From: Pantoea nemavictus
GTDB lineage: Bacteria; Pseudomonadota; Gammaproteobacteria; Enterobacterales; Enterobacteriaceae
Direction: 5' to 3'
Assembly (NCBI RefSeq): GCF_037479095.1
Contig: NZ_JBBGZW010000001.1
Coordinates: forward strand, 3,286,001-3,350,000
DNA length: 64,000 bases
In this document: piece after piece, positions 1 to 64,000 of the stretch
Layout: the number at the start of each line of letters is the position of its first letter
Position numbering within the stretch: the first letter of the stretch is position 1
Program-made: the position numbers and the translations under genes
Notes under the pieces: model-generated
Seen by the model: only the letters and a program-made list of their open reading frames with translations
What the model was told of the DNA's origin: nothing
Databases searched by the model: none

Positions 1-912
1 CGCAAGGACCCGATCCGGCACATCAGCCAGCCCGGCGTAGCGGGATAGCTGCGACACGGCCTGCGCAGCCGTTTCACCGGGCACTGGCTGCCAACACTCT
101 GAACGGTGCAGCAGCGCCGAGCCGCGCGGTGAGCAGAGCCACGCAAAGGCGGCTTCTCCGGTGATTTGCTTGTCAGCAGGCTCGCCTTCGCCACTCCCTG
201 CGCACAGCAGCAGGGCAGGGTGAGTTTCAGCGATAAGATCGATAACGGTGTCAGTACCAGTCCGTGACGTAAGCCGGAGAATTTCTTCCGGCAAAATCAT
301 GCCCTCGGCCAGCAGCGTTTCATGAAAGGCTGCCAGGCTTACATCATCACCGAGCCAGCAGAAGTGGGTGATAAGGCGTGTTTCAGCTGCCTGACGAAAA
401 TGGGTTGCTAAGCGGTTAGCGAGATAAGCCGCCAGCATCGCAGAGCGATCGCGTGTGCCGTTCAGCACCAGCGGACAGCGCAGCACGGCGTAACCTTCAG
501 CATTGATACCCGGCTGCGGGGCGTCCGGCGGTTGCGACAACAGCGCCAGATGTTCGGCATTGTCATCCCCGGCGGGCGTCACCAGCAGTACGGTTTCAAC
601 CGGTAATGCCTGGCTACGCTTGTGCCACCAGGCATCCAGCGCCAGCGATGTTTCGGCATGGTGCGTCCGGCTGTTATCAGTGTTTTGCAGCCATATAAGC
701 CAGCGCAATGCCACCGCCAGCAACCAGCACAGCAATGGCAGCACCAGCGCCCAGAACCAGAATAGCGGCGAGCGGGTCGGTTTCCCTTCTGGCCACAGCA
801 GGATGGTAGTGATTGCTGTGATAAACAACAGCCCGGGCAGCGTTACCCACCAGCGCCGCCAGCGGACAGGTTGAACGGCGGCATAGTCAGCATAGATCGG
901 AGGTTGATTCAT
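1..912 (-). CDS. T6SS-associated two-helix membrane protein, partial
   Basis: The frame is open from an ATG at 912 to the window edge (304 codons, C-terminus missing). The N-terminus starts MNQPPIYADYAAVQP, followed by two hydrophobic segments at about residues 22-40 and 50-73 and then a soluble alpha/beta-looking region. I recognise no family. Its ATG overlaps the stop of the PAAR gene (ATGA), so it is translated from the same message as the effector and tip genes. By position it may be an accessory or chaperone protein of the delivery cassette or a second immunity protein; this is inference only. The reading frame is secure, the function is unknown. Confidence 0.7.
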   Translation of the reverse strand, partial: MNQPPIYADYAAVQPVRWRRWWVTLPGLLFITAITTILLWPEGKPTRSPLFWFWALVLPLLCWLLAVALRWLIWLQNTDNSRTHHAETSLALDAWWHKRSQALPVETVLLVTPAGDDNAEHLALLSQPPDAPQPGINAEGYAVLRCPLVLNGTRDRSAMLAAYLANRLATHFRQAAETRLITHFCWLGDDVSLAAFHETLLAEGMILPEEILRLTSRTGTDTVIDLIAETHPALLLCAGSGEGEPADKQITGEAAFAWLCSPRGSALLHRSECWQPVPGETAAQAVSQLSRYAGLADVPDRVLA

Positions 913-1172
913 CCGCAGATATCCATATCCGGCAGTGAGCTGACCAACGTGCAACCGCAGGCGCACCGGTGGCCATCCAGCGCCACGGGCTTACCGTTTA
1001 CGGTGCTGTTAGGCGCTCCCTGCATGATGGTGGTCATGCCGTGCTCATTGCATTTCGCTTTATCGTTAACACAGGCCACTGACTTGCCGAAAGCATCGAA
1101 ACTGCCGCTGAGCACTTCGCCGCCGTAAGGTTTGAGCGTATCGCCAACGCGCACCAATTTTTTGAGCGTCAT
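909..1172 (-). CDS. PAAR-like T6SS tip protein (DUF4150 type)
   Basis: This is an 87-residue protein. It contains GAPNSTVNGKPVALDGHRCACG, broken here as GAPNSTVNGKPVAL then DGHRCACGC, which matches small PAAR-like (DUF4150) proteins that cap the VgrG spike. Cys/His residues near the C-terminus (HRCACGC) could bind the metal that shapes the tip. Its start overlaps the end of the phospholipase effector by 4 nt (ATGA), and its stop overlaps the next membrane-protein start. With vgrG upstream in the same operon, it is expected to sharpen the spike and help load the effector. The family call is from motif and context. Confidence 0.8.
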   Translation of the reverse strand: MTLKKLVRVGDTLKPYGGEVLSGSFDAFGKSVACVNDKAKCNEHGMTTIMQGAPNSTVNGKPVALDGHRCACGCTLVSSLPDMDICG

Positions 1173-3478
1173 ACCACTTTCGCTCCTGATGATTTCAGCA
1201 TGTCGATGGCAGAGATCATCATGGCTTGGTGTTGTGAGGCCACAACATCGGAGCGGGCAAGGGCTACAGCGGCCCCTGGTTGCGTGGTGGCTGCCGGCGG
1301 ATTCAGCTTCTGAATCGCGCCGGTTGCCATATCCTTCACTTTATAGGTGGCGCTGTTATAGGCCGTTTTGGGTTCGATAAAATAGATGACGTTGTTGGAT
1401 GTTGGCGCAGCATTGATTACTTTGCCTTCGACAGATATCAGGCGAAGATTTTTATTGGTCTGGTTACCACAGTAAATCATGCGGTAGCGGAAATAACCGC
1501 CCCAGGGCTCGCGTCCACCCAATGCACTTTGCATAAACCAGGCGCGGGAATCGTGAATTTGCTCATCATAGAGCGCAAGCAGGTCGGCACGAGGTTGCGT
1601 GCGGATACCGGTGCCTAGCTTGTCGATAAACAGTTGGGGATAGCGCCGATTGCCATCGGCTTTCATCTGCTCGTATTCAGCGTCTTCATCATCACCATTG
1701 ATCAGGAAGACGGCATGCTTGGGGATCACATCCAGGACAATTTGTGTGGTTTGATCTTTCCAGTCACCATTAAAATCGCGTCGCCACAGCTTGTAATCAT
1801 GCTGAAATTCCCGGGCAGCTTCGCGTAATTGATACTGTGCGTTGGTTGGATCGAGATCGGGTTTGCCCTGTAAGCTTTCATCGAGCGGTTTGCGATTCTT
1901 TTTCGCTTCGGCGCGACGAGCGTTAAGTTCACTTACCGCTGTTTTATGATCTTCCGCTTCTTTTTTAAGTTCGTCAGGTTTTAACTGCGGTGCTTTGTTG
2001 AAGAAACTATCGGCAAATTTCTCCCCTTGCGGAAGCATACTGCCATGAGCATAGCGGCCAATGCGCCAGGCGGTGATCCAGCCAATCTGATCTATAAGGG
2101 CTGTTTCAAGCGCCTGAGAAAGCTGGTAAGGACGATAGCCTTCTTGCTTATTATCAATCTCTTCAGTGCCTTGTAGGGTGGTGTTCAGCAGGGTTTGACG
2201 CCAAATGTTGAAGCGTTTGATCAATTGCTCATCAATAGTAAACTCCCTGACACTTGCAGGAAGCATGACTCGGGAAGGTGAAATATCTTTGATTTTTGGT
2301 GTGATGATTTCGGGAGGCACCGCTAAGGGGGCTCCTGCATCGAACGCCGCTGCATACATATCGTGAAGAACAATTTGCGATAATATTTTGCCTGTGCCGG
2401 CGCATGATTTCCCTTGATCCCCGGGAGGATAACCGCCACCAACATCTGAATGCATTCCCGGGTAAATTACTTCCTGAGTATTAGCCGGATAGCTGCCGTC
2501 TGGGCGACGGACTGAGTCAAGGGGGAAGCATAAACGCTGCTCGTGCGCGGCAACGAAATGACGACAACACTTAATCAATCCCGGAAATTTACGTTCATCA
2601 GGTAATTGCTGACTATTATCCGCCCACCCCATATGACCTGCGGCACCCGGCAGGATGTGGGCAGCACCAACAGATGCTACCGTATCCAGTAATCCCAGAA
2701 ACTCAATACTGATTGGCAAACCAGCAAGTATAAGATGTTCGCTTTTTAATTTGGGGTCGGGGATCTGAGTTAACCAGTTAACAAAAGTCCGCGCTTCGGC
2801 GGCTCCGCGAGAAAAACCGTATATAAATAGCTTAACTCCCAGAATATGTGGCTGCTGGATTTCCGCTTTCTGACTATCCAACGCTTTCAATAAAGGGTTA
2901 ATCACATTACGTCGGTTCACTTCCCCTGAAAAAGATCCGCGAGCCTGCATGCTCGACAGAATTCCTTTAGCTACACCATCACCAAGACGTTTGGCTCCTT
3001 TAGAAATGGCATAAGTTAATGCATCCACCAATCTTAATAACGCCCAGTTAATTCGATCCTCTCCCCCAGCGGCGAAAGCAAGCCCATCATTGCTATAATC
3101 CATTTCACCAATTTTAGGGAAGGGGGTGCCAACACCTGGAATGTAATAGCGAAAATAGCCATCACTGTCAGCATTTTGATATGTCGCATGATACAACTTA
3201 GCGATATTCGTTGGGTGAGAGGGTTTAGCAATACGCGTATCGTTCTCTTCATTATTTCCCGTGCCATCGAAAAATAAACTAATATTTAAGCTCCGACAGC
3301 AGGGAATATTGCCTTTTTTATCTGTTTTCTCAGCTAAGCAGGCTCGATAATCGACTTCCTGTTTAATCTGATTTTTATAATTGGCGTTAACCTGCTTTTC
3401 ACTTAGTAATAGGCGACCACCATCCGGAAACAGTGGTGGTGCGAAACATGGCAGCGCGAGGCTCATTTCATGGGACAT
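1169..3478 (-). CDS. tle1: T6SS phospholipase effector, Tle1-like (DUF2235)
   Basis: The protein has 769 residues. A DUF2235 alpha/beta-hydrolase domain covers roughly residues 60-400. It has FFDGTGN at 69-75, the nucleophile elbow GFSRG at 221-225 (Ser223) and a late PGMHSDVGGGY block at 340-350 that supplies a His and Asp. These are hallmarks of Tle1-type T6SS lipases, which attack phospholipids of the target cell. There is no N-terminal signal peptide, as expected for T6SS cargo. The C-terminal half is charged and coiled-coil-like around residues 490-560. The start overlaps the upstream lipoprotein gene by 16 nt and the end overlaps the PAAR gene by 4 nt. Lipase family is well supported; antibacterial versus other use is inference. 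Confidence 0.85.
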   Translation of the reverse strand: MSHEMSLALPCFAPPLFPDGGRLLLSEKQVNANYKNQIKQEVDYRACLAEKTDKKGNIPCCRSLNISLFFDGTGNNEENDTRIAKPSHPTNIAKLYHATYQNADSDGYFRYYIPGVGTPFPKIGEMDYSNDGLAFAAGGEDRINWALLRLVDALTYAISKGAKRLGDGVAKGILSSMQARGSFSGEVNRRNVINPLLKALDSQKAEIQQPHILGVKLFIYGFSRGAAEARTFVNWLTQIPDPKLKSEHLILAGLPISIEFLGLLDTVASVGAAHILPGAAGHMGWADNSQQLPDERKFPGLIKCCRHFVAAHEQRLCFPLDSVRRPDGSYPANTQEVIYPGMHSDVGGGYPPGDQGKSCAGTGKILSQIVLHDMYAAAFDAGAPLAVPPEIITPKIKDISPSRVMLPASVREFTIDEQLIKRFNIWRQTLLNTTLQGTEEIDNKQEGYRPYQLSQALETALIDQIGWITAWRIGRYAHGSMLPQGEKFADSFFNKAPQLKPDELKKEAEDHKTAVSELNARRAEAKKNRKPLDESLQGKPDLDPTNAQYQLREAAREFQHDYKLWRRDFNGDWKDQTTQIVLDVIPKHAVFLINGDDEDAEYEQMKADGNRRYPQLFIDKLGTGIRTQPRADLLALYDEQIHDSRAWFMQSALGGREPWGGYFRYRMIYCGNQTNKNLRLISVEGKVINAAPTSNNVIYFIEPKTAYNSATYKVKDMATGAIQKLNPPAATTQPGAAVALARSDVVASQHQAMMISAIDMLKSSGAKVV

Positions 3479-4002
3479 GACGCAGGCTCCTTCATGTTCA
3501 GCGGTTCCTTGATCGGATAGTTCTCAGTGCCATACCCGGAACAAACCGTTGTTACCTTCACCTGATTGCAGGGCAGGAAGTGCACAGTCAAACCACAGCG
3601 CTCTTTGCCATATGCAGGGATATCTACGATGGTATAGCGTTGCTGATAATTAGAGGCATGACGAGCGTAAGCTTCATCTTCATAGCCGAATCCTTTTTTC
3701 TTCATTGGTATAGTTTCACCAGGATTAGGATCCACCTCCCACTCAACACGTGCTTTTAATTCAGACGTCCATTTTTCAGGAAGCATAATGCAGCAATATC
3801 CCCCACCCAAACCCGGCACATGGTATCCATTAACCGAAAAGCCATTTATTCCCTGTCCCTCGACATGATTGACTGCACGAAGATCGCCAGCGGTATAACC
3901 ATCATCGCTCTTTGCATTCGAGCACCCTGAGATCAACGCAATAATCACAAGCAAAAATGCCTGAGTTAGCTTGATTGATAATTCCCTTTTCATTGCTGTC
4001 AT
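3463..4002 (-). CDS. DUF3304 lipoprotein, probable immunity protein for the Tle1-like effector
   Basis: This is a 179-residue lipoprotein. The N-terminus is a lipoprotein signal with the lipobox ISGC (Cys27). The mature part begins with TAGDLRAVNH and NGFSVNGYHVPG, the signature of DUF3304, and has several Cys that could form disulfides. DUF3304 proteins often neighbour Tle1-type lipases, and the known Tle1 immunity protein of enteroaggregative E. coli is also a periplasm-facing lipoprotein. The gene sits between the DUF4123 adaptor (4-nt overlap) and the effector (16-nt overlap). The immunity gene precedes its effector, so protection is made first. ATG at 3993 is an alternative start. Confidence 0.75.
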   Translation of the reverse strand: MTAMKRELSIKLTQAFLLVIIALISGCSNAKSDDGYTAGDLRAVNHVEGQGINGFSVNGYHVPGLGGGYCCIMLPEKWTSELKARVEWEVDPNPGETIPMKKKGFGYEDEAYARHASNYQQRYTIVDIPAYGKERCGLTVHFLPCNQVKVTTVCSGYGTENYPIKEPLNMKEPASCPMK

Positions 4003-4742
4003 TCCTTATAATCCATAAGATCGCCCACATAACCTTCCCGGCTTGCCTTTAAAGCGATGGCGAAACAGTGTGCAAAGTCTGCTTCTCGAGAGCCAAACGT
4101 AGTCGCCCGCTCTTTCATCAGCGCCTCGGCATCGCTGATACATCCCATCAGCTCAACCTGTGCATCACTAATGCGATTCATCGCCGGAGCATCAGTAAGC
4201 TGTCGCTCCGGGTGCCATGTGCCGGTTTTCCACACTAGCTCGCCATCCCGATCTCGCCAGCTCCAGAACAGCGCGATATCGGTGAACGTCGCCTGCTGTT
4301 CTGGGGGCTGGACGTGTTCCAGCAAAGAGGAAAACACGCGGTTGTCGTAGTAACGCAGTAAGCCGGTTTGCTCTTCCCAGTGAACCTGAGAGAGTGCCTG
4401 CAGATGGCTGCTCAGCAGATCGAACGCCAGCGGTGAAAGCAGTAACGTCAGGCGTGGCGAGCCGGTGAAATGCTCCACCAGCTGTTCCAGCCAGCGCTGG
4501 TGGCTGCCGGCGCTCCAGTGCAGTCGCATTACCAGCGGCGAATATTCTGCCGTTGCGGCTTCCGGCGTACCTTCGAATAGCGCGAACCAGCGTAATGGCG
4601 GGGTTATCTGGTTCAGCGCCTGCTGCAGCGGCTGCACGCTACCGGCCTGATCTACCAGCACATCGATATAATCCTGCCCGGCTGCAGTGCAGAGGGCAGT
4701 AGCCTGCTTCAGCCATGCTTTGCCGTTATCTTTATTCGTCAT
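3999..4742 (-). CDS. DUF4123 T6SS effector adaptor (Tap/TEC)
   Basis: I place the start at 4742 (MTNKDNGKAWL), 2 nt after the vgrG stop, and not at an upstream in-frame codon lying inside vgrG; this gives 247 residues. The DUF4123 core (residues ~20-150) includes YIDVLVDQAG and LRWFALFEGTPEA. Proteins of this family hold a specific effector and dock it on the cognate VgrG, and are normally encoded between vgrG and the effector, exactly as here. Its end overlaps the DUF3304 gene by 4 nt. It is expected to act in the cytoplasm on the Tle1-like lipase. Confidence 0.8.
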   Translation of the reverse strand: MTNKDNGKAWLKQATALCTAAGQDYIDVLVDQAGSVQPLQQALNQITPPLRWFALFEGTPEAATAEYSPLVMRLHWSAGSHQRWLEQLVEHFTGSPRLTLLLSPLAFDLLSSHLQALSQVHWEEQTGLLRYYDNRVFSSLLEHVQPPEQQATFTDIALFWSWRDRDGELVWKTGTWHPERQLTDAPAMNRISDAQVELMGCISDAEALMKERATTFGSREADFAHCFAIALKASREGYVGDLMDYKE

Positions 4743-4744
4743 CG

Positions 4745-7129
4745 TTAGCCCCGCGGCGCAAAAGCCAGCGCCGCCTCCTGCGCTTTTTTCAGGCACGCTT
4801 TGCACACCGATTTAGGCAGTTCTGGCAAGTGGGTTTCTTCGCTGGCGGGAGTATCCCAGGCATGCGCGCCACGGATGCTGGTTTTACCCGGCGAATGGAT
4901 CTGAATATCGCCTTGTGGCGTGATCCGGATGGTTGCGCCACCGCAGCCCAGTACGATGCCGTTTTTCGCGGTCAGCCGCAGTTCCCCCTGCACGGTCTGC
5001 ACGCTGATATCTTTCATCGCCGTCAGTCCCAATGTGTCAGCATGGGATTCCACCGTCAGCGGTCCTTTGCCTGACACCATGCGGATTCCCTCCTGCTGCG
5101 ACAGCAAAGAAATCGCCTGACGGGCGTTGACCTGAATACGTTTGCCGCTGGCAATACTGGTTTCTGTCTGGCTTTGCAGGTGCAGAGTGGTGCCTGAATT
5201 AAGCAGGATGCTTTTGGGGCTAACCGCACCGATACCTTCCGGTGCGCTCAGCAGCATTGCCGGGGATTTCAGCTGATCGACAGCTGCCAGATAAGCCTTG
5301 AGATGGGCGGCATCGGGCTGGAAATTGTGGTGTGACTGCGTGATGGTTTGCCAGTCGCTAATCTGGCTGAGCGCACCTTTGATAAGGCTTAGCGCTGGGG
5401 CCATCTCCAGCACCTTACCGGTTGCGGTAATCTGCGCATCTGCAGTAAGGAAAAGACCTTTACCGGCACGCAGCGTACCTGTGCTGTCCGTGCGCAGTTC
5501 AAAACCTTCACCCCGCTTAGTGCGGGCATTATCAACGATATGACCGAGCGATAGCTGGCTCTTACCGCCAAATTCCGTCGAGAGTTTGACATGCTCATAG
5601 CCCCGACGATCCTCAAACCTGAGTTTGTTGTTTGCCGGCGTCCTCAATACATTGCGTTGATAATTATAGAGATTAACCGGGTCCTCATGACGCGAGTCAT
5701 GCATCGAGCAGAGGATGTACGGCCTGTCGGGATCGCCGTTGGTGAAGGCAATCATTACCTGCGTTCCGGCTATCAGCGGGAAGTGCCAGCCGTAGACATT
5801 CCCTGCATAGGGCTTCGCTAACCGCACCGGCACGCTTTCAAAACCGGATTGCCATGACGCATTCACATCGAACTGGAACCGCACCCGATAACGTCCATGT
5901 TCATCAAGTTCGGCATACTGCGCATTGTCAACCGGGCTGGTTACGCGTGCCAGCAGTGTTCCCGCGATGTGCGGCCAGGTTTTCAGCGGTGGGCGATAGG
6001 GGCTGTGGGAGCGTACCGGTACGGCGGTGAAACGAATAACGTAGGCAGTATCACGTGAAATTCGGGTTGAAGAGGTTGCAATGACCAGCAGACCATCAGG
6101 CGCATCCGGCCACGCTTTGCCTTGTGGCGAGATGACCATGCCCGGACGAATCTCCATGGCATTGGTGCTGCCTGCAAAGGTGATTTGCTCGGTGATCAGA
6201 CGTTCCTGGCGACGCCGGGCAAACCACTGGCCCTGTTCCGGCAGCGCCTGAAATTCTTTACCTCGCTCCTGATAATTCTCACCGTAGCGGTAAAGCGTTC
6301 CAGTCAGTGCCGGTTTATCGGGATCGGTTTCAACCTCGGCCTGCATGTCATCCTGCGCATGGCGGTAATACTCATCATTGAGTTTTGTGCTTGCTGCAAC
6401 CGACTGATGGTTAATGGATATATTCCACAGTGATTCCTGCCCACCATCAAACAGGCCTGACGGATGACGAAATGCAATAGGCATTTCTGAGGCGTATGCC
6501 TGCGCGCTATCCCCCAGCACCAGCACATCACGGTGATTTTCCTCATCCCAGCTGAAGTAATAAAACACGCCAATACGTGCGAGGTGGCGCTCAATAAATG
6601 CAAGATCGCTTTCGGCGTAAGAGATATAGAAATCGCGCACCGGATACTGCGTGCTTAACTGGAAGTGATAATCGAGTGAAGAGAATTCCCAGCGTTTCAG
6701 AATGTCTTCTACGACACCCGGCACGCTCATGTGTTGATAAACGGCATACGTGAGGCTGGATCGTAGCAGTGCCAGGCGAGACTCCAGCGTCACCACATAC
6801 CGCGTTTCATCAGCAGAGGACTCACACTGCTGAAAAGCAGTAATCACGCCGCGCAGAATGCGTGGCTCTACCGATTGCCAGGGTTGACCGTCGGGATAAA
6901 ACAGCAACTGAGCTGCGCTGTTAATTAAAATCTCAGCCGGAATATTGCGGGTAGCACTGGTTATCTCAATGGTGTAGTGCCAGGGCGTATTTAACGCCTC
7001 CTCACCATTAAAACGCAGCACCGATAACTGAATATCCGGATGCTGGTTTTTCAGCACAGAGATGTTTAGCTGATAGTGGTTATAAACCGGCGTAGTTCCG
7101 CCCTGGAGAACAAAATCCTTTCTGCCCAT
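4745..7129 (-). CDS. vgrG: VgrG, T6SS spike protein
   Basis: The protein has 794 residues. A gp27-like base occupies about residues 15-360, including YAESDLAFIERHLARIGVFY. A gp5-like OB fold lies near 390-480 (LDEHGRYRVRFQFD, then AFTNGDPDRPYILCSMHD). A DUF2345 beta-helix extension covers about 570-740. The protein ends in a short Cys-containing helix, PKSVCKACLKKAQEAALAF, with no large toxic domain, so this is a carrier VgrG and not an evolved one. It trimerises as the piercing spike on the Hcp tube. The neighbouring DUF4123 adaptor and lipase are its likely cargo. Confidence 0.93.
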   Translation of the reverse strand: MGRKDFVLQGGTTPVYNHYQLNISVLKNQHPDIQLSVLRFNGEEALNTPWHYTIEITSATRNIPAEILINSAAQLLFYPDGQPWQSVEPRILRGVITAFQQCESSADETRYVVTLESRLALLRSSLTYAVYQHMSVPGVVEDILKRWEFSSLDYHFQLSTQYPVRDFYISYAESDLAFIERHLARIGVFYYFSWDEENHRDVLVLGDSAQAYASEMPIAFRHPSGLFDGGQESLWNISINHQSVAASTKLNDEYYRHAQDDMQAEVETDPDKPALTGTLYRYGENYQERGKEFQALPEQGQWFARRRQERLITEQITFAGSTNAMEIRPGMVISPQGKAWPDAPDGLLVIATSSTRISRDTAYVIRFTAVPVRSHSPYRPPLKTWPHIAGTLLARVTSPVDNAQYAELDEHGRYRVRFQFDVNASWQSGFESVPVRLAKPYAGNVYGWHFPLIAGTQVMIAFTNGDPDRPYILCSMHDSRHEDPVNLYNYQRNVLRTPANNKLRFEDRRGYEHVKLSTEFGGKSQLSLGHIVDNARTKRGEGFELRTDSTGTLRAGKGLFLTADAQITATGKVLEMAPALSLIKGALSQISDWQTITQSHHNFQPDAAHLKAYLAAVDQLKSPAMLLSAPEGIGAVSPKSILLNSGTTLHLQSQTETSIASGKRIQVNARQAISLLSQQEGIRMVSGKGPLTVESHADTLGLTAMKDISVQTVQGELRLTAKNGIVLGCGGATIRITPQGDIQIHSPGKTSIRGAHAWDTPASEETHLPELPKSVCKACLKKAQEAALAFAPRG

Positions 7130-7167
7130 TAACAGATTCCTTCCTGAAATGTGTATTGGTCTGGCGT

Positions 7168-7824
7168 TTATCCTTTGCCAGTCAGATATTGCAGATGATC
7201 GTTCATGATGAATGTGGCAATAGCAATGGCAACGATAATACCGCTACGAATAAGCCAGGGAGCGCGCTGCCAGAACGATGATTTATAGGGTGAACGCTGA
7301 ATAAAAATCGGTTTGTCGGGTGATTCAGACTGCTCAGGTAATAGTGCTTTTAGCTTCTGCATCAGCGAAATACGCTCTTCGTTATCTTCCGTCAGACACT
7401 TTCCGATATAGCCGAAGCGCAACATGCGGTAATAGCAGGCCACAAGAGTTTCCGCAGGCGCGGGTTCATGCAGCAACGTTCTGATGCGTTCGTAGAAGAT
7501 TTCACCCCCATTAAGATGAGCGAGAAAATATCCTTGTAACGGCGAGCGTTTCCACCAGACAGAGATGTCTGTATCCGGGATCGTCATGATCAGTTCATCA
7601 AGAAATACGCTATGCGCGAACGTGATCTCCTCGCAGAAAATAGGGGGTGCACCAGCGGCGAGGAGTTTATCCTGGACCTGCTCGATCAGGGTGAAACAGC
7701 GCTGGTAGAGCGCATCATCAATGGTGATGGTTTGTCCGTTTCGTATGGCGAGAGACAGCAGCCAGGTTTCCTGCATCAGAGTGTCGAGGGTATTAATTGA
7801 GATGTTGTGATCTGCAGAGGTCAT
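7168..7824 (-). CDS. tssL: TssL/DotU, T6SS membrane complex subunit
   Basis: This is a DotU/IcmH-family protein of about 218 residues. The cytoplasmic domain contains CEEITFAHSVFLDELI and LRFGYIGKC. One transmembrane helix lies near the C-terminus (GIIVAIAIATFIM), with only about ten residues after it, so there is no peptidoglycan-binding extension. TssL joins TssM and TssJ in the envelope complex. I prefer ATG 7824, preceded by AGGA at an 8-nt spacing, over ATG 7833, which has almost no spacing to a ribosome site. It is the first gene of the T6SS cassette in this window; its partners tssM and tssJ are not visible. Confidence 0.88.
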   Translation of the reverse strand: MTSADHNISINTLDTLMQETWLLSLAIRNGQTITIDDALYQRCFTLIEQVQDKLLAAGAPPIFCEEITFAHSVFLDELIMTIPDTDISVWWKRSPLQGYFLAHLNGGEIFYERIRTLLHEPAPAETLVACYYRMLRFGYIGKCLTEDNEERISLMQKLKALLPEQSESPDKPIFIQRSPYKSSFWQRAPWLIRSGIIVAIAIATFIMNDHLQYLTGKG

Positions 7825-8396
7825 GAGCACCATCCTGGTAACTACTGAGTAATGTTAATCCCTTAACCCGATAACAAATTAAATCGAGTGCATTGCCAAT
7901 GCTTATTACGAGTGCAGTTAAAAAGCTGGACTCTGTGCTTTTCGCGCAATGTTTAAACTTCAGTGGCGATGAAGGTATTACATTGAGTGATAGTTTATCA
8001 AGCTGGAAATTCAAATTTTGGAATGCGGCTCTATTTACGAACTGATTTTAACGATGCTGTTAAAAGTAATTTTAACGTTATCTATTAACAGGTGCTAATA
8101 GGTTATCATCGTTGATTTAATTGGATTTTAATTTTTTGCTTGGTTTGCAGCATACGATGTCATTAAACCGCAGCGCTACAGCCTGATGGAGATAGTAAGG
8201 CTATATTTATCCGGCGAGGATGTGTATGCGCGAAAATGAATGAAGTTACGGTGGCGTTAATAATGAGAGTAAAAAAATTATATTGTTTTGGCTTTAATGA
8301 GTTTTGCAGTTTTATGTTCTCATGGAAGTTTTTAACTAACGTTAATGCATATATTTATCAGCCTATTTTAAGGTCGTTTTTAGATATTATTAACTT
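7825..8396. other. AT-rich intergenic stretch between T6SS and Ter modules
   Basis: This 570-bp stretch is clearly AT-richer than its flanks and has no convincing gene. It should contain the promoter for tssL on the minus strand and any terminator for the TerW-like gene. I see no clear inverted repeats with a T tract, no tRNA and no integrase, so the module border is not marked by an obvious attachment site. Confidence 0.5.
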
Positions 8397-8864
8397 TTAC
8401 TTTTTTACCTGCCGCAACCGCGCAATCAACTCATCCAGCCCGCTCTCCACCAGCATCTCCACCGCATCGCTCCGTGTAGTTTCACTCAACCGCACCACCT
8501 GGTCGATTTTCCTTAAAACAGACATGCGTAATGACAGCGACACTGCTTTCTTTTTCTCTTTGTCGAGAAATACCCGGCTGACGGTTTCGCTCTGTTGCAG
8601 TTCAGCGTTGAGCTTGAGTGCTTCATTAATATGACGCAGGCTTTTTTTGTCGAGTTTGCCAGCGTCAGTCAACTGATAGCAGTGGGTGAGGCGGCTATAT
8701 TTAATCTCCGCAGACCAGGATTCACGCAGTTCTTTTAGCGCGCGCGTTAGCGTGGGTTCGGAGCAGTCGAGCGAGGCTAAAATGCGGCTGGACGCTATCG
8801 GTTTGCCGCTGCTGAGCAGTGAGGCCAGCATAAATACGCGTGTCTGTCGGGTACTGAGTTGCAT
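8397..8864 (-). CDS. terW: TerW-like regulator of the ter genes
   Basis: The protein has 155 residues. The N-terminal third is a winged-helix-type domain (ASLDCSEPTLTRALKELRE at about 29-47). The C-terminal part (about 107-150) reads like a ribbon-helix-helix domain: AVSLSLRMSVLRKID then TRSDAVEMLVESGLDELI. Length, layout and position next to a ter cluster fit TerW, a DNA-binding regulator of ter operons; I recall the family and could not align it. The gene lies 87 nt downstream of the CitE-like gene on the same strand, so it may be the last gene of that arm. The ribosome site is weak. Confidence 0.65.
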   Translation of the reverse strand: MQLSTRQTRVFMLASLLSSGKPIASSRILASLDCSEPTLTRALKELRESWSAEIKYSRLTHCYQLTDAGKLDKKSLRHINEALKLNAELQQSETVSRVFLDKEKKKAVSLSLRMSVLRKIDQVVRLSETTRSDAVEMLVESGLDELIARLRQVKK

Positions 8865-8951
8865 GGTCGATTGAGGCCTGCGTTAAAATTCAATGGTCTG
8901 TATCGCCCTCCTGGCAAACGGTTTTCGACAGTATCAGAGGGTGTTTAAATA

Positions 8952-9905
8952 TCAGGTAAATAGGTTCCGAAAAACCGGCGTATCCTCAGATCGTGTATCC
9001 GGTGCAATGCCATATTCCTGCGCGCGCGCCAGGATCGCGGCGGCCCAGCGGCGATGCGTCGCCGGTTCGCACATCGCGCCCTGCGATTTGAAAACCGCCT
9101 GGCTGGAGTTGAGGATGCGGAACGCGTCAGCCTGATCGCTGGCCGAAACCATCAGCATCTCCTGAATCTTGCCGATCTGGCTGGGATGGATGGCGGTTTT
9201 GCCGACCAAACCGTGCGCGATATCCAGTGCCAATTCCTGATCCATAATCTGCTGATCGTCGATGTGCTCGCACACCGGTGCGGTCAGCGCAAAATCACGC
9301 GAAGCAAACACCGCCACCAGCATTTTAATGGTGTAACCCATCGGGCTGTCATACAGCGTGAATTGACGCGAGCGGCGCAAAGAGAGCACATTCATCAAGT
9401 CGTTACCGCCAATACGCAGGGCAATCACCCGCTGGCGGCAGGGATGGTTCTGCAGCGTGAGAGCCAGCTCGCGCATCGCCACCACGTCAAACACCTCTTC
9501 GGTTTCCAGCGTCGGCATCATGCACAGATGGCTCGGTTCGAGAATCTGCCACCATACCGGCAACGAATCGGCGGTGAATTTCGGCAGCACAAAACCATCG
9601 ATCGCGCTGAGGTTGAGGTTTTTCACCAGCCATGCGCCCATCTCGCTGTTGCGTGGACGGACAAAAACCAGCGGCCACTGCGCGTTGCCATTGGCGCGCT
9701 GTTCGGCATTCAACACCTGCAAAATTTGCTGCAGATTGTGCAGTGCCTGCGGCAGATCGGCATCACTCACCGCATCTTCCAGGCAGATCACCAGCGAGCG
9801 CAGGCCGCTGATTTTATTGTGCAGAATGGCATCGACGATATCGCAGCGCACCGCCGGCATATATAGCGTTGCGCCCAAACGCCACGGAGAGAGACGGTCG
9901 TTCAT
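8952..9905 (-). CDS. CitE/HpcH-like C-C lyase of the Ter biosynthetic module
   Basis: The protein has 317 residues, starting at ATG 9905 (TGATG junction with the previous gene). It is a HpcH/HpaI aldolase or citrate-lyase-beta type TIM barrel: the metal-site motif CLEDAV near residue 42, RIGGNDLM in the middle and GKTAIHPSQIG near residue 230. Such enzymes cleave or join C-C bonds of acyl or keto-acid substrates with Mg2+. Linked Ter operons in other bacteria carry the same gene and have been proposed to make a nucleoside-like metabolite. The substrate is unknown. Confidence 0.82.
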   Translation of the reverse strand: MNDRLSPWRLGATLYMPAVRCDIVDAILHNKISGLRSLVICLEDAVSDADLPQALHNLQQILQVLNAEQRANGNAQWPLVFVRPRNSEMGAWLVKNLNLSAIDGFVLPKFTADSLPVWWQILEPSHLCMMPTLETEEVFDVVAMRELALTLQNHPCRQRVIALRIGGNDLMNVLSLRRSRQFTLYDSPMGYTIKMLVAVFASRDFALTAPVCEHIDDQQIMDQELALDIAHGLVGKTAIHPSQIGKIQEMLMVSASDQADAFRILNSSQAVFKSQGAMCEPATHRRWAAAILARAQEYGIAPDTRSEDTPVFRNLFT

Positions 9906-10984
9906 CACAGCACCTTTTTGATTATCGTCACGGCGCGGTATTGCCCAAGATCGGCTCCCGCTTCTGTGATGGTTAGCCCTTTTTGTTGGGCCAGATAGAC
10001 CAGCAGCGCCACGTCGGGATCGTCCACCGAACGCACCAGCACCTGATCCGGCACACGACGCAGCACGGCGCGCGTGGCTTCGGCGATGCCCGGCTTGATG
10101 CGGTTAATGCTGTTCACCTGATAACGCTCCGCCAGCATGGCGATCACCGCTTCACTTTGCGCGACTAGCCGTTGCTGATGTTGTGGATCCTGCTGGCAAG
10201 CGGGCAGGGTGCTGATATCCAGCGCGCGCGCGTATTCCGCCACGGTGTTCACCAACTGCTGACTGCAATCATATTGCGCTAAGTGGTCGCACTGCACGCA
10301 GCCGTGCAAGCCCTCTTCAGACCACAACGAGCGCGAGATCAAGCCCGACACCGGCGCGCCCATAATGCCAAACGGGATCAGCCAGTCATCATCGCTGGCC
10401 GAAAGCCACGCCCGGCCACAAGGATCGGCCAGCACCACTAAACGTGGTTGCAGCGGATAGCCGGGACGCTGTTCCAGGCTGCGGATCAGCTCGCCAGTGA
10501 TGGCGCCTTTGCCGGTCCAGCCATCGACGAACACAATGCCGTCGCTGCCGTGGCGCGCTTCAATGATGTCCAGCGCCGCGCTATCAATGCCGCGATCGCG
10601 GATGATGCTGATGCCGTAATGATACGATTCGCGGCCCATCGCGCGCAGCGCCTGTTGCAGCATCACGCCGAGCGGCACGCCCGCGCGCACCAGGCTTACC
10701 AGCACAATCGGCGTGTCGCCAAACTGCTGTGCCAGCGTCCGCGCCAGCATGGTGACCTCTTTCGCCAGCCGGCCCGCGCCCTGATCCAGCGCGCGGGAAA
10801 ACAGCTCGAGGTGCCAGCGCGTCGGTTCCGGTTCCTGGCTCAGCATCTCGGAGTAGTGACGCGCGCCGGATTGGATCAGCTGCTCTTTTTGCTCGACCGG
10901 CGTCATGTCGATTTCAACCGGTTTCAGCAAAAATTCGACGTCGCCGGGTTGGTAGGATCCAGAGAAAGGCAGGTTATTCACCAT
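9905..10984 (-). CDS. StiP/PRTase-like protein of the Ter biosynthetic module
   Basis: I choose ATG 10984 (MVNNLPFSGSYQPGD), preceded by GGAG and 1 nt after the HAD stop, over an upstream codon inside the HAD gene; this gives 359 residues. It matches the family listed as cysteine protease StiP or PRTase_1 (PF11202). It has SLVRAGVPLG at ~97-106 and VDGWTGKGAI at ~153-162, which resemble the phosphate-binding loops of phosphoribosyltransferases. A conserved Cys pair (CVQCDHLAQYDC) may bind metal. The protease label is a database name; the sequence motifs favour a PRPP-type transferase. Its coupling to HAD, ATP-grasp and CitE-like genes fits one pathway. Confidence 0.8.
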   Translation of the reverse strand: MVNNLPFSGSYQPGDVEFLLKPVEIDMTPVEQKEQLIQSGARHYSEMLSQEPEPTRWHLELFSRALDQGAGRLAKEVTMLARTLAQQFGDTPIVLVSLVRAGVPLGVMLQQALRAMGRESYHYGISIIRDRGIDSAALDIIEARHGSDGIVFVDGWTGKGAITGELIRSLEQRPGYPLQPRLVVLADPCGRAWLSASDDDWLIPFGIMGAPVSGLISRSLWSEEGLHGCVQCDHLAQYDCSQQLVNTVAEYARALDISTLPACQQDPQHQQRLVAQSEAVIAMLAERYQVNSINRIKPGIAEATRAVLRRVPDQVLVRSVDDPDVALLVYLAQQKGLTITEAGADLGQYRAVTIIKKVL

Positions 10985-10985
10985 C

Positions 10986-11759
10986 TCATTGTTCTCCGAA
11001 TAGGGATTGGTTGATGCGCTCGGCAAACTGGCTTTGACGTGGAATGCCGTACCAGCTGCACAGCTTCATAAAGCGGTGATCGCTGAGGCTGTCGCCGAGG
11101 CCAATCACCGGGAACACGCCGCGTTCTTTACGCAGTTTTTCCAGCAGAAAGCTGACGGCTAAGCCTTTTTCCACCACGTTCGGCAGCCAGGCCACATTGT
11201 TGCTGTTGCGATGGATGTAGTAGCCGGCAGTCGGGAAGCGTTGCTCGATTTCATCGGCGATGGCGTAAAGCTCTGCGAGCCGCGTGCTGTCGCGATGCTT
11301 CATCACCAGATAGATCGGCGTCACGCCATATTCATAGTTGATGCGCGCCCAGCCATTGATGTCGCGTTCTGCCATCAGGTCGGTAATCGCCTGCTGCATG
11401 GAGAGCAGCGCCGGACCGTAAGGCGTGAGTTGTTCCAGCATGTGCGCGCGCCATTCGGCATCTTCCTCACCTTGCGGATTGAGGATCACTGCGCCGTGCG
11501 TGGTCACCGCCCAGGAACGGAAAGGGACTTGCACGCGGGCAATCTCTTCGGTGCCGCGTGCGGTGACCGGGATCAAATCGGCTTGCTCAATCATCCAGTC
11601 GACGAGCATCGACTGCTCCTCAGTCATAAAGCTGCGTGGCTGCAGGCTGAGATCGAGCGCGCCGGTGCGGAACGGCTCAAGATCCAGCTCGTCCACCATT
11701 TTGCGGCGCGTTTGAAATAGCGTGTCGTCAAGGTCGGAAAAAATCACCGGCTTATTCAT
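10986..11759 (-). CDS. HAD-family phosphatase of the Ter biosynthetic module
   Basis: This is a 257-residue HAD protein. The nucleophile motif SDLDDTLF carries Asp9 and Asp11, and the C-terminal acidic motif is GLGDSLSDHRFM. A cap domain lies between, in the style of Cof/MPGP-type phosphatases. The start overlaps the PRTase-TRSP gene by 8 nt and the end is 1 nt from the StiP-like gene, so translation is coupled. It probably removes a phosphate from an intermediate made by the neighbouring transferases; the substrate cannot be read from the sequence. Confidence 0.82.
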   Translation of the reverse strand: MNKPVIFSDLDDTLFQTRRKMVDELDLEPFRTGALDLSLQPRSFMTEEQSMLVDWMIEQADLIPVTARGTEEIARVQVPFRSWAVTTHGAVILNPQGEEDAEWRAHMLEQLTPYGPALLSMQQAITDLMAERDINGWARINYEYGVTPIYLVMKHRDSTRLAELYAIADEIEQRFPTAGYYIHRNSNNVAWLPNVVEKGLAVSFLLEKLRKERGVFPVIGLGDSLSDHRFMKLCSWYGIPRQSQFAERINQSLFGEQ

Positions 11760-12879
11760 AGCTAATCACCTCAACTTGGGGCGCAACCTTGGCCAGTGCC
11801 GCGGTTAACAGCGGGTCCACGCTGTCGACGGGCGTTTCGATGCACAACAAAATGCGGTCAAACTGTTGATGCGCCACGTTATAAACAAAGTTGGCGATGC
11901 CGAGGCCGTAGTTATCGCCGAAGGCAATCGCCGATTCGATGGCAAAACCGGTGGCGATCGGTGAACGCGTGGTGGAGCTGTATTTCACCTGCGCGCCCTG
12001 CGCCGCCAGCCGTTCGGCCAGCAGGAAAGGTTCCCAGACAAATTCACTGCTGCCGAGCACGAGAATTTTCTCTCCCGGCTGCGCCTGAATGGCTGCACCG
12101 AGATCGGCGGCGGGGGCTGCCATGCCGAGTCGGCCCCAGCTCTGTTTACCGGTAATTGGCACGGTGGCAGCATCGTTGAGTGCGACGGCGGGCATCGGCG
12201 GCAGCGCGGCATCCGGGTCCTGCTGCCAGTGCCAGTCACCTTGCACCAGCGATATGCTGCGCAGCGCAACCGGACAGCGCGCGGCTAGCGCCTCGCCGCT
12301 CCAGTCGGTGAGGGTGACGGCGATAACCTGCTCGATCTGCTTTAAGCCGCCGTCGTTGCGCAGCGCTTCAAGCAGATTAATAAAGGTGTTGCCGGTGGTG
12401 GCTTCGTCATCAATCATTACCAGCGTGCGCGCATTCAGCACCCGATGGCGCAGCTGCGCGTCATCGGGCAGATAGATCAGATGATCGGTGGCGTGGCTAT
12501 GATTCTCTTTAAACTCGCACAGCAAATCGGCCTGCTGCGCATGGCGCGTCGAGGTGAGATACACCGCTTCGCCTGCGCGCTGGCGCACTTCATCAAATAC
12601 GCCTGCGCCGAGGCCAACTGCGGTTTCGGCCATGCCGATAAACAGCACCGGGCCCTCAGCGAAAGGCGGAAACTGCTCGGCAAGTTGGCGATAAACGGCA
12701 CGCATTTTTTCCGGCTCAACTGGAATATGGCGGCCGAGCACTTTACTGACGAACAGGAAAGCGCGCTTGGGATTGCGACGTTCGGCGATCTCAAACAGGT
12801 CGTCGATGGCGCTAATGCCGCCGGTTGGCGTGACGGTCAGCGTGCCGCATGAAAGCGTCCTGCTCCAAAGTGTGGTCAT
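11752..12879 (-). CDS. Phosphoribosyltransferase with TRSP domain
   Basis: The protein has 375 residues. An N-terminal PRTase fold shows the PRPP loop VMIDDEATTGNT at ~154-165 and a conserved GRHIPVEPE near 49-57. The C-terminal part (~240-375) fits the TRSP domain that follows PRTase_2 in Ter-linked operons (LGSSEFVWEPFLLAERL and YSSTTRSPI). It likely uses PRPP to form a ribosyl-type bond. It is separated from the ATP-grasp gene by 10 nt and overlaps the HAD gene by 8 nt. Family and partner set agree; the reaction has not been shown. Confidence 0.85.
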   Translation of the reverse strand: MTTLWSRTLSCGTLTVTPTGGISAIDDLFEIAERRNPKRAFLFVSKVLGRHIPVEPEKMRAVYRQLAEQFPPFAEGPVLFIGMAETAVGLGAGVFDEVRQRAGEAVYLTSTRHAQQADLLCEFKENHSHATDHLIYLPDDAQLRHRVLNARTLVMIDDEATTGNTFINLLEALRNDGGLKQIEQVIAVTLTDWSGEALAARCPVALRSISLVQGDWHWQQDPDAALPPMPAVALNDAATVPITGKQSWGRLGMAAPAADLGAAIQAQPGEKILVLGSSEFVWEPFLLAERLAAQGAQVKYSSTTRSPIATGFAIESAIAFGDNYGLGIANFVYNVAHQQFDRILLCIETPVDSVDPLLTAALAKVAPQVEVISYE

Positions 12880-12889
12880 GGAATGTTCC

Positions 12890-13948
12890 TCATTGAACCT
12901 GGTTGGACAGGACGGAGTTGTAAGCGACCACGTCGCTCAGCGCGCGGACGGTGGCTGGCGCGAAGGCGCTGCGGGATTCGTCGATTGCCTGCTGCTGACT
13001 GATCAAGCCTAGCTGGCGTAGCGCAAACAAGCCGGGAAGATTTACGCCGCTGAAGCGCGTGTAACCAATGCCGCCGGAAGGACGCATATTGATCTCCAGT
13101 AATAACGGTTTGCCGCTGGCATCATTGCGCGTCTGCACGTTGATCAATCCATCGGCGATCATGGCTGCAGCACAAGCTTGTGCCAGCTCAAAGGCTTCGC
13201 CGCTGTGCTCGAGATACTGCAACGCACCCTCTTTGCGACGCGCCACGGCGGCCAGCACTTTGCCGTTTTCCGCCAGCATATCGACGGAATATTCCGGCCC
13301 CGGCAGCCACGGCATTAATACCAGCGGTTCCATGCTGTCGGCGGCTTCCAGCGCCTGGAGGTAATATTTTGCATTAACCCGGCGTGCATCCGGATGAGTA
13401 AACGCCGCCATTGGCGAGACGCTTTCATCAAACTGCCAGAATCCCATGCCATAAATGCCTTTAACCGGTTTTACGCACAGCGGCAGATCGCCAAACGGCT
13501 GGCTGGCGATCAGCTCACGTAACTGAGCCGGTGAGTCGACACGCAGCGAAGGCACCACCGGCAGGTTGAGGCTCTCCATGCGCTGGGCAAACGCGACTTT
13601 ATCGTCAGCCAGATCCAGCATGGCGAGATCGCGCGCGCCCGTGGTTAAGCGTGCGCCGCTGGCTTCAATGGCAGCGCGATGTGCCTCAAACCAATGGGCA
13701 TGGCGGCCAGTATGAATCGCCTGAATGGCGTATTTTTCTACGGTAGAAAGAATAAATTCGAGGCGCTGATTAACATCGTTGGGTTCTATTAATGCATAAT
13801 CCGCCAAAGAAAGTATTTCATTACGCTGTTGGCGATGCGATGCATAAATCGACACATTGTAGTTATGTTTTTTAGCTGTAGACGTAATGCCAGTAATTAT
13901 ATCGCGCTGGGAGGATAAACCTTCCATTAGCCAAATTTTGTGAGACAT
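12890..13948 (-). CDS. ATP-grasp ligase, first gene of the Ter biosynthetic arm
   Basis: The protein has 352 residues with an ATP-grasp layout. The N-terminal domain starts MSHKIWLMEGLSSQRDI. The central part has LCVKPVKGIYGMGFW and the ATP/Mg site LLLEINMRPSGGIGYTRFSG near residues 275-300. These enzymes join a carboxylate to an amine or thiol through an acyl phosphate. It leads a minus-strand operon divergent from terZ. The promoter region holds an ATCAT-type dyad 75 bp upstream that recurs before terZ. Product unknown; part of the proposed Ter metabolite pathway. Confidence 0.85.
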   Translation of the reverse strand: MSHKIWLMEGLSSQRDIITGITSTAKKHNYNVSIYASHRQQRNEILSLADYALIEPNDVNQRLEFILSTVEKYAIQAIHTGRHAHWFEAHRAAIEASGARLTTGARDLAMLDLADDKVAFAQRMESLNLPVVPSLRVDSPAQLRELIASQPFGDLPLCVKPVKGIYGMGFWQFDESVSPMAAFTHPDARRVNAKYYLQALEAADSMEPLVLMPWLPGPEYSVDMLAENGKVLAAVARRKEGALQYLEHSGEAFELAQACAAAMIADGLINVQTRNDASGKPLLLEINMRPSGGIGYTRFSGVNLPGLFALRQLGLISQQQAIDESRSAFAPATVRALSDVVAYNSVLSNQVQ

Positions 13949-14022
13949 TTCTAATTATTTCCGCAGGAGGCTTGCCGGTGGGTTATGGATTGCGAGTGTA
14001 TTTATCACGCCGTAACTAGTCA

Positions 14023-14038
14023 ATCATAATATGATTTT
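14023..14038 (+). promoter_or_regulatory. Ter motif copy 1, candidate operator
   Basis: The sequence is ATCATAATATGATTTT, an imperfect dyad (ATCAT-AAT-ATGAT) followed by T residues. It starts 75 bp upstream of the ATP-grasp start codon. It matches copy 2 at 14191 in 15 of 16 positions. Confidence 0.55.
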
Positions 14039-14190
14039 TTACCCTAACGTAACCTTATGAATTTTAATGTAAAGAATTGTCATGTTTAGTGCGTGAGTTG
14101 AACCGCGGTGATTTGCTTAAGTTGTTATTATAAAACGATTTATTTTGTTTCATGAAATTGCTGTGAAAATTAATGCCGCTCATCAATATC

Positions 14191-14206
14191 ATCATGATAT
14201 GATTTT
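14191..14206 (+). promoter_or_regulatory. Ter motif copy 2, candidate operator
   Basis: The sequence is ATCATGATATGATTTT. It ends 63 bp upstream of the terZ start codon and differs from copy 1 by a single A-to-G change. It precedes a TATAAA box. Confidence 0.55.
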
Positions 14207-14268
14207 GGCCTCATGGAATTTGAAGCAAATATAAAACCCTTTTCAAACCTGTTTGAAGGAATTATGAC

Positions 14269-14853
14269 ATGGTTTCATTAAGCAAGAATCAGACGGTCTC
14301 ACTCAGCAAACAAACCGCTTCGCTGAATAAACTCCATTTCGGCTTAGGCTGGGATCCAATTAAAAAGAAAGGCTTCATGGGCAAGCTTTTCGGTGGCGGC
14401 AGTGATTCAATTGATCTCGATGCCAGCTGCGTATTACTGGATCAAGCCGGTAATGCCATTGATACCATCTGGTTCCGCGCATTAACCTCGAAATGCGGTG
14501 CCGTTAAGCACAGCGGCGATAACCGGACCGGCGAAGGTGACGGCGACGATGAAGTGATCAACGTCGAATTATCACGTCTGCCGGCCAACGTTGAGTATCT
14601 GGCGTTTACGGTGAACAGCTTCCAGGGCCAGACCTTCAACGAAGTGGAAAATGCTTTCTGCCGCGTCGTCGATCAAAACGGCAAAGAGCTGGCGCGCTAT
14701 GAACTGACCGAGCAAGGCAGCCATACCGGCATCGTGATTGCTTCCCTGCACCGCAACGGCGGACTGTGGGACTTCACGGCGCATGGCCGCGCGAGCGCAG
14801 GTCGTACCATCGACGCGATGCAAAACGACATCGTTGCCGCAGTGGTGCGCTAA
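14269..14853 (+). CDS. terZ: TerZ, TerD-family tellurite/stress protein
   Basis: This is a 194-residue TerD-domain protein. It begins with SLSK repeats, then has GLGWDP, a Gly-rich insertion (FMGKLFGGG) and the calcium-binding block [12 protein letters not shown]. The Gly-rich insertion separates TerZ and TerA from TerD and TerE. TerD-type proteins bind Ca2+ and act at the inner membrane with TerB and TerC in resistance to tellurite, phage and colicins. The stop overlaps the terA start (TAATG), so the two are coupled. First gene of terZABCDEF. Confidence 0.92.
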   Translation: MVSLSKNQTVSLSKQTASLNKLHFGLGWDPIKKKGFMGKLFGGGSDSIDLDASCVLLDQAGNAIDTIWFRALTSKCGAVKHSGDNRTGEGDGDDEVINVELSRLPANVEYLAFTVNSFQGQTFNEVENAFCRVVDQNGKELARYELTEQGSHTGIVIASLHRNGGLWDFTAHGRASAGRTIDAMQNDIVAAVVR

Positions 14854-16034
14854 TGAATATGACGCCGGGGAGCAATGCTCCCGTTCCCGCAAATCTGCTG
14901 ACGGTGCGCGTGCTGTCTGGCGGCGCCGTTGATGCTTCGGCATTTCGTCTGTTCGCCAGCGGCAAAGTGAATGGCGATGCCGACATGGTGTTCTACGGTC
15001 AGCCGGATAACGATGACCGTACCATCAGCCTGAAAAGCGAAGGGCACAATTCTGCCTTTGCTGTCGATCTCAACCGCTTGCGTCCTGAGGTCCAGAAAGT
15101 TGCCTTCACCGTCACCTGTGACGGCGGCCCCAACGTGTCGGGTTTGCAACGCCTGGCAATTCAGGTGGAGCAGGGCGGCGAAGTGCTGCTGAACGGCAGC
15201 GTGGAGCTGGTGGGACGTCAGGAAGCGGCGTTGATCCTCGGCGAACTTTACCGTCGCAATAATGACTGGAAATTCCGCTTTATTGCACAGGGTTTCAACG
15301 GCGGCCTGCAGCCGCTGGCGGAACATTTTGGTGTCGATGTGGCTGAGCCGGCACCAACGCCTGCTCCAGCGCCGCAGGCGGCTCCAGCACCAGCACCAGC
15401 ACCAACGCCTGCACCGGCAAAAATCAATCTGAGCAAAGTTTCTCTCACCAAAGAGAAACCAGCCATCAGCCTGACCAAGCGCGATAACTTCGGTGAAATC
15501 CGCATTAACCTCAACTGGCATCGTGAGACGAACAGCGGTGGCGGCGGATTGCGCTCCTTCTTCGGCGGCAACAAAGGCGTGGATCTCGATCTCGGCGCCT
15601 TCGTTGAGCTGCAAGACGGCTCGCGCGGCGTGATTCAGGCACTCGGCGGCAACTTTGGCGCCATGCATGCCAAACCTTTCGTACACTTGCAGGGTGACGA
15701 TCGTACCGGCGAGGTTACCGATGGTGAATGGCTGCACATTAACGGTCGCGAGTGGAGCCAGATTCGTGAAGTGCTGATTTTTGCCTTCATCTACCAAGGC
15801 GCGGCCAGCTGGGACAAAACGGATGGCGTAGTGACGCTGCACATCCCAGACCAGCCACCGATTGAAACGCGTATGACGGAAGGGGAGAACCGCCGCAACA
15901 TGTGTGCGATTGCTCGCCTCGTCAATGAGAACGGCAGTATCCGCGTCGAGCGTATCAATCAGTTCTTTAACGGGCATTCCGATATGGATAAAGCTTTCGG
16001 TTGGGGATTCAACTGGCGAGCCGGTTCCAAATAA
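14853..16034 (+). CDS. terA: TerA, two-domain tellurite resistance protein
   Basis: I place the start at ATG 14853 (MNMTPGSNAP), which shares its A with the terZ stop, giving 393 residues; the frame extends further upstream only inside terZ. A first TerD-like domain covers ~1-165. A Pro/Ala-rich linker at ~168-195 joins it to SLTKEKPAISLTKRDNFGE and a second TerD-like domain (~210-390) that has the Gly-rich loop FFGGNKGVDLDLGAFVEL. The calcium ligands are changed in the second domain (GDDRTGEVTDGEW). It is thought to work with TerZ, TerD and TerE as a surface-associated stress complex. Confidence 0.92.
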   Translation: MNMTPGSNAPVPANLLTVRVLSGGAVDASAFRLFASGKVNGDADMVFYGQPDNDDRTISLKSEGHNSAFAVDLNRLRPEVQKVAFTVTCDGGPNVSGLQRLAIQVEQGGEVLLNGSVELVGRQEAALILGELYRRNNDWKFRFIAQGFNGGLQPLAEHFGVDVAEPAPTPAPAPQAAPAPAPAPTPAPAKINLSKVSLTKEKPAISLTKRDNFGEIRINLNWHRETNSGGGGLRSFFGGNKGVDLDLGAFVELQDGSRGVIQALGGNFGAMHAKPFVHLQGDDRTGEVTDGEWLHINGREWSQIREVLIFAFIYQGAASWDKTDGVVTLHIPDQPPIETRMTEGENRRNMCAIARLVNENGSIRVERINQFFNGHSDMDKAFGWGFNWRAGSK

Positions 16035-16054
16035 TTACAGACAGAGGATCTACT

Positions 16055-16510
16055 ATGAGCTTTTTCAACAAGGTCAAAGGGGCATTTAACTCCGGCCGCG
16101 ATGAGCTGACCAAACAGGTTAGCCGCTTTAAAAATAAGAAATTTATGCAGGGTACAGTCGCAGTCTGCGCGCGCATTGCGGTTGCAGATGGCGGCGTGAG
16201 CGCAGAAGAAAAACAGAAGATGATCGGTTTTCTGCGTGCGTCTGAAGAATTGAAAGTTTTTGATACCACGGAAGTGATTGAGTTCTTCAACAAGCTGGTA
16301 AGCAGCTTCGATTTCGATCTGGAAATCGGCAAGGGCGAAACCATGAAGTACATCCTGGCATTAAAGGATCAGCCGGAAGCCGCGCAGTTGGCGATCCGTG
16401 TAGGTATTGCTGTCGGTAAAAGTGATGGTGATTTTGATGCTGACGAGCAAAAAGCGGTGCGCGAAATCGCCGTGGCTTTGGGCTTCGATCCAGCAATTTT
16501 TGGGCTTTAA
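16055..16510 (+). CDS. terB: TerB
   Basis: The start is ATG 16055 (MSFFNKVKGAFNSG) with AGAGG upstream, giving 151 residues, the usual TerB length. It is all-helical, with acidic metal-binding stretches VADGGVSAEEKQ and KSDGDFDADEQKAV, the second an EF-hand-like DxDxDxDE. TerB binds metal and partners with TerC at the inner membrane. Gap to terA is 20 nt and to terC 23 nt. Confidence 0.93.
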   Translation: MSFFNKVKGAFNSGRDELTKQVSRFKNKKFMQGTVAVCARIAVADGGVSAEEKQKMIGFLRASEELKVFDTTEVIEFFNKLVSSFDFDLEIGKGETMKYILALKDQPEAAQLAIRVGIAVGKSDGDFDADEQKAVREIAVALGFDPAIFGL

Positions 16511-16533
16511 GTTTCGTCTTTTAAGGGTTAATC

Positions 16534-17571
16534 ATGGTATCTACACACATTGGCTTTCCAGCTGAAACCGTCGCGGTGTTCATCGCGCTGTCAGTAGGGG
16601 CTATTTTTATCGACCTGTTTATGCACCGTGGCGACAAGCCAATTTCGCTGAAAAGCGCGGCGTTATGGTCGGTGTTCTGGGTTGCAGTGGCGATGGGTTT
16701 CGCCGGCTTCCTCTATATCCATCACGGCGCTGAAGTTGCCAGCCTGTTCGTGACCGGTTACGCGCTGGAGAAAGTTCTTTCCGTCGATAACCTGTTCGTG
16801 ATGATGGCGATCTTCTCGTGGTTTGCCGTTCCGGACCGCTATCGTCACCGCGTGCTCTACTGGGGCATCATCGGTGCTATCGTCTTCAGGGGCATCTTCG
16901 TGGCGATCGGTACTGGCTTGCTGAGCCTCGGTCCGTACGTCGAAATCGTGTTTGCGCTGATCGTAGCGTGGACGGCGGTGATGATGCTGAAAAGCGGCGA
17001 CGACAGCGACGAGATCGAAGATTACTCGCAGCACCTTGCCTATCGCGGCGTGAAACGCTTCTTCCCGATCTGGCCAAAAATGCGTGGTAACGCCTTCCTG
17101 CTTAATCAGAAGGAAGTCGATGAAGAGCTGCAGAAGCCAGAAAACAAAGATGTGATGGTCGGTCGCGGCAAGAAAGCGGCGCTGTATGCCACGCCGTTGA
17201 TGCTGTGTGTGGCGGTGGTTGAACTCTCTGACGTGATGTTCGCCTTTGACTCGGTGCCGGCGATTATCGCGGTGAGCCGTGAACCGCTGATCGTCTATAG
17301 CGCCATGATGTTCGCCATCCTCGGCTTGCGTACTCTGTATTTCGTCCTTGAAGCATTGAAGCAGTATCTGGTTCACCTGGAGAAAGCCGTTATCGTGCTG
17401 CTGTTCTTCATCGCGGTGAAACTGGGTCTGAATGCTACCGATCATATCTGGCATCACGGCTACAGCATCTCTGCTAGCGCCAGCCTGTTTGTGGTACTCG
17501 GCGTGTTAGCGGTCGGTATTGTGCTCAGCGTGATGTTCCCCGGGAAACCCGAGGAAAAAGAAGAGAGCTGA
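16534..17571 (+). CDS. terC: TerC, integral membrane protein
   Basis: The protein has 345 residues with about nine hydrophobic helices. Conserved TerC features include EKVLSVDNLFVMMAIF early and VVELSDVMFAFDSVPAI later, where paired Asp residues in membrane helices suggest metal-ion handling. TerC anchors TerB and the TerD-type proteins at the inner membrane; recent views link the wider family to Mn2+ export. It lies in the middle of the ter operon, 50 nt before terD. Confidence 0.95.
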   Translation: MVSTHIGFPAETVAVFIALSVGAIFIDLFMHRGDKPISLKSAALWSVFWVAVAMGFAGFLYIHHGAEVASLFVTGYALEKVLSVDNLFVMMAIFSWFAVPDRYRHRVLYWGIIGAIVFRGIFVAIGTGLLSLGPYVEIVFALIVAWTAVMMLKSGDDSDEIEDYSQHLAYRGVKRFFPIWPKMRGNAFLLNQKEVDEELQKPENKDVMVGRGKKAALYATPLMLCVAVVELSDVMFAFDSVPAIIAVSREPLIVYSAMMFAILGLRTLYFVLEALKQYLVHLEKAVIVLLFFIAVKLGLNATDHIWHHGYSISASASLFVVLGVLAVGIVLSVMFPGKPEEKEES

Positions 17572-17621
17572 TCTTCAACCAGTGATGAGTCTGAAAAATC
17601 ATTAACCAAGAGGTAATTACA

Positions 17622-18200
17622 ATGAGCGTTTCTCTTTCTAAAGGCGGTAACGTTTCGCTAAGCAAAGCGGCACCAACCATGAAAAACGTCCTCGTTGGCC
17701 TTGGCTGGGATGCACGTTCCACCGATGGTCAGGACTTTGACCTTGATGCGTCAGCGTTCTTGCTGTCCGCCAGCGGCAAAGTGCGCGGCGATGCTGACTT
17801 TATTTTCTATAACAACCTGGTCTCTTCTGACGGTTCCGTTTCGCACACCGGTGACAACCGTACCGGTGAAGGCGATGGCGATGATGAATCGCTGAAAATC
17901 AAACTGGACCTAATTCCCGCTGACGTCGACAAAATTGTATTTGTGGTCACCATCCACGATGCACAGACCCGTCGTCAGAGCTTTGGCCAGGTTTCAGGCG
18001 CGTTTATCCGCCTGGTTAACGATGATGACCGCAGTGAAGTGGCGCGTTACGATTTGACCGAAGATGCGTCAACCGAAACCGCTATGCTGTTTGGCGAGCT
18101 GTACCGTAACGGTGCCGAGTGGAAATTCCGCGCGGTTGGCCAGGGTTATGCCGGTGGTTTGGCCTCGGTATGTGCTCAGTACGGTATCAACGCGTCTTAA
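17622..18200 (+). CDS. terD: TerD
   Basis: The protein has 192 residues and a single TerD domain: [12 protein letters not shown] at the N-terminus, [19 protein letters not shown], the Ca2+ site [12 protein letters not shown], and a C-terminal [19 protein letters not shown] clean AGAGG lies before the ATG. It is about as similar to TerE as expected for paralogues, and lacks the Gly-rich loop of TerZ and TerA. A GC-rich hairpin without a T tract follows before terE. Confidence 0.95.
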
Positions 18201-18218
18201 TCGCTGACTTAACTCTCA

Positions 18219-18239
18219 CGGGCAGCCGCGCGCTGCCCG
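18219..18239 (+). other. GC-rich hairpin between terD and terE
   Basis: CGGGCAGC and GCTGCCCG pair around the loop CGCGC. No T tract follows, so this is more likely an mRNA-stabilising or processing element than a terminator. Confidence 0.55.
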
Positions 18240-18269
18240 CATCATCCAATTAAAAGCAGGAGCTTTAAA

Positions 18270-18845
18270 ATGGCAGTTTCTCTGGTAAAAGGCGGTAACG
18301 TTTCCCTGACTAAAGAAGCACCAACCATGAATGTTGCCATGGCGGGTCTGGGTTGGGATGCACGTGTAACCGATGGTCAGGACTTTGACCTTGATGCTTC
18401 AGTGTTTATGGTTGGCGACGACGGTAAAGTGCTGAGCGACAGCGGCTTTATCTTCTTCAACAATAAGCTGAGCGCTTGTGGTTCCGTTGAGCATCAGGGC
18501 GATAACCGCACCGGTGCCGGCGATGGCGATGACGAGCAGGTGAAAATTACCCTGTCTCAAGTGCCGGCTGATGTGAAGAAGCTGGTGTTTGCGGTCACCA
18601 TTTATGATGCAGAAGCGCGTAAGCAGAACTTCGGCATGGTGAGCAACAGCTTTATGCGTATCTTCAACAATGATAACGGCGCCGAAATCGCCCGTTTTGA
18701 CCTGTCTGAAGATGCTTCGACCGAAACCGCGATGGTGTTTGGCGAGCTGTATCGCAACGGCACTGAATGGAAATTCAAAGCCGTTGGTCAAGGCTTCGCA
18801 GGCGGCCTGGCAGCGCTGGCTTCGCAGCACGGCGTGAGCGTCTGA
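18270..18845 (+). CDS. terE: TerE
   Basis: The protein has 191 residues and is a TerD-domain paralogue of TerD ([46 protein letters not shown]). It has GCAGGAG upstream of the ATG. The Ca2+ site is intact. Together with TerD it is the core phage/colicin/tellurite protection protein. A strong terminator follows, so the main ter transcript probably ends here and terF is read at a lower level. Confidence 0.95.
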
Positions 18846-18862
18846 TTTAAAATAGTGTTATT

Positions 18863-18889
18863 AAAGCCCCGGCTGGTCCGGGGCTTTTT
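18863..18889 (+). terminator. Rho-independent terminator after terE
   Basis: AAAGCCCCGG and CCGGGGCTTT form a 10-bp stem around CTGGT and run into TTTTT. terF starts 40 nt further on. Confidence 0.9.
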
Positions 18890-18928
18890 ACTATCTAAAG
18901 GATGCATCCTTAACAGGAGGTTAAAAGT

Positions 18929-20170
18929 ATGATGTTACAACCGGGCCAGAATCTCCCGCTGCAAAGCATGCAGCTGACGCTTCGCCTGCACTATGCCGCC
19001 ACATCCACCTTCAGCGGTGATGTGGATTGCAGCGTTTTCCTGCTTAATGCCAACGGAAAAGTGCGGGGTGATGACGACTTCATCTTCTTCAATCAGCCCG
19101 CGACAGCCAATCGCAGCGTGGTGATGCAAAACACGCCGCAGGGCAGCAGCCTCACGTTGGATCTGAATAAAATCGCTGCAGACGTAAGCAAGATTGCCAT
19201 CACCTTAGTGATTGACGGCAATGAGACGCTGACCGCGCTCAACACGTTGACTCTGACAGCAGAAAATATTGCTCACTTCAGCCCGGAAACGCAGGGGCGC
19301 AGCGAGAAAGCGCTGATCCTGGCAGAAGTTTATCGTCACAACGGCGGCTGGAAACTGCGAGCATTAGGGCAGGGATTCAACGGTGGACTTGAACCTCTGG
19401 CACGCAATTATGGCGTCGATATCGCGCAACCCACGGCGCAACCCGCCGCGCCAACGGTGGTTAGCCTGGAGAAAAAACTGCAGGAGAAAGCGCCGCGGTT
19501 AGTGAGCCTGGCAAAAAAAGCCACCGTTAGTCTGAGCAAATATCAGCTGCAGACGGTAAAAGCGAGAGTGGCGTTTGTGCTGGATGCTTCAGGATCGATG
19601 AAAGGGCAGTTTAGTAAGGGCAACGTGCAGGCGGTACTGGATCGCATTGCAGTGCTGGCGGCGCAGTTTGATGATGACGGTTCGATGGATGTCTGGGGCT
19701 TTGGTCAGCAACACGCAAAATATCCCGATGTCACGCTGGACAATCTTGATGGCTATATCGCTATGATTCAGCGTGGTGGCAAGCAGTCAGCGTGGGAGAT
19801 TTTACCCGGACTGGGCGGCACCAATAACGAGCCGCCGGTAATGGAAGAGTTGATTGATACCTTCCGCCACAGTGATTTACCGGTATACGTAGTGTTTATT
19901 ACCGATGGCGGCATCAGCAAAACGCGCGCCATTAAAGAGGCGATTCGCCGCTCGGCAAACTATCCGATCTTCTGGAAGTTCGTCGGGCTTGGCGGCAGTA
20001 ACTACGGTATTCTGCAGGATCTGGATAACTTCAACGATCGCCGCATCGACAATACCCATTTCTTTGCCATCGATAACTTCGCCAGTCTGGCTGAGGATCG
20101 TTTGTATGATTTGCTGTTGGAGGAGTTTAAACCCTGGCTGGATGCGGCAAAGGCTGACCGGATTTACTGA
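18929..20170 (+). CDS. terF: TerF, TerD-like domain plus von Willebrand A domain
   Basis: The protein has 413 residues. A degenerate TerD-like domain spans ~1-165 without the calcium cluster. Two SL-repeat segments follow ([22 protein letters not shown]). A vWA domain spans ~212-405 with the MIDAS motif DASGS at 219-223. AGGAGG lies upstream of the first ATG. vWA proteins bind ligands through a bound metal, so TerF may link Ter proteins to partners. It lies behind a terminator, so its level may be set by read-through or its own promoter. Confidence 0.9.
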
Positions 20171-20188
20171 TCAGCCGATATAGCGCTG

Positions 20189-20869
20189 CTAAGGATCAAG
20201 ACGCAACATGCGCAGTTTTTCCATCGGCACGCGGCGTTTTTTCCACGTTGGATGGAAATGACGCCAGTGCGGGTCCTGCGCGGCGGCCAGTAATTCAAAA
20301 TCACCGCGCGTATCGCCCCAGGCGCGCAGGTGATAGTTATGCAGCGGGCCGTAGACGCTTTCCAGTCGCTTGACCTTTTGCCCGCAGCGGCAGTTGTGAC
20401 CGGTAATCTTGCCAGTGAGAATGCCGTCCACCACCTCTAATTGGGTGCCGATCAGATTGATGCCCAAACGCTCAGCAAACGGCTCTAACACCATCGCAGG
20501 CGAGGCGGAACAGATGGTCACTTGCGCGCTGGAGTTCACCTCAGCAGCCACCGCCAACAGGCCTGCCGGGCGCATCAACTTGTTCCAGTTTGCCGCGCAG
20601 AATAGCTGCGCCTGCTGACGAATCCACTTCTCCTCGACGCCGGTCAAAAACGTTTTAATCAGCACTTCTTTCAGCTCATCACGCGTCAGCTTTTTCCGCA
20701 TGCAGTGCAGCGTGGGCAGCGCTAACCTGGCAATTTTGCGCGCAAAAGCGCGTTTGCCAAAACTGAAGCGCAGAAACGGGATGAAGCTATCGTGAATAGT
20801 CAACGTGCCGTCAAAATCAAACACTGACAGCACCTGATTTTCACGCGCTAAGGAGGATTCCATGGACAT
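20189..20869 (-). CDS. HAD-IB family phosphatase
   Basis: I choose the start at 20869 (MSMESSLAREN), preceded by AAGAG, over an upstream ATG at 20938, giving 226 residues. The motifs are FDFDGTLT (nucleophile Asp), ICSASP in the middle and WGDTRGDFELL near the C-terminus, typical of the SerB/HAD-IB group. Family members dephosphorylate phosphoserine-like or phospholipid headgroup substrates; the target is not known. It converges on terF with an 18-nt gap. Confidence 0.82.
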   Translation of the reverse strand: MSMESSLARENQVLSVFDFDGTLTIHDSFIPFLRFSFGKRAFARKIARLALPTLHCMRKKLTRDELKEVLIKTFLTGVEEKWIRQQAQLFCAANWNKLMRPAGLLAVAAEVNSSAQVTICSASPAMVLEPFAERLGINLIGTQLEVVDGILTGKITGHNCRCGQKVKRLESVYGPLHNYHLRAWGDTRGDFELLAAAQDPHWRHFHPTWKKRRVPMEKLRMLRLDP

Positions 20870-20947
20870 GTTGTTCTCTTTTCGTGCAAGCCGTAATGAA
20901 TGCAACGATGATAGCAAATGGTGAGACGATATTCTCATGCAGGATTG

Positions 20948-20970
20948 CGGCTACCGATAAACGGTAGCCG
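20948..20970. other. Hairpin between AI-2E transporter and HAD gene
   Basis: CGGCTACCG and CGGTAGCCG pair around ATAAA. The T tract is short on either strand, so terminator activity for the minus-strand transporter is only possible. Confidence 0.5.
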
Positions 20971-20980
20971 TTTGAAATGC

Positions 20981-22105
20981 TTACTCGTGAATCTTTCCCT
21001 CTTCCTCGCGGGTTTTACCTTCCTCGATAAACTCTTCGTCGATCTCTTCTGAGTTCTCACGGTTATCGCGACCGGAGAGCAGATTCCAGCAGGCAATAAA
21101 CAGCGCGGCAATGAGCGGTCCAATCACAAAACCGTTGATGCCGTACACTTCCATGCCGCCCAGCGTTGAGATCAAAATCAGGTAGTCAGGCATTTTGGTG
21201 TCTTTACCCACCAGCAGCGGACGCAGGATGTTATCCACCAGACCCACCACCACCACGAAGAAACCAATCAGGAACAGGGCTTTCCAGATGGCGCTGGTGG
21301 CGAAGAAGAAGATGGTCGCTGGCACCCAAACAATCGCCGAGCCCACCGCTGGAATCAGCGACAGGAACGCCATCAAGGTGCCCCATAACAAGCTGCCATC
21401 AATGCCGGTGATCCAGAAGGCGATGCCGCCAAGCACCCCTTGCACCACTGCAACCACCACCGTGCCTTTTACTGTGGCACGCGATACCGCCGCAAACTTC
21501 ATCATCAAATGATGTTTAACGTAGGTTGAAAGCGGCAGCGCTTCCAGCATCAGATTGACCAGCCAGGCACCGTCTTTCAACAGGAAGAACAGCAGGTAAA
21601 GCATCACGCCAAAACCAACGGTAAAGGTGAAGGTGCCTTTCCCGATCAGGAACACGCTGCCGGCCATGTACTGGCCGCCTTTCAGCGCAAAGCCAGAAAG
21701 CTTTTGCTGAATCTCTTGTGCGTTGTTCAGGTTGTTTTCGGCGAGATAGTTGCGCGCCCAGGAAGGCAGATGCTGCAGCAAATCAGCAAACACCGCCGGG
21801 AACTGTGCGGAGTTGTTTTGCAGCTTGGTGTACACCGTGTTGACTTCAACCACCATCGAAGAGGTGATCAGCGCCAGCGGGGTGAATACAATCAGGCAGA
21901 TAATCAATAAAGTCGCAAACGACGCCAGGCCGTTACGATCGCCCATTTTGCGGCGCAGCAGCGACTTTAAGGGATGGAAGATCACCGCCAGAATCGCGGC
22001 CCAGAAAATGGCAGAGAAATAAGGTGTCAGCACATCAAAAAAGGCGAAGGTAACGATCGCCAAAATAACGATAAAAAAGCCTAAATTAAGTCCTTTAATA
22101 CGCAT
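20981..22105 (-). CDS. AI-2E family transporter (UPF0118)
   Basis: The protein has 374 residues and about eight transmembrane helices. The family signature near the C-terminus is LVDNILRPLLVGKDTKMPDY and LGGMEVYGINGFVIGPLIAAL. The tail is strongly acidic (EENSEEIDEEF-like run around 350-374). The family includes autoinducer-2 exporters and Na+/H+ antiporters, so the substrate is open. Single gene with its own upstream region. Confidence 0.88.
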   Translation of the reverse strand: MRIKGLNLGFFIVILAIVTFAFFDVLTPYFSAIFWAAILAVIFHPLKSLLRRKMGDRNGLASFATLLIICLIVFTPLALITSSMVVEVNTVYTKLQNNSAQFPAVFADLLQHLPSWARNYLAENNLNNAQEIQQKLSGFALKGGQYMAGSVFLIGKGTFTFTVGFGVMLYLLFFLLKDGAWLVNLMLEALPLSTYVKHHLMMKFAAVSRATVKGTVVVAVVQGVLGGIAFWITGIDGSLLWGTLMAFLSLIPAVGSAIVWVPATIFFFATSAIWKALFLIGFFVVVVGLVDNILRPLLVGKDTKMPDYLILISTLGGMEVYGINGFVIGPLIAALFIACWNLLSGRDNRENSEEIDEEFIEEGKTREEEGKIHE

Positions 22106-22386
22106 TACATAGTCTCGTCAGTAGATATCGCGACTGAACTATAGAACGCCTGACAGGGATTGTAATGTTTTTAGCAAAGATGGTTCGCTTATAGCCGTCA
22201 TCAATCAATCTGTAGGGGTGTGGGTTCGCAAGTCAAACGCTCGCGATTCATACACTTGCCGTCTTTTTACTTTACATGGCCTCAAACACACTCTGTCCCA
22301 ATTTGTCCGCTTGATGTCTGATCATTGGCTGGTGCAGCGTCACGATTACGGTAATGATGGTGGCTGTAAATCTCAGGAGGAAAATC

Positions 22387-22626
22387 ATGCTGGAACTACG
22401 TCCCAACTGCGAATGCTGCGACAAAGATTTGCCGCCGGAGTCGCCCGATGCGCGCATTTGCTCATTCGAATGCACCTTCTGTGTCACCTGTGCGGAAGGC
22501 TCGCTGGCGCAGCGCTGTCCGAACTGCAGCGGTGAACTGGTGCGACGACCGATTCGACCGGTGGCGGCGTTAGCGCGTCATCCCGCATCAACCACGCGAC
22601 ATTTATCCGCTTCCGCCACACGTTGA
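22387..22626 (+). CDS. DUF1272 small Cys-rich protein
   Basis: The start is ATG 22387 (MLELRPNCECC), preceded by AGGAGG, giving 79 residues. The core is CECCDKDLPPES then CSFECTFCVTCAEG and CPNCSGELVRRP, the DUF1272 signature with several Cys pairs fit for zinc. Function is unknown. The last 49 nt overlap the convergent DUF523 gene on the other strand. The stretch upstream (22106-22386) has no gene. Confidence 0.88.
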   Translation: MLELRPNCECCDKDLPPESPDARICSFECTFCVTCAEGSLAQRCPNCSGELVRRPIRPVAALARHPASTTRHLSASATR

Positions 22627-23090
22627 ATCAACGCGGTCAGCTGTGATTCGGCAAACACTTCGATGCCGTGCTGCAGGAGCAATGCGGCAGCAACGCCTCG
22701 ACCGGATTGCCGTTGGCCGCTAAAACTGCCGTTATAAACCTGCTGACTGCCGCAGGTTGGGCTGCCATCGGTGAGCAGAGCAAAACGGCAGTGTGCCTCT
22801 TGCGCCGCGCGCAGCGCTAACCATGCGGCTAATACGTAATGCTGCGTGACATCCCGGCCATCGGATTCAATGATGCGCGCCGCGCCGGTAAGCACCTGTT
22901 CTGCGCTGCCACCGGCAATCTCGGCCGGTAAACGTGGCGTGTGTAAACCGGCCGCCAACTCCGGACAGTGAATTACCAGCCGCTGTTCGCTGCGCCAGCG
23001 CGCTAACGTTGCTGATACCAGCGCTTTATCGCTGGCGTTATAGCGCACTGCATACCCCATAAGACAGGCGCTAACTAATATTTTTTCCAT
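22578..23090 (-). CDS. DUF523 protein
   Basis: I choose ATG 23090 (MEKILVSACLMG), which gives the family N-terminus, giving 170 residues. DUF523 features: SACLMGYAVRYN, CPELAAGLHTPR and LTDGSPTCG, with conserved Cys that suggest a metal or Fe-S site. Function is unknown; in some bacteria the domain is fused to DUF1722. The C-terminal end overlaps the DUF1272 gene tail to tail. Confidence 0.88.
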   Translation of the reverse strand: MEKILVSACLMGYAVRYNASDKALVSATLARWRSEQRLVIHCPELAAGLHTPRLPAEIAGGSAEQVLTGAARIIESDGRDVTQHYVLAAWLALRAAQEAHCRFALLTDGSPTCGSQQVYNGSFSGQRQSGRGVAAALLLQHGIEVFAESQLTALIQRVAEADKCRVVDAG

Positions 23091-23856
23091 GTAAACGTTT
23101 TCCTTAAATAACGGCGCTGGCAAAACCGTGGTATTAAAGCGTTACGTAACAAACGTAATATTGAGCGCAGTATTAATCACTGTCATGTATTAATGGGGCG
23201 CGCAGGTGATGTTATCGTATTAATAGCGGGGGGAATGGTGAATAACGCTGAACTCTGATCGGTAAATCAACGTTTTTAATATGAGTATTCTGTTCATTTT
23301 ATTGATAATTATGATTTTTATTGATTGGGGTGATGGTTTCGGTGTCATCTTTATAGCCCGATTTTTTATCTGCATTGCGTTCTGGTCAGAGCACAGACCT
23401 TATTTATATTGAAACAACGTTGCGAAAAATTTTATTTTTTCCTGACGATTAATTTTTGCGTATTTTTCTGAAAAACAGCGCTTTTCCAAAGAAATTTTCA
23501 CATTTAAATGGTATTGTTTATCGGCAATGCTAGTGATGTGGCGTTGTGTGCTTCAGTTTTACCCTCAACGTTGTAGGGTTTACCCTCTTGATGTTATTTA
23601 TGGAAATTGAATTATCCTCCCGATCCTGGCGATCGGGTTTTTCTTTTATTTCCTGGCCTGCCACCAATAAACGCTGTCACGTGCCTTCGATCCCGTTAAT
23701 GTCAGAAAATACACAATCGTTAAGAAAGTGATAATTTGGCGTAATTTCCTGTAAGTATCGGGTTTTTAAGAGTTTTGGAAATGCTTTTCTGTCTCCATTT
23801 AATCAATAGTAATGCTCAACGGCAGCGCAACCGCCGTTATCATTGGAGGCAACATC
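23091..23856. other. AT-rich intergenic stretch with an isolated terminator
   Basis: This 766-bp stretch has no convincing protein gene. It is AT-rich from about 23260 to 23520. A strong terminator at 23619-23647 has no protein gene in front of it, see the ncRNA entry. The promoter for the RcnB-like gene should lie near its right end. Confidence 0.5.
23535..23647 (+). ncRNA. Candidate small RNA ending in a strong terminator
   Basis: A perfect stem CCCGATC / GATCGGG (23619-23637) followed by TTTTTCTTTT looks like an sRNA terminator. A second small hairpin lies upstream, with ACCCT and AGGGT around 23562-23580. No credible protein gene feeds the terminator. The 5' end shown is a guess; I found no clear -10/-35 pair. 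Confidence 0.35.
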
Positions 23857-24348
23857 ATGAAAAAAACAACGCTCACTCTTATTGCGTCACTTATTGCATG
23901 CAGCACACTGTTTTCAAGCACCTCGTGGGCGGATGGCCCGGGGGATCAGCGCTGGCAGTCGCACGGCGGCGATCAGCATCAGAATCATGGACGCGGCCCG
24001 GATCATGGCGGTGACCGTGGACCGGATCGCGGCAATAATCACGACCGCGGCGACCGTCACGATCGCGGACCTGGCCCGGATCGTCACGACCGTTATGCCG
24101 ACCACCGTATGCCGGAAGGGCATCACGGCGGCGATCGTTTCGCCTGGGGCGGCCATGATTTCCGCCGCGGCTATCCGGCACCGCCGGAGTTTCGTGGCTC
24201 GCACTATCGCGTAGATGACTGGCGCGATCGCGGTTTATATGAACCACCACGTGGTGAGCATTGGGCCAACATTGACGGTAATTATGTGCTGGTGGCCGCA
24301 GCAACCGGTATCGTCACGGCGATTCTGCTCAACGGCGGCTTTAACTAA
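23857..24348 (+). CDS. RcnB-like periplasmic His/Asp-rich protein
   Basis: The start is ATG 23857 (MKKTTLTLIASL) behind TGGAGG, giving 163 residues. A Sec signal peptide ends near TSWA. A low-complexity segment rich in His, Asp, Gly and Arg follows (about residues 27-85), then the RcnB-family domain: RRGYPAPPEFRGSHYRVDDW, and a hydrophobic end VAAATGIVTAILL. RcnB helps set periplasmic Ni/Co levels in E. coli, where it neighbours the exporter gene rcnA; no rcnA is present here. The His/Asp segment probably binds metals. Confidence 0.8.
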   Translation: MKKTTLTLIASLIACSTLFSSTSWADGPGDQRWQSHGGDQHQNHGRGPDHGGDRGPDRGNNHDRGDRHDRGPGPDRHDRYADHRMPEGHHGGDRFAWGGHDFRRGYPAPPEFRGSHYRVDDWRDRGLYEPPRGEHWANIDGNYVLVAAATGIVTAILLNGGFN

Positions 24349-24356
24349 TTTCCCCT

Positions 24357-24386
24357 CACGGATGGCAGCGGCCATCCGTGTTTCTC
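24357..24386 (+). terminator. Terminator after the RcnB-like gene
   Basis: CACGGATGGC and GCCATCCGTG form a 10-bp stem around AGCG, followed by TTTCTCT. The T tract is interrupted. Confidence 0.7.
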
Positions 24387-24454
24387 TCCGCTTTATCCGC
24401 TCACCAGGTTATCCTCTCTACGACCCGTTTTTCCTTTCAATACGTTAAGGAGTG

Positions 24455-25291
24455 ATGATGACCGTGGTAAAAATGGTGGCGGTGGATAAAGACGGCACCT
24501 TCCTCGACGACAAAAAACAGTTCAATCGCGCGCGTTTTCACGCCTGCTATCAGCAAATGAAACAGCGTGGCATCAAATTTGTGGTAGCCAGTGGTAACCA
24601 ATATTACCAACTCAAATCCTTCTTCCCCGATATCGCCAGTGAGATTGCCTTCGTGGCGGAAAATGGCGCATGGATTATTGATCGCGATGAAGAGTTGTTC
24701 TGTGGTTCGTTCTCACGCCAGGACATTGATGCGGTGCTGGATACGTTACACAACGGCAATTATCCCGAGTTGCGCTACATTCTGTGCGGACGCGAAAGTG
24801 CCTACTACTTCGAAGGCCTCGATGAAAAATGGCTGGTGAAGATGCGTCACTATTGCCATCGCCTGAAGGCTATCCGCAGCCTGGATGAGGTGGCAGACGA
24901 TAAGCTGTTTAAGTTCGCGCTGAATCTGTCGGATGATTATGTTGAACCGCTGATGGCGGACATCGAACGGCTGCATCACGGCGCCGCAGCGGCAACCTCC
25001 AGCGGTCACGGTTCAGTGGATTTGATTGTGCCGGGCAACCATAAAGGTCACGGCCTCGACCTGCTGGGCCAACGCTGGGGCATCGATCGCAGTGAAATTT
25101 TGGTGTTTGGCGACGGCGGAAACGATCTCGAAATGCTGCAGCAGTCCGGCTTTAGTTTTGCCATGGCCAACGCGCCGCAAAAGGTGAAAGACGCCGCGCG
25201 CTTTGCAGCGCCCAGCAACAATGAAGAGGGCGTGTTACAGGTGATTGAGCAGATGCTGGCCGGTAAACCGCCGTTTAATATCTCAGCGTAG
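24455..25291 (+). CDS. ybiV: YbiV-like sugar phosphatase (Cof/HAD-IIB)
   Basis: The protein has 278 residues from ATG 24455; ATG codons at 24452 and 24458 are also possible behind AAGGAG. It has the HAD nucleophile AVDKDGTFLDD, the YbiV-like block GIKFVVASGNQYYQL, and FGDGGNDLEML near the C-terminus. E. coli YbiV removes phosphate from sugar phosphates. Strong local identity to E. coli YbiV supports orthology or close paralogy. It converges on the dehydrogenase gene with about 40 nt between. Confidence 0.82.
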   Translation: MMTVVKMVAVDKDGTFLDDKKQFNRARFHACYQQMKQRGIKFVVASGNQYYQLKSFFPDIASEIAFVAENGAWIIDRDEELFCGSFSRQDIDAVLDTLHNGNYPELRYILCGRESAYYFEGLDEKWLVKMRHYCHRLKAIRSLDEVADDKLFKFALNLSDDYVEPLMADIERLHHGAAAATSSGHGSVDLIVPGNHKGHGLDLLGQRWGIDRSEILVFGDGGNDLEMLQQSGFSFAMANAPQKVKDAARFAAPSNNEEGVLQVIEQMLAGKPPFNISA

Positions 25292-25333
25292 CGGCTTATC
25301 GCGCAGCGGGCGGCTTAGGCTTCCCGCTCACAC

Positions 25334-26479
25334 TTAGACGATGCGCCAGGCGGCGGTGATCATCTCCGTTAACGTTGGTGCGTCGTAGCTAACCCAACCG
25401 TTTTTGCTGTTGGCGCGTGCGACAATCCAGTCAACGTCGGTGGCTGACAGCGTGGGACCGTCCAGCCAGAAGGGCGTAATTGCGTGCTGCTGGATCCACG
25501 CTTTCAGCGCTAAGGCTGGCGGGGCGGGATCGTCCGGCAGCAGCTGTTGACCAAGTTGCGCCATCAAACGTTGCTGCTCGGCATGTTCGGTTTCTGCCAG
25601 CACATCGAGGAACGGGAACAGCAAACGGCCACACACTTCACCGTGATGGAACGGTTTGATAGCCCCCAGCTCGCCGGCAATTCCGTGGATCACGCCTAAT
25701 CCGGCGCTGCTTAGACATACACCGCCTAACCAGGATGCCATCATCATCGCTTCGCGCGCGGCATCACCACGCCCATCTTCACGATTTAAATCCGGCCACG
25801 CTTTGAAGAACAGCTGCAGACCGTTGAGGGCGGTTTGCTGAGTGAACAGGTTGCCTTTGCGCGACAGGTAAGCTTCGAATAAGTGGGTGAAGGCATCGAT
25901 CGCGCAGGTTGCCAGCACGCTGTCCGGCGCGCCTTTCAGCAGGTCGGGATCGAGAATCGCCACCTGCGGCACAAATACCGGATGGCGCAGCGAAGCTTTG
26001 ACCTGAATGTGTTGCTGATCGGTCACCACCGCGTTTTGCGTGGCTTCGCTACCGGTGCCTGCCGTGGTGGGGATGGCAATCAGCGGCAGGGTCACGGCTT
26101 GTACCGGCGTATCGCCCACTTTCTCCAGATAGCGGGCGGTGCTGAGTGGATGCTGCATCATGGCGCTGAAAGCTTTGGCGGCATCCAATACGCTGCCGCC
26201 GCCAATCGCTACCACACGATCAACATGGCCGCGCCAGCGCCGCACCCAGCCATCGATCTCATCCGGCGAGGCTTCATGGCTGACGATCTCATAACCGATG
26301 ATCTGATCGTTGAGCGCGTTCCCTAAACGCGCCCAGGCAGGACCATTTAGAAATGAGCGGCCACAAAACAGTAGCGTCGGCTGGGTATTGGCCGCCAGCA
26401 GCGGAATTAACTGGTCAATACTGCCGCGACCAAACAGGGTTTGTTGATTACTGTACAACTCGATCAGATTCTCACTCAC
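25334..26479 (-). CDS. Iron-containing alcohol dehydrogenase family protein
   Basis: I choose GTG 26479 (VSENLIELYSNQQ), with AGGA at 7-nt spacing, over an upstream ATG at 26644 that would add 55 residues unlike the family and overlap the GntR operator; this gives 381 residues. Family motifs are GGGSVLDAAKAF, TTAGTGSEATQNAVV and the metal ligands in AIDAFTH and IHGIAGELG...HHGEV. The three-His/one-Asp ligand set is present, but the second His of the usual HxxAH block is Gly. It is divergent from gntT, so it may act on a sugar acid-derived carbonyl; substrate unknown. Confidence 0.82.
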   Translation of the reverse strand: MSENLIELYSNQQTLFGRGSIDQLIPLLAANTQPTLLFCGRSFLNGPAWARLGNALNDQIIGYEIVSHEASPDEIDGWVRRWRGHVDRVVAIGGGSVLDAAKAFSAMMQHPLSTARYLEKVGDTPVQAVTLPLIAIPTTAGTGSEATQNAVVTDQQHIQVKASLRHPVFVPQVAILDPDLLKGAPDSVLATCAIDAFTHLFEAYLSRKGNLFTQQTALNGLQLFFKAWPDLNREDGRGDAAREAMMMASWLGGVCLSSAGLGVIHGIAGELGAIKPFHHGEVCGRLLFPFLDVLAETEHAEQQRLMAQLGQQLLPDDPAPPALALKAWIQQHAITPFWLDGPTLSATDVDWIVARANSKNGWVSYDAPTLTEMITAAWRIV

Positions 26480-26628
26480 CTGCACATCCTTCTTGTTTGG
26501 CGTAAAGACCTTAGTGTAACCAAAAGCCGTGACACTCCCGCTGCAAACATTCTGATAACCCGCAGGCAAAAAGTTGATCACCTTCGCAAAACAGAAATTC
26601 CGCCGCTGCCCCAGGTGCTTTATGCCCA

Positions 26629-26644
26629 ATGTTACCCTTAACAT
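26629..26644 (+). promoter_or_regulatory. GntR-type operator 1
   Basis: ATGTTACCCTTAACAT closely matches the gluconate repressor consensus seen upstream of E. coli gntT. It shares its last two bases with operator 2. Confidence 0.75.
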
Positions 26645-26658
26645 GATACCCGTAACAT
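26643..26658 (+). promoter_or_regulatory. GntR-type operator 2
   Basis: ATGATACCCGTAACAT closely matches the same consensus and follows operator 1 with a 14-bp period. It lies 111 bp upstream of the gntT start codon. Confidence 0.8.
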
Positions 26659-26769
26659 CGTCGGAAAGGGGAGGTTCCTGTTCCGCATGCTGCTGAATCT
26701 TATGTCCTCTGGGATAACCATAACAAACCGCTGCCGGTATCTCACCGCGCGCAAAAGTGGAGAAAAATT

Positions 26770-28086
26770 ATGCCATTACTCTATGTGGCGATTGGCGTAG
26801 CGTTACTGCTGCTGCTGATGATCCGTTTCAAACTGAACGGATTTATTGCGCTGATTCTGGTAGCGCTGGCCGTGGGCGTGATGCAGGGCATGCCGGTCAA
26901 TAAAGTTATCATCTCGATTAAAACCGGTGTTGGCGGCACGCTGGGCAGCCTCGCGCTGATCATGGGTTTCGGCGCGATGCTGGGTAAATTGCTGGCGGAT
27001 TGTGGCGGGGCGCAGCGTATTGCTACCACGCTGATCGCGAAATTTGGCGAGAAGCATATTCAGTGGGCGCTGGTATTGACCGGTTTCACCGTGGGCTTTG
27101 CGCTGTTCTATGAAGTGGGCTTTGTCCTGATGCTGCCGCTGGTATTCAGTATCGCCGCTTCCGCACGGGTGCCACTGCTGTACGTTGGTGTGCCCATGGC
27201 CGCCGCGCTTTCGGTAACGCACGGTTTTCTGCCACCGCATCCGGGCCCAACGGCGATTGCCACCTTGTTCAACGCTGATATGGGTAAAACGCTGCTGTAC
27301 GGTACGCTGCTGGGCATTCCCACGGTTATTCTCGCTGGTCCGGTTTATGCGCGTTTCCTGAAGAGCATCGATAAGCCGATCCCGGAAGGCTTGTGGAATC
27401 CAAAAACCTTTACTGAAGCAGAGATGCCGGGCTTTGGCGTTAGCGTCTGGACCGCATTAGTGCCGGTAGTGCTGATGGCGTTACGCGCGGTGGCAGAGAT
27501 GCTGCTGCCGAAAGGTCACGTGCTGCTGCCATACGCGGAGTTCTTTGGTGATCCGATCATGGCCACCCTGATTGCGGTGCTGATTGCTATCTTCACGTTC
27601 GGGTTGAACCGTGGACGCAGCATGGATGAGGTGATGGGCACCATTACCGATTCGATTAAAATCATCGCGATGATGCTGCTGATCATTGGCGGCGGCGGGG
27701 CGTTTAAGCAGGTGCTGGTGGACAGCGGCGTCGACAAATATATCGCTAATATGATGCATGAAACCAACCTTTCACCGATCTTCATGGCGTGGTCGATTGC
27801 TGCCGTGCTGCGTATTGCGTTGGGTTCGGCCACCGTGGCAGCGATTACCGCAGGCGGGATCGTTGCACCGTTGATCGTTACCAGCGGTGCCAGCCCCGAG
27901 TTGATGGTGATTGCGGTGGGTTCCGGCAGCGTGATTTTCTCTCACGTTAACGACCCGGGCTTCTGGTTGTTTAAGGAGTATTTCAACCTGACTATCGGCG
28001 AAACCTTCCGCTCGTGGTCCGCACTGGAAACCATCATTTCAGTGTGCGGGCTGGTGGGGTGTTTGCTGCTCGCCAGCGTTATCTAA
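26770..28086 (+). CDS. gntT: GntT, high-affinity gluconate:H+ symporter
   Basis: The protein has 438 residues, the same length as E. coli GntT, with very high identity across blocks such as LALIMGFGAMLGKLLADCGG, TVGFALFYEVGFVLMLP and IFSHVNDPGFWLFKEYFN. It has about 12-14 transmembrane helices and belongs to the GntP family. It imports gluconate. Two tandem GntR-type operators upstream predict induction by gluconate. A bidirectional terminator separates it from hcxB. Confidence 0.94.
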   Translation: MPLLYVAIGVALLLLLMIRFKLNGFIALILVALAVGVMQGMPVNKVIISIKTGVGGTLGSLALIMGFGAMLGKLLADCGGAQRIATTLIAKFGEKHIQWALVLTGFTVGFALFYEVGFVLMLPLVFSIAASARVPLLYVGVPMAAALSVTHGFLPPHPGPTAIATLFNADMGKTLLYGTLLGIPTVILAGPVYARFLKSIDKPIPEGLWNPKTFTEAEMPGFGVSVWTALVPVVLMALRAVAEMLLPKGHVLLPYAEFFGDPIMATLIAVLIAIFTFGLNRGRSMDEVMGTITDSIKIIAMMLLIIGGGGAFKQVLVDSGVDKYIANMMHETNLSPIFMAWSIAAVLRIALGSATVAAITAGGIVAPLIVTSGASPELMVIAVGSGSVIFSHVNDPGFWLFKEYFNLTIGETFRSWSALETIISVCGLVGCLLLASVI

Positions 28087-28093
28087 ATCTTAA

Positions 28094-28120
28094 GGCTGAG
28101 GCGCTCTGCCTCAGCCGTTT
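28094..28120. terminator. Bidirectional terminator, gntT/hcxB
   Basis: GGCTGAGGC and GCCTCAGCC form a 9-bp stem around GCTCT. The plus side continues with GTTTGCGGTTT. It ends both convergent genes. Confidence 0.7.
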
Positions 28121-28125
28121 GCGGT

Positions 28126-29208
28126 TTACTGCGTTAGCGCGCGGAACGCCGCAAGTTCTTCGGGCGGCATGCCTGCTTGCCGCGCTGCCTGGCAAATTTG
28201 CTCCCAGCTGTTGCTATCCAGTGGAATGCCGTCGCGGCCGCGCGTCACTCTGTTTTGCTCTTCCCACTCGCCCGGTACCTGAATGGGAGCAGCGCCGCTT
28301 TGCGGTGACTGTTTCACCCAATCAAGGAATGATTCCGCTTCTTCCTGCATCGCCGGCGCGTCAAAAGCATCCGGATTAACAATGATGGTGGTCATGCAGT
28401 TAAAAATGGCATCGTGGCTGGTAACCCGCGTTGCATCGTGCGTGGTGCGGCCGCCAGACAGCGCTCCGCCAAGAATTTCGCATAGAGTTGCCAGCGCATA
28501 GCCTTTGTGCAGCCCAAATGGCATCAGCGAACCGTACGGTTCCTGATGCATCACGCCGGGTTCGGTAGTGGGTTGGCCCTGATGATCGATGAGATAACCT
28601 GGCGCAACCTGCTGTTGTTTGTTCCACGCCACCCGCGTTTTACCGAAGGCGATACCGCTGGTGGCGAAATCCAGCAGCAGCGGTGTGGCATTACGACGTG
28701 GGAAAATGGCACAGAAAGGATTGGTGCCAAAACGGCGATCGCTGCCGTTAAACGGTGCCACCATCGGATCGCCCATAACGTTGACGAAGTGAAAAGAGAC
28801 AAAACCGGCTGCGGCACACTGTTCCGCCCAATGACCGATGCGGCCAATATGGTGGGAATGGTGTAACCCCACCGCTGCAATACCTAACTTAGCGGCTCGT
28901 TCGATGCCGAGCTGCATCGCCTCAAAGGCCGCAACCTGGCCAAAACCGTTATGACCGTGCAGCGTTAATACGGCGCCGGCATCTTTTTCGAGGGTGGCAT
29001 GTTGATTAAGCTGCAGAAAACCTTGTGCCAGTGAATTCATATAGCTGGGAATCATGCCGACGCCGTGTGAATCATGGCCAGCCAGGTTTGCGGCAACTAA
29101 GTGATCAGCAACCAATTGCGCTTCTTCCGCGCTGCTGCCTGCATGGAGCCAAATGGCCTGGACAAACTGATGAAGGTGGGAAGGGGGAATACGATGCTGG
29201 CTACTCAC
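28126..29208 (-). CDS. hcxB: HcxB (YbiC), malate/L-lactate/sulfolactate-type 2-hydroxyacid dehydrogenase
   Basis: The protein has 360 residues, close to E. coli YbiC. It shares ANLAGHDSHGVGMIPSY, SHHIGRIGHWAEQCAAAGF, RFGTNPFC and EILGGALSGG. The family is the Ldh2/MDH2-type NAD(P)-dependent oxidoreductases that oxidise 2-hydroxycarboxylates. His47 in the HDSHG motif is the usual catalytic His. Its neighbours gntT and a dehydrogenase suggest a patch of hydroxy-acid metabolism. Confidence 0.9.
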   Translation of the reverse strand: MSSQHRIPPSHLHQFVQAIWLHAGSSAEEAQLVADHLVAANLAGHDSHGVGMIPSYMNSLAQGFLQLNQHATLEKDAGAVLTLHGHNGFGQVAAFEAMQLGIERAAKLGIAAVGLHHSHHIGRIGHWAEQCAAAGFVSFHFVNVMGDPMVAPFNGSDRRFGTNPFCAIFPRRNATPLLLDFATSGIAFGKTRVAWNKQQQVAPGYLIDHQGQPTTEPGVMHQEPYGSLMPFGLHKGYALATLCEILGGALSGGRTTHDATRVTSHDAIFNCMTTIIVNPDAFDAPAMQEEAESFLDWVKQSPQSGAAPIQVPGEWEEQNRVTRGRDGIPLDSNSWEQICQAARQAGMPPEELAAFRALTQ

Positions 29209-29315
29209 GCGGTCAATCTCCTTATCATGGTCAATAGCGCATCCTGCGACGAAAACAGTGATAACCGCAAGTCAGCAATGCTTGAGCAAAGGGCCACAAG
29301 CTGTGGCCCAAAAAC

Positions 29316-29561
29316 TCAGTGCGGCTGTTCGAAGCCCGCTTTCACCATCTGATCGCGCAACGCACGCGTGATTTCACGGTTCCCGCCCGTGATGGGATAA
29401 ATGACATTGTTGACGACATCGTCAAGATAGTGCTCTTCAAACTCCTGCATGGTGAGTTGCGTACCCCCTTCATCGTTGATGGCAATGCTGCCACTGATGT
29501 GGTTGCCGTAATCCTTTGCCTTAAGGCTATAACGCCCCATGCTGGTATTAATCGTACTCAT
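29316..29561 (-). CDS. Small conserved-looking protein of unknown function
   Basis: This is an 81-residue soluble protein, MSTINTSMGRYSLKAKDYG onwards, with AAGGAG at good spacing before ATG 29561. It is acidic and has no membrane segment or Cys. I do not recognise a family. The strong ribosome site and normal codon use support a real gene. A hairpin (GGGCCACA/TGTGGCCC, 29291-29309) follows its end and may act as a weak terminator. Confidence 0.6.
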   Translation of the reverse strand: MSTINTSMGRYSLKAKDYGNHISGSIAINDEGGTQLTMQEFEEHYLDDVVNNVIYPITGGNREITRALRDQMVKAGFEQPH

Positions 29562-29819
29562 AAGAATCTCCTTGTTACGTAGGCATTGATAACAATTGAG
29601 GCCTCTTCAGGCGCTGTAAGTTTAGACTGCGTACAGGCGCTGAGTGCGTTAACACAGGGGAGGAAAATCGAAGGCTGCGACCCGTCTCGCAGAAATTAAT
29701 TTGTGGCAAGCGAAACGCAGCAAATGCACGTGACCATATTCGCAGTGGGCGGCGAAAGCAGAATAATCATCTATACTGGTTTGCAGACACGTTATTTTTC
29801 ATACTTGAAGGAGCGAACA

Positions 29820-29903
29820 ATGAAAATAATTCTGTGGGTTATCGCCATCATCTTCATCGTTGGGTTACTGACGCTTACGGGTGTGTTTAAACTGATTTTC
29901 TGA
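29820..29903 (+). CDS. yohP: YohP, 27-residue inner-membrane protein
   Basis: The reading frame MKIILWVIAIIFIVGLLTLT plus GVFKLIF has 27 residues, like E. coli YohP, which it matches at most positions. It is one transmembrane helix. AAGGAG precedes the ATG. The frame opens further upstream but the family start is clear. YohP reaches the membrane as an mRNA-guided small protein in E. coli; its role is unknown. A clean terminator follows. Confidence 0.9.
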   Translation: MKIILWVIAIIFIVGLLTLTGVFKLIF

Positions 29904-29909
29904 CAAGTA

Positions 29910-29937
29910 CAGGCACCTGCGGGTGCCTGAATTTTTT
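29910..29937 (+). terminator. Terminator after yohP
   Basis: CAGGCACC and GGTGCCTG pair around TGCG, followed by AATTTTTT. Confidence 0.85.
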
Positions 29938-30121
29938 ATTCGGCATAGGATTTGACCGCCTCATCAGGAATTGTCTTTTTACGGACAATATCGCGCAGAT
30001 CAAGCGGCTTATAACACTTCGCGCAGCAGGCACCATGATGGTGTGGTAAATCGACCTTTTCGCTAGCAGACAACGTGTAGAAAAATTTAGCGCAACCGCA
30101 GCGGCTACAGCAAATAGTCAT
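29936..30121 (-). CDS. Small Cys-rich (zinc-ribbon-like) protein
   Basis: The protein has 61 residues: MTICCSRCGCAKFFYT, then ACCAKCYKPLDLRDIV. Two CxxC-type pairs fit a zinc ribbon. GAAGGA lies before ATG 30121. No family name comes to mind. The end lies against the yohP terminator on the opposite strand. Function unknown. Confidence 0.6.
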   Translation of the reverse strand: MTICCSRCGCAKFFYTLSASEKVDLPHHHGACCAKCYKPLDLRDIVRKKTIPDEAVKSYAE

Positions 30122-30504
30122 CTCAATTCCTTCCTCTCCGTCCTGGAGTAGCGAGATTTATCTTATTCGTGCGGCGAGTTCAATTGATAAATTTTATTAA
30201 CTTATTCCCTGAGTGAATGATTAGCGCTAAGTCACTGAATGCTATCTTATTGCCAAAAGTTATCATCACTGCATGTTTGCATTTTTTGTATATATCCCTG
30301 CGTGACCTACCTGTTTACCCGCCATTTCGAATCCTGTCTGCTGATTGAGGTAAAATTGACCACTCAATCAGTAAACAACCAAGAATCGGCCTGGAGTGAT
30401 TGCGCCGTTTTTTTAATACACTTTTCGCTAATAACCTTAAAACGCGGGAGTTGATAAGCGTGTAATGATTGCTTACTGCTCACTGTCGTTTTCTGTATGA
30501 CTTA
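30122..30504. other. Region upstream of pagP
   Basis: This 383-bp stretch is AT-rich and has no convincing gene. It should contain the pagP promoter. PagP is under PhoP control in E. coli; I see TGTTTA-like hexamers but no full PhoP box, so I do not call one. Confidence 0.5.
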
Positions 30505-31092
30505 ATGGGAAATATTGTTGTGAATCGGCACTTTTCTGCAGCGTTATTGAGCTGCATTTTGACCTCTTCGGTCACTTTTTCAGCATCAGCGGTAACAGCA
30601 TCACAAGCCATCAAATCTGGCTGGAATACCTTTAGCGACAACGTTTCTAAAACCTGGTCGCAACCACAGAACTACGATTTTTATCTGCCGGCCATAACCT
30701 GGCATAACCGCTGGACTTATGACGATGAGCACATCGACAAGTACAACGAGCGACCGTGGGGTGCAGGTGCGGGCGTATCGCGCTGGGACGAGAAAGGTAA
30801 CTGGAACGGCCTGTATCTGATGGCGTTTAAGGACTCGTTTAACAAATGGGAGCCGATAGGCGGTTACGGCTGGGAAGCGACCTGGCGACCGTTAAACGAT
30901 CAGAATTTTCACGTAGGTGCAGGTTATACAGCGGGCGTGACGGCAAGGGACAACTGGCGATATATTCCTGTTCCCTTGATTTTACCTTTAGCATCAATTG
31001 GATATGGTCCAGCTACTTTCCAAATGACTTACATTCCCGGTACTTACAATAATGGTAATGTCTATTTTGCCTGGCTGAGATTTGAGTTTTAA
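30505..31092 (+). CDS. pagP: PagP, lipid A palmitoyltransferase
   Basis: From ATG 30505 ([12 protein letters not shown]) the protein has 195 residues; GTG at 30520 is another possible start. A signal peptide ends near TFSASA. The barrel enzyme shares [40 protein letters not shown] and [13 protein letters not shown] with E. coli PagP, including the catalytic His in ITWHNR. It sits in the outer membrane and moves palmitate from a phospholipid to lipid A. cspE follows, as in E. coli. Confidence 0.93.
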
Positions 31093-31242
31093 GCGTTAGC
31101 GCCGTGCAGAAAGTGTGATCAGTATGCAAAAAATCAATATTTATCACTTTTTCATCAAATCGCACTGGACAAATGTCACCGCAATTGCTGTACTAGACGT
31201 CGACACAGTTTAGTGTCCTTTTTTCATGTAAAGGTAATATAG

Positions 31243-31452
31243 ATGTCTAAGATCAAAGGTAACGTAAAGTGGTTTAATGAGTCGAAAGGCTTCGGTTTCA
31301 TTACTCCAGAAGATGGCAGCAAAGATGTATTCGTACATTTCTCTGCAATCAACAGCAACGGTTTCAAAACTCTGGCTGAAGGTCAACGCGTTGAGTTCGA
31401 AATCACTGACGGCGCTAAAGGCCCATCAGCTGCTAACGTTATCGCACTGTAA
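31243..31452 (+). CDS. cspE: CspE, cold-shock-family RNA chaperone
   Basis: The protein has 69 residues and is almost identical to E. coli CspE. It has the RNA-binding motifs KGFGFI and VFVHF. It binds single-stranded RNA/DNA and opposes transcription termination. The upstream 150 bp (31093-31242) is an AT-rich leader typical of csp genes. Position after pagP is the ancestral enterobacterial order. A clean terminator follows. Confidence 0.96.
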
Positions 31453-31472
31453 TTTAACAGTTCGAATTCTGA

Positions 31473-31499
31473 AAACCCGCCTTCTGGCGGGTTTTTTTT
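31473..31499 (+). terminator. Terminator after cspE
   Basis: AAACCCGCC and GGCGGGTTT form a 9-bp stem around TTCT, followed by a run of T residues to 31499. Confidence 0.93.
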
Positions 31500-31508
31500 A
31501 TTCTTTTT

Positions 31509-31607
31509 TTAAGCATGCCACCAAACAAGTATCCAGGCGATAACAGCAAACGTGGTTAAGCTCATCGCCATCAACTCATCGAATGTACGCGGTATCAAAT
31601 CTTTCAT
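31509..31607 (-). CDS. Putative 32-residue membrane peptide downstream of cspE
   Basis: The minus-strand frame starts MKDLIPRTFDELMAMSLTTF and ends in a hydrophobic stretch rich in Ala, Ile, Val and Trp before HA. GAGG lies 8 nt before the ATG at 31607. It would be a single-helix membrane peptide with a charged cytoplasmic start. It is too short for most gene finders. No family recognised. The T-rich end of the cspE terminator lies just beyond its stop. Confidence 0.5.
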   Translation of the reverse strand: MKDLIPRTFDELMAMSLTTFAVIAWILVWWHA

Positions 31608-31810
31608 TTTATCGGCCTCAGAAATTCATTTTCCTCAGCATGACAACGACAGATTAAGCCCGCCTTAAGCCGCCATGACATTCTCGTGACAAGGCAGATT
31701 CTGCGGCATATCTCACAGATAGCTTGCGTAACATCCCTACAACAATCCTTACTTGCAGATTTTTGTCCGGCAACGCTATATAACTGCTCAGGGAAAAGTG
31801 AGGAGGCAGG

Positions 31811-32236
31811 ATGAATATACGTCAGGCACAGGCAAAAGACAGTTTTGCCTTGAGTGCGCTGTTAACCGAATTGGGATACAGCGCAACGGAAGGATTTATC
31901 GATACGCGTTTGGCTCAGCTTTGTAACCATCCAGATGAAATACTGCTGGTGGCGGAACACGGCAGCCAGGTGCTGGGTTTTCTGTCATTACACTTTATTC
32001 CGCAACTGGCATTGGCGGGCGATTTTGCCCGTATCAGCTATTTCTGCATTGCCGAAGGCGAGCGCAGCAAGGGCAGTGGGCAGCAATTGTTGAATCATGC
32101 TGAACAGCTGGCGCGTTCACGCGGGTGTGATCGTATGGAAGTGCACTGCCACTCATCGCGTCTTAAAGCCAACCAGTTTTATGCGCGGGAAGGCTATGTG
32201 GAATCACCGCGCTATCACATCAAAGCTCTGAGCTAA
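31811..32236 (+). CDS. GNAT-family N-acetyltransferase
   Basis: The protein has 141 residues. A Gcn5-type fold is shown by the acetyl-CoA loop EGERSKGSGQQLL and the C-terminal ANQFYAREGY motif. AGGAGG precedes the start. The substrate cannot be told. Its end overlaps the end of the convergent MocR-type regulator by 17 nt, and its position at the edge of the inserted cluster may be coincidental. Confidence 0.85.
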   Translation: MNIRQAQAKDSFALSALLTELGYSATEGFIDTRLAQLCNHPDEILLVAEHGSQVLGFLSLHFIPQLALAGDFARISYFCIAEGERSKGSGQQLLNHAEQLARSRGCDRMEVHCHSSRLKANQFYAREGYVESPRYHIKALS

Positions 32237-33575
32237 GGTTAAGCTCACGTCCGCTAGCAATCACAATGGCATCGGCGATGCTGTCGAGCTGGGCAAAAGG
32301 CAGCAGCGCCGCGCTGACGCGAATGAATTGCCGGCTGTTAATGCTACAGCGTTCTCCTGGCAGCACGGCGATACCGCGCGCGGCTAGCGTGATCATGGCG
32401 TATTGCTCGGATTCCACTGGAATCCACACGCTCAATCCATCACGCTCATCTAACTGCAGACCGCGTTTCGCCAGGGCGGCCAGCAACAGCTGGCGACGCT
32501 GCGCATAAGTCGCTTTGGCGTGCTGAATACGTTGCTGAGTATCTTCATCGTTAAGCATCCACGCCACGGCATCCTGCAAAATACGACTGGTCCAGCTCAC
32601 GCCGAAGTTACGCCAGGCTTGCAGGCGTTGCACCATTTCTGAGGTGGCGGATAACACTGCCAGGCGCAAATCCGGGCCATAGGCTTTGGAGAACGAATGC
32701 ACATGCAGCACACGTTGCGGATAGTGGAAGCCAAGGCTCCATACTGGCCAGCGCGACAAATCGCCAATGCCATCATCCTCGACGATGATGGTGTTGCTGT
32801 TGGCCAGCACGCGGGCTAATTCCGCGCTGCGTCGTTGGCTAACGCTGTGGCCGGTGGCTGAATGCGTTCGCGGCTGATAGATAAACATCGCCGGTGATTT
32901 CTGCATCAGCGTGGCCAGTGCGGAGGGGATCGGGCCTTGCTCATCGCACGGAAGTGGCAAAATCTCGGCACCAATATTGTCCAGAATATCCAGCAGACGC
33001 GTGGCCGTCGGATCTTCGATGACGACACGATCGCCTGGCGAAAGCAGGGTTTGCACGATGAGATTCATCGCATCAAACCCGCCGTCGGTGGCTAGCCAGG
33101 CTTCGGCAGGATAGGGCCAGCGCGGTGTCACCGCATCCTGCAATTGAGGTGAAATGGCCTCGCGCTGATAGCTATTCAATTGTGGAGAAGCAATGCCTGC
33201 CAGCATCGCCTGGCGCAAATCGGGTAGCAATGACGGATCGGGCGAGGCCATCGCCAGTGATGCCTGAACATTCTCACCGTAATTCCCAATTTTCTCGAAA
33301 CGAATCGGCCGCGGCATCACGCTGTTACCGCTAACCCATACGCCGCTGCGACCTTTTCCCGCCAGCACTTTCTGCTTTTTCAGCTGTGACCAGGCGGCGG
33401 AAACGGTGGCCGGACTCACGCCCAATCGCTCCGCCAGCTCGCGCACCGCAGGCATTTGCATGCCAACAGCAATCTGTCCGTCGCGAATCAGGGTTGATGC
33501 CGCATGCGTGATGCCTTTCACCGAAGCGTCAGTAATTTGCTGACTGAGCCAGTCCAAATCCACACTTTGCGTCAT
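32220..33575 (-). CDS. MocR/PdxR-type transcriptional regulator (GntR HTH + aminotransferase fold)
   Basis: The protein has 451 residues. An N-terminal GntR winged helix (~1-80; PAVRELAERLGVSPATVSAAW) is joined to a fold-type I aminotransferase domain. The PLP lysine is K297 in HSFSKAYGPDLRL and the ring-nitrogen Asp lies in VEDDGIGDLS. It should sense an amino compound through PLP and control the divergent operon. Direct repeats TTGTTCAG lie just upstream of its start, in keeping with MocR operators. Confidence 0.9.
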   Translation of the reverse strand: MTQSVDLDWLSQQITDASVKGITHAASTLIRDGQIAVGMQMPAVRELAERLGVSPATVSAAWSQLKKQKVLAGKGRSGVWVSGNSVMPRPIRFEKIGNYGENVQASLAMASPDPSLLPDLRQAMLAGIASPQLNSYQREAISPQLQDAVTPRWPYPAEAWLATDGGFDAMNLIVQTLLSPGDRVVIEDPTATRLLDILDNIGAEILPLPCDEQGPIPSALATLMQKSPAMFIYQPRTHSATGHSVSQRRSAELARVLANSNTIIVEDDGIGDLSRWPVWSLGFHYPQRVLHVHSFSKAYGPDLRLAVLSATSEMVQRLQAWRNFGVSWTSRILQDAVAWMLNDEDTQQRIQHAKATYAQRRQLLLAALAKRGLQLDERDGLSVWIPVESEQYAMITLAARGIAVLPGERCSINSRQFIRVSAALLPFAQLDSIADAIVIASGRELNLSSEL

Positions 33576-33586
33576 AAGAAAATCCT

Positions 33587-33594
33587 TTGTTCAG
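33587..33594 (+). promoter_or_regulatory. MocR operator half-site 1
   Basis: TTGTTCAG lies 12 bp upstream of the regulator start codon. An identical direct repeat follows at 33609, 22 bp on (about two helix turns). Confidence 0.55.
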
Positions 33595-33608
33595 TAACAA
33601 ATAATAGA

Positions 33609-33616
33609 TTGTTCAG
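33609..33616 (+). promoter_or_regulatory. MocR operator half-site 2
   Basis: TTGTTCAG is a second direct copy, 22 bp from the first, in the 137-bp gap between the regulator and the divergent operon. Confidence 0.55.
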
Positions 33617-33712
33617 ATTAGTATTCGCGTTTTAGACTCAAATTCAAGCACTATTTGCTGCATAAATAATCACAGCCACAGGGCTGGCAGAACAGACGAG
33701 GAAGGCATAACT

Positions 33713-34672
33713 ATGATTACCATCAGACTGGCGGTGCGTGACTGGGATTACTTCACCCCGCTGGCGCTTGGCGATATCAAGCCGGAAGGTTTTGCGCTGG
33801 AGATCGATCGCGTCGGCACTCTGGTGGATAACCTGGCGACTAGCGAGCAATACGATGCGGGCGAAGTATCGTTTAGTCGATTTGCTCAGGCGCGGGCGAA
33901 AGGTGACACCTCGCTGTTGGGCCTGCCACACTTTCTGATGCGCGGTTTCCGTCAGCGCTGCATCATCACCCGCGCCGATAGCCCAATCACTTCACCGGCA
34001 CAGCTGAAAGGCAAAAAGATTGGCGTGACCGGCTGGCAGGATTCGGGCAATACCTGGACGCGCACCGTGCTGCGTGAAGCGGGCGTGGAGATCGATGATG
34101 CGTACTGGTTTGCCGGTCGTTTAACCGCGGATCATCCGATTGTTGATCGTTTGGCCGGTTTTGGTCGTCCGGGCCGTATTGAACCGGCGCCAGGTGAACG
34201 TCCACTGATCGAACTGCTGAAAGCCGGTGAGCTGGATGCGGTGTTTACGCCATTTATGCCGGAAGGCTTTTTCCTCGCCGATTCTGGATTGCGCCAGCTG
34301 CAGGTCGATTTCGCTGGCGCTGAACGCGACTACTTCAATCGCGTCGGTTATGTGCCGGGCATTCATATCCTGGCGATCAAGCCTGCGCTGGCAGAAGCGC
34401 ATCCGTGGCTGCCGCAGGCGCTAAGCGAAATCATCGACCGTTCCTACCAGATGTGGATGAAGAAGCGCGAGAAATATGCCGACACGACGCCGTGGCTGCT
34501 GGATGATTTGCGACGCACCGCGCAGGAATTACCCGCCAACTGGAATCATAACGGCTTTACCGCTAACAAAAAGATGATTGCCGACTTTGCTAATGAGCTG
34601 TTCCAGCAAGGTTTAACCCAAACATTGCTGACGCCGGAAGCAATTTTCCCGGCAGCGGCGCAAGGAGAGTAA
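33713..34672 (+). CDS. Pht5-like / periplasmic-binding-fold protein without signal peptide
   Basis: The protein has 319 residues and starts directly with MITIRLAVRDWDYFTPLALG, with no signal peptide. The fold is that of NMT1/SBP-like proteins (FMRGFRQRCIITRADSPI, GKKIGVTGWQDSGNTW). Its length and missing signal fit the group annotated as 4,5-dihydroxyphthalate decarboxylase (Pht5) or as nitrate/sulfonate binding proteins. A cytoplasmic enzyme is more likely than a transporter subunit, because a separate binding protein is encoded three genes on. Reaction unknown. First gene of the operon. Confidence 0.72.
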   Translation: MITIRLAVRDWDYFTPLALGDIKPEGFALEIDRVGTLVDNLATSEQYDAGEVSFSRFAQARAKGDTSLLGLPHFLMRGFRQRCIITRADSPITSPAQLKGKKIGVTGWQDSGNTWTRTVLREAGVEIDDAYWFAGRLTADHPIVDRLAGFGRPGRIEPAPGERPLIELLKAGELDAVFTPFMPEGFFLADSGLRQLQVDFAGAERDYFNRVGYVPGIHILAIKPALAEAHPWLPQALSEIIDRSYQMWMKKREKYADTTPWLLDDLRRTAQELPANWNHNGFTANKKMIADFANELFQQGLTQTLLTPEAIFPAAAQGE

Positions 34673-34675
34673 AAG

Positions 34676-35470
34676 ATGAAAGTAGCAATAGGGCAATTTG
34701 CCGTCAGCCGTGAATGGCAGGAAAACACCGATATTTGCATCGGACTGATGCAGCAGGCGCTGTTGGGCGGCGCAGATCTGCTGGTTTTGCCGGAAGGCGT
34801 GCTGGCGCGTGATATCGCCGATCCCGATTTAGTACTGAAAGCCGCGCAGCCGCTTGACGGCCCGTTCGTCACGCAGCTGCTGGCCGTCAGCAAAGGTAAC
34901 AACCTGACCACCATGATGAGCGTGCACGTGCCAACTGCAGGCGAGAAAGCGCTCAATGTACTGATCGCCATTCGCAACGGTGAAATCATCGCGGAGTACG
35001 TGAAACTGCACCTTTACGATGCCTTCGCCATGCAAGAGTCGCAGCGCGTCAATCCCGGGCATGAGATTCCGCCGCTGGTCGAGGTGGCAGGCATGAAAGT
35101 GGGCCTGATGACCTGCTATGACGTGCGCTTCCCGGAGCTGGCGCGTCGTTTAGTGCTGGATGGCGCGGATGTGCTGGTGCTGCCCGCGGCGTGGGTGAAA
35201 GGCCCGCTAAAAGAGATGCATTGGGAGCTGCTGACCACGGCGCGCGCGCTGGAAAATACCTGCTATATGGTGGCGGTTGGCGAGTGCGGCCCGCGCAATA
35301 TTGGTAACAGCTTGGTGATCGATCCGCTGGGCGTAGCGATTGCCAAAGCGCCTGAATCGGCCGCGCTGGTGTTTGCCGATCTCGATCCGCAGCGCATTGC
35401 CTATGCGCGCAGCGTGCTGCCGGTGCTGGAAAATCGCTGTTTTGCTCGTCCTGAACTTAAAACACGTTGA
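34676..35470 (+). CDS. nit1: Nit1/YbeM-type carbon-nitrogen hydrolase
   Basis: The protein has 264 residues with the nitrilase triad Glu40 (LVLPEG), Lys110 (YVKLHLYD) and Cys147 (LMTCYDVRFPEL). Similarity to E. coli YbeM, a deaminated-glutathione amidase of the Nit1 group, is high. E. coli has ybeM at this same locus next to tatE. Here it lies 3 nt after the Pht5-like gene and 19 nt before an ABC transporter. So it may have been drafted into a pathway cleaving an amide, with ammonia and an acid as products. Confidence 0.85.
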   Translation: MKVAIGQFAVSREWQENTDICIGLMQQALLGGADLLVLPEGVLARDIADPDLVLKAAQPLDGPFVTQLLAVSKGNNLTTMMSVHVPTAGEKALNVLIAIRNGEIIAEYVKLHLYDAFAMQESQRVNPGHEIPPLVEVAGMKVGLMTCYDVRFPELARRLVLDGADVLVLPAAWVKGPLKEMHWELLTTARALENTCYMVAVGECGPRNIGNSLVIDPLGVAIAKAPESAALVFADLDPQRIAYARSVLPVLENRCFARPELKTR

Positions 35471-35489
35471 TTGCTGGGGAATCTAACTG

Positions 35490-36377
35490 ATGAAAACTAT
35501 TGCTACCGCCATCGCGCTGTCATTGGGCCTGACGGCCTGTTTCGCTCAGGCAGCTGATGCGATTCCCACGCAGAAAGTAGACCAGGCTCTGCACGATCGT
35601 CTGCCTGCGGAGATCAAAAGTAGTGGAAAGATGATTTCGGTAAACAACGGATCCTTTCCGCCATATGAGATCGTCAATGGACCGCATTCCATGGATGGCG
35701 CCTCTGCCGATCTGACCGAAGCGCTGGCTCAGCTGCTGGGCGTGAAGATTGAACATGCCACCGTCAGCGGCCTATCGGGCGTGTTGACTGGTATCAATTC
35801 TGGCCGTTATCAGATGGCGATTGGGCCGATTGGTGATTACCCGGATCGTCAGCAGAAGGTCGATTTTATCGATTTCGTGCAGGAGTTCGTGGTGTTTGGC
35901 GTGCAAAAAGGCAATCCGTCAAAGATTAACGGGCTGGAAGATACCTGCGGCAAGCGTATTGCGGTGATGGCGGCGGGATCGGCCGAACAGGTGATTCGCA
36001 AGCAGTCGGATGTCTGTGTCGCCGCGGGCAAACCGGCGGTGGTGGTGCAATCTTTTACCGATCAGCCGTCATCGATTTTAGCCGTGCGCTCTAAACGGTC
36101 CGATGCCTTCTTCTCCTCACAGGCGCCGCTGACGTACTTTATCGAACAGGCCAATGGACAACTGGAGCTGTCAGGCAAAGGCAAGAAAAACGGCTTTGGT
36201 GATATTTTCCAGGGCACCGTGGTGCCGAAAGGATCCGAGCTGGGCAATGTGGTGCTTGATGCCTATAAAGAGCTGTTCAGCAACGGCACTTATACGGCGA
36301 TCATGAAGAAGTGGAAACTGGACGGCAACGTACTGCAGCAACCGGGACGTAACCTGGCGCAAGGGGCAGCAAAATGA
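35490..36377 (+). CDS. Amino-acid-type ABC transporter substrate-binding protein
   Basis: The protein has 295 residues. A Sec signal peptide ends near FAQAAD. The SBP_bac_3 fold is shown by ISVNNGSFPPYEIVNG, HATVSGLSGVLTGINSG and IGDYPDRQQKVDFIDF. It binds a small solute in the periplasm. The solute could be an amide or amino acid fitting the neighbouring Nit1 amidase. The end overlaps the permease start by 4 nt. Confidence 0.87.
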   Translation: MKTIATAIALSLGLTACFAQAADAIPTQKVDQALHDRLPAEIKSSGKMISVNNGSFPPYEIVNGPHSMDGASADLTEALAQLLGVKIEHATVSGLSGVLTGINSGRYQMAIGPIGDYPDRQQKVDFIDFVQEFVVFGVQKGNPSKINGLEDTCGKRIAVMAAGSAEQVIRKQSDVCVAAGKPAVVVQSFTDQPSSILAVRSKRSDAFFSSQAPLTYFIEQANGQLELSGKGKKNGFGDIFQGTVVPKGSELGNVVLDAYKELFSNGTYTAIMKKWKLDGNVLQQPGRNLAQGAAK

Positions 36378-37333
36378 GTTCAGTCACCAACAATTCGCGA
36401 GCCAGGGATAAGGCCGACGTGCAGCAGCGCGATGTGGCTTTTGCCCGCAGTGCGCCCACTTATGGACGCTGGATCTCATGGATTGTGGTGCTGGTTATCG
36501 CCGCTAACTTTCTTTGGTTGGTGGCGACCAATCCCAATTTTGAGTGGCATGTGGTGCTGCAGTGGTTCACTGAAGGTTCGGTGATGAAGGGCCTGCAGGT
36601 CACGCTCGGCTTGACGGTGGTATCGATGATCCTCGGTACGCTGTTGGGGCTTCTGCTTGGCGTGTGGCGGCTGTCTGAAAACAGATTGTTGAGCGGTTTA
36701 TCGTCGCTCTACATCTGGTTTTTCCGTGGCACACCGCTGCTGGTGCAGCTGATCTTTTGGTACAACCTCTCGACGCTGTTTCCAACGCTGTCGATCACCC
36801 TTCCGTGGACGGATATCACCTTTGCCAGCTGGAATACCAACGATCTGATTACACCGCTCACCGCTGCAATTGCCGGATTAGCGCTCAATGAAGCCGCCTA
36901 CATGGCAGAGATTATTCGTGCTGGATTGCTGTCAGTGGATAACGGCCAGGTGGAAACCACCCAGGCGTTTGGCATGAGCCGAAGCCGCGCGCTGCGTCGG
37001 GTGATTATTCCGCAGGCGATGCGTTCGATCATCCCGCCAACCGGCAATCAGTTGATCAGCATGATCAAGGCCACTTCGCTGGTGAGCGTGATTGCCATGG
37101 GCGATCTGTTGTACTCAGTGCAGGCGGTCTATAACCGTACCTTTGAAATTATCCCGATGCTGATGGTCGCGGTGATTTGGTACCTGTTTATCACCTCGAT
37201 CCTCAACGTTGGCCAGTCCGCGATTGAGCGCTACTACGCGCGCGGTACGACGCGCACGGTGGTGAATAAACGTCGCGTAGCTGCCAACGATCAAGCACCT
37301 GCCGTTGCGCACCGTCTGAAGGAGGATGTATGA
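36374..37333 (+). CDS. Amino-acid ABC transporter permease (HisM/GlnP type)
   Basis: The protein has 319 residues, with a soluble N-terminal tail (~1-30) and five or six transmembrane helices. The coupling motif is [20 protein letters not shown]. One gene only, so the transmembrane part is probably a homodimer. It overlaps both the binding-protein and ATPase genes by 4 nt. The C-terminal tail (~285-319) is longer than in most family members. Confidence 0.9.
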
Positions 37334-38100
37334 GTGAGGTTCAGCCGCTGGTACGCGCGCGCAATGTGCAGAAGAGTTACGGCGACAATGAAGTACTAAA
37401 AGGTATCGATCTCGATGTGTTTCCCGGTGAAGTGGTGGTGATTTTGGGACCCTCCGGTTCAGGAAAATCGACCTTTCTGCGTTGCATCAATCATCTGGAA
37501 GATATGAATGCCGGTTCGATAATGGTCGGCAAGGAGCAGATCGGTTACGAACTTAAACGCGGAATTTTACATCGTCTGTCGGCGCGTAAAATTGCGCATC
37601 AGCGCCAGAAAATCGGCATGGTGTTCCAACAGTTCAACCTCTATCCGCACATGACGGTGTTGCAAAACATCATCGAAGCGCCGATTGGCGTACACAAATT
37701 TCCGCGTCAGGATGCGCTCAGGCATGCGCATGAACTGCTGGCGACCGTCGGACTCAGTGATAAAGCCGATGCCTGGCCGCGTCACCTTTCGGGTGGCCAG
37801 CAGCAGCGTGTGGCCATTGCGCGTGCGCTGGCGATAAAACCCGCCCTGATGTTGTTTGATGAACCGACTTCGGCGCTCGACCCTGAATTAGTTGGCGAAG
37901 TGCTGGCCACCATGCGCACGCTGGCCGACCAGGGATTGACGATGATTGTGGTGACACATGAAATTGGTTTTGCGCGCGAAGCGGCCGATCGGGTGGTGTT
38001 TATGGATGGTGGCGTGGTGGTGGAGCAGGGCAGTCCGGAACAGGTGATTGGTAACCCGCAGCATCCTCGTACGCAGGCGTTTCTTAGCCGCTTTATCTGA
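37330..38100 (+). CDS. Amino-acid ABC transporter ATP-binding protein
   Basis: The protein has 256 residues. Walker A is GPSGSGKST at 40-48, the signature is LSGGQQQR, and Walker B is [14 protein letters not shown]. It is of the GlnQ/HisP type. A short basic insertion ([13 protein letters not shown]) follows the D-loop region, as in some polar amino-acid importers. Last gene of the cluster before tatE. Confidence 0.94.
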
Positions 38101-38198
38101 GCCAGCGGTCTCACTCTGTTACAGATTGCAGTTGAGGCCGGCTATAAACTGCGCGTTAATAGTCGGGTCCGTTTTTCACAATGGTTGAAAGGTAAATT

Positions 38199-38402
38199 AT
38201 GGAAGGTATCAGTATTGCCAAACTGCTGATCATCGGTGCTCTCATCGTACTGCTTTTTGGCACCAATAAGTTACGTTCACTGGGTGGCGATCTGGGTTCC
38301 GCAATCAAAGGCTTCAAGAAAGCCATGAAAGATGATGAATCCGGCGCACCTAAAAGCAGCGTTGAAGAAGTGCCTGTTGAACGTGTCAGTCACAAAGAGT
38401 AA
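38199..38402 (+). CDS. tatE: TatE, twin-arginine translocase subunit
   Basis: The protein has 67 residues with an N-terminal helix ([21 protein letters not shown]), an amphipathic helix [19 protein letters not shown] and the tail SHKE shared with E. coli TatE. It supports or replaces TatA in export of folded proteins. A bidirectional terminator follows. Confidence 0.93.
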
Positions 38403-38444
38403 TCTCTGCGCCGAACGTCAATAAATGTAAATATTTATTACGTT

Positions 38445-38477
38445 AAAAAAACCAGACTGCTATCAGTCTGGTTTTTT
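38445..38477. terminator. Bidirectional terminator, tatE / Ig-like gene
   Basis: ACCAGACTG and CAGTCTGGT form a 9-bp stem with loop CTAT. It is flanked by A7 on the left and T6 on the right, so it works on both strands. Confidence 0.92.
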
Positions 38478-38488
38478 GTTTTTACGGC

Positions 38489-39520
38489 TTAATGCCAGAT
38501 GACGCTGGCATTCCCCAATGCATCTAAATCGAAGATATCCGCATGATGCAACGGTTCAAAGAGATCTAATCCATTCTGCATTTGCCAGTTGTCGAGCAAC
38601 CCTTCAGTTAATACCAGCGGCGCTAAGGTCACCGGCATTTCATCTTGTTGTGTCACCAACTCGATTAAGGCGTTATCGATCATCTCCAGCTCACTCTCAT
38701 CGATCGGCATGAGAATCGCCCCGATTTTAGAGCGAATGACAAATGGCACATCGATTTTGTCACCAGGGATGCCTTGCGGACCAATGGGTACTGCACTGAA
38801 GATATGCTGAGCGGCAGGAAGTTCGGCCGGCACGGCAAATTGCCACTGGCCTTCGTTATCGATCTCCGTGCTGCCTACCAGCACATCATCAATGTAAAAG
38901 TTGAGTAATGTGCCAGCAGGCGCGACACCGCTGAATGTGATCTCATCGTCCTGTTGCTGATACTCGCTATTCAGGATGACTTCACTTACCTCGCTAGTCG
39001 TTGCGTCAACTCTCGGCTGTTGTTCAGGCTCACGCACGCTGGGCTCAATCAGATCGATGGCTTCTACGCTGACAATCGGCGGGTTGACATACAGCGGCGA
39101 AAGCGTCAGCAGAGGGAGGCTAAACTCGCCTTCCTCTGGATTATCGTTCCAGCGATAGTCAGCCTCATAAGGTAACAACGCCAGCGTAGCGGGCAGAACG
39201 TCAGGATGGGTCATTTCTGCCACCATTGCTGCCGTCTGATGAAGTGTTTCGGCAGGAGCGGCATCGGCTGTTTTAACCCTCAATGGCAGCTGCATCTCAT
39301 CGTAGCGATGTTCAATGCTGATAGCGGTAGCGATAAACGCATTGGCACAAGAGGCGTGAGAAGAAGTATAGGGATTCGTGTTGTCTATCGGTGTAGTTCG
39401 CGCTTTTAGCGCTTCCAGGCTCTCACCTGATGCGCTGTAACGCCGCACATCTGAGGGTGGACCTGACACATCCGGTGCTCGGGAAAAATCGAGCCCCTCT
39501 GTATGAAAGGATGTTTGCAT
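38489..39520 (-). CDS. Acidic protein with Ig-like fold, unknown function
   Basis: The protein has 343 residues, with no signal peptide or membrane segment. About residues 180-265 look like a bacterial Ig-like module (FSGVAPAGTLLNFYIDDV, TEIDNEGQWQFAVP) of the kind repeated in large adhesins. The rest is acidic and Asp/Glu/Pro-rich. GAAGG lies at good spacing before the ATG. It sits alone between tatE and lipA, where E. coli has no gene. It could be a degraded adhesin fragment or a secreted protein using a C-terminal signal. Function unknown. Confidence 0.65.
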   Translation of the reverse strand: MQTSFHTEGLDFSRAPDVSGPPSDVRRYSASGESLEALKARTTPIDNTNPYTSSHASCANAFIATAISIEHRYDEMQLPLRVKTADAAPAETLHQTAAMVAEMTHPDVLPATLALLPYEADYRWNDNPEEGEFSLPLLTLSPLYVNPPIVSVEAIDLIEPSVREPEQQPRVDATTSEVSEVILNSEYQQQDDEITFSGVAPAGTLLNFYIDDVLVGSTEIDNEGQWQFAVPAELPAAQHIFSAVPIGPQGIPGDKIDVPFVIRSKIGAILMPIDESELEMIDNALIELVTQQDEMPVTLAPLVLTEGLLDNWQMQNGLDLFEPLHHADIFDLDALGNASVIWH

Positions 39521-39667
39521 TATCTGACCTTCAAAAAAATCACACTGAGAAAAAGAATAGGCTCTTATGGCCTCAGCGGTTAAAGCGACAGAGTTAAGAC
39601 GAGGATTAATAGCGTGGCGGTGATTTTTAGCGATTGCGCCCGGGCAGGGCGCAATCGTGAAAGGAAA

Positions 39668-40633
39668 TTACTTAACTTCCATACCTTTAGCCTGCATGTC
39701 GGCATGATAAGAAGAGCGCACAAACGGGCCGCAGGCTGCATGGGTGAAGCCCATCGCCATCGCTTCTTCTTTCATTTCATCAAACTCTGCCGGGCTTACG
39801 TAGCGCTGTACGGGCAAGTGGTGACGACTCGGCTGCAGATATTGGCCCAGCGTCAGCATGGTGACGCCATGACGACGCAGATCGCGCATCACTTCAATGA
39901 TTTCGGCATTGGTTTCACCCAGGCCAACCATCAAACCCGATTTGGTGGGTATTTCCGGATGCGCTTCTTTGAACCGCTCCAGCAGTTTCAGTGACCAATC
40001 GTAGTTCGCGCCCGGACGCACCTGACGGTAAACGCGCGGCACGTTCTCCAGGTTGTGGTTAAACACATCCGGCGGCGTGGCATTGAGGATTTCCAGCGCA
40101 CGATCCATACGACCACGGAAGTCTGGCACCAGCGTTTCAATTTTGATTGTTGGGCTTTTTTCGCGAATCGCGCTGATACAATCGGCAAAATGCTGAGCGC
40201 CGCCGTCACGTAGATCGTCACGATCCACTGAGGTGATGACCACATAACGCAACGCCATATCGGCGATGGTTTGCGCCAGCTTCAGCGGCTCGTTAGCATC
40301 GGGCATGTTTGGACGACCATGTGCCACATCGCAGAATGGGCAGCGACGAGTACAGATTGCACCGAGGATCATAAAGGTTGCCGTGCCGTGGTTAAAACAT
40401 TCCGCGAGGTTAGGGCAGGAGGCTTCTTCGCACACCGAGTGCAGACCATTTTTACGCATCGCGGCTTTGATGCCCTGAATGCGGCTTGAATCCGCAGGCA
40501 GTTTGATCTTCATCCATTCCGGCTTACGCAGAATTTGTTCACGCTCTACCACCACGGTTTTCACCGGGATTAGCGCCATCTTGTCGGCATCGCGATATTT
40601 GACGCCACGTTCCATCTGAATTGGTTTACTCAT
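39668..40633 (-). CDS. lipA: LipA, lipoyl synthase
   Basis: The protein has 321 residues. Auxiliary cluster Cys68, Cys73, Cys79 ([12 protein letters not shown]) and radical-SAM cluster Cys94, Cys98, Cys101 (CTRRCPFC) are in the E. coli positions. It inserts two sulfur atoms into protein-bound octanoate, sacrificing its auxiliary cluster. lipB lies upstream on the same strand. Confidence 0.97.
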
Positions 40634-40809
40634 AAATCTGCAGGTTCCGGTCGGGATTGCGATTTGAAAGCTTCCTCACTCAAACTGAGAACCAGGCTTT
40701 CAACTTTTTTTGAAAATATGGCAAAAATTATATCATCTCATCTGCCCATAAGCAGCCGATAAGCCGAGGCAAAAGTTACAATTTTGTAAATACGCACGTA
40801 CAGACAAGG

Positions 40810-41460
40810 TCAAACGGCGGCATCATTTTGCCATGCCAGTTGGTTAAATCCGGTCAAGCGCGCGAAATGTTGTACCAGACGTGGTTGTACATCTGCGGGG
40901 GTAACGCCCGGCTGAAACTGGCTTAACTGCGTCATCTGCATCCCGGCATAACCGCAGGGATTGATACGCAGAAAAGGGGCTAAATCCATCGACACATTAA
41001 GCGCCAGACCGTGAAACGAACAGCCTTTACGGATGCGCAGCCCCAGCGAGCAAATCTTCTCATCACCAACATAAACGCCTGGCGCATCAGGACGTGCTCG
41101 GGCGCTGATGTCGTAATCGGCCAGCGTGGCAATCACCGTCTCTTCTAAGGCGGTTACCAGCTCACGTACGCCCATTTTGCGGCGCTTTACGTCGATCAGC
41201 ACATACATTACTTGTTGGCCTGGGCCATGATATGTCACCTGGCCGCCACGATCGCTTTGCACTACCGGAATATCGCCCGGCATCAGCAAATGCTCGGCTT
41301 TGCCTGCCTGACCTTGAGTAAATACCGGATGGTGTTCAACCAACCAGATTTCATCGGCAGAGTGGCTGTCACGCTGATCGGTGAATTGATGCATCGCATC
41401 GGAGATGGGTTGCCAATCGCGCTGGCCGAGTTGACGAACAAGAAGCGTATTAGCTGACAA
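40810..41460 (-). CDS. lipB: LipB, octanoyltransferase
   Basis: The protein has 216 residues with the catalytic Lys135 ([10 protein letters not shown]) and Cys169 (INPCGY) at the E. coli positions, and [12 protein letters not shown]. It moves octanoate from acyl carrier protein to lipoyl domains, feeding LipA. ybeD lies upstream, lipA downstream. Confidence 0.96.
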
Positions 41461-41529
41461 AGCGAAGATCCGGTAAAGAGTGGAACGCAGAGTATAACGC
41501 TGGCAAAGCGGACTTTGCCAGCGCCAGAA

Positions 41530-41793
41530 TTACAGCACCATACGTACGATTTCGATGTTGCCTAACTCTTCATAGAGCGTTTCAACTTGCTCAATATGCG
41601 TCGCGATGATGGTAATTGAAACTGAGTGATAGTTGCCTTTGCTGCTTGGCTTAATATCTGGCTTGTAGTCGCCTGGCGCGTGGCGCTGCACCACTTCAAC
41701 CACTTGATCAACCAGCTCCGGTTGCGCCAAACCCATCACTTTGTAAGTAAATGGCGTAGGGAATTCGAGCAGTTCATTCAATTTGGTTTTCAT
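41530..41793 (-). CDS. ybeD: YbeD, DUF493 protein
   Basis: The protein has 87 residues ([20 protein letters not shown]), the usual length, with an ACT-like ferredoxin fold. It may help regulate the lipoate genes or DacA; this is not settled. Its order between dacA and lipB is conserved. Confidence 0.95.
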
Positions 41794-41811
41794 ACATTGA
41801 CTCCGGTGCTT

Positions 41812-41840
41812 AAAAAACAGGCTCCCGCCGAGGCGGGAGC
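41812..41840 (-). terminator. Terminator after dacA (minus strand)
   Basis: On the minus strand CTCCCGCC pairs with GGCGGGAG and is followed by CCTGTTTTTT. It lies between dacA and ybeD. Confidence 0.88.
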
Positions 41841-41889
41841 AAAGATAGTAGCTTATTTGGGGGCAAATTGGCGTTTTTTCAAGCGCGCC

Positions 41890-43101
41890 TTAGCCGAACC
41901 AGTGGTGGAACATCAGTTTGATGTAATCAATAATGCGACCGAAGAAACCGCCTTCCTGTACTTCGTTCAGCACCACCAGCGGACGCTGTTCAACCGTTTT
42001 GCCATCAAGCTGGAAGTTGATGCTGCCAACTACCTGATTTTTCTGCAGCGGCGCGTGCAGTTCAGTGTTGTTCAGCACATAGCTGGCTTTCAGATCTTTC
42101 ATGCGGCCACGCGGGATGGTCAGATAGGCATCTTTCTCCACGCCCAGCTGCACGCGATCGCTGTTACCGAACCACACCGGCTCAGAGGCAAACTCTTTAC
42201 CCGCTTTCAGTGGCGCTACGGTTTCAAAGAAGCGGAAGCCCCACGTCAGCAGCTTTTTACTCTCGGTTTCGCGGCCTTTATAGGTACGCCCACCCATTAC
42301 CGCTGAGATCAAACGCATCTGACCTTCAGTCGCAGAAGCCACCAGGTTGTAGCCTGCTGCATCCGTGTGACCGGTTTTAATGCCGTCGACGTTCAGGCTG
42401 GTATCCCACAGTAAACCGTTACGGTTGGTCTGGCGGATATTGTTGAAGGTGAAGTCTTTTTCGCGGTAAACCGCGTACTCATCCGGCACATCACGGATCA
42501 GCGCCTGGCCGATCAACGCCATATCGCGCGGGGAGCTATATTGGCCTTCAGCATCTAAACCGTGCACGGTTTGGAAGTGGGTATTTTTCAAGCCCAGCGC
42601 GCCAACGTAGTTGTTCATCAGGTTAACGAACGCGTCCTGGCTACCCGCAACATAGTCAGCCATGGCAACGCAGGCATCATTGCCCGATTGCAGCACGATA
42701 CCGCGCGTCAGCTGTGAAACCGGTACACGATCGCCTGGCTTCAGGAACATCAGTGATGAACCTTTAAATACGGGATTACCGGTTGCCCAGGCATCTTTGC
42801 CGACGGTAACGATATCATCGTTATGGATTTTGCCGGCTTTGACCGCCTGACCAATCACGTAACTGGTCATCATTTTGGTCAGACTTGCCGGATCGCGACG
42901 CGCATCGGCGTTCTTTTCGGCCAGCACTTTACCGGAGTTATAGTCGATCAGCACATAAGCTTCAGCATCAATGTCCGGTACGCCCGGAATCATAGTCTTA
43001 AGATTAACATCGTCCGCAAAAGCGACATGGCTGAGAGAAAGGGCGATCAGTGATCCCACTGTCAGGCGTTTCAGAAAACGAGAAGGTTTCAGCGTATTCA
43101 T
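41890..43101 (-). CDS. dacA: DacA, PBP5 D-Ala-D-Ala carboxypeptidase
   Basis: I choose ATG 43101 ([12 protein letters not shown]), the family start, giving 403 residues. The signal peptide ends at HVAFA. The active site is Ser73-x-x-Lys76 (ASLTKMM), SGN (LQSGNDAC) and KTG (GIKTGHTD). A C-terminal amphipathic anchor ends in FHHWFG. It trims the peptide stems of peptidoglycan and sits on the outer face of the inner membrane. Confidence 0.96.
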
Positions 43102-43218
43102 GTTCAGGACTACAACATCCGTGGGTTTAGAGTGAAAAAAGTGCCTAACTATAGCAAACGCCCGATCGGGCGACATCTTGCTTTGCAAATCAGTTTCAGC
43201 AGGAAATGTCACTGACCG

Positions 43219-44313
43219 TTACATTGACGGGCGGGCAGTGGTGATAAATGAACTCATTTGCGCTTCGGTGTTCAGGCGCTGCTGCAGTGCCGCCGCTTCA
43301 GCGCGGCTGTTAAAACCACCTAGCTGAATGCGATAGACGCTGCCATTCGCTTCAACCGCACCCGGCACGCCAAAGCGCTTACCAAGGCTTTCCGCCAGTT
43401 GACGCGCGCGGACCGGATCGTTAATCGCACCCACCTGTACCACATAACCGCTGCCCGCATGAGCATTCTGGCGGGTAGCCGGCGCGGCGCTCGCTGTTGG
43501 GGCGACAGGCGTTGTCGATGCTGGCGACGCTGCAGGCTCGTTGCCTTCCAGCACGCCATTTGCTAACGGCTGCGGCGCACCGAGAAAACCACTGCTCTGG
43601 ACTGGCGCACCCATGTCGCCATTATTCTGCAGCGTGCTGTTATCAACGGCGCGCACATCTTGCGGGGCAGGCGCTGGCGTAGTATTGGCGCTACCGCCCA
43701 TCATCACCATGCCACCGCCGAGGTCTGGACGCGCGGGCAGGGCGTAGCTCTGCTTAGCGACGGTAGTACCGATGGAGCCAGGACCCGAAACGGAACCATC
43801 CGGCGCGACTTTAATGTAGTCCACTCGTACGCGGGTATTGTTGGAGATATTCAGGCGGTCGCCCGCTGCGCGCGACAGATCAATAATTCTGCCCGGCGTG
43901 TAAGGACCGCGATCGTTGACACGCACCACAATTTGGCGGCCATTAGCGAGGTTAGTGACGCGCACATAGCTTGGCAGCGGCAAAGTAGGGTGCGCAGCCG
44001 TCATGGCTTCCGGATCGTAGGTTTCTCCGATCGCGGTACGGTTACCTTGCGCTTCATCGCCATACCAGGTTGCTAAGCCGACTTCGCTGTAGTTCGACGG
44101 ATCTTTAATCACGCGGTAATTTTTACCGTTGACGCTGTAATCCTGGCTGGTAGAGGGATTGATCGGTTCATAACGCGGTTCCACGCCAGGAATTTCCACT
44201 ACCGGGCCGTTGTAGGCCGGTTGCGGGGGCGCAGTATTATTTTGCGGTTCCGGTGTGGAACAGGCAGCCAGTACCAATGATGCCAGTGCAACCCCAAGCC
44301 AGTCCTTACGCAT
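43219..44313 (-). CDS. rlpA: RlpA, septal lipoprotein / lytic transglycosylase-like
   Basis: The protein has 364 residues. Lipobox LAAC (Cys18), a double-psi beta-barrel (ATWYGDEAQGNRTAIGE, VRVNDRGPYTPGRIIDLSRAA) and a C-terminal SPOR domain (~290-360) bind denuded glycan strands. A Pro/Ala-rich linker joins them. The gene follows mrdB in the elongation cluster. Confidence 0.95.
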   Translation of the reverse strand: MRKDWLGVALASLVLAACSTPEPQNNTAPPQPAYNGPVVEIPGVEPRYEPINPSTSQDYSVNGKNYRVIKDPSNYSEVGLATWYGDEAQGNRTAIGETYDPEAMTAAHPTLPLPSYVRVTNLANGRQIVVRVNDRGPYTPGRIIDLSRAAGDRLNISNNTRVRVDYIKVAPDGSVSGPGSIGTTVAKQSYALPARPDLGGGMVMMGGSANTTPAPAPQDVRAVDNSTLQNNGDMGAPVQSSGFLGAPQPLANGVLEGNEPAASPASTTPVAPTASAAPATRQNAHAGSGYVVQVGAINDPVRARQLAESLGKRFGVPGAVEANGSVYRIQLGGFNSRAEAAALQQRLNTEAQMSSFITTARPSM

Positions 44314-44323
44314 GTGCAGCCTC

Positions 44324-45442
44324 TTAAACGCTTTTAGATAACATTTTTCGATGAGTATGGATCGACATCACGATGCCAAATCCAGCCATTAACACAATCA
44401 ATGCCGATCCGCCGTAACTGACCAGCGGTAGCGGTACGCCAACCACCGGTAAGATACCACTTACCATGCCAATGTTAACGAAAACATAAACGAATAAAAT
44501 CAGCATCAAACCGCCGGCCATCACGCGGCCAAAGGTGGTTTGCGCGCGCGCGGCGATGATCAAGCCGCGCATGATCAGCAGCAAATAGAGTACCAGCAAT
44601 AACAACACGCCAACCAGGCCGAGCTCTTCCGCCAGTACGGCAAAGATAAAGTCGGTGTGACGTTCAGGCAAAAACTCCAGCTGCGATTGGGTGCCGTGCA
44701 GCCAACCCTTACCGCGCAAGCCCCCTGAGCCGATGGCAATTTTTGATTGAATGATGTGATATCCGGCACCGAGCGGATCGCTTTCCGGGTCCAGCAGCAT
44801 CATGACGCGGTCGCGCTGATAATCGTGCATCAGGAAGAACCACAGAATCGGGATAAAGGCCGCCACCAGCAGCACCGCAATGCCAATCAGTTTCCAGCTC
44901 ATGCCGGATAAGAACAGCACAAACAGGCCTGAAGCGGCGATCAGAATAGAAGTACCCAGGTCAGGCTGCGCCGCCACTAACAGCGTGGGCATGAAAATCA
45001 GCACTAACGCGATACCGGTATTTTTTAGCGTCGGCGGACAAACATCGCGGTTGATAAAGCGCGCCACCATCAGCGGCACGGCAATCTTAGCGATTTCCGA
45101 GGGCTGAAAACGCACGAAGCCGAGGTCGAGCCAGCGCTGCGCCCCTTTACTGATATGGCCAAAGGCATCCACCGCAATCAGCAATATCACGCAGACAATG
45201 TAGAGGTAGGGCGCCCAACTTTCATAAACGCGCGGCGGCACCTGCGCCAGCACCAGCATAATGACAATGCCCATGGCAATCTGGCCGAATTTACGTTCGG
45301 TCATGCCTGGATCCTGTCCGCTGGCGCTCCAGATAACGATAGCGCTGTACGTCAGCAGGCTGAGAATGATCAGCATAAATAGCGGGTCGATATGGATGCG
45401 CGTCCAGATCGATCTTTTCTGCGGATTATCGTTCATGGACAT
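44324..45442 (-). CDS. mrdB: RodA (MrdB), cell-shape glycosyltransferase
   Basis: The protein has 372 residues and about ten transmembrane helices of the SEDS family. Near-identical to E. coli in [20 protein letters not shown] and [13 protein letters not shown]. It polymerises peptidoglycan with PBP2. mrdA ends 3 nt before its start. Confidence 0.97.
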
Positions 45443-45444
45443 CT

Positions 45445-47349
45445 TTATTCACCTTCGTAGCCGGGCGGCGTCGGCGCCGCTTCTGGCAGCACGGTATTAT
45501 TGTCGCCTAACATAATGTGGTCGAGAATCTGGCGCATCACGGTGCCCACTGCCGGACCCGCACCGCCATTTTCCAGAATCATGGTGACTGCTACGCGCGG
45601 CTTATCGTACGGGGCGTAAGCGGTCATTAATTTATGGTCGCGCAGACGCTCAGCAATCTTGTGCGCGTTGTAGGTCTCATTCTCTTTAAGGCCGAAGACC
45701 TGCGCAGTACCCGATTTCGCCGCGATTTTGTAGGGCGCATCGGCAAAGCTTTTATGCGCGGTACCGTTGGCGCGGTTGGCCACGCCATACATGCCATCTT
45801 TGGCAATTTCCCAGTAGCCGGAATGAATGTCGCCAATCGGCGCATCAGGTACCTGGCGATACGGCACCATGGTCTGACCTTCACGGGTCGCGCGCAGCAG
45901 ATGTGGCACTTTAATCACGCCATCGTTAATCAGAATCATCATCGCTTTGTTCATTTGTATCGGCGTCGCGGTCCAGTAACCCTGGCCAATCCCTACGGGA
46001 ATAGTGTCACCCTGATACCACGGTTTCTTAAAGCGCTTCAGTTTCCATTCACGCGTTGGCATGTTGCCCGCGCTCTCTTGCGGCAGGTCGATACCGGTGC
46101 GGTGCCCATAGCCGAACTTGGTCATCCATTCTGACAGACGATCGATGCCCATGTCGTAAGCGACTTGGTAAAAGAACGTATCCGCTGATTCTTCCAGTGA
46201 TTTCGTGACGTTCAGGCGGCCGTGGCCCCATTTTTTCCAGTCACGGTAGCGCTTTTCTGAACCTGGCAGTTGCCACCAGCCGGGATCGAATAGGCTGGTA
46301 TTGCGGTTGATTACGCCAGCGCTTAAAGCAGATACCGCGACGTAAGGTTTAACGGTGGAAGCGGGCGGATAGGAGGCTTGCAGCGCGCGGTTATACAGGG
46401 GACGGTTTTCGTCGCTTAACAGCGCTTTGTAATCTTTGCTGGTGATCCCGTCGACGAACAGGTTCGGGTCGTAGCTGGGAGTCGAAACCAGGGCGAGAAT
46501 TTCACCGGTACGCGGATCGCTGACCACGACCGCCGCGCGGCTGCCGGTCAGTAAGGTTTCGATATACTGCTGCAGTTTGAGATCAACCGTCAGGTAGATA
46601 TCTCGGCCGGCCTGTGGTGACTGTTCATGCAACTGACGTATCACGCGGCCGCGGTTATTGACTTCAACCTCTTCGTAACCGGTTTTGCCGTGCAGTACAT
46701 CTTCGTAATAGTTTTCAATGCCCAACTTGCCGATATCATGCGTTGCAGCGTAGTTTGGCCATTTGCCTTCCTGATCGAGGCGCGTGACGTCGCGATCGTT
46801 GATCTTCGATACGTAGCCAACGACGTGCGTTAGCGTTTGCCCGTAAGGATAGTAGCGGCGCTGATAGCCTTTCACTTCCACGCCGGGAAAACGGTACTGA
46901 TTGACCGCGAAACGCGCCACCTGTACCTCATTCAAACCAATTTTTACCGGAATAGAGGTGAAGCGTCGCGAACGTTTGCGCTCCTTTTCGAAGGCATCGA
47001 TATCGTCATCGGTCAGATCTAACACCGGGCGCAGGTTCTGTAACGTCTGCTTAAGATCTTCGACCTTTTCCGGCATTAGCTCAGCCTGATAGATGGTGCG
47101 GTTCAGCGCCAGCGGCACGCCGTTGCGATCGAAGATAATGCCGCGGCTCGGCGCCACAGGCACCAGCTTGATACGGTTTTCATTCGATCGGGTGCTGTAA
47201 TCATCAAATCGCAGGATTTGCAGGTGGTACATATTGACCACCAGTACGCTGGAGAGCAGCAGAATGCCAAAAAACGCCACCAACGCTCGGCGGACAAAGA
47301 GTTTCTGTTCGGCAGTGTAATCGCGAAAGGCGTTGCTCTGTAATTTCAT
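45445..47349 (-). CDS. mrdA: PBP2 (MrdA), elongation transpeptidase
   Basis: The protein has 634 residues. One N-terminal transmembrane helix (~20-42), a pedestal domain with [16 protein letters not shown], and a transpeptidase domain with SxxK at Ser331 (PPASTVKPY), the SAD-type motif (EESADTFF) and KSGTAQ. It is the target of mecillinam and the partner of RodA. Confidence 0.97.
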
Positions 47350-47383
47350 CCGCTACATCTATTGTCTGGGGGTTGTCAGGCGT

Positions 47384-47854
47384 TTATTCACGATGATAAG
47401 GATGATTCGTGGTGATGCTCCAGGCACGATACAGGCTTTCCGCTACCAGCACACGCACCAGCGGATGTGGCAACGTTAATGCTGACAGTGACCAGCTTTG
47501 CTCGGCAGCCGCTTTACATGCCGGCGCCAGTCCTTCCGGACCACCGATCAACAGACTGACATCTCGGCCATCCTGCTTCCAGCGTTCCAGCTGCTGCGCC
47601 AGCTGTGGGGTTTCCCACGGCTGTCCTGGAATATCCAGCGTAACAATGCGATTGCCTTTGCCCACCGCGGCCAGCATCGCTTCACCTTCTTTTTCCAGAA
47701 TGCGTTTGATGTCAGCGTTCTTACCGCGTTTACCGGCAGTCACTTCGGTCAGTTCAAACGGCATATCCTTTGGGAAGCGGCGCAGATATTCCATGAAACC
47801 GGTCTGAACCCAGTCGGGCATTTTGGTGCCGACGGCCACAAGCTGCAGTTTCAA
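47384..47854 (-). CDS. rlmH: RlmH, 23S rRNA pseudouridine-1915 methyltransferase
   Basis: The protein has 156 residues of the SPOUT class, with the knot motif [13 protein letters not shown] and the C-terminus TNHPYHRE. It methylates pseudouridine 1915 in helix 69. It is adjacent to rsfS (3-nt gap), another ribosome factor. Confidence 0.97.
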
Positions 47855-47857
47855 GGC

Positions 47858-48175
47858 TTAGCTCCAGAGTTTTTCCAGCTCGTACAGCTGGCGGCTCTCT
47901 GCTTCCATCACGTGTACAATCACGTCACCGAGGTCAACCACCACCCAATCAGAGGCAGTTTTACTGTCAACACCGAGCGGCTTAAGACCCGCAGCGCGTG
48001 ATTCCTGCACCACGTGATCGGCGATTGAGGCGACGTGACGCGTTGAAGTACCGGTGCAAATAATCATGCAATCGGTGATGCTGGATTTGCCCTGAACATC
48101 GATAGCAATAATGTTCTGGCCTTTGAGATCATCAATCTTATCAATAACGAACTCTTGGAGTGCTTTACCTTGCAA
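47858..48175 (-). CDS. rsfS: RsfS, ribosomal silencing factor
   Basis: The protein has 105 residues with [16 protein letters not shown] and [15 protein letters not shown], the RsfS signature. It binds L14 on the 50S subunit and blocks subunit joining under starvation. E. coli has cobC between rsfS and nadD; it is absent here. Confidence 0.96.
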
Positions 48176-48266
48176 AAGGTTCCCCTTAAAAACAGGTGAT
48201 TACGGACGGGCTAGCGATTCGAGAAAGGTAGCCGAAAATGAAGCGGCGTAGTATAGCATGCCACCT

Positions 48267-48911
48267 TTAGCTGCGATATAAGCCAACGCTATTGATATAG
48301 CCGATGACCGCCTCAGGCAGTAAATCCGCGCAGGAAGCGCCCGCATGGCGACGTTGACGAATCTCAGTCGCTGAGATGTTAAGGAGCGGCGTATCAGCCA
48401 GCCAAATCTTTCCTGCGGGTGAGTGATGCAGCTGCTGCGCATCATCGGCAAGATGATCATCAAGCCACTGCTGCATTTGTGGCGTGTCCATCTGCGTGGC
48501 GTAACCCGGACGTTGGCAAACCAGTAAATGACACAGCGACAGCAACTCCTGCCAGCGATGCCATTTGCCTAACGTTAGCAGAGAATCCTGACCAATGATA
48601 AACCCCAGGGGCTGTTTTGCTCCACGCTCGGCACGCAGTGCTTCCAGCGTGGCGACGGTCCATGAGGGTGTTTCACGCTCCAGCTCGCGTGTATCGATGT
48701 CAAACAAGGGGCGGTCAGCGATAGCACAGCGCAACATCTCAACACGCTGCTGCGCACTGGCCTCAGGCTGCGGACGATGCGGCGGCACATTGTTCGGTAA
48801 AAGCGTCACCTTCTTCAAACCGACCTGCTGTGCCAGAGCTTCTACCGGGCGCAGATGACCATAATGAATCGGATCGAAGGTGCCGCCAAACAGGGCATAG
48901 AGTTTAGACAT
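48267..48911 (-). CDS. nadD: NadD, nicotinate-nucleotide adenylyltransferase
   Basis: The protein has 214 residues. The nucleotidyl-transfer motif [14 protein letters not shown] and late [10 protein letters not shown] are diagnostic. It makes NaAD from NaMN and ATP. The start overlaps the holA end by 8 nt. Confidence 0.96.
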
Positions 48912-49935
48912 CGGTAAAGCTCAAGGGGAAATCGCGGTGGCACAGCAGCAGCGACAGCGTTTCCAGCTGTGGCCATAGATTTTGCCCGTAATCCTGCTTC
49001 ATGCTGAGCTCCAGCTCTGCCAGCAGCTGCACCGCACGCTGCAAACGACGTGCATCAAGACGCTGTAGTGCTTCGGTAAACAGTGCGCGGCGGTTTTGCC
49101 AGATTCGTTGCTGATCCATCAACGTACGCAGTGCTTGTTTCGCCTGATTACGCTGCAGGTGCAATAAGGTCAGCAAATCGCGCTGTAACGTACGCAGCAG
49201 AATAACGACTTCGCTGTCCTCTTTCTCCAACTGATGCAGAATATGCAGGGCACGTTTACTTTTCCCTGCCAGTAGCGCATCAACCCAGTGAAACGGGGTA
49301 AAGTGCGCGGCATCGTTAACGGCGGCTTCCACGCGCGGCAAGGTCAATTTGCCATCTGGCCACAGTAGCGATAAACGTTCCAGCGCTTGGGCCAATGCCA
49401 GCAGGTTGCCTTCGTAGCAGTAGCAGAGCAGCTGGATTGCGGCATCATCGACGCTGAGCTTCATCGTTTTGGCACGGCTGGCAACCCAACGCGGCAGCTG
49501 TGCTTGCTCAGGCGTTTGGCATGGCACCAGCACGGCATGCGCACTCAGGGCTTTGAACCAGGCGCTGTTCTCCTGCGCTTTGGTTAACTTAGCCATCCGC
49601 AACACCAGCAAAATATCGCTGTGCAACAACGTCGCCAGCTTCACCAACTGCTCGGCGATGGCGGCGTTAGGGCCGTTTTCCGGCAGCTGCAGGGTTAGCG
49701 TTTGGCGTTGGGTAAACAGGCTAAGCGATTGGCAACTGACGAAGATCGCATCCCAGTCAGTTTGTGCATCAAGAGTGACGCTGAAATGCTCTTCAAATCC
49801 TTGCGCTGTTGCAGCGACACGAATTGCATCAGCGCTTTCCTGTATCAGCAGCGGTTCGTTGCCGGTAAGAAAATAACAGGCGCGCAGCCCCTCACGAAGC
49901 TGCGCGCTCAGTTGTTCAGGATAAATCCTGATCAT
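48904..49935 (-). CDS. holA: HolA, DNA polymerase III delta subunit
   Basis: The protein has 343 residues ([38 protein letters not shown]). It opens the beta clamp within the clamp loader. It overlaps lptE by 4 nt at its start and nadD by 8 nt at its end. Confidence 0.95.
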
Positions 49936-50531
49936 TGCAGACTGGTAGCTGACGAAGATGACACTTCCGGTGAGTTTTCTCCCGGCAAAATCACGTCAGG
50001 CTCTGGCAACGTTTGTTTGTTATTTATCTGTGCGGCATGCACAGTCAGCAGTTTACGTACTAACTGTTCGGCGGCACGCTGACGCATCTCTTGCACAATC
50101 ATATCTTGCTCGGCATCCTTCGCCAGTGCGGCGTTCGGGTTGTCGAAGAAAGAGCGATACACGGTAGTGCTAATCGGGTAGATGCCTTTACCCGGCAGCA
50201 GAACCTGCGCCGTCACTGTCATCACCAGAGAATATTCCGCGGTGGTACCGCTAATAAACACTGATGCAGTATCTCGTCCTTGCCTTGCTGAACCAAGACG
50301 TAGCGTTGGATACTTAGCACTAGCCTCATCACTGTCTTCAACAATATTCACATTGTTGATACGCAGCTGCTGGCGCACGGCGCGCGCCAGTGGACCATAG
50401 GGATCGCCGGTCTGGACGATGAGCGTTTTCATTTCACTCGGCACCGCCGTGGTGCCGCGCGGGTGAAAACCACAGCCTGCGGTAATCATTACCGCAAGCA
50501 GGACAAACAGCCTGATAATCAGTTGTCGCAC
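49932..50531 (-). CDS. lptE: LptE, LPS assembly lipoprotein
   Basis: The protein has 199 residues. Lipobox ITAGC puts the acylated Cys at 20, followed by [11 protein letters not shown]. It plugs the LptD barrel in the outer membrane. It lies 14 nt after leuS. Confidence 0.95.
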
Positions 50532-50545
50532 AGTTCCTCCTGAAC

Positions 50546-53128
50546 TTAACCCACAACCAGGTTAAGCAGTTTGCCAGGGACATAAATCACTTTACGAATG
50601 GTGACGCCTTCCAGATATTTTGCCACCAAATGCTCCTGTGCAGCACGCGCCTGCACCTGCTCCTGCGTTGCATCCGGCGCAACGGTAATTCTGCCGCGCA
50701 CTTTGCCATTGACCTGAACCACCACCAGCAGCGAGTCTTCCACCATAGCGGCTTCATCGGCAACCGGCCAGCTCGCTTCGTCAATGCTGCCTTCGCCGCC
50801 CAGCGCCTGCCACAGCACGTAGCTGGCGTGCGGGGTAAACGGATAAAGCAGACGAGTCACCGCCACCAGTGCTTCCTGCAGCAGTGCACGATCTTGTTCG
50901 CTTTCCTGTGGCGCACGGATCAGCTTGTTCATCAGCTCCATGATAGCCGCGATAGCGGTGTTAAACGTCTGACGACGACCCACATCATCGGCCACTTTGG
51001 CGATAGTTTTGTGCAGATCGCGACGCAGCGCTTTCTGCTCGTCATTCAGGCCATTTACGTCCAGGGCAACGGTCGCGCCTTTGGCAACATGTTCGTAAGC
51101 CAGCTTCCACACGCGCTTCAGGAAGCGGTTGGCGCCTTCAACGCCCGATTCCTGCCACTCCAGCGTCATCTCTGCCGGGGAAGCGAACATCATGAACAGG
51201 CGTACAGTATCCGCACCGTAGCGTTCAACCATCAGCTGTGGATCGATGCCGTTATTTTTCGACTTCGACATTTTGCTCATGCCTGCGTATACCACTTCAC
51301 GGCCTTCAGTATCGGTGGCTTTAACAATGCGGCCTTTTTCATCACGCTCAACGGTCACGTCTACCGGAGACACCCAGTTACGCTCGCCGTTCACGCCGAT
51401 ATAGTAGAACGCATCGGCCAGAACCATGCCCTGACACAGCAGGCGTTTAGCCGGCTCATTCGAGTTCACCAAGCCCGCATCACGCAGCAGCTTGTGATAG
51501 AAGCGGAAGTACAGCAGATGCATGATGGCGTGTTCGATACCGCCAACATACTGATCGACCGGCAGCCAGTAGTTCGCTGCCGCCGGATCCAGCATGCCTT
51601 CGTTGTAATTGGTGCAGGTGTAGCGTGCGTAATACCACGATGACTCCATGAAGGTGTCAAAGGTGTCGGTTTCACGCAGCGCTGGCTGGCCGTTTACGGT
51701 AGTTTTGGCCCACTCAGGATCGGCTTTGATTGGGCTGGTAATACCATCCATGACAACGTCTTCAGGAAGGATAACCGGCAGCTGATCTTCTGGCGTAGGC
51801 ATGACGGTGCCATCTTCCAGCGTCACCATTGGAATCGGTGCGCCCCAGTAACGCTGACGGGAAACGCCCCAGTCGCGCAGACGGTAATTAACTTTACGCA
51901 CACCGACGCCTTTGGCAGCCAGCGCGTCGGCGATAGCATTAAAGCCCGCCTGATGATCCAAACCGTTGTACTCGCCAGAGTTGAACAGCGAGCCTTTCTC
52001 GGTCATCGCTGCGGCACTCAGATCCGGCTCGGAACCGTCGAGGTTCAGCACGACAGGCTTAATGTTCAGGTTGTATTTGGTGGCGAACTCCCAGTCACGC
52101 TGATCGTGACCTGGAACGGCCATTACCGCACCGGTGCCGTATTCCATCAGCACGAAGTTAGCGACCCACACCGGGATCTCTTCACCGGTCAACGGATGGA
52201 TTGCAGACAGGCCGGTGGCCACGCCTTTCTTCTCCATCGTTGCCATGTCTGCTTCGGCGACTTTGGTGGTACGGCATTCATCAATGAATTCAGCCAAAGC
52301 GGGATTCGTGGCGGCAGCTTGCTGTGCCAGCGGGTGACCTGCGGCAACAGCCAAATAAGTTGCACCCATGAAGGTGTCTGGACGCGTGGTGTAAACGGTC
52401 AGCTTCTCAGCGCTATTAACCACATCAAAGGTGATTTCCACGCCTTCTGAACGGCCAATCCAGTTACGCTGCATGGTTTTGACCTGTTCCGGCCAATCTT
52501 CAAGCGTATCAAGATCGTTGAGCAGCTCTTCCGCATAAGCGGTGATTTTCACAAACCACTGCGGGATCTCTTTGCGCTCAACTTTGGTGTCGCAACGCCA
52601 GCAGCAGCCATCAATAACCTGCTCGTTGGCCAGCACCGTCTGATCGTTCGGGCACCAGTTCACCGCAGAGGTCTTCTTATAGACCATGCCTTTTTCATAC
52701 AGCTTAGTGAAGAACCACTGCTCCCAGCGGTAGTATTCTGGCTGGCAGGTCGCCAGTTCACGGCTCCAGTCGTAGCCAAAGCCCAGCAGTTTCAGCTGGT
52801 TCTTCATATAGGCGATGTTGTCGTAAGTCCACGGTGCAGGGGCAGTGTTATTTTTCACCGCGGCGCCTTCCGCCGGCAGACCAAATGCATCCCAACCGAT
52901 GGGTTGCAACACGTTTTTGCCAAGCATGCGCTGGTAACGCGCAATTACATCGCCAATGGTGTAGTTACGCACGTGGCCCATGTGTAGGCGACCAGAAGGA
53001 TAGGGCAGCATGGACAGGCAGTAATACTTCTCTTTGCCTTCCTGCTCGGTCACTTTAAAGGTTTCGTTTTCGTCCCAGTGTTGTTGGACGCGGGTTTCTA
53101 TCTCTTCCGGGCGGTATTGCTCTTGCAT
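50546..53128 (-). CDS. leuS: LeuS, leucyl-tRNA synthetase
   Basis: The protein has 860 residues, the same as E. coli. HMGH is in [14 protein letters not shown] and KMSKS in [11 protein letters not shown]. Zinc-type CxxC pairs (WCPND, CCWRCD) and the CP1 editing domain ([15 protein letters not shown]) are present. The start is followed upstream by a 222-bp gap shared with ybeL. Confidence 0.98.
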
Positions 53129-53351
53129 GGCTGCCTGTGGTCCTTTGTGAAAATCGAAAATCGCTAAGCATAGATCCGCATAGCATACCCATAAGGCTGC
53201 GCCTCAACAACTTTTCACGCCCCTGCAAACCGGATTTCTGCTGAATGCGCCGCCGCTTTCACCCTTTTGTGATTTCTCCCGTTGTCAGCGCTGCAAATGT
53301 GCCAAAGCAGCTAAACTTAACTGCAGCACCCGTAGCGGAAAGGAGAACAAA

Positions 53352-53834
53352 ATGAATAACGTGGCGCAGGAATACCGTGCAACGATTGAAGCATTATCCC
53401 AACGTTTGGATCATGGCGAGCGTGATGTTGATGCACTGGTCGCGGAGGCACGGCAAAGTTTGCTGGCGAAGAAGACGCTGTCGCCCGCCGAGGTAAATGA
53501 AGTGATGCGTGCCGTACGGCGCGATTTGCATGAGTTTGCGCTGAGCTATCAGGAGTCTTCTGATGTGGTCGGCGATTCGGTGTTTTTACGGGTGATTCGT
53601 GAGAGCCTGTGGAAAGAATTGGCGGATATCACTGATAAAAGCCAGTTAGAGTGGCGCGAAGTGTTTCAGGATCTCCGTCATCACGGCGTTTACCAGAGCG
53701 GTGAAGTGGTCGGCTTGGGGAATTTAGTCTGCGAGAAGTGCGGCTTCACGCGGGCGATTTATACGCCAGAGAGCTTAACGCGCTGCCCGGAGTGTGGCCA
53801 CGATCAGTTCCAGCGTCAGCCATTTGAACCTTAA
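53352..53834 (+). CDS. ybeL: YbeL, zinc-ribbon protein (DUF1451)
   Basis: The protein has 160 residues. The long helical part covers ~1-115 and the C-terminal zinc ribbon is CEKCGF...CPECGHDQF. AAAGGAG precedes the ATG. Function unknown. In E. coli the region between leuS and gltL also contains hscC and rihA, which are missing here. Confidence 0.92.
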   Translation: MNNVAQEYRATIEALSQRLDHGERDVDALVAEARQSLLAKKTLSPAEVNEVMRAVRRDLHEFALSYQESSDVVGDSVFLRVIRESLWKELADITDKSQLEWREVFQDLRHHGVYQSGEVVGLGNLVCEKCGFTRAIYTPESLTRCPECGHDQFQRQPFEP

Positions 53835-53842
53835 AATTGCAT

Positions 53843-53890
53843 AAAAAATCGCGCCGCTATGCAAGCAGATAACGCAGCGGCGCAATTTAT
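53843..53890. terminator. Bidirectional terminator, ybeL / gltL
   Basis: GCGCCGCT and AGCGGCGC pair around a 17-nt loop. The minus side runs into GATTTTTT and the plus side into AATTTATT. Confidence 0.75.
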
Positions 53891-53898
53891 TGCGCTAA

Positions 53899-54624
53899 TC
53901 AGTGCAGGATCTTCGCCAGGAAGTCTTTCGCACGATCGGATTGCGGATTGTTAAAGAAGTCATCCTTATTGGTGTCTTCAATAATTTTCCCTTCATCCAT
54001 AAAGATCACGCGGTTAGCGACTTTACGCGCAAAGCCCATTTCATGCGTCACCACCATCATGGTCATACCTTCATTCGCTAACTCAACCATTACGTCTAAC
54101 ACTTCGTTGATCATTTCTGGATCAAGCGCAGACGTCGGCTCATCAAACAGCATTGCTACCGGATCCATGCACAATGCACGGGCGATCGCTACACGCTGCT
54201 GCTGACCACCGGAAAGCTGCCCCGGGAATTTATCGGCGTGCGCTGCCAGCCCTACGCGTTTTAGCAGGTTCTGCGCTTTCTCGCGCGATGCTGCTTTATC
54301 CCGCTTCAGCACCTTGACCTGCGCCAGCGTCAGATTCTCAATGATGCTGAGATGTGGGAACAGTTCGAAGTGCTGAAACACCATGCCCACTTTGCTACGC
54401 AACTGGGCGAGGTTGGTTTTTTTGTTATTCACTTCGGTGCCGGTCACCTGAATGCTGCCTTTTTGAATCGGCTCCAGACCGTTGACGGTTTTAATCAGCG
54501 TTGATTTACCTGAGCCAGACGGACCGCAGACCACCACCACTTCACCTTTTTTTACTTCGGTGGAGCAGTCGGTCAGCACCTGAAAGTGCCCATACCACTT
54601 CGAAACATTTTTCAGGCTAATCAT
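53899..54624 (-). CDS. gltL: GltL, glutamate/aspartate ABC transporter ATPase
   Basis: The protein has 241 residues. Walker A is [10 protein letters not shown], the signature LSGGQQQR and Walker [13 protein letters not shown]. It is nearly identical to E. coli GltL and follows gltK without a gap. Confidence 0.97.
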
Positions 54625-55302
54625 TTAAACCGTCCTTTTTCTTTTCAGATAGGTAACCAACAGCGAAGCACTCAGGCTGATCACGAAGTAGACCAGACCG
54701 GCAAACAAAATCATCTCAACCTGGGTTCCGTCGCGCTCACCAATGGTAGAGGCGGTGCGGAAGAAGTCAGCCAGGCTCAATACATATACCAGCGAGGTAT
54801 CCTGGAACAGGACAATACCTTGCGTCAGCAACAGCGGCACCATGGCGCGGAACGCCTGCGGCAGCACGATCAATTTCATCGATTGCCAATGCGTCATGCC
54901 CAGCGCCAGTGCGGCGTTGGATTGACCGCGCGAGATGCTCTGGATGCCCGCGCGGATAATTTCCGAATAGTACGCAGCCTCAAATAACGCAAATGCCACC
55001 ATGGCGGAGATCAGGCGGATATCCGATTTAGGCGATAAGCCCAGCACCTGTTGCAGGAACGCGGGCACGACCAAATAGAACCATAACAGCACCATCACCA
55101 ACGGCACGGAGCGGAACAGGTTGACGTAAAGCTTGGCAAACCAGCGCACCGGCGCAATCGGCGACAAGCGCATCACCGCCAAAATTGTGCCCCAGATAAT
55201 GCCAAATACCACGGCAATCGCGGTGATCTTGAAGGTAATGATCAACCCATTCCATAAGTAAGGCAGGCTGGGAACAATCGAACTCCAATCAAACTCGTAC
55301 AT
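54625..55302 (-). CDS. gltK: GltK, glutamate/aspartate permease
   Basis: The protein has 225 residues and about five transmembrane helices, with the coupling loop [20 protein letters not shown]. It forms the heterodimeric channel with GltJ. It overlaps gltJ by 1 nt. Confidence 0.97.
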
Positions 55303-56042
55303 TATTTGCCTCCCATATTGCCAGGCAGGCGGATTTTGCGTTCTACCACACTCATAATCAGCATGATCACCAGGTTAATGCCGACGTACGCCAGGGTGAT
55401 GGCGGTAAAGGATTCATAGGCATGGGCGGAGTAATCCAACAGCTTGCCCGCCTGCGCCGCCATATCCACCAGACCGATGGTTGAGGCGATGGCCGAGTTC
55501 TTCACCAGGTTGAGCATTTCCGAAGTCATCGGCGGTACAATCACGCGATATGCATTCGGCAGCAGCACATAACGATAGGTTTGCGGCAGTGTCAGCCCCA
55601 TCGCTAAGCCCGCATTTTTCTGACCACTTGGCAGCGACTGAATCGCCGCGCGCACCTGCTCACAGACACGTGCTGCGGTGAACAAGCCAAGGCAAATCGT
55701 GGATGAAACGAAGAATTGAATATTGGGGTCTAGCTCCGCTTTAAACCACATGCCAAGGTTTTCCCCGACCAGCTCTGGCGCCACCAGATACCAGAAGAAG
55801 AACTGCACAATCAGCGGGATGTTACGGAACAGTTCCACGTAGCAGGTGCCAATCGTCGCCAGCAGGCGGTTGGGCACGGTACGCAGAATGCCAAAGAAGG
55901 AACCTACCAGGAAGGCGATAATCCAGGCGCAGCAGGACACCGCAATGGTGACCTGAAATCCGGACCACAGCCAGCCAAGGTAAGTCGTATTGCCGAACGG
56001 GGCCTGTTCAAGAAAAATGCCCCAGTTCCAATCGATACCCAT
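55302..56042 (-). CDS. gltJ: GltJ, glutamate/aspartate permease
   Basis: I choose ATG 56042 ([17 protein letters not shown]), which aligns with the E. coli start and has CCGGAG upstream, giving 246 residues. The coupling loop is [18 protein letters not shown]. The terminator of the intergenic RNA lies just upstream. Confidence 0.97.
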
Positions 56043-56055
56043 AACGAGCTCCGGT

Positions 56056-56079
56056 AAAAAAAGGGTAGCGAGGCTACCC
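56056..56079 (-). terminator. Terminator between gltI and gltJ
   Basis: A 7-bp stem (GGGTAGC/GCTACCC) with loop CTC is followed by TTTTTTT on the minus strand, 14 nt before gltJ. It should reduce read-through into gltJKL. Confidence 0.9.
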
Positions 56080-56200
56080 ATAAGATTGTTGAGCGGTGTC
56101 TTACGTCCTGCTTCAGGGGAACGGCCTGTTACAGTCTGTCTGTCCGCACCGCATGTTCAGCAATCGAGAGGGCAGCGGGGCTGCCCTTGTTGTCGTTGTT
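56056..56200 (-). ncRNA. sroC: Candidate SroC, gltI-gltJ intergenic RNA
   Basis: On the minus strand the 161-nt gltI-gltJ gap ends in a strong terminator: GGGTAGC and GCTACCC around CTC, followed by seven T (56056-56079). An inner hairpin GGGCAGC/GCTGCCC lies at 56170-56186. In E. coli and Salmonella the SroC RNA is released from exactly this place and sponges GcvB. The 5' end shown is a guess. The terminator also explains high gltI over gltJKL expression. Confidence 0.6.
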
Positions 56201-56203
56201 AAT

Positions 56204-57097
56204 TCAGAGGGCTTTATCGTTCGGTGCTTTGAACAGGGCCTGCATGTCACTTGAAAGTTCGAAGTTCAGGTTCAGATTTTTCGGTGGAATTGGCTGTTTG
56301 AACCAGGTTTCAAACCATTTTGACGCTTCGCCCGAGGTTTGTGCTTTGGCAATAGTTTCATCCATCAGCTGTTTGAACTGGGGATCCTGATTGCGCAGCA
56401 TGCAGCCGTAAGCTTCTTTCGACTGCGGCGTGCCAACGATATCCCAGTTGTCAGGCTTCTTGGCCTTCGCGCGTTCACCCGCCAGCAGCGCATCATCCAT
56501 CATGAAGGCCACAGCACGACCGGTCTCCAGCGTACGGAAAGAATCACCATGATCTTTTGCGCTGATGATGCGCATATCCATTTTCTTCTCATCGTTCAGC
56601 TTGTGCAGCAGCACTTCAGAGGTGGTACCTGAAGTCACCACAACGGTTTTGCCTTTCAGATCATCGAAATCTTTGATGTCGCCGCCTTTTTTCACCAGCA
56701 GACGCGTACCGATGATGAACACGGTGTCAGAGAAAGCCGCTTGTTTCTGACGCTCAAGGTTGTTGGTGGTAGAACCACACTCAAAATCATAAGTGCCGTT
56801 CTGCAACAGCGGAATACGGTTCTGTGAGGTAATAGGCAGCATTTTAATCTGCAGATCCGGCTTATTCAGCTTGGCCTTAATGGCGGCAATAATGGCGTTT
56901 GAGTAATCCTGTGAATAGCCAACCACTTTTTGCTGGTTGTCATAGTAAGAAAAGGGAACTGACGACTCACGATGCCCAACGACGATCACGCCGCTATCAT
57001 TGATTTTTTTCAGGGTACCGGTGAGATCTTCCGCCTGGGCCGCTCCCGCTGCTGCTCCCAACAGCAAAAGAGATAATGCCACTTTGCGTATCTGCAT
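56204..57097 (-). CDS. gltI: GltI, glutamate/aspartate-binding protein
   Basis: I choose ATG 57097 (MQIRKVALSLLLLGAAAG), giving 297 residues. A signal peptide ends at AAQAED, followed by GHRESSVPFSYYDNQQKVVGYS of the SBP_bac_3 family. It delivers glutamate and aspartate to GltJKL from the periplasm. First gene of the gltIJKL transcript. Confidence 0.96.
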   Translation of the reverse strand: MQIRKVALSLLLLGAAAGAAQAEDLTGTLKKINDSGVIVVGHRESSVPFSYYDNQQKVVGYSQDYSNAIIAAIKAKLNKPDLQIKMLPITSQNRIPLLQNGTYDFECGSTTNNLERQKQAAFSDTVFIIGTRLLVKKGGDIKDFDDLKGKTVVVTSGTTSEVLLHKLNDEKKMDMRIISAKDHGDSFRTLETGRAVAFMMDDALLAGERAKAKKPDNWDIVGTPQSKEAYGCMLRNQDPQFKQLMDETIAKAQTSGEASKWFETWFKQPIPPKNLNLNFELSSDMQALFKAPNDKAL

Positions 57098-57485
57098 GTT
57101 CCAACTCCTTCGTATGGATGTCGCGCAGAACATAAACTGCGCAGATTGTGATGTTGTGTGTATTTCGTGCTGCTTTTTTAGTTATCCCATAGCGCAACTG
57201 CACGCAGGATAGTGATTAACATAGCGAATTGTTAACGCAATGAAACAAAAAAGTTTCTTTTTTGCGAGCCGCTCCGCACCAATAAAAGGCAAAAATTTCC
57301 TGATGCGCTAACAGAGTGCACATCAATGCCACAAATTAGTGCGTGAAGGTTGCAATACGCTGACAAAAGCCAATGTTTGCGAAAATCACTGAAATAAATA
57401 GCAATGATCGTGCCAGCACGATGAATATCTGTAAAAAGACAGCAGAGAATCGGGGAAAGCGGGGCGGAAGAGAGAGAAAACAGCG
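57098..57485. other. Upstream region of gltI
   Basis: This 390-bp stretch holds the gltI promoter (minus strand) and no gene. It is followed by the lnt terminator at 57486. Confidence 0.5.
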
Positions 57486-57517
57486 GATAAAACAGGCGAA
57501 GTGTTTACTTCGCCTGT
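57486..57517 (-). terminator. Terminator after lnt (minus strand)
   Basis: ACAGGCGAAGT and ACTTCGCCTGT form an 11-bp stem around AAAC, followed by TTTATC on the minus strand. It closes the ybeZYX-lnt operon. Confidence 0.85.
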
Positions 57518-57533
57518 CGTGATAGCAATCGGA

Positions 57534-59060
57534 TTAGTGACGACGGCGCAAAATCGCTACCACGATGCCAATCAACGTCAGAATCCATACTGGCCAGATA
57601 CCCGCTTTGGCATACGGTGTTACACCGCTGGTTGGTGTCACTTTGGCTTCCAGAACGTCGCGCGTGAACTGTGGCAGCTCCTTCTCCACCTCGCCGTTGG
57701 CGTTTACTACCGCGGTAACGCCATTGTTGGTGGAACGCAGCAGCGGACGTCCCAGCTCCAGCGCACGCATGCGCGCCATCTGGAAATGCTGCCATGGCCC
57801 GATCGAATGGCCGAACCAGGCATCGTTAGAGACCGTCAACAAGAAATTGGTATCCGGACGGAAGTTGGCTCGAACCTGTTCCCCCAGCACGATTTCATAG
57901 CAGATAGCGCTGGTTAGGTTATAACCCGACACTTTCAGCTGCGGCTGAACATAGGCGCCACGGCTAAAGGATGACATCGGGAGATCGAAGAATGGAGCTA
58001 ATGGCCGCAGCAGCTCCTCCAGCGGTACAAATTCACCAAAGGGTACCAGATGGTTTTTCTGATAACGGTTCTGGTTTTGATAGCTGTAAGGCTGTTCGCC
58101 ACCCAATACAATGACTGAGTTATAGTCGTGATAGCGATTATCACCTTCCACGCGCGAATCCACGATACCGGTAATCAGTGAACTGCCGCGTGCGCGCAGT
58201 TCAGCATCCAGCGCACGCAGAAACGGCTGCTGGTTGCTTTCCAGATCGGTAATCGCTGATTCCGGCCAGATGATGATCGGTGCTTTACCGATAAACGGCT
58301 GGCTGTATGAGGTGTAGACGCGCAGCGTATTCAGTAACTGCTGGGGATCCCACTTCATCGACTGTGGAATGTTGCCTTGCACCATGGCGACATCAACGCT
58401 ACGTTCCGGCAGCGGCTGATACCACTGCAGCATGCGCAGTGGCCACGGCAGCAACAGCAGTAACGCGGCGGCTATTAAACTTTTTACCGTGCGGTGATGT
58501 AACGCGTGAACCAGCAGGCCGGCGATAACCATCAGCAGGAAGGTAATGGTTTCTACCCCGGCTAACGGCGCTAACCCCTTCAGCGGGCCGTCAATCTGGC
58601 TGTAGCCAAACTGCAGCCACGGAAAGCCGGTGAGAACCCAGCCGCGCAGAAATTCGCTAACTTGCCATAAAGCCGGTGCTGCCAACGCCAAACGCCATAG
58701 CGTTGCGCGTGGCCAGAAACGGTTAAGTAAGCTGGCGAACAGCAGCGGATAAAGCGACAGATAGGCCGCCAGCAGAATCACCAGGAAGATGTTAACCGGG
58801 CCGGGCATGCCACCGAATGTGGCAATGCTGACGTAGACCCAATTGATGCCGCTACCAAACAGTCCAAATCCCCAGATGAAGCCAATGGCCGCCGCCTGTG
58901 CAGTGCGGCGTTCCAGCAGCAACAGTTGCAGACCAAACAGCGAAATTAACGCAGCGGGCCAGAAATCGTAGGGAGAAAAGGAAAGGGTGCCAATGGCACC
59001 CATAATTAACGCCAGCAGCAGGCGTACCCGCTGCTGCGAGTATAGAGAGGCTAAAGCCAT
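57534..59060 (-). CDS. lnt: Lnt, apolipoprotein N-acyltransferase
   Basis: The protein has 508 residues. About seven membrane helices (~1-210) precede a nitrilase domain with the catalytic Glu (IIWPESAI), Lys (KNHLVPFGE) and Cys ([12 protein letters not shown]). A C-terminal helix follows. It adds the third acyl chain to lipoproteins at the inner membrane. Last gene of the ybeZYX-lnt operon. Confidence 0.96.
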
Positions 59061-59064
59061 AAAA

Positions 59065-59946
59065 TTATTCGTCTTCCAGTTGCGGTTGGGGTGAGTCTTC
59101 CGGAATTTTTACATGCACCTGGATAATACGGCGGCTGTCAGCCATTGCGACTTTGAACTGATAACCATCAATGACAATACTTTCGCCGCGAGCGGGAAGG
59201 TGGCCGAATCCCTGCATGACCAATCCGCCAATGGTATCGACTTCGTCATCGCTGAAATCGGTGCCAAAGACTTCGTTAAAATCTTCAATTTGCGTTAAAG
59301 CACGCATGGTGTAGGTGTAACGATTGAGCTGGCGAATATCACGACCTTCTTCATCGTCATACTCATCTTCAATTTCGCCAACAATCAGCTCAAGAATATC
59401 CTCGATGGTCACCAGACCAGAGACGCCACCAAATTCATCAATGACAATTGCCATGTGATAACGCTGCGAGCGGAACTCTTTTAGCATGCGGTCAACGCGC
59501 TTGCTTTCAGGCACCACCACGGCGGTGCGCAGCACCTTTTCCATGCTGAACGGCTCAGACGCGCTCGCCATAAACGGCAGCAGGTCTTTGGCCATCAATA
59601 TGCCTTCAACATGATCTTTGTCTTCGCTGATCACCGGGAAACGTGAATGCGCAGATTCAATAATCACCGCCAGGCACTCTTCCAAAGTTTGGTTGCGTTT
59701 CAGTGTGATCATTTGTGAGCGTGGGATCATGATGTCCCGCACGCGCTGTTCGGCAATATCCAGCACCCCTTCGAGCATGTCGCGGGTATCCTGGTCGATC
59801 AGCTCTTTCTGCTCAGAATCGCGGATTAACCCCAGCAGTTCATCACGGTTTTTTGGCTCACCGTGAAACAGTTGGTTGATTAGCAGGGAGAAAAATCCCT
59901 TTTTACTACTGGGTGCGTCGCTGTTTTGAGAATGGTCGTCGCTCAT
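59065..59946 (-). CDS. ybeX: YbeX (CorC), CBS-domain protein
   Basis: The protein has 293 residues with a CBS pair ([11 protein letters not shown], then [20 protein letters not shown]) and a C-terminal CorC/HlyC transporter-associated domain. It is linked to Mg/Co efflux and to ribosome metabolism. It lies between ybeY and lnt, 4 nt before lnt. Confidence 0.96.
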
Positions 59947-60028
59947 GGCGTTTTTATTTCGTTCTCTCTAATGAGGGATTGGGGCTGCTGGCATCCGCGC
60001 CAGCAGCGCAATAACCTGAACCAACGGC

Positions 60029-60502
60029 TCAGGCGTCTTCTTTCTCCGAAATGTACGGATCAGGATAACCAAGAGCAAGCATTATCTCGGTCTCCAGCGC
60101 CTCCATCTCTTCGGCTTCTTCATCTTCGATATGGTCGTACCCCAGCAGATGCAGCGTACCGTGCACAACCATATGCGCCCAATGCGCTTCAACGGTTTTG
60201 CCTTGTTCAGCAGCCTCTTGCTCGACAACCTGGCGGCAAATGATCAGATCGCCCAGTAGCGGTAACTCAATTCCCGGTGGGGCTTCAAACGGGAAAGAGA
60301 GCACGTTAGTCGGCTTATCTTTGCCGCGATAAGTCAGATTAAGCTCATTACTCTCCGCCTCATCCACCAGGCGAACAGTGACTTCGCTTTCCGGCTGAAA
60401 GGGTGTTACCGCCGCTTCCAGCCAGCGTTGAAAATCGCTCTCCGCAGGCAGATGGTTTTCATCGGCACAGGCCAGCTGTAAGTCTAAAATCACCGCGCTC
60501 AT
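60029..60502 (-). CDS. ybeY: YbeY, endoribonuclease / 16S rRNA maturation
   Basis: The protein has 157 residues with the metal-binding motif [15 protein letters not shown]. It takes part in 16S rRNA 3'-end maturation and 70S quality control. It overlaps ybeZ by 4 nt. Confidence 0.97.
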
Positions 60503-61572
60503 GAACGCTCCTGCGGGCTGGTTTGAGTGGCAAGCTGAGCCGCGATAGCTTCGCGTTTGCGCTCTTCTGCCTGTTGATCACGGCGTTTCTGATCGGCGGT
60601 TTCCCAGGCTTCATAAGCATTCACGATGCGTGCGACAACCGGATGACGCACCACGTCTTCGCTGTGGAAAAAGTTAAAGCTGATCTCATCGACTTCTGCC
60701 AGCACTTCAATGGCGTGGCGCAAGCCGGATTTGGTGCTACGCGGCAAGTCAATCTGCGTTATATCACCGGTAATCACCGCTTTGGAATTGAAGCCGATAC
60801 GCGTCAGGAACATTTTCATCTGCTCGATGGTGGTGTTCTGGCTCTCATCAAGAATGACGAAGGCATCGTTCAGCGTGCGTCCGCGCATGTAGGCCAGCGG
60901 AGCGACTTCGATGACGTTACGCTCAATCAGTTTCTCTACACGCTCAAAGCCGAGCATTTCGAACAGCGCGTCGTAGAGTGGACGCAAATAGGGGTCCACT
61001 TTCTGGCTGAGGTCGCCGGGCAGGAAGCCGAGTTTTTCACCGGCTTCCACCGCCGGACGCGTCAGCAAAATACGCCGAATCTCCTGACGTTCCAACGCAT
61101 CCACCGCGGCAGCCACCGCCAGATAGGTTTTACCAGTACCGGCCGGGCCAATACCAAAAGTGATGTCGTGCGCGAAAATGTTAGCGATGTATTGCGCCTG
61201 GTTAGGCGTGCGCGGTTTGATCACGCCGCGCTTGGTTTTGATATTCACCGCTTTGCCGAATTCCGGCACGCTCTCAGCACTTTGTTCCAATACGCGGCTC
61301 TCTTTGATCGCCAGGTGAATCTGGTCCGGTTCGATATCTTTAATCTGACCACGCATCGGGGTGGTATCAACGTACAGGGTCCGCAGGATATTCACGGCAG
61401 CGTCCACGCACAGCGAGCGTCCAGTCAGCGTGAACAGGTTATCGCGACGTTTGATTTCAAGGCCCAAACGGCGCTCTAGCTGCTTCACATTGTCATCCAT
61501 CGGACCGCACAAGCTCATCAGTCGTTGGTTATCTGCCGGTTCAAGGGCTATTTCACGCGTTTCGATATTCAA
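60499..61572 (-). CDS. ybeZ: YbeZ, PhoH-like ATPase
   Basis: The protein has 357 residues from TTG 61572 ([15 protein letters not shown]), which has AAGGA at 5-nt spacing and matches the E. coli start. The alternative GTG at 61590 lacks such a site. Walker A is [13 protein letters not shown] and Walker [11 protein letters not shown]. It partners with YbeY in rRNA processing. The 190-bp gap to miaB has no gene. Confidence 0.94.
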
Positions 61573-61779
61573 ATGAATCCTTAAGGTCACTCAGGGCCAG
61601 TTGAAAAGGTGTGCCGGATGCTGGCATCAAAGCGTTCAGCATCTTTATGGAATTATTTATGGCGCTGCGCATAGGCGCAAGCTTCAGAAACGATATTTGG
61701 GCAGCGTCTGCGGAAAGCAAGGGCGACAGGATGAAACAGGCGACAGCGCTTTGTGCGCTATCGCTCAACGTTTGAGGTT

Positions 61780-63204
61780 TCAAGGCTGGAACAGACCAAC
61801 GCCGATTTCGTTCTCTTTGCGGGTACGGGCAATCACCGACGCTGGACTCTCTGCTACACGCAGCGCCATTTGCTCTTCGGTGCGCACCAGCACGCCACGC
61901 AGTGAGCTGGCGTAGACATCAACAATTTCAACATCAACAAACTTACCGATCATTTCAACCGGCGCTTCGAAATTCACTACGCGGTTGTTATCGGTACGAC
62001 CGGTCAGCTCCATCACATTCTTGCGTGAAATTCCTTCGACCAGTACGCGCTGCGTAGTGCCCAACATGCGGCGGCTCCACGCCATTACCTGTTGATTGAT
62101 GCGGTCTTGCAGGATGTAGAGACGCTGCTTTTTCTCCTCTTCCGACACATCATCTGGCAGATCGGCCGCTGGCGTGCCTGGGCGCATCGAGTAAATAAAG
62201 CTGAAGCTCACATCGAAATTCACTTCGCCCACCAGCTTCATGGTCTGCTCGAAGTCCTGCTGTGTCTCACCCGGGAAGCCGATGATGAAATCAGAGCTCA
62301 GCTGGATATCCGGACGCGCCGCTTTCAGCTTGCGAATAATCGCTTTGTACTCCAGTGCGGTGTGAGCACGCTTCATCAGGGTCAGGATACGATCCGAGCC
62401 GCTCTGGACGGGCAGGTGCAGGAAACTTGCCAATTCGGGGGTATCACGATAAACCTCGATAATGTCATCGGTAAATTCAATCGGATGGCTGGTGGTAAAG
62501 CGAATACGGTCAATGCCGTCGATTGCCGCCACTAAGCGCAGCAATTCAGCAAAGGTACAGATATCGCCATCAAAGGTGGCACCGCGATAGGCATTGACGT
62601 TCTGGCCCAGCAGGTTAACTTCTCGTACGCCCTGAGCGGCCAACTGGGCGACCTCAAGCAGAATATCGTCGCTTGGACGGCTTACTTCCTCACCGCGGGT
62701 GTAAGGCACCACGCAGAAAGTGCAGTATTTGTTGCAGCCTTCCATGATGGAAACAAACGCGGTTGGGCCATCTGCGCGCGGTTCGGGCAGGCGGTCAAAT
62801 TTTTCGATTTCCGGAAAGCTGATGTCTACGATTGGGCTTTTACTGCCGCGTACGGTGTTGATCATCTCCGGCAGGCGATGCAACGTTTGTGGACCAAACA
62901 CGATATCAACGTAACTGGCGCGTTGACGCAGACGTTCACCTTCCTGCGAGGCTACACAACCACCCACCCCGATGATCACCTCAGGATTATCGGCTTTCAG
63001 CTTTTTCCAACGGCCTAACAGTGCAAAAACCTTCTCCTGCGCTTTTTCACGAATTGAGCAGGTGTTGAGCAGCAGAACGTCCGCTTCTTCAGCTGCCTCA
63101 GTGAGGGTATAGCCGTGCGTACTGTTCAACAGATCGGCCATCTTCGATGAATCATATTCATTCATCTGACAGCCCCAGGTTTTGATATGCAGTTTTTTGG
63201 TCAT
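61780..63204 (-). CDS. miaB: MiaB, tRNA methylthiotransferase
   Basis: I choose ATG 63204 ([18 protein letters not shown]), giving 474 residues, like E. coli. The auxiliary cluster Cys are 12, 49 and 83; the radical-SAM Cys are 157, 161 and 164 (CNKYCTFC). A TRAM domain ends the protein. It makes ms2i6A37 in tRNAs reading U-starting codons. Confidence 0.97.
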
Positions 63205-63385
63205 CGAACTAGCCATTGGTTAACGCGAAGTGCAGGGCGCGTATTGTAATGCCTCGCTGCAGCTGTGACCAGCTAACCCTGCATACTTCACGCATGCACG
63301 TCGCATCGAATGACGAATTTCCGGTACACTTTAGCTATCAACGTGATGCTGTAAGGTCTCACGGCAAAAAGAAGGATTAGAGTCG

Positions 63386-64000
63386 ATGCAGGATTCACAT
63401 TTTGATGTGGTGATCGTGGGCGGTGGCATGGTTGGCGCGGCGCTGGCGTGTGGTCTGGCGCAGCAACAGTTCCGCGTGGCAGTGATTGAACGAGCGGAGC
63501 CAGCGGCCTTTGATGCTAGCAGCGAGCCGGATGTGAGAATTTCCGCGATTGGTGCCTCCTCAGTCGCGCTACTGCAGCAGCTGGAGGTTTGGCAGCGCGT
63601 TCTGGATATGCGCTGTGCACCTTATCGGCAGTTGGAAACCTGGGAGTGGCAAAACGCGCATGTATCATTTGATGCAGCGTCGCTTGGCTTACCTGAGCTG
63701 GGCTTCATGGTGGAGAACAGCGTGCTGCAGCGGGCGCTGTGGGAAAAGATGCAGGAAGAGGGCATCACGCTAATTTGCCCGGCGAGTTTACAGGGTTTGC
63801 AGCCGCACAGCGCTGGCTGGCATGTGCAACTGGATACCGGCCAAACGCTGGATACGCGTTTAGTGGTCGGCGCAGATGGTGCCAACTCTCGGGTGCGTCA
63901 ATTAGCGGGCATTGGCGTGCGAGGCTGGCACTATGCGCAATCCTGTATGCTTATCAGCGTGGAGTGCGAGCAGGATGTTGGCGACTCCACCTGGCAGCAG
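63386..64000 (+). CDS. ubiF: UbiF, ubiquinone biosynthesis monooxygenase, partial
   Basis: From ATG 63386 (MQDSHFDVVIVGGGMVG) the frame runs to the window edge (205 codons). The FAD motif VVIVGGGMVGAALA and the second flavin motif GADGANSRVR fit the UbiF/UbiH/VisC hydroxylases. The position opposite miaB is the E. coli ubiF location, which identifies it as UbiF. It hydroxylates a demethoxy-ubiquinol. The 3' part is outside the window. Confidence 0.92.
   Translation, partial: MQDSHFDVVIVGGGMVGAALACGLAQQQFRVAVIERAEPAAFDASSEPDVRISAIGASSVALLQQLEVWQRVLDMRCAPYRQLETWEWQNAHVSFDAASLGLPELGFMVENSVLQRALWEKMQEEGITLICPASLQGLQPHSAGWHVQLDTGQTLDTRLVVGADGANSRVRQLAGIGVRGWHYAQSCMLISVECEQDVGDSTWQQ

Follow-up and report, generated by a model that had tools for sequence, protein, structure and literature searches.

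A chromosomal Ter locus of Pantoea nemavictus with a divergent enzyme arm that may make a ribosylated small molecule

The closest described systems are the plasmid-borne Ter loci of Klebsiella, Escherichia and Enterobacter (Anantharaman et al. 2012), in which terZABCDEF is divergent from an operon encoding five enzymes. PMC8115787 and PMC12054061 cite the 2012 paper as predicting that this module makes a nucleoside-like compound. In the accessible text of these later papers, the metabolite is still termed predicted in 2021 (PMC8115787) and is worded as shown in 2025 (PMC12054061), with citation of the same computational paper. No arm mutant appears in the accessible portions of PMC9933665 and PMC8193136, and the Klebsiella cluster is described in that of PMC8115787 as comprising 14 genes, including terXYW.

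The window analysed here—a 64-kb stretch of DNA—lies at 3.29–3.35 Mb of contig 1 in a P. nemavictus genome of two contigs and 5.19 Mb, a position that fits a chromosomal location. TerD-family proteins, TerC and TerB occur within one cluster, as in a Ter system. The plus-strand terZABCDEF genes are divergent from a minus-strand arm encoding ATP-grasp, PRTase-TRSP, HAD, StiP-PELOTA and C-C lyase proteins, behind which lies a terW-like gene. The arrangement is thus that of the plasmid loci, with the difference that this copy is chromosomal and has, counting terW, a six-gene minus-strand arm. Every gene named in an earlier note on this DNA is present as an open frame, according to the ORF list and domain family matches, and the arm is indeed the module to which that note attached the metabolite predicted in 2012. 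The features are as follows.

8397..8864, minus strand: terW-like regulator, 155 aa (ORF; weak family matches; position after lyase)
8952..9905, minus strand: CitE/HpcH-like C-C bond lyase, 317 aa from ATG (PF15617, C-C_Bond_Lyase, E 3.8e-108)
9905..10984, minus strand: StiP, PRTase-fold with C-terminal PELOTA/L7Ae-like domain, 359 aa from ATG (PF11202, 1.9e-90; PF15608, 2.8e-26)
10986..11759, minus strand: HAD phosphatase, related to PDB 6d3v/6cj0 (E 5e-45)
11752..12879, minus strand: APRT-like PRTase_2 with TRSP (PF15609, 2.4e-61; PF12500, 3.1e-23)
12890..13948, minus strand: ATP-grasp ligase, ATPgrasp_Ter (PF15632, E 1.9e-40)
14023..14035, plus strand: operator-like box ATCATAATATGAT, arm side (exact match)
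14191..14203, plus strand: operator-like box ATCATGATATGAT, terZ side (exact match)
14269..14853, plus strand: TerZ (PF02342, E 8.5e-47)
14850..16034, plus strand: TerA (PF02342, E 4.3e-31)
16055..16510, plus strand: TerB (PF05099, E 1.2e-23)
16534..17571, plus strand: TerC membrane protein (PF03741, E 1.8e-43)
17622..18200, plus strand: TerD (PF02342, E 2.9e-85)
18270..18845, plus strand: TerE (PF02342, E 3.3e-83)
18929..20170, plus strand: TerF, TerD domain and vWA (PF10138, E 2e-68)
20189..20938, minus strand: HAD-IB hydrolase (PF12710, E 3.9e-24)

Two of these genes, the terW-like gene (8397–8864) and the HAD-IB gene (20189–20938), both on the minus strand, are not named in the earlier note. 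A TerD search of the genome itself returned five matches, all inside the locus (TerZ, A, D, E and F); there is therefore no further TerD-type terX in the genome, terX being a member of that family. When ten proteins (the five enzymes and TerZ, A, B, C and F) were compared with the PADLOC defence models at an E-value limit of 0.01, PRTase_2 alone gave a match, to the PRTase_III-A model with E 0.0016. The HAD-IB hydrolase is a possible sixth arm enzyme. Among 81 related loci, its gene adjoins ter at the 3' end in 11 and comes immediately behind the lyase in 19, and a conserved HAD downstream of terF has already been described in Klebsiella (in the accessible text of PMC8115787).

The earlier note had read three overlaps in the arm. 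Two are borne out: the 8 nt shared by the PRTase and HAD genes (ATGAATAA) and the TGATG junction of StiP and lyase. The third, at the HAD/StiP junction, is in fact a 1-nt spacer (TGA-G-ATG). The ATP-grasp and PRTase genes are separated by 10 nt, while the gap from the lyase to terW is 87 nt, so that terW need not share the arm's translation unit.

The matches of the terW-like protein, to PF25213 (2.2e-5) and to the regulator family NF053736 (3.5e-5), all fall short of the family cut-offs; the name TerW accordingly rests on gene position and the literature rather than on a family match. Homologues are found in 23 of the 81 related loci, each immediately behind the lyase. Between the two arms, ATCATAATATGAT and ATCATGATATGAT lie 168 bp apart and are the two exact matches within the 64 kb. 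A lone 25-bp palindrome in this intergenic region is not significant (103 of 500 shuffles reach it), so the case for the boxes rests on their recurrence across relatives, where paired boxes occur in 22 of 24 divergent regions.

Comparison across relatives reveals an ordinary copy of a known arrangement. The earlier note had pointed to the window as holding all parts at one locus; in this it is not exceptional, since all five enzymes are matched in 58 of the 68 long related loci. Nor is a fixed unit of five enzymes borne out: the ATP-grasp is without a match in 10 of the 68 long loci, and four of five rhizobial loci tested carry a PRTase-StiP-HAD core without adjacent lyase and ATP-grasp. In 78 of the 81 related loci, the PRTase, HAD and StiP genes follow one another directly on one strand, an adjacency too well kept to be chance. 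StiP itself, the search query, is present in all 81, and PRTase_2 in 80. The core of the arm is thus PRTase-HAD-StiP, with the ATP-grasp and lyase dispensable in some relatives.

The expectation that the arm travels with ter was upheld in the genus sample, where StiP and TerD occur in an identical 10 of 60 genomes. In the family sample (129 genomes), StiP was found in 22 and TerD in 24, with all 22 inside the 24. Relatives that keep ter without the arm, which the earlier note had named as evidence against its reading, are therefore absent from the genus sample and account for two of the 24 family TerD carriers. One, of 2.0 Mb, has terZABCD; in the other, of 2.7 Mb, a decaying ter set lies next to terW. 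Whole-genome matches to PF15632 and PF15617 call for caution, as 13 and 6 of 14 control genomes, respectively, also match. The association of arm and ter survives reordering in Desulfovibrio, Pseudomonas, Acinetobacter and a phage. In a set of 72,556 plasmid records, 1,299 contain partly similar DNA (60–80% identity); the best of these cover 49% of the query, and none reaches 80%.

The four rhizobial loci with the bare core come from an M. amorphae genome and rhizobial plasmid records, and a search of that genome and of those records gave no TerD. Exact TGGCAC-N5-TTGC sites number five in 152,496 strand-bases, against 0.15 expected under uniform composition, and lie upstream of the core in three of the five rhizobial loci. 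With up to two mismatches, sigma-54 sites show no enrichment (10 where 7.1 are expected in the locus L099, on Rhizobium etli CFN42 plasmid p42d, and 13 where 10.4 are expected in a second rhizobial locus, L062), and sigma-54 control of the rhizobial core is for this reason a lead only.

The core contains two proteins with a PRTase fold. PRTase_2 is nearest to APRT and xanthine PRTases, and shares with the APRT family the fold and a PRPP motif of two acids and a TG-T loop (D157, D158, G163 and T165, invariant in 38 sequences); it differs in its C-terminal TRSP domain. TRSP resembles the protein's own N-terminal half weakly (hhalign probability 22%, P 1e-3), and an origin as a duplicated PRTase half was set aside. 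The StiP model (pLDDT 95.2) matches PRPP transferases in fold. D154 and G155 are present in 38 of 38 aligned sequences, providing a single acid within the PRPP loop; since the vicinal pair of acids is lacking, StiP is not classed as a canonical type I PRTase. Its kinship with PRTase_2 rests on fold, the profile comparison giving a probability of just 4%. In the fold search, PyrR is among the best matches, and one CriT chain scores slightly above HPRT. O-ribosyltransferases of the CriT type divide their acid pair between the PRPP loop and the pyrophosphate loop, and transfer ribose phosphate from PRPP to a hydroxyl. CriT is paired with CrpP in the capsule polymerase Bcs3 and in Cj1432, and StiP is 11% identical to it over the matched stretch. 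Here the corresponding genes are separate and lack the polymerase partner domain, and StiP carries an L7Ae-like domain instead.

This C-terminal domain is homologous to the L7Ae/PELOTA RNA-binding domain by PF15608 and PDB profiles: 29 of the 30 PDB profile matches at E up to 5 are L7Ae-like, the best at E 0.0094. The L7Ae motif GANEVTKAVER contacts kink-turn RNA; its E, T, K and R align with E302, T304, R305 and R309 of StiP, invariant in 38 sequences, while its Asn is replaced by Ala. StiP shares the PRTase fold with PyrR, and we know of no characterised protein that combines this fold with an L7Ae-like domain.

The HAD phosphatase (10986–11759) has no Pfam match at 0.001, and its NCBIfam HAD-IIB match (1.1e-4) is below that family's cut-off. 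D9 and D11, T66, K198, and D223 and D227 are invariant in 24 sequences and correspond to HAD phosphatase motifs I–IV (DxD, T/S, K, acidic pair). Its sole PDB matches, homologous over residues 2–252, are named trehalose phosphatase (6d3v, 6d3w and 6cj0, from P. aeruginosa). On a Pseudomonas plasmid, a gene with 99.6% identity to 6d3v belongs to a ter arm whose other genes encode ATP-grasp, PRTase, StiP, lyase, HAD-IB, TerB, TerC and TerD. One core enzyme thus appears to have been crystallised and assayed already under a different name: the P. aeruginosa homologue, to which the window's HAD has 37% sequence identity, was employed as a trehalose-6-phosphate phosphatase in vitro (according to the accessible text of PMC6838324). 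Among the literature matches listed (10 of 78 and 15 of 143), no publication joins trehalose phosphatase to ter.

The two outer enzymes fit known families. By profile, the lyase resembles solved structures of citrate lyase type, 3qll being the best match (E 3e-15), and E43, D44, R83, R85, E134 and D169, which include the presumed catalytic residues, are invariant in 23 sequences. The ATP-grasp is carbamoyl-phosphate-synthase-like by profile, with K117, K160, E285 and N287 invariant in 20.

Taken together, gene content, order, conservation, co-occurrence, predicted folds and shared boxes suggest a chromosomal Ter stress system whose arm makes a ribosylated small molecule, a joint explanation that we hold with about as much doubt as confidence. 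PRTase_2 and StiP would transfer 5-phosphoribosyl from PRPP onto an acceptor, and the HAD would then strip the 5-phosphate, like CrpP following CriT in capsule ribosylation. As tailoring steps, absent from some relatives, the CitE-like lyase would probably trim or supply the acceptor, and the ATP-grasp would attach an amino-acid-like or acyl group. The paired boxes would switch both arms jointly, probably through binding of TerW. Most likely the Ter response to envelope and metal stress would use the product as a signal or a ligand, and not for tellurite detoxification. That the arm is required for tellurite resistance itself is unlikely, because terZ–F alone conferred resistance on E. coli MG1655 (PMC8115787, accessible text).

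Several other readings of the arm were weighed. The product could be a classical N-linked nucleoside-like compound, with PRTase_2 coupling PRPP and a base-like ring, the HAD acting as a 5'-nucleotidase and StiP secondary or regulatory. This accords with what was proposed in 2012 (cited in PMC8115787 and PMC12054061) and with the nearness of PRTase_2 to the APRT/xanthine enzymes, makers of N-glycosides; it is possible, if doubtful, given that StiP is as widespread as PRTase_2 (even allowing for its use as query), scores slightly higher against one CriT chain than against HPRT, and is accompanied by a HAD akin to a sugar phosphatase and to no known nucleotidase. We think it unlikely that the arm is a passenger inherited together with ter, having a stress function of its own independent of Ter signalling: the TerD-less rhizobial cores, the two small genomes with ter and no arm, and tellurite resistance from terZ–F alone are in its favour, but the identical distribution over the 60 genus genomes, the boxes shared between arms and the association persisting through rearranged gene orders are not.

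A role for StiP on RNA, in which the L7Ae-like domain grips RNA for phosphoribose transfer or PyrR-like regulation, draws on the L7Ae profile matches (with PELOTA_1 at E 2.8e-26), the four invariant motif residues and the PyrR-like fold; yeast Rit1 phosphoribosylates tRNA using PRPP. We nonetheless consider such a role quite improbable, as the locus contains no Rfam RNA at the gathering threshold and no RNA partner was found, the motif Asn is Ala, and a lyase and an ATP-grasp are ill-suited to simple RNA modification. Given the in vitro use of the P. aeruginosa homologue, the HAD could be a genuine trehalose-6-phosphate phosphatase, with the arm serving compatible-solute metabolism; as the arm encodes no trehalose-6-phosphate synthase, and two neighbouring PRTase-fold enzymes would be left unexplained, this is very unlikely. 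Finally, the cysteine protease of the family's Pfam name and of plasmid annotation is scarcely credible and was rejected: none of the cysteines is fully conserved (at best, 32 of 38 sequences share one), and StiP's fold and motif are those of a PRTase. StiP therefore looks misnamed, a reading that Anantharaman et al. (2012) may already hold.

A bolder reading is a long shot: that the Ter metabolite, rather than being a nucleoside, is a riboside with an O- or RNA-linkage, that a CriT-like StiP makes it while guided or controlled by RNA through its L7Ae domain, with the HAD finishing the transfer, and that root-nodule plasmids took up the core, free of ter, under sigma-54/NifA-type promoters. 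If true, the compound would be a general stress or host-contact signal, not a tellurite factor. The comparison narrows the question of the Ter metabolite to three core enzymes, one of them apparently with a structure and an assay under another name. With this small core, the apparent structure and assay of one member, the likely misnaming of StiP and the ter-free rhizobial plasmid copies, which offer a clean genetic system, the question becomes directly testable.

Inspection of window positions 8397–20170 confirmed the gene content claimed for this region in the earlier note: a five-enzyme arm, diverging from terZABCDEF. The genes are arranged as follows:

12890–13948, minus strand, ATP-grasp ligase gene (arm)
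11752–12879, minus strand, PRTase_2-TRSP gene (arm)
10986–11759, minus strand, HAD gene (arm)
9905–10984, minus strand, StiP-PELOTA gene, counted from its own ATG (arm)
8952–9905, minus strand, CitE-like lyase gene, counted from its own ATG (arm)
within 8397–20170, plus strand, terZABCDEF (other arm)
20189–20938, minus strand, HAD-IB hydrolase gene, adjoining terF tail to tail

The arm junctions consist of one 8-nt overlap, one 1-nt spacer, one TGATG overlap and one 10-nt gap; of the three overlaps previously proposed, those of 8 nt and TGATG are present, while the 1-nt junction is a spacer. Behind the lyase gene, an 87-nt gap precedes a terW-like gene. In 19 of 81 compared loci (the top 80 of 572 confirmed relatives together with one plasmid; StiP served as the query), a HAD-IB homologue lies directly behind the lyase gene; HAD-IB may thus be an additional, sixth arm enzyme. 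Type VI secretion genes (VgrG-like, DotU) lie directly left of the ter locus (4745–7833, minus strand). Across the whole window, the sole Rfam match at the gathering threshold is a cspA thermoregulator RNA (31076–31500, plus strand; 134.9 bits). The source genome comprises 5.19 Mb in 2 contigs. Among named StiP relatives, the nearest belong to a record with the title Enterobacter ludwigii (96%) and to Pantoea sp. SOD02 (93%).

The locus is of an already known kind, and the finding itself is real. In Klebsiella, ter forms two divergent operons: the 14-gene arm, which includes terXYW, has been termed a putative biosynthetic cluster, and a HAD gene is conserved behind ter (PMC8115787). Matching DNA occurs in 1,299 of 72,556 plasmid records, at 60–80% identity and with coverage of the query that never reaches 80% (49% in the best rows); StiP and HAD relatives are present in 2,568 and 2,554 plasmid records, respectively.

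Comparisons among the 81 loci point to a core of three enzymes. PRTase_2, HAD and StiP are adjacent and in the same direction in 78 loci, and matches were obtained for StiP (the query) in 81, HAD in 81, PRTase_2 in 80, the lyase in 79 and ATP-grasp in 63. Among the 68 loci of at least 20 kb, all five enzymes were matched in 58 and ATP-grasp was without a match in 10. Some arm genes are hit by more than one open frame and are perhaps split: ATP-grasp in L057 (1353–2529), StiP in L037 and HAD in L046. A search of nine genomes for ATP-grasp (family PF15632) gave no or weak matches in eight (best 3.4e-9). The genome of L073, Moraxella boevrei, has a strong PF15632 match away from the locus (E 1.4e-33), so the arm there is dispersed, not incomplete: HAD, StiP and lyase genes lie together, and TerD and ATP-grasp are matched on different contigs. 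In Mesorhizobium amorphae, the core order is PRTase_2, StiP, HAD, and neither lyase nor ATP-grasp lies beside the core in the 19-kb locus; the best matches in the rest of the genome (E 4e-15 for the lyase family PF15617, E 8e-6 for PF15632) are to families that also match in many control genomes.

Two copies carry viral labels. Acinetobacter phage ME3 (2016–8068 of the 15 kb fetched) encodes a mini Ter set in which PRTase_2, HAD and StiP are joined by a TerD gene and by a TerF-like vWA gene with a weak match; no match to lyase or ATP-grasp was found in the 15 kb. A 15-kb faecal contig labelled Bacteriophage sp. contains PRTase_2, StiP, lyase and three TerD genes, and may be bacterial instead of phage.

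The proposed presence/absence linkage of arm and ter held within the genus, where StiP and TerD occur in the same 10 of 60 genomes, but not fully across the family: in 129 genomes, TerD was found in 24 and StiP in 22, all inside the 24. One of the two exceptions (2.0 Mb) has terZABCD; neither the arm nor terW is present in its 19.5-kb fetched stretch. The other (2.7 Mb) has terW beside a decaying ter set, in which terB is split and terZ without a match, and the arm is gone. Conversely, five of the 81 loci (L043, L053, L062, L071 and L073) have no TerD, TerZ or TerA match. Genome-wide searches of five genomes, for which assembly completeness is not stated, found TerD for L071, L073 and L084, and none for L062 (M. 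amorphae) or L043, which is a truncated Paraburkholderia mimosarum contig bearing transposases.

HMM searches of five rhizobial loci found the full core in four (M. amorphae, R. etli CFN42 p42d, M. loti 582 p_2 and Rhizobium sp. T1473) and, in R. leguminosarum Vaf-108, StiP alone of the three. No TerD was found in the four rhizobial plasmid records searched. The PRTase_2-StiP-HAD core thus sits on rhizobial replicons in which TerD is missing (the p42d locus L099, 5339–8967; L100; L104; L062 of M. amorphae), and three of these four have the exact sigma-54-type sites described below. On another R. leguminosarum plasmid, StiP is followed by a short HpcH/HpaI gene, so the lyase may have been lost secondarily there. 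An exact sigma-54-type site lies upstream of the core in three of the five loci, at distances of 300 to 892 bp from the open frame, and in two of these three it is accompanied by a NifA-type TGT-N10-ACA motif (positions -148 and -139). Looser sigma-54-type matches show no enrichment, so putative sigma-54/NifA-type control is a lead only. The R. etli NifA-RpoN regulon is reported to contain 120 genes (2022; PMC9611204); the core genes are not named in the available text.

In the window, two exact ATCATNATATGAT boxes lie 168 bp apart in the divergent region, with no other exact copy in 64 kb. Allowing one mismatch, at least two boxes occur in 22 of the 24 divergent regions compared (23 from enterobacterial relatives plus that of the window), from which the pattern was itself derived. 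Across the relatives' 23 loci (485 kb), 48 of 51 such sites fall in divergent regions; shuffled controls of all 24 regions gave a mean of 0.36 sites in total (maximum 3). Both divergent operons of P. versatile are under PhoP repression (6-fold for terZABCDE, 2.2-fold for the first arm gene), and the divergent region holds a 25-bp palindrome that was assigned to TerW (PMC7843439).

At E 0.001, HAD matches only 6d3v/6d3w and 6cj0 in the PDB, entries deposited under the name trehalose phosphatase. A tblastn search with the printed 6d3v stretch hit a single P. aeruginosa plasmid gene at 99.6%, with another 115 records at 90–95%. The 99.6% gene is flanked by a PRTase gene and StiP; its arm also has ATP-grasp, lyase, HAD-IB, TerB, TerC and TerD genes. 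This plasmid ter locus (CP109686.1, 126562–145299) has two IS1182 copies inside. The extrachromosomal P. aeruginosa enzyme has been assayed, for activity and inhibition, as one of several trehalose-6-phosphate phosphatases in a single study (PMC6838324); since the PDB entry bears that name and is nearly identical to the plasmid gene, we infer that 6d3v is this enzyme.

We propose that (i) PRTase_2, StiP and HAD would make a ribosylated small molecule, (ii) the lyase and ATP-grasp would tailor it, and (iii) production would occur when both divergent arms are turned on together. In E. coli MG1655, terZ-F alone suffices for tellurite resistance (PMC8115787), which speaks for a role of the arm elsewhere in the response. 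The value of the finding lies in the comparisons, which indicate a three-enzyme core and question two protein names (StiP as a cysteine protease and 6d3v as a trehalose phosphatase); the ter-free copies are places where the arm product could be looked for.
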